A DNA stretch of 48,597 nt from an uncultured Bacilli bacterium (lineage in GTDB: Bacteria > Bacillota_I > Bacilli_A > RF39 > UBA660): NCBI GenBank assembly GCA_947626535.1, contig CANQSO010000003.1, positions 1-48,597 on the forward strand. Reading direction: 5' to 3'. The position numbers were made by a program, and so were the translations under genes. The notes under the pieces were generated by a model that did no database searches, had not been told where the DNA came from, and was given only the letters and a program-made list of their open reading frames with translations. This document shows positions 1-48,597 of this stretch, in pieces; position 1 is the first letter of the stretch, and each line of letters opens with the position of its first letter.

Positions 1-64
1 TATATAAACAGCCTACTAACATTAAGCCTATTAGTATTAGTGATATCTTATATCTTACTTTCAT
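1..64 (-). CDS. N-terminus of a lipoprotein gene, truncated by the window edge
   Basis: Minus-strand ATG at 64 reads MKVRYKISLILIGLMLVGCLY with a lipobox (LVGC); AAGGAA upstream as RBS. Not in the ORF track because it is cut by the edge. Confidence 0.6.
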   Translation of the reverse strand, partial: MKVRYKISLILIGLMLVGCLY

Positions 65-156
65 ATTACCAATTCCTTATTTTTAAACTATCTAAAGTAT
101 ACAATAGTTTTTAGGGATTAGCAAGTTTGTAACAGTTAAAAAATCTAACATTGACA

Positions 157-1476
157 TTAATTTTTTACTTTAATTGATTTAAATAATTTATGCCATAATT
201 TTTCTGAAGAATAATTTAAAATTCCTACTTTATAAATCCTTAAACCATATTTAAAAATCACAAACATAAATATTCCCGATATAGCTGTTGCAATTCCCAG
301 TTCTAATAAAGATACTTGTCCTAAAATAAATAATGTTGGCGAGATTAAAAATGATAACATTGGTATAAAAGAAATAACTTTAATAAATAATGAACCTTCA
401 AAAGTTGTAGCCATCATTGCTAAATAATAACCTAAGACTAAAATAATCATTAAAGGCATTTGCAATTGTTGAAAATCTTCAGTACTAGTTGTCATTGAAG
501 CTAAAACTCCCGAAATAATAGCATATGATATAAAAGAAAAGATAAATAAAATAATAATAATTGGTAGCCCTTTTACTAATAAACTTGTTATTCCTAATTC
601 ATTAACAACTGAAATAATTTCTCCAAGTTCCCCACTACTAAGGCTTAAAGAAATACTTCCACCTATAATTACTCTTACTAACATAGCCAATAAAGCATAC
701 AAAATAAATAAACATCCTTGAATAGTTACAAATAAAGTTGAAGCAATAATCTTAGCTAAAAAATGAACTTTGGGCGAAACATTTGAAATGATTATTTCCA
801 TACTTTTAGTTGCTTTTTCATCATTTACTTCAGCCCCAATCATTTGAACAAGTAAAGTAATTAATAAAAAGCATGGTAAGATAAAAATCATCATTACCCC
901 AACCGAAATAAATTCTTTATTCTCAGCATCATTTTTTTCTGGATTTAAAGTTTTTATTTCAACATTTACAGGACTAGTTAAAGCCACAATTTCTTCTTCA
1001 CTTAAATTATTCTCTTCAATAACAATTTTTGTTTTTAAACTATTTAATGAAGTATTAATTAGTTGTTTAGTGATTGTTCCAATTTCATCATAGCTAATTA
1101 TTTTACCATCTAAATAATTATCATTTTCTTTATCAATAACTAAAACAATTTTATCCAGTTCATTTTCTAAAGTAGAAGTTTCTTCATCTTCACTTTTAAA
1201 AGATTTTTCTAATTTATAATCTTTCATATCTAAATTTAAAGCCATCTTATTAAATTCACTAACAAAATCATCATAAACATTTAATTTATCAACAACATAA
1301 ATAGTTGTTAAATTATCAAAATCTCCTCCAAAAAAAGTAATAATTTTATCAATATTAAAAATGCCAATTAATAATATTGCAATAATAATATTAGCAATTT
1401 TAAACCATTTAGTTCCTATCTTTTTCATTAAACTTTGTTTAATTAAAAATTTAAACTTATTCTTCATAGTATGCAC
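157..1476 (-). CDS. ABC-2 type (NatB-like) transporter permease
   Basis: N-terminal TM, large extracytoplasmic loop, multiple C-terminal TM segments; overlaps the ABC ATPase gene. Confidence 0.8.
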   Translation of the reverse strand: MHTMKNKFKFLIKQSLMKKIGTKWFKIANIIIAILLIGIFNIDKIITFFGGDFDNLTTIYVVDKLNVYDDFVSEFNKMALNLDMKDYKLEKSFKSEDEETSTLENELDKIVLVIDKENDNYLDGKIISYDEIGTITKQLINTSLNSLKTKIVIEENNLSEEEIVALTSPVNVEIKTLNPEKNDAENKEFISVGVMMIFILPCFLLITLLVQMIGAEVNDEKATKSMEIIISNVSPKVHFLAKIIASTLFVTIQGCLFILYALLAMLVRVIIGGSISLSLSSGELGEIISVVNELGITSLLVKGLPIIIILFIFSFISYAIISGVLASMTTSTEDFQQLQMPLMIILVLGYYLAMMATTFEGSLFIKVISFIPMLSFLISPTLFILGQVSLLELGIATAISGIFMFVIFKYGLRIYKVGILNYSSEKLWHKLFKSIKVKN

Positions 1477-2356
1477 CTACTTTACTTAAAAATATTTCAT
1501 TTAATGAAGGATCTTCTACCATAAATTTAATAATATTTTCTCCCTTTTTAACAACATCAAAAACATCATTAATATATTTTTCATCTTCTATTTTAACTAT
1601 AATTTCATTAGCATTATCTACTACTTCTATAACCCCTTTAATACTTTTTAATTTTTCTTCATTAACATCTCCAATAATATGAATATTTTTCTTCCGATAA
1701 TCTTTTTTTATTTGTTTTAAACTTCCCTGTAAAACACTTTTACCTTTAACTAATACCACTAAATTATCACAAAACATTTCAACATGTTCCATTCTATGAG
1801 AAGAAAAAATAATAATTCTTTTTTTATCTTTAAATTCTTTCATTACTTTTACAAATTCTTCAACATTTATTGGATCTAAACCCGTAAATGGTTCATCTAA
1901 TATTAACATTTTAGGATCATTTATAATGGCACTTATAAATTGCACTTTTTGTTGATTTCCTTTACTTAATTCTTTGATTTTTCGATTTTTATATTCACTA
2001 ATATGAAAACGGTTTAAATAGTAATCTAATTTTTCTAAGATATCTTTTTCTTTCATACCTTTTAAAGTTCCATACATTATCATTTGTTCTTTAACTGTTA
2101 ATTTAGTAAGTAGACTTCGCTCTTCAGTTAAAAAACCAATTTGATCAGTAAGATCATAATTAATCGGTTTATCATCTAAAGTTATTGTTCCACCAGTTTG
2201 TTCAAGTAAACCAATAATCATTCTAAATGTTGTTGTTTTTCCTGCTCCATTTACACCCAATAAACCAAATATTTCGCCTTCCTTAACAGTTAATGATAAA
2301 TTATCAACAGCTAAATTATTACCATAATATTTTGTAACATTTTCTAATTTTAACAT
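1457..2356 (-). CDS. ABC transporter ATP-binding protein (NatA-like)
   Basis: Walker A GVNGAGKTT, signature LSKGNQQKV, Walker B MLILDEPFTGLDP. Confidence 0.92.
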   Translation of the reverse strand: MLKLENVTKYYGNNLAVDNLSLTVKEGEIFGLLGVNGAGKTTTFRMIIGLLEQTGGTITLDDKPINYDLTDQIGFLTEERSLLTKLTVKEQMIMYGTLKGMKEKDILEKLDYYLNRFHISEYKNRKIKELSKGNQQKVQFISAIINDPKMLILDEPFTGLDPINVEEFVKVMKEFKDKKRIIIFSSHRMEHVEMFCDNLVVLVKGKSVLQGSLKQIKKDYRKKNIHIIGDVNEEKLKSIKGVIEVVDNANEIIVKIEDEKYINDVFDVVKKGENIIKFMVEDPSLNEIFLSKVGAYYEE

Positions 2357-2383
2357 AATCGCCTCTTATAAAAAAATTAATGA

Positions 2384-2911
2384 TTAAAAACTCATTAATT
2401 CACTTTCTTTTTCTTTTAAGTGTTCATCAACTATTTTATTATATTTATTAATTAATTCTTGAACGTCTTCTAATTCTAATTTTTCTTCATCTTCTGGTAA
2501 TTCCAATTTTTTAATTTCATTATTCGCGTCTTGTCTAATATTTCTTAAAGCAACTTTAGCTTCTTCACAAACATTTTTAGCTTCTTTAACATAATCTTTT
2601 CTTTTATCTTCAGTTAGTTCTGGAACAGTTAAAATAATAATCTCCCCATTATTAATTGGTGTAATCCCAATATTAGCTTCATTAATAGCTCTTTCAATTT
2701 CTTTTAAGGTACTTCTATCAAAAGGTTTAACCATTAATTGTCTTGCTTCTGGAACCGTAATATTTGCTAAACTTTGAATTGGCGTTGGAACATCATAATA
2801 CATAACATTAATCCCATTTAACATACTAGGATTTGCTCTTCCTGCTCTGATATTTAATAATTTGTTTTCTAATGAAACTATCGCTTTTTGCATTTTTTCT
2901 TCTGTGTTCAT
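2384..2911 (-). CDS. frr: Ribosome recycling factor
   Basis: RAGRANPSML, PIQSLANITVPEARQLMVKPFD and C-terminal helical region typical of RRF. Confidence 0.97.
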   Translation of the reverse strand: MNTEEKMQKAIVSLENKLLNIRAGRANPSMLNGINVMYYDVPTPIQSLANITVPEARQLMVKPFDRSTLKEIERAINEANIGITPINNGEIIILTVPELTEDKRKDYVKEAKNVCEEAKVALRNIRQDANNEIKKLELPEDEEKLELEDVQELINKYNKIVDEHLKEKESELMSF

Positions 2912-2949
2912 AATAACCTTCTTTCTAATTTAATTGTAACACATTTTAT

Positions 2950-3447
2950 TTAATTATTGAAAAAATATTCTAATTCTTCATCTTTAGATATTCCTAAAAT
3001 AGTTTTAGTAATCATTCCCTTTTCTACTTTAATTATATATGGAGTCAAATCAAGATTTTCTTTCACTTTATCATTTAAATTACCTAACTCTTTAACTAAA
3101 TCACGATTCTCATTATAAGTATCTCGATCAACAAAATAAATTGGTAATTTACTATTTTTCATTACATCTTCTTTACTCATTAATTTATCACAAGACATAC
3201 AATTACTTCTTGTAAAAATAACATTAAAACTATCAAAAGAATTTATCTTATTCATTATTTCATCTAAAGTTATTTTACTTACATAAACATTATCATAAGT
3301 TAGTTCTTGTTTTTCTTCTCCACCAAAAGTTGTATTATTAGCATTTGGATCTTCTGGAATAAAATGAAGCATAATTTGATCGCCAAAAAAAACTAAAACT
3401 ATAACTATAACTACTATAACGCAATAAATCTTTTCTTCTTTTTTCAT
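2950..3447 (-). CDS. Membrane-anchored thioredoxin-like protein with CMSC motif
   Basis: N-terminal TM, then FNVIFTRSNCMSCDKLM resembling a thioredoxin active site. Confidence 0.55.
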   Translation of the reverse strand: MKKEEKIYCVIVVIVIVLVFFGDQIMLHFIPEDPNANNTTFGGEEKQELTYDNVYVSKITLDEIMNKINSFDSFNVIFTRSNCMSCDKLMSKEDVMKNSKLPIYFVDRDTYNENRDLVKELGNLNDKVKENLDLTPYIIKVEKGMITKTILGISKDEELEYFFNN

Positions 3448-4049
3448 GATAAATTTCCTTTATAGACTCTTATCGCATTTTTTAATTCTTCACTCTTTAA
3501 ATTTCTTTTTTCCTTAGTCCAATAATCTTTTATGGTACTTTCCCCATTCATAACCGCAGTTTCATTATCAAAATACAAAACTTGACCATCTTTAACAATT
3601 AAAAAGGTTGGTGAATAAAGATTTTTAGTATCATCATCTAAAATAGTTGTATAACTTGCTAAATAATTAACAATATTTTCATAATAATAATTATCATTTT
3701 TACGATCATTATAAAAATTATAAAAATATATTTCATTAACATTTTCTTTTATTGCTACGTCATTTAATAAATCAGCATAATAACTAGTCCATGTATTTTC
3801 AGGAAATCCCATAAAAATTAAAGCTGAACCAGTATTTAAAGTTTCTAATATTTCACTATTTTTTTTATATTTAAATACATTATTTTGAGGTACTCCAAAC
3901 TCTAAAGTAAATTTTTCACTATCAGTCATTTTACTTTCACTCGCATAACTTTTAGTTCCTAAATAAACAAAAGCGCCAATTAAAACAACAAAACTAATTA
4001 AATAAAATCCTTTTTGCCATCCATTCATTTTAGGCTTATTCGACTTCAT
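3444..4049 (-). CDS. Membrane-anchored thioredoxin-fold-like protein lacking the CxxC cysteines
   Basis: N-terminal TM; GSALIFMGFPENTWTSYYADLL sits where redox-active homologues have GFPxCPWC; later SPTFLIVKDGQVL like the cis-Pro strand. Confidence 0.5.
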   Translation of the reverse strand: MKSNKPKMNGWQKGFYLISFVVLIGAFVYLGTKSYASESKMTDSEKFTLEFGVPQNNVFKYKKNSEILETLNTGSALIFMGFPENTWTSYYADLLNDVAIKENVNEIYFYNFYNDRKNDNYYYENIVNYLASYTTILDDDTKNLYSPTFLIVKDGQVLYFDNETAVMNGESTIKDYWTKEKRNLKSEELKNAIRVYKGNLS

Positions 4050-4088
4050 ATAAAAACCTCTTTCTAAAATTATTATAACAAAATTTTC

Positions 4089-4823
4089 TTATTTTTGTAT
4101 ACTACTTTCACCGGTTAAATAATTTATATTAACACCATCTTCAACATTAAAGATAAAAACATTAAATTCTAGATTATCATCTTCAATTGATTTAGCTTCG
4201 ATTTCTACTCCTGTAGCTAGTAAATTAACCCCTTCAAAGATTGGTGTTACTCGATATAAAACATGATTTTTACTTTTTTTAACATAATCAGCAACTTTAT
4301 TTTCAAACTCTAACATGACTTTAGCATTCATATTTCTTGTACAAGTTATTAAGTTGTTGGGATTAGCATTTTCACCAGTTAATTGAAATCCTATTAAATG
4401 ACAACGATTATATAAATATTTACCATCAACAAAATCATATTTAACGGTATGCCAACCACTTGGTTTAATCATCCCAATACTTTCTCGTTCTTCATCAGGC
4501 ATGGTATCAAGGCCAACTCTTGCAACAGCTACACCACATCTACCTAAAGAATCTAATTCGCTATAAGATTCAAAAGCCTTAGAAGTATCATATTCATCAG
4601 TAAAATAAGGTTTATTATTATTGATAATTACGTAAGGTTCGCCATCATAAGGAGGTATTTCACTAATTTGATAACTTCTAGCTTCCGTTTTAACAGTTAT
4701 CTCATTTAAAAATGCAATTACATAATCTTTACTAGTATAAATTAATAAACCAATTATTAAAACTAAAACAATATTAATAATATTAACTTTATTTTTACTT
4801 CTTCTCTTTGCCAAATTATTCAC
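4089..4823 (-). CDS. DNA/RNA non-specific endonuclease (DNA-entry nuclease/EndA-like), membrane anchored
   Basis: N-terminal TM; YLYNRCHLIGFQLTGENANPNNLITCTRNMN resembles the DRGH-type active-site region of the family. Confidence 0.85.
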   Translation of the reverse strand: MNNLAKRRSKNKVNIINIVLVLIIGLLIYTSKDYVIAFLNEITVKTEARSYQISEIPPYDGEPYVIINNNKPYFTDEYDTSKAFESYSELDSLGRCGVAVARVGLDTMPDEERESIGMIKPSGWHTVKYDFVDGKYLYNRCHLIGFQLTGENANPNNLITCTRNMNAKVMLEFENKVADYVKKSKNHVLYRVTPIFEGVNLLATGVEIEAKSIEDDNLEFNVFIFNVEDGVNINYLTGESSIQK

Positions 4824-4831
4824 CTTCTTAT

Positions 4832-6025
4832 TTAAATATTATCAAGTGAATCCATTAATAAAAAATCTTTAAACTTTAAATGTGTTACTGTACTTGTAGA
4901 ATAATCTATATCATCATTTGTAATTAAAATCTTTTTCTTATCATTTGGTATTTTAGCAAAAGCACTAAATTCTCTTTCATATGATTTTTCGTTCTCAACG
5001 CTATAAGCAGCTTGAATGTAATATTCTTTACCATCCTTCATAGCAATAAAATCAATTTCTTTATTACTTTCATCATTATTTACAACTTTTAGCTCATATC
5101 CCATATATATTAATTCATTATATATAATATTTTCTAAATTATGAGTTAAATCATATCTGTTATCTAAACATCTAATTGAATTAAATGATACATCTTCATC
5201 ATAAATTTTAAAATAATATGCTAATTCACTTCTAGTTTTAGAAGAATATGGTTTTATACTATTAATAACATAAGCTTTTTCTAAATATCCTAAATATTTT
5301 ATAATTGTATTTATAGATCCTTTTATATGTTCATTTTTTAAATATCCTTCAACACTTCTTGAAGAAAAAATTCTTGAATTAGACACTAAAATATAATTAG
5401 TTATTCTTCTAAAAAGTTGTTCATTTTTAATACTAAAACGATTAATTAAATCTTTAACAACAATTGATTCATTTAAATCTTTTAAATAAGTAATCATATC
5501 ATCTTCATTAAATTCAAAACGCTTAGGAAAACCACCCCAAATAAGATAATCAGAAACACTACATTCTTTATTTAATTCCTTGGTATATAAAAGAATTTCT
5601 TTATAAACAAAAGGTTTTATTCTAAAAGATACATATCTACCACTAAAAGCATCAGTATATTCTTTAGAAAGAATTTTAGAGTTTGAACCGGTTATAAATA
5701 CGGAATTATCATGTAATCTTAAAGATTTAACTGCTCTTTGCCAATCAGTAACTTCATGAATTTCATCTAAAAAAACATAACATTTTCCTGGTTTACGATT
5801 ATTTTCGACATACAAAGTTAACTTTTCACTATTATAAATATTAGTTATAACACTTTCATCTTCAAAATTTAAATAAATAATATTATCCGTTTTTTCTTTA
5901 ATTTCTTCCATAATCTGATTTAAAATAATTGATTTACCACATCTACGGACACCAGTTATGATTTTAATTAAATCAGAATCATAAAATCCTCTAATCATTT
6001 TTAAATAATGTTCACGATTTATCAT
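4832..6025 (-). CDS. ATP-binding protein, AAA/DUF4143 family
   Basis: Walker A GVRRCGKSIILNQI, Walker B YVFLDEIHEV, GSNSKILSKE and C-terminal DUF4143-like IDFIAMKDGKEYYIQAA. Track ORF begins at 6082, but a TTGACT-17-TATAAT promoter at 6042-6070 lies inside that extension, so ATG at 6025 (MINREHYL) is more likely. Confidence 0.85.
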   Translation of the reverse strand: MINREHYLKMIRGFYDSDLIKIITGVRRCGKSIILNQIMEEIKEKTDNIIYLNFEDESVITNIYNSEKLTLYVENNRKPGKCYVFLDEIHEVTDWQRAVKSLRLHDNSVFITGSNSKILSKEYTDAFSGRYVSFRIKPFVYKEILLYTKELNKECSVSDYLIWGGFPKRFEFNEDDMITYLKDLNESIVVKDLINRFSIKNEQLFRRITNYILVSNSRIFSSRSVEGYLKNEHIKGSINTIIKYLGYLEKAYVINSIKPYSSKTRSELAYYFKIYDEDVSFNSIRCLDNRYDLTHNLENIIYNELIYMGYELKVVNNDESNKEIDFIAMKDGKEYYIQAAYSVENEKSYEREFSAFAKIPNDKKKILITNDDIDYSTSTVTHLKFKDFLLMDSLDNI

Positions 6026-6041
6026 ATTTATCACCATTTTA

Positions 6042-6070
6042 ATTATACTGAACAATTTTTCAAAAGTCAA
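6042..6070 (-). promoter_or_regulatory. Sigma-70-type promoter of the AAA ATPase gene
   Basis: Minus strand TTGACT (6070-6065), 17-nt spacer, TATAAT (6047-6042). Confidence 0.8.
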
Positions 6071-6137
6071 ATTATTGTTCACTCAAGTGAACAATTTTAC
6101 AAATTTTAAAAAATTGTTCATTTCACTGAACAATTTT
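6048..6137. repeat. Cluster of TGAACAAT/ATTGTTCA inverted repeats overlapping the promoter (putative operator; the distal palindrome may also be the terminator of the preceding gene)
   Basis: Half-sites near 6049, 6074, 6086, 6110 and 6127; perfect 10-bp IR 6074-6083/6086-6095 and perfect 11-bp IR 6110-6120/6127-6137. Confidence 0.75.
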
Positions 6138-7323
6138 ATTTATGGCTTTTCTTTTTCTTAACTAATACAAATACTAAAATTAATAATATAATTAAAACTC
6201 CATACCAATAATTAATTAAAAATGCTATTAAGGAAAATGTTAATTTTTCATTTAAAATAATATCTATATTATCAATAATTTCATCATTTAAAATTACTTT
6301 AACTGTTCCTAATTTAGTTCCAACTTTAGTAAAATAATTTATTTTATCTACTCCTTCATATTGATAGATTAAATTTTTTTTATCAAAATCTTTTGATAAA
6401 TATTTATTTAAAGTTTTATTGGCATTAAAGACTACTTCTTTTTCTTTAGAATTAACAGTTTTTAAAGATAAAATAAGGTCATTTTCACTAATTACTTCAT
6501 AGGTATCATAATGACTAATAAAGTAATCATAAATCGTTTTAGCATCTTTAATATGTCCACCATCATCTTCAGCACCGGTTGTAACTAATAAATAATTAGT
6601 ATTACCTCCTACAGCAAATGTTGCAAGGCAAAGTCCTGCTTCATCTGTTGTTCCAGTCTTCCCACCAATTAAGTAATCCATTTCTAAATTATAACTATTT
6701 TTATAAGCCATAACTGTACTAAAAAATGATTTAGAATTATCACTAGTTGTATATGTAGGATTAGAGAAAATTTCTTTTAAAGTAGGATTTTGTAAAGCAT
6801 ATTTAAACATCGTTGCAACATCTTTTACGGTAGAATAATGTGCTTCATCATGTAAACCAGTCTCATTAACAAAATGAGTATTTAATAAACCTAACTCTAA
6901 AGCTTTTTCATTCATTTTTTTTACAAATTCTTCTCTATTACCCGCCACAATTCTTGTTAGTGCTTGGGCAGCATCAGCACCTGATGGCAGTAATAAACCA
7001 TATAATAAATCTCTTATTGTAACTTCTTCGCCAACATAAAAACCCGCAACTGATGCATCAGCTTCAATTAAACCAGCAAAGTCTTCATAAGTTAAAGTAA
7101 CCTTTTCATCTAAATCATTAATATTTTCCACAGCAATAATTGCTGTCATAATCTTAGTTAAAGAAGCAATAAAAGTTTGTTTTTCACTATCTTTTTCATA
7201 AAGAATTGTATCTTCATCTAAATTATATAAAATAGCATTTTTAGAATTAAGATCAAAATCTATTGCTTTGACATTGCCTAAAAAACCTAAAAAAGCCAAT
7301 AAAAAAATAATTATTTTTTTCAT
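6136..7323 (-). CDS. D-alanyl-D-alanine carboxypeptidase (penicillin-binding protein 5 family)
   Basis: Signal peptide, IASLTKIMTA (SxxK), LLLPSGADAA, GGKTGTTDEAG (KTG), C-terminal TM anchor. Confidence 0.92.
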   Translation of the reverse strand: MKKIIIFLLAFLGFLGNVKAIDFDLNSKNAILYNLDEDTILYEKDSEKQTFIASLTKIMTAIIAVENINDLDEKVTLTYEDFAGLIEADASVAGFYVGEEVTIRDLLYGLLLPSGADAAQALTRIVAGNREEFVKKMNEKALELGLLNTHFVNETGLHDEAHYSTVKDVATMFKYALQNPTLKEIFSNPTYTTSDNSKSFFSTVMAYKNSYNLEMDYLIGGKTGTTDEAGLCLATFAVGGNTNYLLVTTGAEDDGGHIKDAKTIYDYFISHYDTYEVISENDLILSLKTVNSKEKEVVFNANKTLNKYLSKDFDKKNLIYQYEGVDKINYFTKVGTKLGTVKVILNDEIIDNIDIILNEKLTFSLIAFLINYWYGVLIILLILVFVLVKKKKSHK

Positions 7324-7701
7324 TTACATCAAGCCTTTCACAAATATTATTATTTTAGGTAAAAAAATAATTAAACCAATTAAAGCTGAGAAAAATGCTG
7401 TAACTAAAACAGCTCCTGCTGAAATATCTTTAGCTAATTTAGCTAATTCATTAAACTTTGGAGATGCTAAATCAACACATTTTTCCATAGCTGTATTAAA
7501 TAATTCACTACTAATAACACTCATAAAACAAATTAAAATAATTAACCATTCAAAAGTATTAATATTTAGAATAATAGCCATTAAAATAACTAATTCCATA
7601 ATAATAAAATGGACTTTCATATTCTGTTCACTTTTTAAAGCACTTTTAATTCCCCTTATCGCATATTTAAAACTATTAATTAATTTATTAAACGATATCA
7701 T
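7324..7701 (-). CDS. dgkA: Diacylglycerol/undecaprenol kinase family
   Basis: FKYAIRGIKSALKSEQNMKVH, SSELFNTAMEKCVDL and AKDISAGAVLV motifs. Confidence 0.93.
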   Translation of the reverse strand: MISFNKLINSFKYAIRGIKSALKSEQNMKVHFIIMELVILMAIILNINTFEWLIILICFMSVISSELFNTAMEKCVDLASPKFNELAKLAKDISAGAVLVTAFFSALIGLIIFLPKIIIFVKGLM

Positions 7702-7703
7702 AA

Positions 7704-8450
7704 TTAAATACTTTCTAAAGCTAAGAGGATCATATCATCTAATGATTGTTCACGATCTTTAATAGACATAAATTTTTCACTAAATTTACTATCAACAACC
7801 GTTAGAATAACTGATGCTTCTTTTGAAAAACTACTTGCAATATGAAAAAGCGCAAAACTTTCCATTTCTTCACCAATAATATCAAGATCTTCTGGTACTC
7901 TTTTTAAAACATGTTCATTATCAGAATAAAAACCAAATTGTTCAGTACACATTACACATCCTTCATGAATAGTTAAACCTTTCATTTTAGCATTTTCTAA
8001 AATTATTTTATTTAATTTTTTAGAAGGATAAGCTATATGGGTAGGATCTCCATTATAAGAATATGCAAAATTTCCTTCCGTATAACTAGCATTTGCTAAT
8101 ATTAAATCAGGTACATTTAAGTATTCTTTTAAACCACCACAGGTTCCAATCCGAATAATTCTTTCCACCCCAAAAAAGTAAAATAACTCAAAGGCATAGA
8201 TACTCATTGATGGCATTCCCATTCCAGAACCCATAACTGTAATGCGTTTATCACGGTACATTCCCGTATAAACAAACATATTTCTTGCATCACTTACTAA
8301 CTTATAATCAGTTAAATATTTTTCAGCTATATATTTAGCTCTTAAAGGATCTCCTGGCATAATAACAATTGGAGCTATATCACTTTTATCACAAGCAATA
8401 TGAGCCGGTTTGATATGATCCATTACTTTTGGTGCTTTCACCCTAATCAA
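7704..8450 (-). CDS. deoD: Purine-nucleoside phosphorylase
   Basis: IAPIVIMPGDPLRAKYIAE, RIIRIGTCGGL, GEEMESFALF. Confidence 0.93.
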   Translation of the reverse strand: MIRVKAPKVMDHIKPAHIACDKSDIAPIVIMPGDPLRAKYIAEKYLTDYKLVSDARNMFVYTGMYRDKRITVMGSGMGMPSMSIYAFELFYFFGVERIIRIGTCGGLKEYLNVPDLILANASYTEGNFAYSYNGDPTHIAYPSKKLNKIILENAKMKGLTIHEGCVMCTEQFGFYSDNEHVLKRVPEDLDIIGEEMESFALFHIASSFSKEASVILTVVDSKFSEKFMSIKDREQSLDDMILLALESI

Positions 8451-8531
8451 CTCTTTTCTATTCTAAAAATACTATAACAAAAAATAAGAAATTTATAAAT
8501 TAAATTTCTTATTCACATCGTAAAGTAATGT

Positions 8532-11500
8532 CTACTTTTTTAAAATATCAATATATACTTCTTCACCATTTAAATCATAACTATCAGTTAAATCTTCTTT
8601 TTTAATTAAATCTACTGCTAAAGTTTCTTTTTTAATATAATCATTAAACATTTCTAAAGATTTAATAAATTTATCAGGACCATTATAATAAATAATAATT
8701 CGATCAACAACATTTAAATCTTTTAATTTTCTTAAGTTTTGAACTTTACTAACAAATTCTCTTGCTAAACCTTCTAAAATTAATTCTTCACTTAATTCCG
8801 TATTTAAAATAACAAAATTATTATTTTCCATACCAACATTAAAACCATCTTTAGCATCAACTCTAATATCAACCATTTCTTTATTAACCTTTAATTCTTC
8901 ACCATCTAAATTTAAAGTAATTTCTTGATTATTTTGTAATAATTCAATTTCTTCGTTACTTAAATTTAATAAAGCTTCACTAAACAGTTTAATTTTAGGC
9001 CCTAAAATTTTACCTACAACTTTAAAATTAGGTTTTACTAAGAAGTTCATATATTCGCTTAAATTATCAATAAAACTTACTTCTTTAACATTTAATTCTT
9101 CTTTAATTAAAGAAACTAAATCATTAATTATTTTTTTATTTTTACCATCAATTAAAACTTCTTTTAATGGTTGTCTTACTTTAATTTTAGCTTCTTCTCT
9201 AACATATCTGCCAATGCTAATTAAATCACGAACTAAATCCATTTTGGCTTCAACATCTTCTAAAATTAAAGATTCATCAGCAACTGGAAAATCTTCTAAA
9301 TGAACAGATTCTTTACCAGTTAATTTTTGATATATTTCTTCGGTTGTAAATGGTATTATTGGGGCACATAACTTACATAGACCACATAATACTTCATAAG
9401 TTGTCATATAAACACTTTTCTTAGAATTATCTAATTCACTTTTCCAAAAACGATTCCTATTACGTCTAATATACCAATTAGATAAATGCTCAGATACAAA
9501 ATTAGTAATTAATTTAACAACTTGATTTAAGTCATATAGTTCATAATATTTAGTACATTCTAAGACTAAACGATTATATTTAGAGATTAACCATTTATCA
9601 ATTTCTTCACGATCATTTATTTTAACATAACAATCATCTATATCAATATGATCAGCATTAGCATACATTTGAAAGAAAGAATAAGTATTTTTAAACGGAT
9701 TAAAGAATTTAGAATGAACTTCTTTTACTCCTCCTTCATCATATTTTAAAGGAGTCCAGACTGGTGATGCATAAAACATATACCATCTTACATTATCAGC
9801 ACCATACTCCGTTAAAGCCACAGTTGGGTCAATAACATTTCCCGTAGATTTACTCATTTTTTTACCATTAGCATCTAATACCATATCATTAACGACAACA
9901 TTTTTAAAACTAGATTTACCAGAAATAATAGTTGAAATACAGATTAAAGCATTAAACCAACCACGAGTTTGATCTACTCCTTCGGCAATAAAATCAGCTG
10001 GAAATTGACTTTCAAATAATTCTTTATTTTCAAATGGATAATGGAAACTTGCATAAGGCATAGCTCCTGAATCAAACCAAACATCTAATACATCTAATAC
10101 TCTAGTCATGCGTCCATTACAATGTGGACATTTAAGATGTAGCTCATCAACATAAGGACGGTGTAATTCAATTTTACTTACATCAATATCTTCAATTAAC
10201 ATTTCTTGTAATTCTTTTAAAGAACCAATAACATGTTTTTCCCCACAATCATCACAAATCCATATTGGCATTGGACAACCCCAATATCTATTTCGACTAA
10301 TTCCCCAATCTACCATATTTTCAAGCCAATTATTAAATCTTTTTGTACCTACATATTCTGGATACCAATTAACACTTTTATTAGCTTCAATAATTTGATC
10401 TTTATATTCGGTTGTTCTTATATACCAAGCCGGTTTAGTAAAATAAATTAATGGTGAATGGCAACGCCAACAATGAGGATAATCATGATTCATCTTGATT
10501 TTTTTAAATAGCTTATCATTTTCTTTTAAATATTTGATAATATCTATTTCCAATTCAGGTGAAGTAACTAAAGTTCCTTTCCATGGCCCTTCCGTATAAC
10601 AGCCATCTTTACCTACTGGATTTACAAAGGCTACATTATTTTCAGCACATACCCGGTTATCATCTACACCATATGCTGGAGCAATATGAACAATTCCTGT
10701 TCCATCTTCACAAGTTACATAATTATCAGCAAGAACTTCAAAAGCTTTACCTTCAACTTTAACAAAAGGCATTAATTGTTCATATTTAATACCTACTAAA
10801 TCAGTTCCTTTAAAGGTTTCTAAAACTTTAAAATCATCACCTAAAACTTTTTCGGCTAAAGCTTCAGCTAAGATAAATTTATAACCCATTGATTCAGCTT
10901 TAATATAAGTTAATTCTGGATTTACACATAACGCAACATTAGCAAGTAAAGTCCATGGAGTTGTAGTCCAAACTAAGAAATACTCATCACTATCAACTCT
11001 TTTAAAAGGCACAATTACGGTATTTACAGATACATTTTCATATCCTTGTGATACTTCATTTGCAGATAGTTCAGTTCCACATCTTGGACAATATGGTAAA
11101 ACTTTATTACCATAATAGATGACTCCTTTTTTATCCATTTCTTTTATTAGCCACCATTCAGACTCAATAAATTCATTACTACAGGTTACATAAGGATGTT
11201 CACAATCAATAAATTGACCCATCATATCGGTTACTTCATTTATTTCATCAATATTTAAAGCCGTAGCCTTATTACATTCTTTACAAAAATTTTCAATACC
11301 AAAAGCTTCAATATCAGCTTTAGTCTTAAAACCTAACTTTTTTTCAACATTAACTTCAATTGGTAAGCCATGAGTATCAAGACCAATCTTTCTTAAAACT
11401 CGGTACCCTTGCATAGTTTTATATTTACAAAATGAATCTTTAATTGCTTTAGCTAAAACATGATGAATTCCTGGTTTAGCATTAGCATATATTGGTCCAT

Positions 11501-11642
11501 CATAAAATACCCAATCTTTTTTACCTTTACGATTATCAATAGTTTTATTTAGAATATCTATTCTTTTCCATTCTTCTAAAATATCATTTTCAACATCATG
11601 AACATTTCTTTTGTCTAATTCTTTAAAATCTTTCATAGCCAT
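8532..11642 (-). CDS. ileS: Isoleucyl-tRNA synthetase (type II-like) with rearranged signature motif GIHH
   Basis: DGPIYANAKPGIHHVLAKAIKD, GLDTHGLPIEVNVEKKLG, DVWFDSG, GKKMSKSTGN; preceded by a T-box leader with an AUC specifier. Confidence 0.95.
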   Translation of the reverse strand: MAMKDFKELDKRNVHDVENDILEEWKRIDILNKTIDNRKGKKDWVFYDGPIYANAKPGIHHVLAKAIKDSFCKYKTMQGYRVLRKIGLDTHGLPIEVNVEKKLGFKTKADIEAFGIENFCKECNKATALNIDEINEVTDMMGQFIDCEHPYVTCSNEFIESEWWLIKEMDKKGVIYYGNKVLPYCPRCGTELSANEVSQGYENVSVNTVIVPFKRVDSDEYFLVWTTTPWTLLANVALCVNPELTYIKAESMGYKFILAEALAEKVLGDDFKVLETFKGTDLVGIKYEQLMPFVKVEGKAFEVLADNYVTCEDGTGIVHIAPAYGVDDNRVCAENNVAFVNPVGKDGCYTEGPWKGTLVTSPELEIDIIKYLKENDKLFKKIKMNHDYPHCWRCHSPLIYFTKPAWYIRTTEYKDQIIEANKSVNWYPEYVGTKRFNNWLENMVDWGISRNRYWGCPMPIWICDDCGEKHVIGSLKELQEMLIEDIDVSKIELHRPYVDELHLKCPHCNGRMTRVLDVLDVWFDSGAMPYASFHYPFENKELFESQFPADFIAEGVDQTRGWFNALICISTIISGKSSFKNVVVNDMVLDANGKKMSKSTGNVIDPTVALTEYGADNVRWYMFYASPVWTPLKYDEGGVKEVHSKFFNPFKNTYSFFQMYANADHIDIDDCYVKINDREEIDKWLISKYNRLVLECTKYYELYDLNQVVKLITNFVSEHLSNWYIRRNRNRFWKSELDNSKKSVYMTTYEVLCGLCKLCAPIIPFTTEEIYQKLTGKESVHLEDFPVADESLILEDVEAKMDLVRDLISIGRYVREEAKIKVRQPLKEVLIDGKNKKIINDLVSLIKEELNVKEVSFIDNLSEYMNFLVKPNFKVVGKILGPKIKLFSEALLNLSNEEIELLQNNQEITLNLDGEELKVNKEMVDIRVDAKDGFNVGMENNNFVILNTELSEELILEGLAREFVSKVQNLRKLKDLNVVDRIIIYYNGPDKFIKSLEMFNDYIKKETLAVDLIKKEDLTDSYDLNGEEVYIDILKK

Positions 11643-11847
11643 CTTCCTTTCATAAAAAAAGATGATACCAAAGGAGTCAATAAGACGGTACCATCCTTAA
11701 TTTAACTTATTTAACAAGATAACGTTTGTTAACCGCAAAGATTATATAAGTGATATTTATAAAACTTCTTTATTTGGTTTCCACCAATACCAAACTCTCT
11801 TTAAAAGATAATTTTTATAAACGTGTCTTAACTCTTTTGACAAATAT
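11643..11847 (-). promoter_or_regulatory. T-box leader (tRNA-Ile-sensing riboswitch) of ileS
   Basis: Minus strand AGAGAGTTTGGTATTGGTGGAAACCAAA (Stem I), candidate AUC specifier at 11752-11754, T-box AAGGATGGTACCGTC, and terminator GATGGTACC...GGTATCATCTTTTTTT. Confidence 0.92.
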
Positions 11848-11876
11848 ATTATATGAAAAACCATTTATTGTGTCAA
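11848..11876 (-). promoter_or_regulatory. Promoter of the T-box/ileS transcript
   Basis: TTGACA (11876-11871), 17-nt spacer, TATAAT (11853-11848). Confidence 0.85.
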
Positions 11877-11884
11877 ACATTTTT

Positions 11885-12226
11885 TTAAGCATTAAGTTGT
11901 AATTGGTAAGGTTCAGAATAAGTACCTTCACCTGATGTTATTGTTACATTTTTATTTAGATAACCGACCGGATCGACCTCGAACACGCCGTTTGCACCGC
12001 CGTAGCCGACAAGCCCAGAAGAATTGACACGGAACACACTGGAGGAGCTAGAAGAATACGGGGATAAAGTCCATAAAGTATCACTTGGTTTTAACCAGTC
12101 TGTTCCTCCACATTCACTTTGGTAATTAATATTTTCAACTGTTTTAGACCAATTAAATAATTCTTTTGCAAAACATTTTTCCCTTCCGATACTTCCTCCA
12201 TTTGTTGCATATCCATAATCACTTGA
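11885..12226 (-). pseudogene. 5'-truncated remnant of a secreted/surface protein gene with a DGR-like variable C-terminal domain
   Basis: Open minus frame with no start: SSDYGYATNGGSIGREKCFAKELFNWSKTVENINYQSECGGTDWLKPSDTLWTLSPYSSSSSVFRVNSSGLVGYGGANGVFEVDPVGYLNKNVTITSGEGTYSEPYQLQLNA*; an in-frame stop at 12227-12229 abuts the recombinase gene. Confidence 0.7.
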
Positions 12227-12248
12227 TTAACACCTATAAACCCACAGG

Positions 12249-14291
12249 TTAAAAATTCCATTGAATTTCTATATTTCTTAATCCAGTATCCTTATCTTTT
12301 TTTCCTATGATGATTTTATCTATCCATTCAGATATTATTTCAGAAGATAATTGATTTACATCATGATATTTTTCAAATAAACTTTTTGAATTTATCATTT
12401 GTTCTTGTTTAGCAACAACTATTTTTATTTCATTATTAATTTTTCTACTGCGTTCAACAAGATTTTTTTTATCTTCTTCATATTGTTTTACCAATAAAAA
12501 ATACTGTTCTGTAGTAATTGTTTCGTTTACTTTATCTTCGTAAAGATGTTGAAAAAATTTATCTTTCTTTTCTATTTCATTTTCTATTTTTTGTAACTCT
12601 TTCTTTAATGTTTCTTTTTTTTCATTGAAATATTTTTTATCAATATTTTCTTGGTTTAGTTGCTTTAATAGATTACCATTTTTATATTTCTCGATATTAT
12701 CATTTATTTTTTCAATAATATCTTTTTCTAATACATCAAGCCTTATTAGACTTCTATTATCACAGTCATGCCATTGTCGTTGTCTATCAGAACATACTAA
12801 GTATTCATGATTTCTATTTTTTGTTTTAGAAAATGTTTTGCCACAACACTCACAATAAACTTTTTTACTAAATGGATTTATTGTTCCAGTAGTGAACTGA
12901 CAAGTTGTTTGATTATTCATTCTGCTTTGAACACTATACCATGTATCTTTATCTATAATAGCATCGTGCATATTCTCTACAACTATCCATTCTTCTCGTG
13001 GCTTATGTTTTGATTTTTTTATCTTATAAGATATCTTTTCATATTTTCCTTGTACTGTATTTCCTATGTATGTTTCATTTCTTAGCATTTCTCTTATTGT
13101 ATACATACTCCAACTTGGCTTTTTTTCATAAGTGACAGTTGATAAAATATTATTTTCTTTAAGAACTTCTGTTAAGTAATTTAATTTTGCATTATTTGAA
13201 TTTGATGATACTTCAACCTCTAATTCATAAGATACTTTACCATATCTTTTTAATTCATTTATTAAGCAAATAACATACTTTGATTCATTTGGAATATAAT
13301 CATTTTCGTTAAGTTTATGATACTCATTTTCATTAGTTAAGTCCTCAATTTTAATATTTTCATTGTACGAAGTAGAATAAAATAATTGCATATTTTTATC
13401 TATTTTTCGTACTTTCATTTTTACGTTTTTCTTTATTGGACTTCCTAATTCTTCAACAAGTGTTCCTATTGTTATTATTTTTTCATATTTTTCTTTAATA
13501 GGATTTTCTATTGTGTTAAATATTATATAACTTCCCATATTTTGAATGTATTTTCTTTTTCTATTTTCACAAGAAGAATTTCCTATTTTAATTCCATTTA
13601 ATCTCTTATAATCGTAAGGACATAGTATATTTTCTGAATTTAAATACTTCAAAATTTTTACATATCCCCAACCATTTTTATACAATTCAAATATCTTTTT
13701 AACGTTTTCTGACGCTACTGGGTCTACAATTAAATGGTTTTTATCTTCTGGGTCTTTTAAATATCCATAAGGTGCTTGAGAGCTTGTAAATAAACCTTTT
13801 TCTTTTTTATTTCTTAATGTTGCTTTAATATTTTCTGATGTATCTTCTAAATACCATTCATCCGTCATTGCTGTTATTTGACTTGCTTTTTTGGTTTCTT
13901 TTCTAGTATTATCAATTCTATCAACACAAGCTACAAATCTAACTCCCCATTCTTTAAAATAATTGTGAATGTATTTATCTACTATCTCGATATCTCTTGC
14001 AAATCTTGACTGACTTTTACATAAAACGATATCGATATTTCCTTTTTCACATTCACTTATCATTTTATTAAAGTTTGGTCTATCCCTATCAGAACCAGAA
14101 TAATCTTCATCTTCATAAACTCCAACGACTTCCCAACCGTTTTCTTCTGCATATTTTCTTAACATCAATTCTTGATTTTTAATGCTTTCTGAACTGTCCT
14201 CAGGATTCTTTTCTAAATCTTCTTTTGATAATCTTATATAAAGTGCAACCCTCCTTAATGATTGATATAATTTAGTTATTTTATTTTTCAT
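12249..14291 (-). CDS. Large serine recombinase (integrase/excisionase)
   Basis: RRVALYIRLSKED catalytic serine region, DEDYSGSDRDRPNFNKM, SQSRFARD, Recombinase domain, CECCGKTFSK zinc ribbon, C-terminal coiled coil. Confidence 0.95.
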   Translation of the reverse strand: MKNKITKLYQSLRRVALYIRLSKEDLEKNPEDSSESIKNQELMLRKYAEENGWEVVGVYEDEDYSGSDRDRPNFNKMISECEKGNIDIVLCKSQSRFARDIEIVDKYIHNYFKEWGVRFVACVDRIDNTRKETKKASQITAMTDEWYLEDTSENIKATLRNKKEKGLFTSSQAPYGYLKDPEDKNHLIVDPVASENVKKIFELYKNGWGYVKILKYLNSENILCPYDYKRLNGIKIGNSSCENRKRKYIQNMGSYIIFNTIENPIKEKYEKIITIGTLVEELGSPIKKNVKMKVRKIDKNMQLFYSTSYNENIKIEDLTNENEYHKLNENDYIPNESKYVICLINELKRYGKVSYELEVEVSSNSNNAKLNYLTEVLKENNILSTVTYEKKPSWSMYTIREMLRNETYIGNTVQGKYEKISYKIKKSKHKPREEWIVVENMHDAIIDKDTWYSVQSRMNNQTTCQFTTGTINPFSKKVYCECCGKTFSKTKNRNHEYLVCSDRQRQWHDCDNRSLIRLDVLEKDIIEKINDNIEKYKNGNLLKQLNQENIDKKYFNEKKETLKKELQKIENEIEKKDKFFQHLYEDKVNETITTEQYFLLVKQYEEDKKNLVERSRKINNEIKIVVAKQEQMINSKSLFEKYHDVNQLSSEIISEWIDKIIIGKKDKDTGLRNIEIQWNF

Positions 14292-14349
14292 TGATTCATT
14301 TCCTTTCTAAATGAATCGTTAAAATAACTTACTTTTTCAACCATCTTCA

Positions 14350-14535
14350 TTATAACACTTTTTTCTCAGAGTTACAGCCATAAAATGATTCTTTTTCTAA
14401 AATATAAATCATATTAAGTAATTTTTTATTAAAGATTAATTCTATTTCTTCTTTTGACTTATTTTCATTTTTATATTTATCAATATAATTATAGTTATAT
14501 TTAGTTACTTTTTTATTATTTTTCTTCATAAGCAA
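14350..14535 (-). CDS. Small hypothetical protein
   Basis: 61-aa ORF between recombinase and terminator; composition only. Confidence 0.35.
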   Translation of the reverse strand: MLMKKNNKKVTKYNYNYIDKYKNENKSKEEIELIFNKKLLNMIYILEKESFYGCNSEKKVL

Positions 14536-14592
14536 ACCCCCTTTTCATTTCTCTATCTTTACTAACTTTTTTTCATTGATATAACAAAATAT

Positions 14593-14618
14593 AAAAAAAA
14601 CTTGTAATTACTACAAGC
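14593..14618 (-). terminator. Rho-independent terminator
   Basis: Minus strand CTTGTA-GTAAT-TACAAG followed by TTTTTTTT. Confidence 0.8.
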
Positions 14619-14640
14619 CTGTGTTTTTATTCCAATTCCT

Positions 14641-14754
14641 CTATTGACTATATGAACCCATTTTAAATTCTTATTTTAAATATGCCAAGCAACAAAAAAT
14701 TTTGTTGCTTAGCAAATAAAAGCATGAAGAATTTTAAATGCCTATAGTAAATAG
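14641..14754. repeat. Nested inverted repeats, candidate structured RNA or DNA element
   Basis: Inner perfect 10-bp stem AAGCAACAAA/TTTGTTGCTT (14687-14696/14701-14710); outer arms 14641-14672 and about 14727-14754 pair imperfectly (CATTTTAAATTCTT vs CATTTAAAATTCTT). Confidence 0.65.
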
Positions 14755-14777
14755 ATTTTCTCGGCATAAAATAAATT

Positions 14778-15284
14778 TTATTCATCTACTTCAAGCATAT
14801 TTTCATTAGTACCAAATATACTTTTTGAATAATTTAATAATTCATTAATAATATCATTAAAATCAATATCTAATTGGCTAACCTCATCTATTTCACTAAT
14901 TATATATATTGTGTTCATTAAAAAATCAATTTTATCTTTATAGTTTAAGTTATAAAAATTATTTAATCCTAATTTATCAACATCACTTATATAAGGTTCA
15001 ATATCAATTCCATTAGGATTTATTGTTTTATTTTCCAACTTAGCTCCAATTACCAAAAGGTTTGTAGCTAATTTAACAGGGTCATCTAGGTTAATTGATT
15101 CTGCCAATAAGACATCAGCGTCATTTTCAAATGCTTCATCTTCCGATAGATAATTACCATCATTAATTAGTCCGTTATATAAATGATTTAATAAGACACT
15201 TATATAATAGAGTTTTTGATAATCTTCCAATTTTTTAAATTCATTTTCAGCTTTTGTTACTGAAATGCTTACTTCATTTCTCAT
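14778..15284 (-). CDS. Hypothetical ICE protein
   Basis: 168-aa ORF, acidic, no recognised motif. Confidence 0.6.
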   Translation of the reverse strand: MRNEVSISVTKAENEFKKLEDYQKLYYISVLLNHLYNGLINDGNYLSEDEAFENDADVLLAESINLDDPVKLATNLLVIGAKLENKTINPNGIDIEPYISDVDKLGLNNFYNLNYKDKIDFLMNTIYIISEIDEVSQLDIDFNDIINELLNYSKSIFGTNENMLEVDE

Positions 15285-15467
15285 ATTTTTCCCATCCTTT
15301 CTTATTGCCCGTTTAATTTAATTTTAAAGACTTTTTTTAAAATCTATTTATAGCTATATAAATGACATAGCCACATTTAAAATATCTCATTTTAACTATC
15401 TCTAAAATCAAATTGGGGTTTAATAATTAATCACTCTAACTTCAAAAAAAATCAAGCACTTTTTTAA

Positions 15468-18400
15468 TTAAATTTCCATTTCTGTTTGCTTTTCATTTTC
15501 TTCTAAAGGATTAACTATATTTTCTTCATTTTCATTAATACCTAATTTTTTATATATTTTTTCTTTTTTTATTAGCAAATCTTTTAATTCTTCTTCTTTA
15601 TTAAAAGGTTTATTTAATTCCTCTTGAGTTTGTAAAATTTGCTTTTTTAAGTTTTCAATATTTTCTTTTTCTTCTTTTGCTTTTTCAGGAATACTTTTTA
15701 AAACATTTTCGATTTTGATAATATTACCTAACATATTAGTTGATAATTCTATTGGATATTTATTTTCACCTTTTAAATAATAATGATTTAATTTCATTAA
15801 TCCATCTTTAAATCCAATAATTTCAAAATTACTAATATGCCCTATTAATTCTTTTTCATATCCTATAGATGATATTACTTCTTGCAATTTTTGACTAGCA
15901 TCCGTTCTTTCATTATAATTAATTCCCTTTATTTCAATAAAGAATTTTTCACCAGAGATATCAACAACTTTAGGTATATCACTTTCAATAGCCTTTAATT
16001 TATTTTCACTTTCTTTTAAACGTTTTGGATAATTTACTGTAACATCATATTCCATTTCTCTTTTAGAAGATTCATAACGTGATTTTAGTAAACTAATTTG
16101 CTTTAGATCATTTTCTATTTTAAATTTTTCCATAATTAAAGGGTCGCCTGTAGCTATAGCTTTAACTTCTGCATAAGACAATGCACTATCATCTACATCA
16201 TTCATTGTTCTAGTACCAACTTCTGATGTCATTATTTGATTTATAAAATTAGCTTTTGTTTCAACTAATTGATATGAATATCCATCAAAACTTCCCTCAG
16301 TAACATATCTAAAAATTTGCACTTCTTCATTTTCATTGCCTTGTCTTAATATTCTTCCCTCTCGTTGTTCAATATCGCTTGGACGCCACGGACAATCTAA
16401 ATGATGTAGTGCTATCAATTTATTTTGAACATTCATGCCAGCTCCCATTTTTGATGTACTACCTAATAATATTCTAACTTTTCCATTTCTTACATCTTCA
16501 AACAATTCAGCTTTCTTTTGGTCGCTATCAGCATTATGAATAAAAGCAATTTCATTTTCATTTACACCTTTATTAATTAACTTTGCTTTAATGTCGTCAT
16601 AAACATTAAAACTTCCATCATTTTTTGGTGTTGATAAATCACAAAATACAAGTTGAGTTGATTTTTTATCTTTTGTATCCTCATATATTTTAAAAATGTT
16701 TTCAATAGCTATATTAACTTTACTATTAGCTAAATCGGGCATATTTTCATCTATAAGTCTTAAATCAAGTGCTGCCTTTCTTCCATCATTTGTTACTTTT
16801 AACATATTATCTTCATGTGGTGATACTTCACCATTTTTTATATCTTCACTTCGCTCTACTAATTCTTCTATATATTTAGTTATCTCTTCACTTTTTGGTG
16901 CTGAGATAATTTCGTATCTATTGAATTTTAATTTTGGAACAGGTAATTTTAAAGTTTTAGCTGTTTGAACATCAGCAACATTTTTAAACAAACTTAATAA
17001 TTCAGGGACATTATTAAACTTTGCAAATCTCGTTTTATTTCTAAAACCAGAGCCTTCGGGTGAAAGCTCTAAAGTTGTTACTGTTTGACCAAAGACACTT
17101 GCCCAACTATCAAAATAATCTAATCCTAATTTTTTTAATGTATCGTACTGTAAAAATTTTTGCATAGTATATAATTCAGCCATTGAATTTGATATTGGTG
17201 TTCCAGTTGCAAAAACAACGCATTTATTAGGGTTTTGTTTTTCTAAATATTGTATTTTCATATATAAATCGCTTGCTTTTTGACTAGCTACTTGACTAAC
17301 ACCACTAACATTAGTCATTTTTGAAAACAATGCCAAATTTTTAAATTCATGAGCCTCATCTACAAAAAGATAATCAACTCCTAATTCTTCAAAAGTTACA
17401 CCATCATCTTTTGGTGAATCTAATAATTTTTTTAAATTATTAGATAAAGATTTTTGGGTTGATTCCATTTTTTTAACACTTAGTCCCTCGCCATGAACAT
17501 TTTTAAGTCTATCTATTGCAATACTTATATTTCTTATTTCTTCGTTTATATGTTCTATTTCTAATTCTTTCGATACAGGTATTTTGCCAAATGAACTATG
17601 TCCTATAATTACAGCGTCCCATTCGCCCGTTGCAATTCGTGCCATAAGTTTTTTTCTATTATTTTTTTGAAAATCTTTTTTACTTGCAACTAAAATATTA
17701 GCGTTTGGATATAACTTTAAAAATTCCGAACCCCATTGTTCAGTTAAGTGATTTGGAACAACAAACATTGGTTTATTAGTAACTCCTAATCTTTTTAATT
17801 CCATACAAGCCGTTGCCATTTCAAAAGTTTTTCCAGCTCCTACCGTATGTGCTAATAATGTATTACCACCGAAAAGAATACGGGCAACTGCATTCTTTTG
17901 ATGTTCTCTTAATTGTATTGAACTAGACATACCTTTAAATTCTAAATTAGAGCCATCATATTCTCTTAATTTTATAGAATTAAATTTTTTATTATATAAG
18001 TCTACTAATTCTTTTTTTATATCTTCATTGCGATATATCCAATTCTTAAATTCTTCTTTTATTTCATCTTGCTTCTCACGAGCAATAGCAGTTTCCTTTG
18101 CATTAAAAACATAATTCATATCATCATCTCTATCAAATATTGAAATCATCTTTAAATTTAAAGACGATTTAATAAGTGTTAAAGCATCAGCTCGACTTGT
18201 TCCCCATGTTTTTGTATTCTTTATATTCCCATATTCAAAATTTACTCCTGCTCTTTGTAGAATCCAACTATTCATTTCAGGAACATAGTCTATAAATAAT
18301 TTATCTTCATACCTATATGATATATCAAGTAAATCAATGCAAAATCTTTTTATATAATCTGGTGGTATCCACACAGCTCCTAAAGAAATATCTATTTCTT

Positions 18401-21400
18401 CAGCAGTAAGCTCTTTAGGTTGAATACTTTTTAATGCTTGAATATTTTTATCTAATGAACCATCTTCATTTAGTTCTATTGCTTCTTGTAATTTTTCACG
18501 AACATTTCCACTTAAATATTCAGCTGATGTTACCCAAGTATCTTTATGTCTTTGTTTTGAAATTGTTGGTTCTTTATAAATCAAACCATCTAATTCTTCA
18601 AATACTTCATCTTCACTTTTATTAATTAAATTTGCTATATAAGGAATATCTACTAAACCTCTTTCATTTAATGAAATACTAAGTGCCTCAATAGAATTAT
18701 CAGCTTTTTCTATTTCTTTTGGTTTTCTTATTGTTCTTTCGTGAAATACTAAACCTTTTTTATAAAGTACTTTATCATCTTCTTTATATTCATCTTCAAT
18801 TGACGCTAGTAAATAACAGTCTGGGTCATCTGCAAATGCTTTCATATTTGCTTTATCATTTAAGAAACCATATTTTTTAACAAAACTATCATATTTTGCA
18901 TTTAATTCTTTTTGAACATTAACTAACTCGTTATCATCATCACTAGCTAATTGAATATCAAAAAGTTTCTTTAAACTATCTCTTATACCTATCATACCTA
19001 AGACGCGTTCAAAAACTTTTCCATCTTGTTTTGCGAGTGGAATCATAACTGAATCCACTCTTTGATAAATTTTATTATCAATTAAAACATAAGCATTATT
19101 TTTTACATTAGGTAGTGCTTGTAATACATCTTCTTCTTTTTCAATATTTTCATATTCTACTTTTTCATAAATGTTGCTATCAAATTTATTTATAACATCA
19201 TTAAGCATACTATTTAAGTCTTTATCTTCATCTGCTAATAAAACTGTATTATCACTACCATACATTGATTTATCATGTCCCATTTTTCCAAGTAACATAT
19301 CAGGGTGTTCAATATAATATTGATTTAAGGATATTTCATTTTCATCTAATGAAACATTTAACCAACTTGGATTAGCTTCTAAATCTATTTTACATTTCTT
19401 CTTCAAGAAAATAACATCACTATCAACTTTAGTATTTGCGATATTTTTAAATGTATTTTGTGGTAATCTAAAAGCTCCTATTAAGTCAGCACGTTCAGCA
19501 ATATACTTTCTTACTTTATCGTCAACTTTATCAAGTGTTCCAGTTGAAGTAACAAATGCAATTATTCCTCCAGCCCTAACCTTATCTAATGTTTTTTGAA
19601 AATAATAATCATGAATCAAAAAATTTGTCTTTTTATATTTCCTATCATATACCGAAACATTTCCAAATGGAATATTACTAATTGCAACATCAAAAAAGTT
19701 ATCTTGATAATTTGTATTTTCATAACCATTAATTTCAATTTTAGCATTAGGATATAATTTCTTAGCAATTCTTCCACTTATACTATCAAGTTCTATTCCG
19801 TATAAGTTAGAATTTTCTAATTCTTTAGGAATATTTCCAAAAAAATTACCAATTCCCATTGATGGCTCTAAGATATTACCTTTACTAAATCCCATTCTAT
19901 TTAGTATTTTCCACATTGTTTTAATTACATTATTTGGAGTATAAAATGAAGTTAAAGTTGATTCTCTAGCTTTAATATATTCTTCATCATTTAAAATATT
20001 TTTTAATTCTTTATATTCGCTTGACCATTCTTCTTTTCTTTCGTCAAATGCTTCAGGTATTCCACCCCATCCTGTGTATTTTGCCAAAATATCTTGTTCT
20101 TCTTTAGTAGCGTTTCTATTTTCATTTTCAAGATTCTTAAGTAATTTTATAGCCTCTACATTATTTTTAAATTTTGTTTTAGCACCACCATAATCAATAT
20201 CATTTTCAATAGCATAATTAGTTGGTTGAATATTTCTTTTTTCATAATCTTTTATTTCATTACCATCAAAATCATAATATCTATATTTTTTTTCGGATAA
20301 TGTCATACCATATTCACCTGGTATTAAGGATTGTTCTACTGTTCTATAATAATAATCTGGTTTGTCATTAACTTTATCTGTTTTAGGACTTATTATTTCT
20401 TCATCTTCTATAGATTCTTCTTTTGGTTCTTCTCTTGATTCATCAAAAAGATTTAATTGTTGCTGATAATTATTCATTTGAATATTATCATCTACTTCTT
20501 TTTCTTCTTCTATATCATCATCTTCATAATCCATATCATAACTATCCATATAATCTTCAGGAATTATAAATTCATCTTGATTCAAATGTCTATCAACGGC
20601 TTCATCAAATAATTCATCATATTCTTGTTCAGTCAATTTATAATTATCGATAAAATTACCATCTTTACTAGATTTAACATCATCAATTTGATAAACGTCA
20701 CTTAACCCAGCTTGTATTTTCTGCATACTTTCTAAAGCATTATTATATAATTCTTTTATTTCATCATATTGATAATATTCGTTTAAGCAAAAATTATTTA
20801 TATAGTCATTTACTTCATCTTCCGTATATTTATTATGTATATAATTTTCTGCTAAATTATTAACATATTTTTCTGTTTCCTTTTCACGTTCTTCTATTGA
20901 TAAAATAATGGTATCTAAATCTTCTTCTATAATTTCACCAACATTAGTATCTTCAACAAGTCCAATAGAATTATCATCTTTATCAACACCTATAAATTTA
21001 TAAACTATATCAAAATCTTCAATTTCTTCTTCTTCAAAACGTTCAGAGTTTACTTCATCTTCTGCTTTTCTAACATAAGTTTTACCAATATATTTAGAAA
21101 TATCAATTTGTTTATCTTCTTTTACTTCTTCACTAGCATTATCATTAAATAATTCTTGTTCTTGTAAAATATTTTCACTTTTTAGTTTTTCATTTTGTTC
21201 AACATTTAATACATTTTTTTCCTCGTCATCTCTAGTATTATGAATAGAATCAATATCTTCTCTTTTTATTATTTCATTTTCCACATAATAATCTAGCAAT
21301 AAAACTGTATCTTGTATATCTTCTAAAGTTTCATAATATCGTTCTACATATCTCTTATCTTCTTCAATTTTATCTTTTAAATCATTCAAATCAGTTAAAT

Positions 21401-22553
21401 TATATTTATCACATAAAATATCTAAAAATTGATAAGCGTCATTTAAGTCTTTTAAATTGTAATTATTATTTAGTATATTATTTTTATTTTTTTCTAATTT
21501 CTCTAATTTTTCCAATAACTCTATTTTTGGGAATTTTCTCTCTGCAATTAATTTTTCATAAGATTTATAAACGTCATTCCAAGTATATTTATATTTTATA
21601 TCATCATCTGTAGTTAAATAAAAGCCTTTTGAATCGTAATCAACAAATCCCTGTGTACCATTTAAAAAATAGTATGTTCTTCCACCTATTCCAAAACAAT
21701 TTCTTAATTCTTTTATTGCCGTCTGTTCATCATTAATAGTAGTTATAATTCGATATATTCCTTCTCCACCTTTTTGAGTATAATTTCCTATTTTTAAAGC
21801 ATTTTCAAATTCCATTTCTCTAGGATTTTCAGTTTCAAATAATGATGTTTGAAAATGTTTTTCATGAGTTGTATCATTCTTAATCTCTTTATTTTCTTCT
21901 TGTACTTCTTTTTTTATTTCATTTTTTAATTTCTTTTCTATATTTTTTATTTCAAACATTAAATTTCTATAAAAGAAATAACTTACATCTAATATGTATC
22001 CAAAATTTGTTTTTTCTATATTTTTCAAATTATTTTGATATTCAACATTTTTAAAACTTTCATCAATATTGTAACCACATTTATTCAATGTTAATAAACT
22101 TGTCGTAAATGCCACAAAATTTGTTTCTTGTTCATTAAAATTCAATTCTTTGCTTTTAATTAAACATTTAGTTATCATATTTAATGATTTAAAAAACATA
22201 TTATTATTATCTTCTAAATTTATGTTATATTTTTCTTTTAACTCATTAATAACATTATCAGCATATTGTTTATCAAATTTTTGAAATACTATATTTTTTC
22301 CATAAGTTTGAGATATATCAAACAAATAAAAATTAGAATTATTTATTCCTGTTAGTTTTACACCATGTTGTCCAGCAATTATTTTCCTACCAATACTATT
22401 CCAATCGTCATAAGTTGCAAACATCTTACCTTTAGGAAAATATTGATATAGTTTTACTATATTATCAATATTATAATAATTTGCTTTATAAAATTGTGAA
22501 GAATACTTTAAAAATTCTAACAAATTTTCCTTAATATTAAACTCCTGTATCAT
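15468..22553 (-). CDS. Very large polyvalent ICE protein: ArdC-like N-terminus, N6-adenine methylase-like domain, SNF2-like helicase
   Basis: N-terminal [39 protein letters not shown] and [25 protein letters not shown] (methylase motifs); [35 protein letters not shown] (helicase motifs). Confidence 0.9.
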
Positions 22554-23142
22554 TTTCTATCAACTCCCCCTCTATTACAACTCGATAATTATCATTATTA
22601 TTTTTACAAGTAATTAATGTTATTGTTGATGTAGATTTATTTTGCATAACTGGTGTAGAATTAGACATAGATATTTCTTTATTATTAGTTACTAAATAAT
22701 GATATTTTTTGCTTTTATAATAAACATAAATATCATCATTTTTCTTTAATTTATAAATATTTTTAAAAAAGGAGACAACGGTATTACCATTATGAGCAAA
22801 TAAAATAAAATTACTATTTTGTTCATTAGGCATTTTGGAAGTTGGATAAATACTTACTGCTCTATTCATTGAATAAAATGACCAGTCGCTTTTTACAATA
22901 CCAGTTTTTAAATTAATTACAGGTATTTCAATAACTGCTACATAATTTTCATTATTTCTATTATTTAATACTGTTTGTGTTTTATCTTTTTCATTTACTT
23001 GTGTATTATAATTATCAAAAAATACTTCCAAATTTTGTTGTTGTTCAACAATTGTTTTTCTTTCATTATTTATGGTTAAATTATAGAAAATAAGACTTGC
23101 AATAATTATAATTAGACCTATTAACTTAATACATTTATTCAT
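22537..23142 (-). CDS. Sortase
   Basis: N-terminal [10 protein letters not shown] (catalytic His), [10 protein letters not shown] (Cys), YRVVIEGEL (Arg). Confidence 0.9.
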
Positions 23143-23151
23143 TTTTCATAC

Positions 23152-23361
23152 CTAATCTTTTTTCATATAATCAAATATAACAATATCTAATACATCACAT
23201 ATTTTTAAGATAAGAAAAAAATCGGGATTATCAACTTTTCCCAATTCTATATCTTCAATTGTTTCTTTATCAGTATAAGATAATTTTGCAAGTCTACCTC
23301 TACTCATTCCCCAACTTTGTCTTTCCTTTTTTAACACATAACCTAAATTATCTATAAACAT
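23152..23361 (-). CDS. XRE-family helix-turn-helix protein
   Basis: GYVLKKERQSWGMSRGRLAKLSYTDKETIEDIELGK. Confidence 0.85.
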   Translation of the reverse strand: MFIDNLGYVLKKERQSWGMSRGRLAKLSYTDKETIEDIELGKVDNPDFFLILKICDVLDIVIFDYMKKD

Positions 23362-23375
23362 TCTTACTACCCCCT

Positions 23376-25472
23376 TTATTTAACTTTTATTTCTAATCTA
23401 TTTTCATACTTTTCATCAGGAAACATTTTAAAATTAAATTCATATTCATCTTCATTAATTAATTGCACTAAATTCTCTAACTTTATTTGCGATAATGGTA
23501 TTGGAAAACCTATTACACAAACTACTTTATTTTCTTCTTCATAAAATTCAGTTTTATATTGTAAAGAATCTAACTGTATTTTTAAGTTGTTAATTAAATT
23601 ATCAAGTTTTTCTTTTTGACTTTCTAAGGTTAAATCTTTCACATTTAACAATTTATTTCTTCCACTTTTAATATCTTCAACAGTATAATAATAATCTGTA
23701 AATCTCTTTAAAGGACAACTTTTTCTTTGAATCATACCATCTTTAAATATTTTAAATTTTTTATAAAATACTGTATCTCTTAAAATTGGATGACCTACTA
23801 TTGGAAATATTATTGTTTTGTAATGTAACTGTTTTATTTCATCAGCCGTTAGTAGTGGCCTACCAATTAAATTAGTGCCTTTACTTCCACTTGCATTTAT
23901 GTTACTTAAAGAATAATTAATTGATGATGTTTCTAATGTTTTTGTTCCTAATAATTTACTAATTCTTTCAGCCGTATCTTGTGTATTAGTTTTTAAATAT
24001 GCTAAACCAGAATTATCTAAAATTGTTTGAGCAACTTCTTTACCATATACATTATCAAGTTGACTAAAAGACTGAATATACATATGAAATCTTAGTCCTC
24101 TTGACCTAGCTACTGAAATAATTGTTTCTATTTCTGGTAATGGTGGACAGTTGGCAAACTCATCTAAAATCCAGTCAATTTCTATTTTAGTTTTCTTTTC
24201 TTCTCTTGAATTAGCATATTTTGTTATTTCACGATAAAGTAACCCAATTATTATTGTTATTAAATTAAAATATATTTTTTCTTCATCAGGAACAATAATA
24301 TAAAATGCCGTTGGTACTTTGCCTAAAATATCTAACGGAAATGAAGAACTTGATATTATATTTTCAACATTAATATCATCAAACAAAGACATTTTTTCAT
24401 TAAAGACACTAGTTATAGATTTATATGTATTTTCACTACTAGCTAATATTGATGTTAAACTATCTTTACTCTTAGAGCCATACGGTTTTGATTCGATATA
24501 TCTTTTAAATTCTTCGGCATTATCTTCGGGCATAGAACTATTTTGAAATTTCTTTATTGCCGATAAAGTTATTTGACATCTTTCAATTTTTTTACTTTTA
24601 TAATCTTCTAAAAATAAACCTATTATTCCCTCCAATAAATTTCTAGCTGAATTATTCCAAAACGGGTCTTTTGTATCCTTTTCATTCATAATCATTGAAC
24701 TTATAAATGTTATTAATCTATTACACTCAGCATAATGATATAAAGACTTATTTTCATAATCTTGCTTTTTCTCTGTATCATCTTGAATACATTTTTCTAT
24801 AATAGATATATTACTTTCTAAATTTAATAAATGGTTTGTTGAATAATAATCTTTATCTTCAAATTCTTTATCGCTATTTATATAATCACATTCTTCTTTA
24901 TATATTTTTTTTCGATTTTTCATTTCGATAATTTTATTATCTAATTCATAAACATTATTTTCATTATCCATATATTTTTCATATTCTAATATACATGGTT
25001 CAAGCAAATTTATTTTATCCGAATTTTCTGGATGACGGAAATCAATTGTAATAATATTATAATTTTTTTCTTGAAACATTTTACTTGTTTTTGAAAAAAT
25101 TTCACCTTTAGGATCTGTTATAAAAACTGACCTATGTGTTTTAGCATTCGCAATAAATGAACATAATGGCAAAACACTTGTTGATGATTTACCACTTCCT
25201 GTTGAACCTAAATATACCCAGTGAGGTGTTTCATAATCAAACCATACATTTTTTAAGTTTTTATCAAAATAAATAGGAAAACCTACTTTATCAATATTAT
25301 TGAGGTTTTCCTTTTTAAAATTCTTCTTAATCTCTTGTACTGTTGACCATCTTGCTGAACCATGTTCATTACTATTTTTTAATTTTTGTTTAGACATTCT
25401 TGGTTCAATATAATACATAAAAAATACGATTAGTAAAATTAGCAATAAAATTATTATATAACTGTAATTCAT
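23376..25472 (-). CDS. Type IV coupling protein, VirD4/TraG family
   Basis: N-terminal TM; YLGSTGSGKSSTSVLP (Walker A), IDWILDEFANCPPLPEIETIISVARSRGLRFHMYIQSFSQL (Walker B region). Confidence 0.95.
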   Translation of the reverse strand: MNYSYIIILLLILLIVFFMYYIEPRMSKQKLKNSNEHGSARWSTVQEIKKNFKKENLNNIDKVGFPIYFDKNLKNVWFDYETPHWVYLGSTGSGKSSTSVLPLCSFIANAKTHRSVFITDPKGEIFSKTSKMFQEKNYNIITIDFRHPENSDKINLLEPCILEYEKYMDNENNVYELDNKIIEMKNRKKIYKEECDYINSDKEFEDKDYYSTNHLLNLESNISIIEKCIQDDTEKKQDYENKSLYHYAECNRLITFISSMIMNEKDTKDPFWNNSARNLLEGIIGLFLEDYKSKKIERCQITLSAIKKFQNSSMPEDNAEEFKRYIESKPYGSKSKDSLTSILASSENTYKSITSVFNEKMSLFDDINVENIISSSSFPLDILGKVPTAFYIIVPDEEKIYFNLITIIIGLLYREITKYANSREEKKTKIEIDWILDEFANCPPLPEIETIISVARSRGLRFHMYIQSFSQLDNVYGKEVAQTILDNSGLAYLKTNTQDTAERISKLLGTKTLETSSINYSLSNINASGSKGTNLIGRPLLTADEIKQLHYKTIIFPIVGHPILRDTVFYKKFKIFKDGMIQRKSCPLKRFTDYYYTVEDIKSGRNKLLNVKDLTLESQKEKLDNLINNLKIQLDSLQYKTEFYEEENKVVCVIGFPIPLSQIKLENLVQLINEDEYEFNFKMFPDEKYENRLEIKVK

Positions 25473-25475
25473 ATC

Positions 25476-25739
25476 TTATTCCTTACTATCTATTAAAGTT
25501 ATTTCTTCAAGACTTCTTTTAAAATCTTTTTTTATTTCAATTAAAAGATTATTAATACTTTTTTGAATCACATCTTTTTCCGTTTCATTTTTTTGCTCCA
25601 ATTTTGCTATACTTTTATCTAATTTTTTTATATTATTATTTATTCCTTTAGAATATCTTTCACTATTTTCAAACTGTTTTTGTAAATTTTGAAACTCATT
25701 ATTTAATTTTAAAAAATCCATAAATATCCCACCTTTCAC
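25476..25739 (-). CDS. Small coiled-coil hypothetical protein
   Basis: 87-aa, heptad-like composition between T4CP and upstream ORF. Confidence 0.5.
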   Translation of the reverse strand: MKGGIFMDFLKLNNEFQNLQKQFENSERYSKGINNNIKKLDKSIAKLEQKNETEKDVIQKSINNLLIEIKKDFKRSLEEITLIDSKE

Positions 25740-25741
25740 TA

Positions 25742-26929
25742 TTACATTTCTAAATCATTGTCTTTTGAATTTTTAATATTTTTATCTTCAACTTTTTGAA
25801 GTTCTTTACTCAATGTAGGATTAGAACTTGCTATAACATATAGCAACATAATCTTTTCATTTGTAAATGAATCAAGTTCCTTGTCATTTTCATATTTTAA
25901 ATAACTACGCAATGAATATGAATTATTTTTTTCATACCATTTCTCGTTTATTTTATCATTTTTACATTCACTAATTAAATAATCAGCAATTTTTTTAGAT
26001 TCATCTTCACTTATATATGAAAATTTATCATTTAATTGTAATTCATTTAATAATAGCAAATCTTTATCTTCAAATTCTTTAACAATATTATCATTATTTA
26101 TAGCAACATATTTATTATTAGCATAATAAAAGTCTACTCCACTTTCATACGACGCAACATAAGTATATTTATTAATATCTTTACAAGATAATTTATTTAT
26201 CACATTATCTAATCTTTTTAGCTTTTCTTCATCAGTATATATTTTATCTTCTTCCATAATATCAATATTTTCTTTAGACTTCGTAACTCTAAGTATATCT
26301 CGACTAGTTATAAATCTTTCTTTGCAATACTTTTTATAGTTTTCTATTCCCTCTTTATATTTTTCTTCTAAAGATTCGTCGCCATATATTTCATTTTTTA
26401 TAATATTTCTAATTCCTAAATGGGAAGATAAAGGCATATATGCTACTAAATTATTTTTAAATAAATCAAAAATGATTTGTTCTGAATCTTCCATAGGGTG
26501 TGGCTCTTGTACTAAAAAATCTTTACTATTTGTTATATATATTCCATCATCACTAGCATAATATTTATTATCATCTTTAGTTGTTAAAATATATTCCATA
26601 TCACTTGGTTTTGTTTTTGCAAAACTTCTTATACTACTATGGTCATTAAATGCTTGAATAATATCCCATTTATCCACACTAGCTAAATATTGTATATCTA
26701 ATTTATTATTATATATTTCATCTAATAAATAATAAGCATAGTCATCAGCTCCAGCTCTAGTATATTCATCATGTAACCAACACTCATTTGAAAGATTTAC
26801 AATTGTTTCTATAGTATCATTATCAATATCTTCATCATATTCTTTACAAACTTGTACTAATAATATATTCCTTAAATTATTTTTAACTTCTTCTGACATA
26901 TCATCATATAATTTTATTAATGATTTCAT
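25742..26929 (-). CDS. Hypothetical ICE protein
   Basis: Track ORF starts at 26986; ATG at 26929 (MKSLIKLYDDM) overlaps by ATGA the stop of a small upstream ORF, so this start is preferred. Confidence 0.7.
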   Translation of the reverse strand: MKSLIKLYDDMSEEVKNNLRNILLVQVCKEYDEDIDNDTIETIVNLSNECWLHDEYTRAGADDYAYYLLDEIYNNKLDIQYLASVDKWDIIQAFNDHSSIRSFAKTKPSDMEYILTTKDDNKYYASDDGIYITNSKDFLVQEPHPMEDSEQIIFDLFKNNLVAYMPLSSHLGIRNIIKNEIYGDESLEEKYKEGIENYKKYCKERFITSRDILRVTKSKENIDIMEEDKIYTDEEKLKRLDNVINKLSCKDINKYTYVASYESGVDFYYANNKYVAINNDNIVKEFEDKDLLLLNELQLNDKFSYISEDESKKIADYLISECKNDKINEKWYEKNNSYSLRSYLKYENDKELDSFTNEKIMLLYVIASSNPTLSKELQKVEDKNIKNSKDNDLEM

Positions 26930-27075
26930 TTCACATCGCCTTTCCTTTCTAAAACGCCCTGTTCCATTTCTTCTATTTGTGAACATATGCTAGCCATTTT
27001 TAATATCCCATATAAAAATAATGCAAGCATAATAATTGGGCATACAAAAAATAACATTAAAATTAAAAATTCCAT
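26926..27075 (-). CDS. Small membrane protein (49 aa), absent from the supplied ORF track
   Basis: Translation MEFLILMLFFVCPIIMLALFLYGILKMASICSQIEEMEQGVLERKGDVK*; preceded by GGAGGTGATGTAGA and translationally coupled (ATGA) to the next gene. Confidence 0.75.
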   Translation of the reverse strand: MEFLILMLFFVCPIIMLALFLYGILKMASICSQIEEMEQGVLERKGDVK

Positions 27076-27081
27076 TCTACA

Positions 27082-28434
27082 TCACCTCCAACTATTTTTT
27101 TCATAATCTTTATTAACAAATAATTCATGAAACTCTTTTGCATATTCTTCCATCTCTTCATTTAAGTTTTTTACTGCTTTCATAACATTTTGACTTATAA
27201 TAAATTTTTGATAGTTAGTATTTCCAGATAAGTTGTTTTTTAAAAGCATTAATTTTAAATCTTTATTTTTATATCTTTGATATTGCTCATAAGATAATTC
27301 TTGTAATAAGTCATCTAATGTTATTTTGTTTTCAGTATTTTTTGTTTTTAAAGTATTATATATTTTATTTGTTCTAAACATTGCATGATTAACTATTGCA
27401 TTTGATATAAAGCTATCTATATATTTTTCTTTTGTAATTACTAATTTATTTTCCTTTAAATTTTTTTCAAAATGATTTTGTTCATTTATTTTTAAGTAAT
27501 AATTATTTAACTTCTTTAAATCATTATTAACTTTTGACTTTTCTTTATATAAAATTGAACTCTTATCATCAAATAAATACTTTTTAATTTCATTAGTTAA
27601 AGATTTAATTTCTAAACCTATTTCATTATTTTTAATTGAACCATATTTAACTTTCTTTCCAACATTTCCATCTCTATACATATTTATTAGATAACCTAAT
27701 TTAATTATCTTCTCTTCCATTTTGATATTTTTAATATCTTTTAAAATAAAATTTTTATCTTTAGAATTAAAATATTTTTTTAATTCATCAATATCTTTAT
27801 TTAAATTAGTTATTAATGGTTTCATTATTGATTTTCTTTCTAATGAAATTACTGTTTGATTTAATAAAAATTCTCTTTCATCTTTTGTAATCATTCCTAA
27901 TCTTCGATAATTTATTTTTCCATCACGATTCATATAATTAGGTTTTAATTCTGTAAATGCTAAATGAATATGTAAATGATTTGTATTACCATGTATTGAA
28001 AAACAATATCGCATTTTTTTTATATCAACAAAACCACATTTTTTTAAAAACTTTGGTATTACTTCTTTAGCCATTACATTTTCTAATTCTTTAATTGTAA
28101 TTGTTTGATTTAACCATTCATTATCAAAACTTATTACACCTTTCCATAAGTTAGAATTTTCATTTGCTTTGATAAATTGCTTTTTTATTTTTTCTACATC
28201 TTTTGATGTAGCATATTTACCATTTTCCATAATTAGATTTAATTTGTTGTCTTGTTTACTACCCATATAATAATCAATCATTCCAACAACTTCTTTATTT
28301 TTATCAGCATAATAGTCAATCATATTATTAATATCAGTTTTAATTTTTTTAGTATCTTTTGAATTATGATTTAAAGGATTATTTAAACCATAAGTATACT
28401 TTCCTTTATAAATAACTTTAGGCGAGTTCATCAT
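27082..28434 (-). CDS. Conjugative relaxase (MobP/MobL-like)
   Basis: HGNTNHLHIHLAFTELKPNYMNRDGKINYRR, the HxHxH metal-binding motif of mobilization relaxases. Confidence 0.85.
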   Translation of the reverse strand: MMNSPKVIYKGKYTYGLNNPLNHNSKDTKKIKTDINNMIDYYADKNKEVVGMIDYYMGSKQDNKLNLIMENGKYATSKDVEKIKKQFIKANENSNLWKGVISFDNEWLNQTITIKELENVMAKEVIPKFLKKCGFVDIKKMRYCFSIHGNTNHLHIHLAFTELKPNYMNRDGKINYRRLGMITKDEREFLLNQTVISLERKSIMKPLITNLNKDIDELKKYFNSKDKNFILKDIKNIKMEEKIIKLGYLINMYRDGNVGKKVKYGSIKNNEIGLEIKSLTNEIKKYLFDDKSSILYKEKSKVNNDLKKLNNYYLKINEQNHFEKNLKENKLVITKEKYIDSFISNAIVNHAMFRTNKIYNTLKTKNTENKITLDDLLQELSYEQYQRYKNKDLKLMLLKNNLSGNTNYQKFIISQNVMKAVKNLNEEMEEYAKEFHELFVNKDYEKNSWR

Positions 28435-28768
28435 TTTTCTTCTTTATATATTCTTGAAAAACTAAATCGTCTTTAACATTTCTATTTTTAGGAAAGCCAC
28501 TATTAACAAAAATTTGTTTTACTAAATTTGTTAGCCAAACATTTTTTTTCTTTAAATCTATTAAATCATTTTCAATATTTTCTAATTTTAAAATTATATC
28601 TTTTTTTTCTTCATAAGCATTTGTATCTTTTAAATTATTAATATAATAAGCAATACTTTCATTAACCATTTTTGTTACTGTACTATTTTTTTCTTTAGCA
28701 ATTAATTTCAATGCTTCAGAATTTAGTTTTGTGATACGCACAGTTATTTTTATTTTTTTATCATTCAT
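28418..28768 (-). CDS. Relaxosome accessory protein (MobC/RHH-like)
   Basis: KITVRITKLNSEALKLIAKEKNSTVTKMVNESIAYYI (ribbon-helix-helix-like), overlaps the relaxase gene. Confidence 0.65.
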   Translation of the reverse strand: MNDKKIKITVRITKLNSEALKLIAKEKNSTVTKMVNESIAYYINNLKDTNAYEEKKDIILKLENIENDLIDLKKKNVWLTNLVKQIFVNSGFPKNRNVKDDLVFQEYIKKKNDELA

Positions 28769-28784
28769 ATTCTACTCCAATTTT

Positions 28785-28937
28785 TTAATTTTTAGTCTTA
28801 CTAATAAATGCTTGTATACCAAATTCAATTAATTCTATTAGTTGCTTATTTAAACTTATATTATTTTCTTTAGCTAATATTTTTACTCTTGTCCACAACT
28901 CTTGTGGAATCCGAAATGTTATCCTTTTTATTCTCAT
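28785..28937 (-). CDS. Ribbon-helix-helix (Arc-like) DNA-binding protein
   Basis: MRIKRITFRIPQELWTRVKILAKENNISLNKQLIELIEFGIQ; ATG at 28937 with GGAG upstream preferred over the TTG start at 28988. Confidence 0.7.
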   Translation of the reverse strand: MRIKRITFRIPQELWTRVKILAKENNISLNKQLIELIEFGIQAFISKTKN

Positions 28938-28964
28938 AATCTCATCACTCCATTTCATTTTTTT

Positions 28965-29194
28965 TAATTGTTGACTGGCACTTTTCAACTTTTATTCTTA
29001 AATTTAGCTTATTATTTCAAATGAGCATAAGTGTTGGACACCATAAAAAGCGTTTTTCTAATAAAACACTAATCTTTTTATGGTGTCATTCTATTTTTGC
29101 ACTTGCAAAAAATATGGCAACTTTTAAAAAAGTGCCAGTCAACAATTATGTTTTTCTCTTATATTGCTAAATTTATTTGTTGAAAAGTGCCAGT
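28965..29194. other. Candidate origin of transfer (oriT) with multiple inverted repeats
   Basis: Perfect 21-bp IR 28965-28985/29128-29148, a third inverted copy at 29179-29194, and a perfect 14-bp stem 29037-29050/29074-29087, lying beside RHH/MobC/relaxase genes. Confidence 0.6.
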
Positions 29195-29251
29195 TATATT
29201 TGCCATCTTTTACTTATTTTTAACTTTTTTTGTATGGCAAGTTATTTTTAA

Positions 29252-30154
29252 TTATCTCAATATCGGTGGTTTTAGATAATCTTCATCTTTGTTTGGAATA
29301 TTTATATCATCTTCTGAAAAACTTACTAAACTCATTCCATCTACATATTTATTATTTTCATCTCTTACTTCAAAATGTAAATGGTCACCTGTTGAATTTC
29401 CTGTCGTACCAACAAAAGCTAGTGTTTGATTTTTACTAACTGTATCCCCAACTTTTACTTTGCTACTATTAGGAAATAGATGTCCATAAATTACACTATA
29501 TTTTGGATTAATATCATTACATTCTAACATAATATAATTTCCATAACCACCAGCCATATCTGGTATGTTTTCTTGATATGTAAATGAATTTGTTATTATT
29601 TTTCCGTCGCATACTGCTTTTACTTCTGGTTTAGAATTACTTGCCAAGTCCCATGCTTTATGAACATTAAATTCATTATTTACTATTCTTTGCTCCATAA
29701 AAAATGATGTAATTACAACCTTAGAAAAATCTATTGGTTTTGCAAATGGTTTATTTTGATATTCATCTATTTGACCACTTACTTGTATTTCATCACTAGC
29801 ACATCCATAATAAAATTTTTTATTTAATGTTTCACACACACTACTTATTGGTTTCATTCTTTTAAGTTCTACATCTAAATTATCTTCATAAATTTCCGAC
29901 ATATTTGAATTTTCATTTCTTAAATAAAAATATAATATTCTTTCTAGTGATACATAACCGTCTTGCTTTTCTACTAAATGTTCATTTAAAATACTTGTAT
30001 ATTCACTAGCATATTGAAAATTATCTTCTACATAACCATCAGTTGTATTAACTCCAAAAAAATTCATAATTAACATACATGGTATTAAAATTATTAATCC
30101 AATTAATAAACCACCTACTACAAAAGGCATAATAATTAATAAAACTTTTTTCAT
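29252..30154 (-). CDS. M23-family peptidase, conjugation-associated cell-wall hydrolase
   Basis: N-terminal TM; NEFNVHKAWDLAS, YGNYIMLE, YGHLFPNSSKVKVGDTVSKNQTLAFVGTTGNSTGDHLHFEVRD. Confidence 0.92.
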   Translation of the reverse strand: MKKVLLIIMPFVVGGLLIGLIILIPCMLIMNFFGVNTTDGYVEDNFQYASEYTSILNEHLVEKQDGYVSLERILYFYLRNENSNMSEIYEDNLDVELKRMKPISSVCETLNKKFYYGCASDEIQVSGQIDEYQNKPFAKPIDFSKVVITSFFMEQRIVNNEFNVHKAWDLASNSKPEVKAVCDGKIITNSFTYQENIPDMAGGYGNYIMLECNDINPKYSVIYGHLFPNSSKVKVGDTVSKNQTLAFVGTTGNSTGDHLHFEVRDENNKYVDGMSLVSFSEDDINIPNKDEDYLKPPILR

Positions 30155-30393
30155 GTTTTATTTGCCTTTTTTATTTTTTCTACTGTGTAATATTTATTAT
30201 GTTTACACTTTACTCCACGTATCTTTTTTAATTCATTTCCAATTATTGACGCTGGAACTAAATCATATAAAACATCTGTAAATTCTTCATTAGGATCTTC
30301 AAAATCTTCTCTACATAATTCCTTAAATTCTTTTTTTATTATATATTTTTTTGTATTTTCTTCTTGTTTTTCATTTCTTATACTTTTACTCAT
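30151..30393 (-). CDS. Small hypothetical protein in transfer operon
   Basis: 80-aa ORF overlapping both neighbours by short ATG/stop overlaps. Confidence 0.6.
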   Translation of the reverse strand: MSKSIRNEKQEENTKKYIIKKEFKELCREDFEDPNEEFTDVLYDLVPASIIGNELKKIRGVKCKHNKYYTVEKIKKANKT

Positions 30394-32882
30394 TATTCCT
30401 CACCCATTAGTTGCCTTTCTAGTTCTGTTGCTCTAACCCATAATCGAACTCTTTTTTTATTTGTTATATTTAGCAAAAACATTCCTTGTTTTGCTTTTAA
30501 TAAAAATTCTTTTTGGGTATCAGTTAAAGGGTTTTGCTTAAATAATTCTAAATAAGCACTTAAATCATCTTCCTTTAACATACCCGTTAATTGATATTGA
30601 CAGTTATTAAATATTGCTGTAGCGTGTCTTAAAATATTTGCTGAACCAATAAAATCTCTTACCGACTGTGTGGCACATACAAAAGAAGAAGAATACTTTC
30701 TTAATCTTCTTGCCATTTGTCCAAAATTTTTTAAAATTTCCATGTTATCTTCATCTATAAATAAATGAAATTCATCAACTACAACCATAATATGTTTTTT
30801 ATCATTTTGATTTTTTATTGATTCATTTTCAATTTTATTTTTTACTATTGCATTATTTAAATAAGTTAAAATGTTTAATACTTGTGTATTTATTAATCTT
30901 CTATTATCGCTAAATAATAATTCTTGCAAATTGAAACCAATTAAATTACTACTTCCTAAATCTAAATTAGTATAATCATTAAATAAAAAGGAATCAGTAC
31001 CTACTAAAAATCTTTCTAATAATATATCAATTTGTTCTATAATTTTAGCTTTTTCTTTTATTTGTTCCTTTTCTTTTTCTTCTTTGATAAACTTTTTTAA
31101 ATCATCAAAAATTGGAAATTCACTTGGTTTCATATTTTCTATCATTGATATTGTTGAATTTTTTGTAATTCCAAAATTTGCGTATAGTTTTTCAGTTTCT
31201 TCTAGCAATACAACTAATTCTTTCTCACTTATTTCTTCAAAAGCACATTTATAAAATGTTTCTAAAAAACCCATGTGTTTTGCTAATGGACAATTAGCTA
31301 TATCACTTTCATTATCTTCATTTTCAACTGGCAAGAATCTAACTTGTAGTGGATTTATTATTCCACCACTTTTTGAATACAAATCTATGTATTCGCCATG
31401 ATTATTATCTACTAATTTTTTGTATTCTGCCTCAGCATCAAATACGAAAACTTTAATTCCTTGATTTACTGCATTAGTAATTATCTTTTTTAAAGTAAAA
31501 CTTTTTCCACCACCTGTCGAGGCTACTATCGATAAGTTATGACTTGTTCTGTTTGAATCTAAACAAAACATATCAAAAAATACTGGCAATGCCGTGTGTG
31601 TATCTATTCCCATCATTATTCCTTTTTTATCATTAAATTTAGTTGTAGTTAATGGAAATCCTGCTGATAATGTGAGTGTAGGAAAATACATTGCATAATC
31701 ATCTAAAAAATTACTTGATATATCATAGGCTTGCCAAGTTTCATATTGTCTTAATCTCGTTACATCTAATTTAATTTTATAATTAGAAGCTAATCTTTTT
31801 AATTCATTTCTAACTTCTTCTCGTTTTTTCTTATCGCCTTTTACTACAATAATAAAATTTACTTTTTTTATTTTTTCATCACCATTTTTAATTTGGTCCA
31901 TTAATATTTGATAACTCTCTTTTAATGTATCTAATTCAGTTGCATCCGAAAGTTTTTTTGTTGTTGCTCTATCCGATAGTAAAAACTGATATGAGCTATC
32001 TATTACTTTTACTAATTCATCTGTATTTAATGTATCTTTTATATGAATACAACATCTAGTATTTGGCAAATTAAATATTTGTTCAAAAAAAGAACCCTCT
32101 AAAAAAAGAGGAACACTTTTTATTGACAATAATTCAATTTCTTCATCATCTATTTTAATTAGATTACTTTTTTCTGATATATTTAATGGAACAATTAAGT
32201 CCGTTAAATTACACCACATTATTTTTTCTAAATCAGTTTTACCACAATATAAATTCATTAAAAAGTGATACACTTCATATCGATTATTTATTTCATCTAT
32301 ATTTATTCTAGGATTAATTCCATAACTTACTCTCATTACTTCATCAATATTTTTCTTAAGTTCGGATTCACTACTTGCCGACAGCAAAAAATAGTAACTA
32401 TTTGATACTACATATTCATCATTTTCTAATTTTTCAATTAATTCATATCTTTCTTGTAAAAATTTTTGTTTTTCTAAATCATCTTTAAATTTTTTCATTA
32501 ATTCTAAAATATAATCTTTATTATCATTTAAGTTAATCTTTTCATCTAATTTATAAATTCTTAAATCTAAATTGCTTACTTGATATAAATATTTTAACTG
32601 TGAAAAAAATGTCATTAATTGTGAATCACTTGATAAAGATAAATCTATTGCCTCGACTGTAAATACTTTAGCTACTTCATTATTCTTTAAATGAATTAAG
32701 CCATTTTCATCAACATAATCAGTTATCATAAATGATTGAGAATTTTTCATCATTTTATTTAACTGTGTTTTAGTAATATATTCCTTATATTTTTTTTCTT
32801 TTCTATTTTTTCCTTTTAAAATGATTTGTTTTTCTTTTTCTTCCTTTTTTTCTTGTTTATTCAAATTATAACCCCCTCTCAA
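30393..32882 (-). CDS. VirB4-family conjugation ATPase
   Basis: LSIVASTGGGKSFTLKKII (Walker A), HIMVVVDEFHLFID (Walker B), ATQSVRDF. Confidence 0.95.
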   Translation of the reverse strand: MRGGYNLNKQEKKEEKEKQIILKGKNRKEKKYKEYITKTQLNKMMKNSQSFMITDYVDENGLIHLKNNEVAKVFTVEAIDLSLSSDSQLMTFFSQLKYLYQVSNLDLRIYKLDEKINLNDNKDYILELMKKFKDDLEKQKFLQERYELIEKLENDEYVVSNSYYFLLSASSESELKKNIDEVMRVSYGINPRINIDEINNRYEVYHFLMNLYCGKTDLEKIMWCNLTDLIVPLNISEKSNLIKIDDEEIELLSIKSVPLFLEGSFFEQIFNLPNTRCCIHIKDTLNTDELVKVIDSSYQFLLSDRATTKKLSDATELDTLKESYQILMDQIKNGDEKIKKVNFIIVVKGDKKKREEVRNELKRLASNYKIKLDVTRLRQYETWQAYDISSNFLDDYAMYFPTLTLSAGFPLTTTKFNDKKGIMMGIDTHTALPVFFDMFCLDSNRTSHNLSIVASTGGGKSFTLKKIITNAVNQGIKVFVFDAEAEYKKLVDNNHGEYIDLYSKSGGIINPLQVRFLPVENEDNESDIANCPLAKHMGFLETFYKCAFEEISEKELVVLLEETEKLYANFGITKNSTISMIENMKPSEFPIFDDLKKFIKEEKEKEQIKEKAKIIEQIDILLERFLVGTDSFLFNDYTNLDLGSSNLIGFNLQELLFSDNRRLINTQVLNILTYLNNAIVKNKIENESIKNQNDKKHIMVVVDEFHLFIDEDNMEILKNFGQMARRLRKYSSSFVCATQSVRDFIGSANILRHATAIFNNCQYQLTGMLKEDDLSAYLELFKQNPLTDTQKEFLLKAKQGMFLLNITNKKRVRLWVRATELERQLMGEE

Positions 32883-33151
32883 TTATTCTTTAAATAAGTA
32901 AATTCTTTCTTAGAAAATATATATTTAAACAATAAAATCATTACTTTATACATTCGATTTTTTTGACTTACTGTAATTGGTATTAATAAAAAAATACCAA
33001 TTATCAATAAAAATAAACCTAATAGTTTAAAACTAGTACAACAAAAAAGAATTAAAAAAACTATAACAACAATACCACCTATTATTAAGTCGTTTACTTC
33101 TAATCCTTTAAAGCCTAAATTCCTTTTTACACTTGGTAACGTTATATACAT
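32879..33151 (-). CDS. VirB3/PrgI-like small membrane protein
   Basis: 90 aa, two TM segments, immediately upstream of VirB4. Confidence 0.65.
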   Translation of the reverse strand: MYITLPSVKRNLGFKGLEVNDLIIGGIVVIVFLILFCCTSFKLLGLFLLIIGIFLLIPITVSQKNRMYKVMILLFKYIFSKKEFTYLKNN

Positions 33152-33153
33152 TT

Positions 33154-34641
33154 TTACACCTTCTTTCGTGGTTTTCTATATAAGTAAGGATTTGTATTAA
33201 TACGATTTGCAAATGGTATTCTCTGAACTGGTATCATTATTCCTGCTCCTGCTCTCATCATTGTTCCAGTAGTTTGTGAGATTTTTTCATTAAGGGTAGG
33301 TATTTCAGCTCTCTTTATTTCATTTTGATTTGCACTATTATAAAGATTTAACCCGTGATTTCTAATAGTATTACCAGCATTTTGCACCGTTCTTTTAATT
33401 GGATTTGCACTAGACATTGTTGATCTATCTGGTAAAACTGCACTTCCAAATGATTTTCCAAAAGACGCTATTCCCATACCAACATTTTTTAATATATTAT
33501 TAGATGTTTTAGCTACTGCATTATTTAATCCAGTCTTTTTTGCTACATAATTTCCACCTTTAACTAAACCTGCTCCACCTAAAATTGAACCACCAACAGC
33601 TAAGCCTGCTCCTGCTACTCCAACTCCTCTTGCAAGTTTTCCATATCCCATTAAACTCATTAATTGCTCTCTTCCACTATTTGCACTTACATTGCTACCA
33701 ATAAAACGATTAATGCTTTGACTTCCTGTTAATAGAAAAATTGCACTTCCTAAATATAAAATTGACTTCATAGTCATATTTTGAAAAGTGTTATCAAAAA
33801 ATGTAGTACCATTTATAGCACCAGCTATTATTACTGTTATATTAATTATTAATATAACAACTGATGCTTGTAATGTTAAAGACACTAATTGTTCAATTAA
33901 AGCTCCTCTTCGTTGCTTATTACATACACTTGTTGCAAATATTATTGGTGACAATAAAAAAATAAATAAAAATTCTATTTGCCTTTTAGCAAGTAATATT
34001 GCTGAAAAAACTAAAGAATATAGGAAAAAGCCACCACATAATATTGACAGTATCCATTCAATATCATATTTATATTGCTTTTTATCAGCAAACAATTTAT
34101 CTTCCACTACATATTTATCGTTATATTTTTCATATTTTCCAAAAGAACCATTAGTAATATCTTCTTTATAATTTTCATTTTCAAATTCTTCACTAGTTTT
34201 ATAATCAGAATTAAATTCTATGTAATTCATAAGTAATGCTGAACCTAATGTTTCATTTGTATTAGTTGTTATTATTCCACTAACATAACCAGATAGTTGA
34301 ATTGCAAACGTTGATATTTGAACAAAAAGAAAAGTGGATATTAAAACTAATATTCCACATTTTACCGTTTCCGTTACTATTTGATTTATTGTCGGTCCAT
34401 CATCAGGTTCAATTATTTTTTTCGCAAATTGCCATGTTACAAACAAGCCAAATACTGTTAAAGATATTACAATTATTGCTGAATATATATTAGAAAATAA
34501 GGAATTGTTAGCTAATGTTCCTATAATATCTAATTCATTTATTTTAATTATTATATTATAAATTGTATCAATTAAATTATATATTAAACTGACAATTCCC
34601 CAACCTATATTTCTTAAAAAATCTATTGCCATTTGTATCAT
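33154..34641 (-). CDS. VirB6/TrbL-like polytopic membrane protein
   Basis: Multiple TM segments, glycine-rich GVGVAGAGLAVGGSILGGAGLVKGG, position in transfer operon. Confidence 0.75.
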   Translation of the reverse strand: MIQMAIDFLRNIGWGIVSLIYNLIDTIYNIIIKINELDIIGTLANNSLFSNIYSAIIVISLTVFGLFVTWQFAKKIIEPDDGPTINQIVTETVKCGILVLISTFLFVQISTFAIQLSGYVSGIITTNTNETLGSALLMNYIEFNSDYKTSEEFENENYKEDITNGSFGKYEKYNDKYVVEDKLFADKKQYKYDIEWILSILCGGFFLYSLVFSAILLAKRQIEFLFIFLLSPIIFATSVCNKQRRGALIEQLVSLTLQASVVILIINITVIIAGAINGTTFFDNTFQNMTMKSILYLGSAIFLLTGSQSINRFIGSNVSANSGREQLMSLMGYGKLARGVGVAGAGLAVGGSILGGAGLVKGGNYVAKKTGLNNAVAKTSNNILKNVGMGIASFGKSFGSAVLPDRSTMSSANPIKRTVQNAGNTIRNHGLNLYNSANQNEIKRAEIPTLNEKISQTTGTMMRAGAGIMIPVQRIPFANRINTNPYLYRKPRKKV

Positions 34642-34652
34642 AACAATACCTC

Positions 34653-34937
34653 TTACTTAAATAAATCTATTATAATATTTACTAGTGATAATGCTAAAAT
34701 TATACCTGCTATTCCTAATAAGGTTTGAATAATTCGTTGCTTGATTCTTGGTTTTTGTTCCACATCAACAACGGCATACATAACAAATCCAACTAATAAT
34801 GACACTCCTGCTAAGGCTATTCCTACTCGCAATACCCATGTTGTTAAGGTACTAATCACATTTAATATTGAATCTACTGTGTATGTTCCTCCCTCTAGCT
34901 TTTCAATTCCATTTGCCATAATTAAAAAATACTTCAT
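34653..34937 (-). CDS. VirB2/TrbC-like pilin-type membrane protein
   Basis: Two TM segments: TTWVLRVGIALAGVSLLVGFVMYAV and IIQTLLGIAGIILALSLVNII. Confidence 0.65.
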   Translation of the reverse strand: MKYFLIMANGIEKLEGGTYTVDSILNVISTLTTWVLRVGIALAGVSLLVGFVMYAVVDVEQKPRIKQRIIQTLLGIAGIILALSLVNIIIDLFK

Positions 34938-34950
34938 ATTTCAACCCCCT

Positions 34951-35631
34951 TTATAAAATTTTCTCTAATGTTTTTTTATTTTTTAATAAATCATGTTTAT
35001 AATTATTTTTTACAATATATTGATTAATTTCTTCTTCAGTTCTTACAACTTCATTAATTCTTACATAATCCTTTTTTTCGGAATTATAAAACATATTGTC
35101 ATCTTCTTCACTTTTAAAGAAAAAAGTCATTGGTGCTAATCTATTACACTCTGAATGATATATTGCAAAAAAACCAGTATTTTTCTCTAAAAACTTTCTA
35201 TTTTCATAAGTTTCAGTTTCTACTAAAAAACCCTCTACTTTATAAGTTTCTTTTGTAATATCGCAGTATGCTTCACCCCTAACATATTCTTTAATTTTAC
35301 TTACTTTAAACTTTAAATCTCGATCTATTAAATCATTTCCCCAAACAAAAAAATCATTTGTCATATTATTAAGTAACATATCTAATTTTTCATTTGTTTT
35401 AGCTTGATTTATTTCTTCTTTACATTCATAATACCAACTTAATTTTTGTATTTCCTTATCTTCTTCTTGTAAAACTTCATCTACATACATTAAATCTAAT
35501 AAAACTATTTCATTTGTTTCATAAAAATTTTTATCAACACAGTAAAGAGTATTCGGATTTTTATAACTTAAAAAAACATACTCTTTATTATTTTTAGTTT
35601 TAAATATTTGCCCTTTTTTTAATTCTAACAT
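34951..35631 (-). CDS. Hypothetical ICE protein
   Basis: 226-aa ORF in the operon; no confident family. Confidence 0.6.
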   Translation of the reverse strand: MLELKKGQIFKTKNNKEYVFLSYKNPNTLYCVDKNFYETNEIVLLDLMYVDEVLQEEDKEIQKLSWYYECKEEINQAKTNEKLDMLLNNMTNDFFVWGNDLIDRDLKFKVSKIKEYVRGEAYCDITKETYKVEGFLVETETYENRKFLEKNTGFFAIYHSECNRLAPMTFFFKSEEDDNMFYNSEKKDYVRINEVVRTEEEINQYIVKNNYKHDLLKNKKTLEKIL

Positions 35632-36119
35632 GATTCTTCCTCTTCTATTTTTTCATATAGTTGATACAAGTCTATATTTTTATAAATAATTCTATAAGTT
35701 GAATTATATTCTTTTAATATCTTTTGAATTTTTTCTTCGTTACTTAACTCATAAAATGTGTCACCAATATCAACTTTTGAAAATAAAGTTTCCATTACTA
35801 TTTTTAAATTATTTTTATCGGAAAAATCTAACAACAATTTTTCTTTCCAACCACATTTTAAATCTTCAAAATGATTAACTTTATTATTTTTAATTGCAAA
35901 TTCTTTAAAATCTAAATAATCATTAGGATATTTAGTTCCTATTTCTAATTTTTCATTAGTTATTAAACAACCGTAACGGTCTATTAAAACACTATTTTCT
36001 ATAGTTGTAATATCGTTCCAACTTTCTTTACTGTGTCTTAAATCATAGCAAAATACTCCTAATTTCTCTAATTCATATTTTTCTATTTTATTTTTATAAT
36101 CAGTAATAAAATATAACAC
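35625..36119 (-). CDS. Hypothetical ICE protein, possibly large-polyvalent-protein-associated (LPD28-like)
   Basis: LGVFCYDLRHSKESWNDITTIENSVLIDRYGCLIT pattern; overlaps the next ORF. Confidence 0.5.
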   Translation of the reverse strand: MLYFITDYKNKIEKYELEKLGVFCYDLRHSKESWNDITTIENSVLIDRYGCLITNEKLEIGTKYPNDYLDFKEFAIKNNKVNHFEDLKCGWKEKLLLDFSDKNNLKIVMETLFSKVDIGDTFYELSNEEKIQKILKEYNSTYRIIYKNIDLYQLYEKIEEEESC

Positions 36120-36127
36120 TAATACAC

Positions 36128-36469
36128 CTACATATCTACTTCTTTTTCGTTATCAGATTTTTCTTTAGTATTAGATTTTTCAAATTTTACAATTTCATAA
36201 GGTCTTAATTGAAAAGCTGTTTTATTTTCTTTTTGATATGTTTGTAATTTACCAATTATATGAAAGTAGTCACCTTTTTTGTAACCATCTTCTTGAAATT
36301 GATTTAAAAACTTATCCTCTAAATATATAGAATAATAACTTGCTTTTCCTGTTCTACTATTTTGAACTATACTTACATAGCAAAAATCTTTTCCTTGTGT
36401 ATTTTTTTTAATATCGCTAATAGAAGCAATTTTTCCTCCTATCTCAATACTATTTTTATATTTTTCCAT
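36128..36469 (-). CDS. Single-stranded DNA-binding protein (OB fold)
   Basis: NSIEIGGKIASISDIKKNTQGKDFCYVSIVQ...YFHIIGKLQTYQKENKTAFQLRPYEI. Confidence 0.7.
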   Translation of the reverse strand: MEKYKNSIEIGGKIASISDIKKNTQGKDFCYVSIVQNSRTGKASYYSIYLEDKFLNQFQEDGYKKGDYFHIIGKLQTYQKENKTAFQLRPYEIVKFEKSNTKEKSDNEKEVDM

Positions 36470-36501
36470 TTTTCATTCCCCCTATCATAAATTTATTAAG
36501 T

Positions 36502-36531
36502 AAAAAGGCCTACTTTTTAGTAGAACCTTTT
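36502..36531 (-). terminator. Rho-independent terminator overlapping the 3' end of the adhesin gene
   Basis: Minus strand AAAAGGTTCTACTAAAAAGTAGGCCTTTTT hairpin plus T-run. Confidence 0.65.
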
Positions 36532-39500
36532 ACTTTATTTTTTTTCTTATTTTTAATATCAGATATAATAACTAAGCTAGCACCAATTGTTATTAGTCCA
36601 GCAGTTATTAATCTACTATAATCATGAACACCAGTTTGTGGTAAGTGTGTATTAACTAAGCCAACTTCCACATCTTTTCCATCTTCTATAATTGAAAAAT
36701 ATACTACTTCATCATTTAGAACATAATTTTCAATTGTTTCAAGTTCTTTGATATAATACTCACCATATTCAAGATTTTCAATTTTTACTTGCCCTTTTTC
36801 ATCAGTAATATATTTCCCTAATAGAGTTCCATCTTTATAATAAATAGCTATCTTAACTCCCTTTAATGGTGTTCCTTTTTCATTGGTTTTTGTAAAAATT
36901 AAATTACCAGTTATTATTTTATCTTTCATTGTTGATTTTACAACTTCCCCATTTTCCTTAATGCTAAAATACATTTTTTCGTAATTTAAAGCATAAGGTA
37001 CAGGAGCACTTTTTTCTAAGATATAATAATCACCATAAGGTATCTCATTTATTACTATTTTACCATTTTCGTCCGTTTTTCCAGTATAGATGACTTCATC
37101 AGTTTTAGCGTCATAAATTTCAATTTCAGTATCAGGAATTGCTTTTTCAGTAGAAAAATCTTCTTTTGTGAATTCTAAACTTCCTGTAATCTTTTCATTT
37201 TTCATAACACTTTTAACAATTTCGCCATCAATTTTAATTTCAAAATACACTGGTTCATCACTTAATACATAAGATTCAGGACTTTTCTTTTCAATAATTT
37301 TATAATGTCCATATTCAAGATTTTCAACAAAAATCTTTCCATTCTCATCAGTTGTTCCTTTATATACTAATTCATTAGTATCCATATTATAAATTTCAAT
37401 TTCAGCATTTGCTAATGTTTCACCTGTTTTTAAATCTTCCTTTGTAAATTCTAAATTACCAGTTATTTTTTTATCAGTCATAACAGCCTTATAAATTTGA
37501 CCATCTTCTGTAATTTCAAAATACACTGGTTCTTCATTTAACACGTAAGAATCAGGTGCAACTTTTTCAACAATTCTATAACGTCCATATTCTAAAGATT
37601 TTACAACAATTTTACCATTTTCGTTTGTAACACCTTTAAACACTAACTCATTAGTATCAGCATTATAAATCTCAATTTCTGCTCCAGCTAGTCCTTTACC
37701 TGTTGCAATATCTTCTTTAGTAAATTCCAAATCGCCTTCTTTTTTCTTATTAGCCATTTTAGCTTTTACTATTTCTTTATTTTCCTTTATTTCAAAATAC
37801 ACTTTTTCATTACTTAATCTATATCCTGTTGATGCTTCTTTTTCTACAATATAATATTTACCTGCAAATAATTCATTAATAATTATTTTACCCTCATCAT
37901 CAGTAATACCACTAAATACTAATTCATCATTTGAAGTATATATTTCAATTTTTGTATCTTTAATAGCTTTACCAGTTGTAATATCTGTTTTAGAAAATTC
38001 TAATTTTCCCTTTTTTAAATAATTTTTATTTTTAAAAGTTTTTGAAATTATAGAAGTGTATTGGTCTTTGTACTCTAAAGTTACATTATAAATTGTTTCA
38101 TCAAGTATGTAATTATCTAATGTTTTTAATTCTTTTAATGTATATTTACCTAACTTAAGATTTTCAATTCTAATATAGCCTTTATCATCAGTTGTATATT
38201 CTTTTATTAAGTTTCCTTTTTCGTCAAATAAGCCAAATGTTACATTTGATAAAGGAGCTTCAAAATAAGTAAAATTACCGTCTTTAATTTCTACTTTTTC
38301 ACCAATTTTATAAAGTTCAATTAATCCTTTTACTTCTTGGTTAGCAAACTCTAAATCAAGTATATCTTCTCCTAATGTTTCATCATAAACAATTTTAGAA
38401 TTTTCATTAATTTCAAACTCTAAACCATTTGCATTCCAAACATATCCTTGAATTGGTTGGTCAATTTCTTCTAATCTATATCTACCTGGATATAGCATAT
38501 CTAAAGTGATAAATTCACCATTTTTATCGGTTTCAAACTCACAATAAGTCGCAACGTTTGGATATGTTCCTTTTTGACAAACGTATTTATTATTTGTAAT
38601 ATCAAATATTTTAAATCTAATTCCACTTATAGGAACTGCATTTCCCTCCATATCGATTTTCTTTACTCTAATTTTAGCCGAATATGGTTCATTTAGTAAA
38701 GTAATATATTCATCTTCCTTACTCTTTTCCGTTACTGAAAAATTGATATCCTTTGCCAATTTATAACCACTTATACCTTTGGTTTGTCTAATAATGTAAT
38801 CGTCAAATGGAAGTTTTGTGCTTGCTGTTGCAGATTCATCTATCGTTATTGTTGCAACTAATTTATTAGTTGTTTTACTAATAATATCGAATTTTGCTCC
38901 AACTTCTGCATTGACACCATTTTCAGTTAAATAAGTTTTATTAATATGTAAATTAGTGCTATAAACTTCGTCTTTTGATACTACATTTATTACACCGTCA
39001 GCATTTTCCTTTGTTACGGATACTCGATAAGTTGACGGATCTAATCGATAACCAAATGGACTAATTATTTCTTTAACTGTATAATCATTTAGTAATAAAA
39101 TTCTATCAGTTTCACCGATACAATTATCACCAATTGTTACTTTAGTTACAAGTTTTCCAGTATTATCATAAACTCCATATACTGCACCAACTAATTTTGC
39201 TTTACCTTGTGGATTACATGAATTATTATTTTTATCTAACTTTTGAATTTTTATTTTACCTAAATAGATTTTATTATAAAATGTTTTTGTTATATTTAAT
39301 CCATCTTTAGTAATACTAAAATCTTCTCGTTTAGAATCTAATTCATAATTTTTTCCTGCTTTTGTTTCGATTAAATAATAATCACCTAATAATAAATCAG
39401 TTGCCTCTGCCTCACAATTATTATCAATAATTAATTTTTTAATAAATGTTCCATCTTTTTTATATAAAGCAAATTCAGTTCCTGTTAAACTTCCTAAACT

Positions 39501-40625
39501 TGTTGGATTACATTTTCCCGTATCTTTATCAAGTTTTTTAATTTTAACTTTTCCTAAATACATCTTATCATATACTGTTAATGATACATCTGGTTTTTGA
39601 GTAGTAATTTCAAAATAATGCTTATCGTTGTCGATTTCATAATTTTTCCCTGCTTTTGATTCTTGTACGTAATAGCGTCCGATATCTAAATTATCAATAC
39701 TTACCATACAATCTGGTCCTATTGTTAAATCTTTAACAAATGTTCCATTATCTTTGTATAATTTATAAACTGCTCCAATTAATGAACCACCATTTTGAGC
39801 TTTACAAGTTTTATTATCAGCATCATACTTTTTTAAAGTTAATGAACCACCTTTAATAGTTCCACTTATTGATGATGTTACTGAATCAATATTACCTGTT
39901 AATATTTGATTTTGATAGTAGTCTGAAATGTAATAAATTGTTGGTCTATCATAGGCTTCACTTTTTTTCTCTAAATTTACTTGATATTTACCTGTGCTAG
40001 TTGGTGTTACCGTTAATTTATTTCCATTTATTGTTGCATTACAATTAGTGCAACTAGCAACTTTAAAATTTGCTAAGACATTATTACTATCAGTTAAAAC
40101 TTTAGATTCCCCTAAAGTTAAATTTGAAGTAGTTCCATTAAAACTAGGTTTCTTATTATGTTCTTCCACTAATCTTTTAATTTCTTTTCTTTCAGCTGAA
40201 ATATCATATCTTGCACCAGAATCATTATATGTATAATATCCCTCTGGCGAATTTGTTACAGCCTCCCATATCATTGCTTGTGTTGCTAGACGATAATCAT
40301 TTGTTTGATGTCCAGGATACCACCAACCATAATATGAAATTTGAACTACTTTATCTTTTAATGATGAACTTATTCTTGTATCGTTCCAGTCCCATGATTC
40401 TCGATATTCATATCCGTAGTTGGTTTCTACGTGTGGCTCTACACAAAATGTTGGAGCATTATTTACATAAAAAAATGAGGCTTTGTCTACTTCATTTGAA
40501 CCATCAGCCCAGTGATATGATAAATCCATCTCATAATACAATTTAAGTGTTGCTGCCTTAGGTTTATCTACTATAAATAAACTACTAAGTAACAATACTA
40601 AAACATAAAAAAATTTCTTCTTCAT
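36510..40625 (-). CDS. LPxTG surface adhesin with N-terminal thioester domain and Cna-B/SpaA-type repeats
   Basis: Signal peptide, PTFCVEPHVE (Cys) and YRLATQAMIWEA (Gln) of thioester domains, many Cna-B-like repeats, C-terminal LPQTG + TM + KNKKKNK tail. Confidence 0.92.
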   Translation of the reverse strand: MKKKFFYVLVLLLSSLFIVDKPKAATLKLYYEMDLSYHWADGSNEVDKASFFYVNNAPTFCVEPHVETNYGYEYRESWDWNDTRISSSLKDKVVQISYYGWWYPGHQTNDYRLATQAMIWEAVTNSPEGYYTYNDSGARYDISAERKEIKRLVEEHNKKPSFNGTTSNLTLGESKVLTDSNNVLANFKVASCTNCNATINGNKLTVTPTSTGKYQVNLEKKSEAYDRPTIYYISDYYQNQILTGNIDSVTSSISGTIKGGSLTLKKYDADNKTCKAQNGGSLIGAVYKLYKDNGTFVKDLTIGPDCMVSIDNLDIGRYYVQESKAGKNYEIDNDKHYFEITTQKPDVSLTVYDKMYLGKVKIKKLDKDTGKCNPTSLGSLTGTEFALYKKDGTFIKKLIIDNNCEAEATDLLLGDYYLIETKAGKNYELDSKREDFSITKDGLNITKTFYNKIYLGKIKIQKLDKNNNSCNPQGKAKLVGAVYGVYDNTGKLVTKVTIGDNCIGETDRILLLNDYTVKEIISPFGYRLDPSTYRVSVTKENADGVINVVSKDEVYSTNLHINKTYLTENGVNAEVGAKFDIISKTTNKLVATITIDESATASTKLPFDDYIIRQTKGISGYKLAKDINFSVTEKSKEDEYITLLNEPYSAKIRVKKIDMEGNAVPISGIRFKIFDITNNKYVCQKGTYPNVATYCEFETDKNGEFITLDMLYPGRYRLEEIDQPIQGYVWNANGLEFEINENSKIVYDETLGEDILDLEFANQEVKGLIELYKIGEKVEIKDGNFTYFEAPLSNVTFGLFDEKGNLIKEYTTDDKGYIRIENLKLGKYTLKELKTLDNYILDETIYNVTLEYKDQYTSIISKTFKNKNYLKKGKLEFSKTDITTGKAIKDTKIEIYTSNDELVFSGITDDEGKIIINELFAGKYYIVEKEASTGYRLSNEKVYFEIKENKEIVKAKMANKKKEGDLEFTKEDIATGKGLAGAEIEIYNADTNELVFKGVTNENGKIVVKSLEYGRYRIVEKVAPDSYVLNEEPVYFEITEDGQIYKAVMTDKKITGNLEFTKEDLKTGETLANAEIEIYNMDTNELVYKGTTDENGKIFVENLEYGHYKIIEKKSPESYVLSDEPVYFEIKIDGEIVKSVMKNEKITGSLEFTKEDFSTEKAIPDTEIEIYDAKTDEVIYTGKTDENGKIVINEIPYGDYYILEKSAPVPYALNYEKMYFSIKENGEVVKSTMKDKIITGNLIFTKTNEKGTPLKGVKIAIYYKDGTLLGKYITDEKGQVKIENLEYGEYYIKELETIENYVLNDEVVYFSIIEDGKDVEVGLVNTHLPQTGVHDYSRLITAGLITIGASLVIISDIKNKKKNKVKGSTKK

Positions 40626-40652
40626 TTCTTACCTCCCTTACAATTTTTTTAA

Positions 40653-40907
40653 TTAATTATGAATTACTACATCCATTAACGGTGTAGAATAAATACCCAG
40701 CATTTGATGATAATTATTAATTTTTTCATACAAATAATCCAAATGCTTAATTAAAACTTGATATCGTTCAAGCGAAATATCTAAGCCTGCTAATGCTCTA
40801 AAATATTCAGCATTAGAAATATTAAGTTTTGCCGTTCGTTGATTAATTAATTTTTTAAAATCATCAGATACTGCAAATTTCATCTCTGCCATTTCCATCA
40901 CCCCCAT
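40653..40907 (-). CDS. Small hypothetical, RHH-like
   Basis: KFAVSDDFKKLINQRTAKLNISNAEYFRALAGLD. Confidence 0.5.
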   Translation of the reverse strand: MGVMEMAEMKFAVSDDFKKLINQRTAKLNISNAEYFRALAGLDISLERYQVLIKHLDYLYEKINNYHQMLGIYSTPLMDVVIHN

Positions 40908-40963
40908 TTCATTTAGTTTTTTTACGAGCTCCCTATAAACTCAAAAAAAAAGAATGAATTTAA

Positions 40964-41485
40964 TCACTCTTCACAATATTTTTCTAACTCTGTCCACATT
41001 TTTACAATACAGCTTTTTTTGATTCTTTGTAAATAAGTTTTAGAAATACCAATTATTTCGGCAATACTTTCTTCCGATTTATGTTGAAAAAAAGTATTAA
41101 TTAAATAAACACATTCCGAATTAGTTAATCGGCTACTTACATCTAAAATTGTATTATAAATCTCTGTTGTTAGTATTTGTTTATCAACATATTTTTCAAC
41201 TGCTTTTTCAATTTGACTTTGACTTGATTTTTGAAAGCATATTTCCTTTGATTCATAAGTAGGAGTTATTCTCATAGCATTTGATACTGGAAATTTATAT
41301 AGATATTTTGCCGATTTAAAATTATCAAATAATTTTAGTAATTTTTTTCTTTCATTCAAAATATCATAATAATTTAACAAATCTTCGCCTAGTAATTCGT
41401 TTTGACTATTACTTATTTTTACATTTTGTTCTATTGCGTCGCAAATGTTTACTAATTGTTCAAACGTTACTATTGCATTCATCAC
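40964..41485 (-). CDS. Sigma-factor-like HTH protein
   Basis: C-terminal NTFFQHKSEESIAEIIGISKTYLQRIKKSCIVKMWTELE resembles sigma region 4. Confidence 0.6.
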   Translation of the reverse strand: MMNAIVTFEQLVNICDAIEQNVKISNSQNELLGEDLLNYYDILNERKKLLKLFDNFKSAKYLYKFPVSNAMRITPTYESKEICFQKSSQSQIEKAVEKYVDKQILTTEIYNTILDVSSRLTNSECVYLINTFFQHKSEESIAEIIGISKTYLQRIKKSCIVKMWTELEKYCEE

Positions 41486-41502
41486 TATTCCTCCTACCTA
41501 TT

Positions 41503-41549
41503 AAAAAAGAGATTTCAAGAGTGCATAAAAACACAATTAAAATCTCTTT
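41503..41549 (-). terminator. Putative terminator/attenuator hairpin
   Basis: AAAGAGATTT (41506-41515)/AAATCTCTTT (41540-41549), minus strand followed by a T-run. Confidence 0.55.
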
Positions 41550-41768
41550 GATTTTTCTTTACTACTTTCTAAATCTTTTTTCAGTAAACAAATCATAAAT
41601 GAATCATCCCCTGTAAATATGTGACTTATTTTAATACAATTTATTAAATTGTCAAGAGTAGAAAAATCATACTTATAAAAAAACGAGCTATTTCCTTTCA
41701 GAATTAACTCATTTTACCTCATTATACACTACTCTAGTCTATAAACAATAAACTAAATAGTATTTTTT

Positions 41769-41816
41769 TAGTAAACCAATTAGTAAACCAAATAGTAAAC
41801 TAAATAGTAAACTAAC
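41769..41816. repeat. Four tandem 12-bp repeats (TAGTAAACYAAH)
   Basis: tagtaaaccaat/tagtaaaccaaa/tagtaaactaaa/tagtaaactaac read directly; partial copy at 41749-41760. Confidence 0.9.
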
Positions 41817-43551
41817 TTTTTTCAATTATCTTTTCTAAAGTTGTTATTTTCTTATTTTTTATTAGATATTCTAAATAACTATAATAGATAAAAGCAAATA
41901 TTTTATTTTTAAAAGTTCTATCAAGCAAACCACCTGCAACATTTTTTGTATCATCTATTGAAATAAAAACTTCATAACAATTTTTTTCTACTACATATTT
42001 TAAATTATTGTATAATGTATAATTTTCTTTGTAATTAATTGAACTTATTATTTCTTCTTTTTCTAAATTTCTATCTACAAAATTAGAATAATTTCTTAAT
42101 CTCTTAGCAATATATCTATAAGTATATTCATTTCTTATATTAATTTTTTCTACTTTATTTTTATTATTATAATAGTTATGAATGCCTTTTGCACAAGAAT
42201 ATAATATTTCAATTGCTAAAGCCTGGTCTTTAATGTCCCCTTTACATTCTTTATTATTTAAAAAATTTGTTAAAAATATTTCTCTTGATAATTCGTTATA
42301 GCCCAAAATTTTATTCTTTTCTCTTTCAGTATATAAATCGCCTAAATGAATTTCTTTAAATGGTTCTTTATTTACTAGAGGATTACTAAAAATATAAATA
42401 TCGAAATGCTCTAAGCCACCAACTTTTTCTTCATCATTTGTTCTTTCACTTATTTCTTTAGATTGATAACTATGTACTTGAATATTTAAAAGATGTCCTA
42501 TTTCAATATTTATTCTCTCATGTCTAATTCTACCATTACTTTTATAAAAATCTCTTGTTTCAATCCACTCTCTTCTCGACACTCCGTTATGTATTAAATT
42601 AAGATTTGCAGTTGTTATTGTAAAACCGTTTTTATTATAAAATGTTAATAAACCATGATAATCTTTCTCACCATATTTATTAAATTTAGGGTTTGAATTT
42701 TCGTTATAGTAATTAGGAATATTTTGATTTTTAAATAATCTTTTATAATCATCTATTGTTAAAACATTCATCTCATCATTTGGCGTGAATACTTTTGAAT
42801 ATACATCACCACTAGTAATTTTTTTGTTTCCCCCTAAACTATCATTTATTTTAATAAAATCACTTAATAAATCTATAAAATGATATCCACTATGAAACAA
42901 TTTCCCATAACCATACTTGTAAGGATGATTTTCTTTATCCATATCATGTGGAAACTCCCAAGCACCGTCAGAATGGAATATTTCAATATTAGTTATTGGC
43001 ATTTGATATTTATCTACAATTTTTTGCAATTCTTTTTTAACTAATTCATAACCTTTGTGATATTGTCTTTGACACATTACCTTACAAGATGATTTTGAAT
43101 TGTTTGCTAATTCTAATAATTCATAATATTGTTTTCTTATTTTTTCTATACTAGATAAACTAGTCATATTTTTTGTTACAGTAATTGGCTTATCAGTTAA
43201 TACATTTATATTATTTTCTAAGGCAAATTTTAAATACATAAAATGAGCCTTTGGTTCAGTTGAAATCATTATATGACTTATTTCTAAAACTTTACAAATA
43301 GCTAATAAATTACTTTTAATTTCTTTTGATAATTCTTCTTTGTCCTTTAATTCGTCATTAATAGTAAAAATCTTAGTATTTTTAAAACCATTTTCATCTA
43401 AATATTGCCTTACTTGTCCTTTCTTACTATCTAAATCTACAACTAAAGATAAATTAACATTATGTTTTTTAAAATAATTTATATATATTCTTTTGGCGTG
43501 TGGACCTAATCCTATTAAAGCTACGGATATTTTGTTTGATTTCATATTCAT
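41812..43551 (-). CDS. Gfo/Idh/MocA-family oxidoreductase with C-terminal extension
   Basis: SVALIGLGPHAKRIYINYF, HIMISTEPKAHFMYLKFALENNINVLTDKPITVT. Confidence 0.8.
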   Translation of the reverse strand: MNMKSNKISVALIGLGPHAKRIYINYFKKHNVNLSLVVDLDSKKGQVRQYLDENGFKNTKIFTINDELKDKEELSKEIKSNLLAICKVLEISHIMISTEPKAHFMYLKFALENNINVLTDKPITVTKNMTSLSSIEKIRKQYYELLELANNSKSSCKVMCQRQYHKGYELVKKELQKIVDKYQMPITNIEIFHSDGAWEFPHDMDKENHPYKYGYGKLFHSGYHFIDLLSDFIKINDSLGGNKKITSGDVYSKVFTPNDEMNVLTIDDYKRLFKNQNIPNYYNENSNPKFNKYGEKDYHGLLTFYNKNGFTITTANLNLIHNGVSRREWIETRDFYKSNGRIRHERINIEIGHLLNIQVHSYQSKEISERTNDEEKVGGLEHFDIYIFSNPLVNKEPFKEIHLGDLYTEREKNKILGYNELSREIFLTNFLNNKECKGDIKDQALAIEILYSCAKGIHNYYNNKNKVEKINIRNEYTYRYIAKRLRNYSNFVDRNLEKEEIISSINYKENYTLYNNLKYVVEKNCYEVFISIDDTKNVAGGLLDRTFKNKIFAFIYYSYLEYLIKNKKITTLEKIIEKS

Positions 43552-43654
43552 AATAGGACCTCTTTTCTTTAATTGTTTCCTATTATAATTATGGATATTA
43601 TTTTTGTATAATATAAATTTTATATATTGCTATATAAAAAATGAATAACAAATT

Positions 43655-44209
43655 TTAATTGTTATCCACTCCATATAAACGCTTATAATAATTTAATATT
43701 GCATAATCTCTTTTTACAATAAATCTTGCGTGATAAACACTCATATTACCTTCAAATTTAGATCCGATTAATTTTTTCTCACAATCTTTAATTTTTTTCA
43801 TTGCTTCTTCAATATCTAGCCAAAGCAAACTTGCTTCTTCACCTTTTTCTTGTTCCGTTAAATTTAAAGTTTTATTATCTTTTACAACGTGAGCAACATA
43901 AACATAAGAAGTTTGTTTAAAATTATCATGTGATTTTAATTCCTCAACCGTTCCTAAACAGTCATCTATTTCAATAATACAACCTGTTTCTTCTAAAGCC
44001 TCACGTTTAAATGCTTTAATTGGTTCTTCATCTTCTTCCATTCCACCACCAATTAATTTATACTCACGTTTTGCCTCTTTATATAATATTGCAATTTTAC
44101 CATCATTATTTAAGATAATGCCTCTTGCCCCAAATCTAATTCTTGGATTATTAAATGGAATAATTTCTAAATCTAAATCTTCATCTGTTATTTTTTTAAA
44201 ACACTTCAT
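43655..44209 (-). CDS. NUDIX hydrolase
   Basis: Nudix box GGGMEEDEEPIKAFKREALEETGC. Confidence 0.93.
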   Translation of the reverse strand: MKCFKKITDEDLDLEIIPFNNPRIRFGARGIILNNDGKIAILYKEAKREYKLIGGGMEEDEEPIKAFKREALEETGCIIEIDDCLGTVEELKSHDNFKQTSYVYVAHVVKDNKTLNLTEQEKGEEASLLWLDIEEAMKKIKDCEKKLIGSKFEGNMSVYHARFIVKRDYAILNYYKRLYGVDNN

Positions 44210-44312
44210 ACTTCACCACTTCTTTTTTTTGTCCTAACGTAATTTATTTTATCATATATCTTTTATAATTAAAATAAAAATAAACTGACACATAAGCCAG
44301 TTATTTTTTAAT

Positions 44313-45197
44313 TTAATTATTGTTCAATAACAATTCTACAAACTTTTTTGCAATATTATTTATAGAGCTTTTAGAATATATTACTCCAATACTATTTAAT
44401 GGCATTTTTTCTTTTAAATTTAAAATTTTTAAGTCATTAGTTATTGCCTCATCTTCAATAAAATATCCTATATAATTATTTTGCTTTATAAAATCAGCCA
44501 TTAATTTTGAATCAGGCATTTCAATATTAGGTTTCAATTTAACATTATATGTTTGTAAAAATTCGTCTAAATATTGCCTTCTTCTTGATGAACCTGGAAT
44601 TACTAAATTATATTTACTTAAATCTTTTAATGACTTAATATTATTTTCAATTTCTTCATAATATTTTTTTGAGCAAGCAAAACAAGTATTAAATTTATCA
44701 AATGACTTTATTGCCATATCATCTTTTTCACTAAAATTTATTTGAGGTAGATAATCTATTAAAATATCAATTTTATGATTTAATAAATATTCGTTTAAGT
44801 TCTTAGCACTATCAGTAATAATTTTAATTTTTACTTTAGGATAATTTTTACTAAAAATATTTAAAAATTTACATAGTTTATTATCAGCTATATTTCGTGT
44901 AGTTCCAATAATTAAATTACCACTTAATTCATCACTAAATAAATTTTTGGAATAGCTTTCGATACTATTAAAATTTTTATCTAATTGTTCAAACAACTTT
45001 TCCCCATCACTAGTTAATGTAATACCTTTGTTACTTCTATTAATTAATTTTAAATGTAACTCATCTTCTAAATTTTGAACACTTTTACTTAAATTCGGTT
45101 GAGCCAAACAATATTTTTTAGCTGCTACAGTAAAACTTTTTTCCTTAGCTACTAAATAAAAATCATACATATTTGCAAGACTGTTTCTTATATTCAC
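44313..45197 (-). CDS. LysR-family transcriptional regulator
   Basis: FYLVAKEKSFTVAAKKYCLAQPNLSKSVQNLEDELHLKLINRSNKGITLT. Confidence 0.93.
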   Translation of the reverse strand: MNIRNSLANMYDFYLVAKEKSFTVAAKKYCLAQPNLSKSVQNLEDELHLKLINRSNKGITLTSDGEKLFEQLDKNFNSIESYSKNLFSDELSGNLIIGTTRNIADNKLCKFLNIFSKNYPKVKIKIITDSAKNLNEYLLNHKIDILIDYLPQINFSEKDDMAIKSFDKFNTCFACSKKYYEEIENNIKSLKDLSKYNLVIPGSSRRRQYLDEFLQTYNVKLKPNIEMPDSKLMADFIKQNNYIGYFIEDEAITNDLKILNLKEKMPLNSIGVIYSKSSINNIAKKFVELLLNNN

Positions 45198-45315
45198 GAT
45201 ATATCACCCCTAAAATTTGTTTTATATACTACATCAAAATATATAAAATGTCAATTTTTTACAGTAATAACTTTTGATTAACTTTTATTTAATTAACTAT
45301 TATTTTATAAGCAAA

Positions 45316-45343
45316 ACAAGAAAACATTTAATTGTTTTCTTGT
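45316..45343. terminator. Hairpin, possible terminator
   Basis: Perfect IR ACAAGAAAAC/GTTTTCTTGT downstream of the 45475..45894 ORF. Confidence 0.45.
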
Positions 45344-45474
45344 TACTAATTTTTTCTCTAATAAGCATTTTGTCTATTTCTTCATTTTTTAATAATTTTT
45401 TTTGCTTTTTATCTGTCCGTTTTCTAACTTAGGTGCAATTTTTCATTACAAACTAATTCAAATTCTTATTTATT

Positions 45475-45894
45475 TTATCCATTCAATTGGACATGTTCAT
45501 CTAACTTTAAATCATCTATAAAATCAATACTTATAATATGTTCATCTAATTTACTTTCGCAAAAAACAATTTCACCAGAATATTGAAATTTCCAATCAGG
45601 ATTAGAATCGTCCTTTTTAAAGACTATTCTTATTTGAGGTCTTCCAATATTATTCTTTATATATTCGTCAGAATATACAGAACCATAAAATTCTCTTAAA
45701 CATATTTCTAGCATAAAATCCAAAATTTTATCTTTTTCTTTTAAATATTTTTCTGCAATTCTATTAGCATATTCAACAGTTTCTTCATCAAAAATATTAT
45801 TATTAATTAATATTAAGTATTCTTTACTCTCAAAAACATATTCATCCTCAATATAATATTCTGGATTACCATAATTAAAATCTTCTTTCTTCAT
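45475..45894 (-). CDS. Hypothetical protein
   Basis: 139-aa acidic ORF with RBS-like upstream region; no confident family. Confidence 0.55.
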   Translation of the reverse strand: MKKEDFNYGNPEYYIEDEYVFESKEYLILINNNIFDEETVEYANRIAEKYLKEKDKILDFMLEICLREFYGSVYSDEYIKNNIGRPQIRIVFKKDDSNPDWKFQYSGEIVFCESKLDEHIISIDFIDDLKLDEHVQLNG

Positions 45895-46053
45895 AATTTA
45901 TTTCCTTTCTTATATAATAAAATTACTATATTCTTTAATAATTGTAATTAAAAAATAAAGGAATGTCAACACCATTTGTTTTAGCATTTGTTTTCACGTT
46001 AATCCACTATTTCTATAAACCACTAATATCTACTTGCTACATTAAGTACCTTT

Positions 46054-46341
46054 TTATTTTTGACGTTTTAGCATTTTATTAATGCTAGTATATAAAACAT
46101 TTATAAATAATAATTCAATTAATGTAAAAACAATCGTAACATTATTTACAAACCCTAAGCTAATAAATGTTACTGAGCCATTATAATCAATACCGAAACT
46201 ATCAGCAATATATATTCCAAAAGAATGGTTAATCTTAATTAAAATATAAACTAATAGAGCAAAGAAAACATATTTAAGAATTTCAATTATATCTTTAAAA
46301 ATTATAATTATTACATCCATAATATCCATACTTATCGCCAA
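46054..46341 (-). CDS. Small membrane protein
   Basis: Two hydrophobic segments; no recognised family. Confidence 0.45.
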   Translation of the reverse strand: MAISMDIMDVIIIIFKDIIEILKYVFFALLVYILIKINHSFGIYIADSFGIDYNGSVTFISLGFVNNVTIVFTLIELLFINVLYTSINKMLKRQK

Positions 46342-46465
46342 CTTTACCTAGTTATAATATACTTGTTTTTTTGCATAAAGTAAACACTTTTCTTTAACAC
46401 TTGTGCAAAAGACTTTTGTTTAACAGTTATATAAAATAAATTATACATTTATATGGAGGATTATT

Positions 46466-46756
46466 ATGAATATGACTAGTAAAGAAATACTTGCAATGAA
46501 TTTAAAATATTATCGTTTAAAATATAATTTATCTCAAGAAAAATTTGCTGAAAAAATTGGAAGTAACTTAGTATATATTAATCAATTAGAAAACTGTAAA
46601 AGAAAAGTAACTATTGATATGCTTGATAAAATTGTAAATGGAATTAATAAAAATATTGATTCAAAAATAAAATTAACAAGTTCTGAATTATTAAAATATA
46701 ATCCTAGTCATGTTACAAATTATATTAGAATTGATTCCAAAAATAAAAATTCCTAG
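46466..46756 (+). CDS. XRE-family transcriptional regulator
   Basis: LKYYRLKYNLSQEKFAEKIGSNLVYINQLENCKRKVTIDMLDKI; GGAGG RBS; apparently the only real plus-strand gene in the window. Confidence 0.88.
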   Translation: MNMTSKEILAMNLKYYRLKYNLSQEKFAEKIGSNLVYINQLENCKRKVTIDMLDKIVNGINKNIDSKIKLTSSELLKYNPSHVTNYIRIDSKNKNS

Positions 46757-46782
46757 TTTTAACAATTTAGGAATTTTTTTTA
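46745..46782 (+). terminator. Rho-independent terminator of the XRE gene
   Basis: AAATTCCTA...TAGGAATTTTTTTT. Confidence 0.8.
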
Positions 46783-46801
46783 ATTTATTATAATTTTTTT
46801 A

Positions 46802-47194
46802 TTAATTTAATGATTCTTCAAATGACTTCCAGTTTGAAGCAATAATACTAGATTCATCAGTTTCATGATTTATAAAAGCAATTTCATTAGTAGTTTTTTC
46901 ATAAGCTATTTTATTTCCAAAAGGGTCTAAAGCTATAGTAATAAAGTTTACACTATTAGATGATTTATTAAAATTAATAATATATTCTTCATCTTCTTCA
47001 TTAAATGATAATAGTCCTCCAAATACTCTTTGCGTTCCATCAGCTAAGTAAAAAATATTATTTTCTGGTGTTCCGTAATTATTTTTTAAAATAAATTCTT
47101 TAAAGTCATTAGGAAAAACATAACCTAATTCCTTTTCTACTTTTTCAATATTTTCAATTGTTGTTGGCTTAACATATTTCCATTCCATAAACAT
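46802..47194 (-). CDS. SMI1/KNR4 (SUKH) family protein
   Basis: IENIEKVEKELGYVFPNDFKEFILKNNYGTPE and later ITIALDPFGNKIAYE. Confidence 0.85.
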   Translation of the reverse strand: MFMEWKYVKPTTIENIEKVEKELGYVFPNDFKEFILKNNYGTPENNIFYLADGTQRVFGGLLSFNEEDEEYIINFNKSSNSVNFITIALDPFGNKIAYEKTTNEIAFINHETDESSIIASNWKSFEESLN

Positions 47195-47271
47195 CCTTCT
47201 TTCTTTCTAATACAATTTTAACAAATTTTTTATAAAAAGTCTTTATTTAATCAAACCCTGTTAGAGCTTTT

Positions 47272-47964
47272 TTAAATATTAAAGAAATTATCTATACCTA
47301 TTACACCATCATAATAATAATTCATTATTTCAATAGCTAATTTAATTTTACTTTTATTAATTACTTTACTACTCAAATATTCATTAATTATTTCCGTAAT
47401 TAACATATCATAATAAAATGTTATTGAACCATATTTAGAATTAATTAATAAGGTAACTAATTCTGTAATCTTTTCATCTATTTCTTCTTCTAAATTAGCT
47501 AATAAATATTCATTTATATTTACTTCTTCGCCATCAACTAACATATCATTTCCTAAAATAGTTGATAATTTTTTTTGTAGTGGTAATTTTTCTTTTTCAA
47601 TATCTTCTATTAAATAATTTTTGTATTGTAAAGTTTTTTCAACTGTATATTTAGAAAGTTCTTGGTCTTTTTCTAAAGTATTTTTAGGAACTAAATTTCC
47701 TTTAACAAAATCTTTATCACTAGTTTTATTAAATTCGATAATTTGATTACTTTCAATATCAATTAAAACCCAATACTCTCCTTTAATTTGTTCATCTTTA
47801 CTCCAAACATTATCTTTACCATGAGTTAATAAAACTCCAACATATAACTTATCATCAATAACTCTTAACATTGGATATAATGGAGCATAATCAGTTAAAC
47901 CTTTCTTCTTCTTTTCTTCATTAACAATATTTAAATATTTATCTAAATTTAAACTATTCATCAT
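47272..47964 (-). CDS. Hypothetical protein, translationally coupled to the ECF sigma gene
   Basis: Start overlaps the sigma-factor 3' end; soluble, no recognised motif. Confidence 0.6.
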   Translation of the reverse strand: MMNSLNLDKYLNIVNEEKKKKGLTDYAPLYPMLRVIDDKLYVGVLLTHGKDNVWSKDEQIKGEYWVLIDIESNQIIEFNKTSDKDFVKGNLVPKNTLEKDQELSKYTVEKTLQYKNYLIEDIEKEKLPLQKKLSTILGNDMLVDGEEVNINEYLLANLEEEIDEKITELVTLLINSKYGSITFYYDMLITEIINEYLSSKVINKSKIKLAIEIMNYYYDGVIGIDNFFNI

Positions 47965-48421
47965 ATTCCTCCTTTATTTTTTTCCTAGCTTTAAATAAAA
48001 AATATTTAACATTACTTTCAGTAGTATTTAATTTTTCACTAATTTCTTTGATGCTTAAATCTTTAAGATAATACATTTTAAAAATATTTTGTTCTTTTAA
48101 AGTTAAACCTATATTATCTAAATTATTAATAATTTCTTTATAGATTATTTTATCTAGAGTAGTATCTTCATAACCTACATTATCAATAAGATTTGTTTGT
48201 CCTTTTTCTTTAACATAACTTTTAGCTTTATGACACCAAATATTATAAGCAATCTTCCATATTAAATTTTCTAATTTATCAACTTTAATATTTTTATTAA
48301 AATAACTAAAAATTGCTAAAAAAACATTATTAGTTAAATCTTCGGCATCTTCTTTATTATTAGTCTTTTTTAAAGACCAATTATAAATTTGATAATAATA
48401 TTTATCATAAATATCGTTCAC
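47954..48421 (-). CDS. RNA polymerase sigma factor, ECF/sigma-70 family
   Basis: SLKKTNNKEDAEDLTNNVFLAIFSYF (region 2) and NIFKMYYLKDLSIKEISEKLNTTESNVKYFLFKARKKIKEE (region 4). Confidence 0.9.
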   Translation of the reverse strand: MNDIYDKYYYQIYNWSLKKTNNKEDAEDLTNNVFLAIFSYFNKNIKVDKLENLIWKIAYNIWCHKAKSYVKEKGQTNLIDNVGYEDTTLDKIIYKEIINNLDNIGLTLKEQNIFKMYYLKDLSIKEISEKLNTTESNVKYFLFKARKKIKEEYDE

Positions 48422-48597
48422 ATAATCACCACAATTCTTTTAAATGCTTAGCAAAAACTGTTTAATTTTTTAATATAAGCGTCATAATTTACTTTTCTTT
48501 ATAACATATAAATTACCTCTTTCATATATAAAGTGTTATATATTTAAAAAAGGTTAGTTATTTTTTTATTAAACGAATAATAATTCTAATTGTTGAA

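Follow-up and report, generated by a model that had tools for sequence, protein, structure and literature searches.

The window, which is the whole stretch of 48,597 nucleotides that was analysed, carries ileS on its minus strand, placed between a T-box leader and a deoD-like gene. The features of this locus are as follows.

8532..11642, minus strand: ileS, type 2 isoleucyl-tRNA synthetase of 1036 aa (TIGR00392, PDB matches, AlphaFold/Foldseek)
11460..11471, minus strand: class I signature in swapped form, GIHH at aa 58-61 (codons GGA ATT CAT CAT; column check)
9846..9860, minus strand: KMSKS at aa 595-599; the HIGH congeners have KMHKS here
11487..11489, minus strand: Tyr52, in the column of E. 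coli IleRS Tyr59 (PIYANAKPGIHH aligned with IleRS1 PPYANGSIHLGH)
10029..10043, minus strand: HYPFE, aa 534-538, IleRS2/eukaryote-like signature (as given in PMC4861432)
11669..11838, minus strand: T-box leader (RF00230, E 5.2e-8), with specifier AUC at 11752-11754 and T-box element AGGAUGGUACCG
7704..8450, minus strand: deoD-like purine-nucleoside phosphorylase; its downstream place is conserved (after ileS in L010, after IleRS1 in L037)

The product of ileS was compared with both types of bacterial isoleucyl-tRNA synthetase. The match with TIGR00392 was of 928 bits (cut-off 621), and the top PDB sequence matches were 8c8w, 8c9d, 8c8u and 8c8v, all from P. megaterium IleRS2, with 925 bits for IleRS2 against 376 for IleRS1; Foldseek ranked the two types likewise, and for the AlphaFold model (pLDDT 84) its best matches were 8c8v and 8c8w with TM 0.83. 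The published signatures of IleRS2 are the presence of HYPFE, the absence of NKIL and SSL, and Phe or Thr in place of Tyr59 (PMC4861432). Here HYPFE is present, AKAIKD replaces the NKIL and GWFNALIC the SSL of bacterial IleRS1, and the C-terminal zinc-binding cysteines are absent as in IleRS2, the last Cys lying no later than residue 841. The enzyme is thus of type II, as the earlier note had proposed. Residue 52 in the Tyr59 column is Tyr and not the expected Phe or Thr; this is a minor signature, and every other feature points to IleRS2. The same column holds Tyr in 51 of the 166 IleRS2 rows of the family and otherwise Thr or Phe, with Thr in the HIGH congeners. In E. coli IleRS, Tyr59 is a pre-transfer editing residue (PMC4861432), and Tyr52 in an IleRS2 may affect tRNA-dependent pre-transfer editing. 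MupA and MupB are homologous IleRS2 enzymes (927 and 877 bits), but these scores are far under the curated cut-off of 1900 bits, and membership of MupA (NF000257, 927 bits) was rejected; ileS is here a chromosomal housekeeping gene, whereas theirs is an acquired second copy.

The letters at 11460-11471 are atgatgaattcc, which read GGA ATT CAT CAT on the minus strand, and the swap of motif positions 1 and 3 described in the earlier note was confirmed along with these codons. The signature motif of IleRS2 from P. megaterium, GVHH in 8c8w and HVGH in 8c8u, is matched by GIHH without gaps, and so is the HXGH of IleRS1, exactly in the HIGH column as had been claimed; a scan of the 1036-aa protein for a second, canonical HxGH gave none outside this column. 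KMSKS, said to be intact, was likewise found so. GIHH is common to the window genome and three other genomes of its lineage, and G[ILV]HH stands in 163 of the 166 IleRS2 rows of the family in which the motif is covered, so it is not a sequencing slip. As to whether this is the sole ileS, one was found in the window genome (68% complete), where the remaining matches were ValRS-like and LeuRS-like pieces, and one was detected in the sister genome G022 (92% complete).

In published work G/AXHH was present in 86 of 163 IleRS2 sequences and in none of IleRS1 (Brkic et al. 2023, PMC10485003). The D. radiodurans IleRS2 (ALHH) has a Ki for mupirocin of 6.6 mM, which dropped 823-fold on restoring HVGH, and GVHH put into two canonical IleRS2 enzymes gave gains of about 200-fold; catalysis by the third-position His and its blocking of mupirocin were derived from structures (PMC10485003). 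The present enzyme resembles the GXHH/AXHH IleRS2 of S. griseus and D. radiodurans in being of type 2, in having positions 1 and 3 swapped and in its KMSKS loop (PMC10485003). Since swapped motifs with Ki values in the mM range are already published, GIHH is of a known kind and predicts mupirocin hyper-resistance, a tie that the earlier note had drawn correctly. By this analogy intrinsic hyper-resistance is a sound prediction. The enzyme would work as an ordinary IleRS in which His60, at motif position 3, takes over the role of the first His of HxGH, as the IleRS2 geometry permits; His60 should also clash with mupirocin and bring its Ki into the mM range.

The earlier note had further given ileS a core location and T-box control, and both points were supported, the T-box by a match under the gathering score. 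The leader matched RF00230 with 42.8 bits against a gathering score of 93, so that a search at the Rfam gathering threshold gave no T-box and a permissive search recovered it; the AUC specifier and the UGGU bulge are present, and the specifier was confirmed by comparison with the leader of L073, the ileS of a rabbit Bacilli MAG. The stem II region is missing from the ileS T-box of the genus (window, L010, L007 and L037) and present in L073, and the leaders of the genus score 43-46 bits against 116 for L073. Over 304 nt of leader and gene start, the identity to L010 is 93%. In the congener G024 an IleRS1 ORF with HLGH (L037, contig G024:C11) is flanked by the genus T-box leader (83% identical to that of the window) and the deoD-like gene (81%), and therefore the locus accepts the other enzyme type under the same regulation. 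The congener G021 has a partial IleRS2 with GLHH (L038) and also L036 (G021:C24), a divergent IleRS2 of 35% identity with GVHH, KFSKS and its own T-box, which is either a second copy or contamination.

The motif-bearing half of ileS is an import, and this goes beyond what the earlier note could see. The gene is divided into three parts.

11548..11642, minus strand: resident 5' gene end, about aa 1-31 (98% nt identity to L010 over aa 1-20 and 98% to L035 over aa 21-40)
9760..11547, minus strand: imported cassette, about aa 32-628, with the catalytic core (GIHH and KMSKS) and the connective and editing domains (permutation test, core tree)
8532..9759, minus strand: resident 3' part, anticodon-binding and C-terminal domains (mostly 90-98% nt identity to the HIGH congener L010)

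In windows of 20 codons, identity to L010 or L035 is 92-98% for the first 35 codons or so. In the middle of the gene it drops to mostly 55-80% with these two, against mostly 77-97% with L073, and from about codon 641 onward L010 is again the close relative, at 90-98% in most windows. A block search was done with L010 as the resident parent, L073 as the donor parent and 20000 permutations. The best block was gene nt 95-1882 (window 9760-11547, the edges being uncertain within about 11505-11573 and 9699-9760), with 439 donor-type against 101 resident-type sites inside and 58 against 515 outside; its score was 338 and the highest among the 20000 permutations was 46. In AU tests, joining the C-terminal part with the donor L073 was rejected (p 6e-76), and so was joining the core with the congeners L010, L035 and L013 (p 3e-8). 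The same mosaic with both junctions was found in G022, G025 and G033 at 98-99% protein identity. The edges are sharp, the phylogenies conflict and the signal lies beyond chance, which is excluded by the permutations, the tree tests and the four genomes together; assembly error is an unlikely source.

The direction of the exchange was read from the rest of the genome. On the gyrA+rpoB tree the window lineage is nested among the HIGH congeners, and the genomes of L073 and L074 are in a distant clade; gyrA identity is even along the gene, at 80-88% to G028 and 65-66% to G230, the genome of L073, whereas the ileS core is 86% identical to L073 at nucleotide level and is its sister on the core tree. 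Thus the block was imported into a resident gene, and its donor was a relative of L073, not L073 itself, given the 86%. From the resident were kept the T-box leader, the first 31 codons or so, and the anticodon-binding and C-terminal domains. Taken together, the gene is very likely the T-box-regulated housekeeping IleRS2 of an uncultured Bacilli lineage, with a catalytic and editing part of foreign origin. In the ancestor, homologous recombination would have put in place of codons of about 32-630 a cassette whose relatives sit in a distant genus of the same family, and so probably turned a HIGH/KMHKS enzyme into a GIHH/KMSKS one.

The motif was then surveyed in 37 genomes of the genus and in a sample of 195 genomes of the family. 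Within the genus GLHH is present in most genomes, HIGH with KMHKS in G028, G027 and G031 (L010, L013 and L035), GIHH with KMSKS in the window genome and three near relatives, and an IleRS1 in G024. Among the 166 family rows, HIGH was seen in L010, L013 and L035 only, and KMHKS replaces KMSKS in at least a quarter of the IleRS2 rows, including L010, L013, L017 and L023. IleRS1 occurs in 26 of the 195 genomes, where a type 2 query gives cross-hits at most, and therefore no genome was seen with both types; HXGH was present in all 12 family IleRS1 loci checked and in L037. Among IleRS2 of other Bacilli families, all three that cover the motif have HIGH or HVGH. The phylum-wide sample fell inside the same class and added nothing. 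The lineage that the earlier note suggested to be intrinsically mupirocin-insensitive is mixed in its motif: HIGH stands in the closest congeners and an IleRS1 in another.

The three HIGH enzymes form a single clade of the core tree, surrounded by GXHH rows, and the tree as a whole shows one change of state; the sister species thus went back naturally from GXHH to HIGH, a case resembling the reversion reported for Deinococcus-Thermus. The changed residues 58-64 of the trio could have come by mutation or by a very short conversion tract. Origin of this HIGH from other Bacilli IleRS2 (PPTANGKPHIGHVLTR...) was unsupported; PATANGMP...FLKD, which surrounds it, belongs to the family itself. The closest relatives of the resident gene carry HIGH, and we infer with good confidence that the last ancestor did so too; this is left as an inference since a HIGH cassette could have spread among the three congeners. 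The swap was lost and then regained within one genus.

The exchange is not confined to this lineage. Residue 52 (T, F or Y) served as the label of the core type, and changes of this label were counted on trees of protein parts. It needs 2-6 changes on the tree of any larger part of aa 75-640, but the count rises to 31 for aa 641-760 and to 44-52 for the parts beyond, and is 28 for aa 2-50; shuffled labels give about 71. Twelve core types gave 11, 11 and 11 changes inside the core and 41 and 56 outside; C-terminal types show the opposite pattern, and it is with the C-terminal part that genus membership agrees most closely, needing 2 changes there and 7-8 on the core. A matched sample gave counts for IleRS2 of 9-12 within the core and 21-34 when the edge was crossed. 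The ValRS control showed moderate disagreement throughout and no edge; given this ValRS noise the absolute exchange counts are upper bounds. A second clear case is given by L023/L024, where identity is 89% between the C-terminal parts and 72% between the cores and the motif types differ. The stretch of aa ~50-640 recombines as a unit throughout the family, and the edges of this cassette lie at domain boundaries. The HUP domain of P. megaterium IleRS2 comprises residues 40-168 and 513-632 (PMC10485003), which by alignment corresponds to a span of about 44-637 here; in the model, residue 43 opens the first HUP strand and residue 636 the long helix that runs to the anticodon-binding domain, and the cassette edges agree with this domain plan.

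It may be that the catalytic-plus-editing half of ileS2 is an allelic cassette with many inter-genus exchanges and fixed edges, maintained by natural IleRS inhibitors, in which HIGH/GXHH, the KMSKS type and residue 52 travel together and the T-box leader and anticodon-binding domain form the resident frame; we regard this as a nearly balanced proposition. Natural inhibitors may plausibly have selected for the exchange in the window lineage. Its serious rival is neutral exchange, by which frequent homologous recombination in the gut community, with conserved DNA at either edge, carries the motif along as a hitchhiker. The cassette edges do fall close to conserved DNA, most exchanges in the family replace one GXHH core by another and leave the motif unchanged, and no inhibitor gene was seen nearby. 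On the other hand, the ValRS of the same family has no comparable block, which indicates something particular to ileS, and a change from HIGH to GIHH is expected to shift the drug response about 100-1000-fold (PMC10485003). Neutral exchange is a real possibility, though on the doubtful side of even.

The reverse direction, with GIHH resident and a HIGH core imported into L010, L013 and L035, would suit the tightness of the HIGH clade, whose cores could have passed among the three species; it is improbable, as the HIGH cores are sister to those of the congeners G019, G020 and G021 (98*) and the core of the window gene has its sister in a distant genus. Vertical inheritance, with the window gene as one more copy of a family-wide GXHH enzyme, draws on those 163 of 166 rows and is very improbable, being refuted for this gene by the permutation and AU tests, by the conflicting relatives and sharp edges of its parts, and by HIGH in the sister species that share its ends. 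An artefact of metagenome assembly or binning is hardly credible either: all genomes involved are MAGs, the closest ones incomplete and the four mosaic carriers 67-92% complete, but the reading frame is intact, the pattern recurs in other lineages (L023/L024) and family-wide, and sharing of the block and both its junctions by four separate MAGs argues against it.

With import of the cassette as the preferred reading, the motif is of a known kind and the route by which it came and went is new. Previously the motif was described as changing seldom and on deep IleRS2 branches, with the swap acquired at least twice and a reversion in Deinococcus-Thermus (PMC10485003); here it was lost and regained inside a single genus of a Bacilli family, the regain by intragenic import, and a text search of PMC10485003 for recombination gave nothing. 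P. megaterium IleRS2 (8c8v; GVHH mutant 8c8w) is the best full-length match in sequence and fold, but its wild type has HVGH and a canonical IleRS1 is also present (PMC10485003), whereas here IleRS2 is the only ileS found and lies behind an Ile T-box. Given reversion and domain-scale recombination in one genus, the putatively resistant active site of an essential enzyme can pass in a housekeeping gene with no resistance plasmid. In pneumococcal pbp2x a drug-target domain block is replaced by homologous recombination from related species. The present mosaic is alike in the exchange of such a block, but concerns an essential tRNA synthetase on which drug selection may act, is family-wide and has its edges at domain boundaries. 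Searches of the literature for tRNA synthetase genes of mosaic structure gave no relevant paper, which does not prove absence. The HIGH enzymes (L010, L013, L035) and the sister GXHH cores (L023, L038, L040) form natural pairs for the cost and gain of the swap, and the sharp edge between catalytic and anticodon-binding parts is a natural experiment on the modularity of tRNA synthetases.

An integrative conjugative element, followed over window 11885-41000, begins just upstream of the ileS T-box and has the following parts.

12249-14291: serine recombinase
15468-22553: helicase of 2361 aa
22537-23142: sortase
23376-25472: VirD4-like protein
27082-28434: MobL relaxase
29252-30154: M23 peptidase
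30393-32882: TraG P-loop protein
36510-40625: SpaA-type surface protein

Upstream of ileS, G025 and G028 stop matching the window at the start of the element and G028 has other genes there, so the element is not needed for the shared mosaic. It adjoins what is left of a gene, a 3' remnant at about 11885-12247; the sister genome G022 has this gene intact (L267:406-1053), as though the element had been inserted into it in the window.
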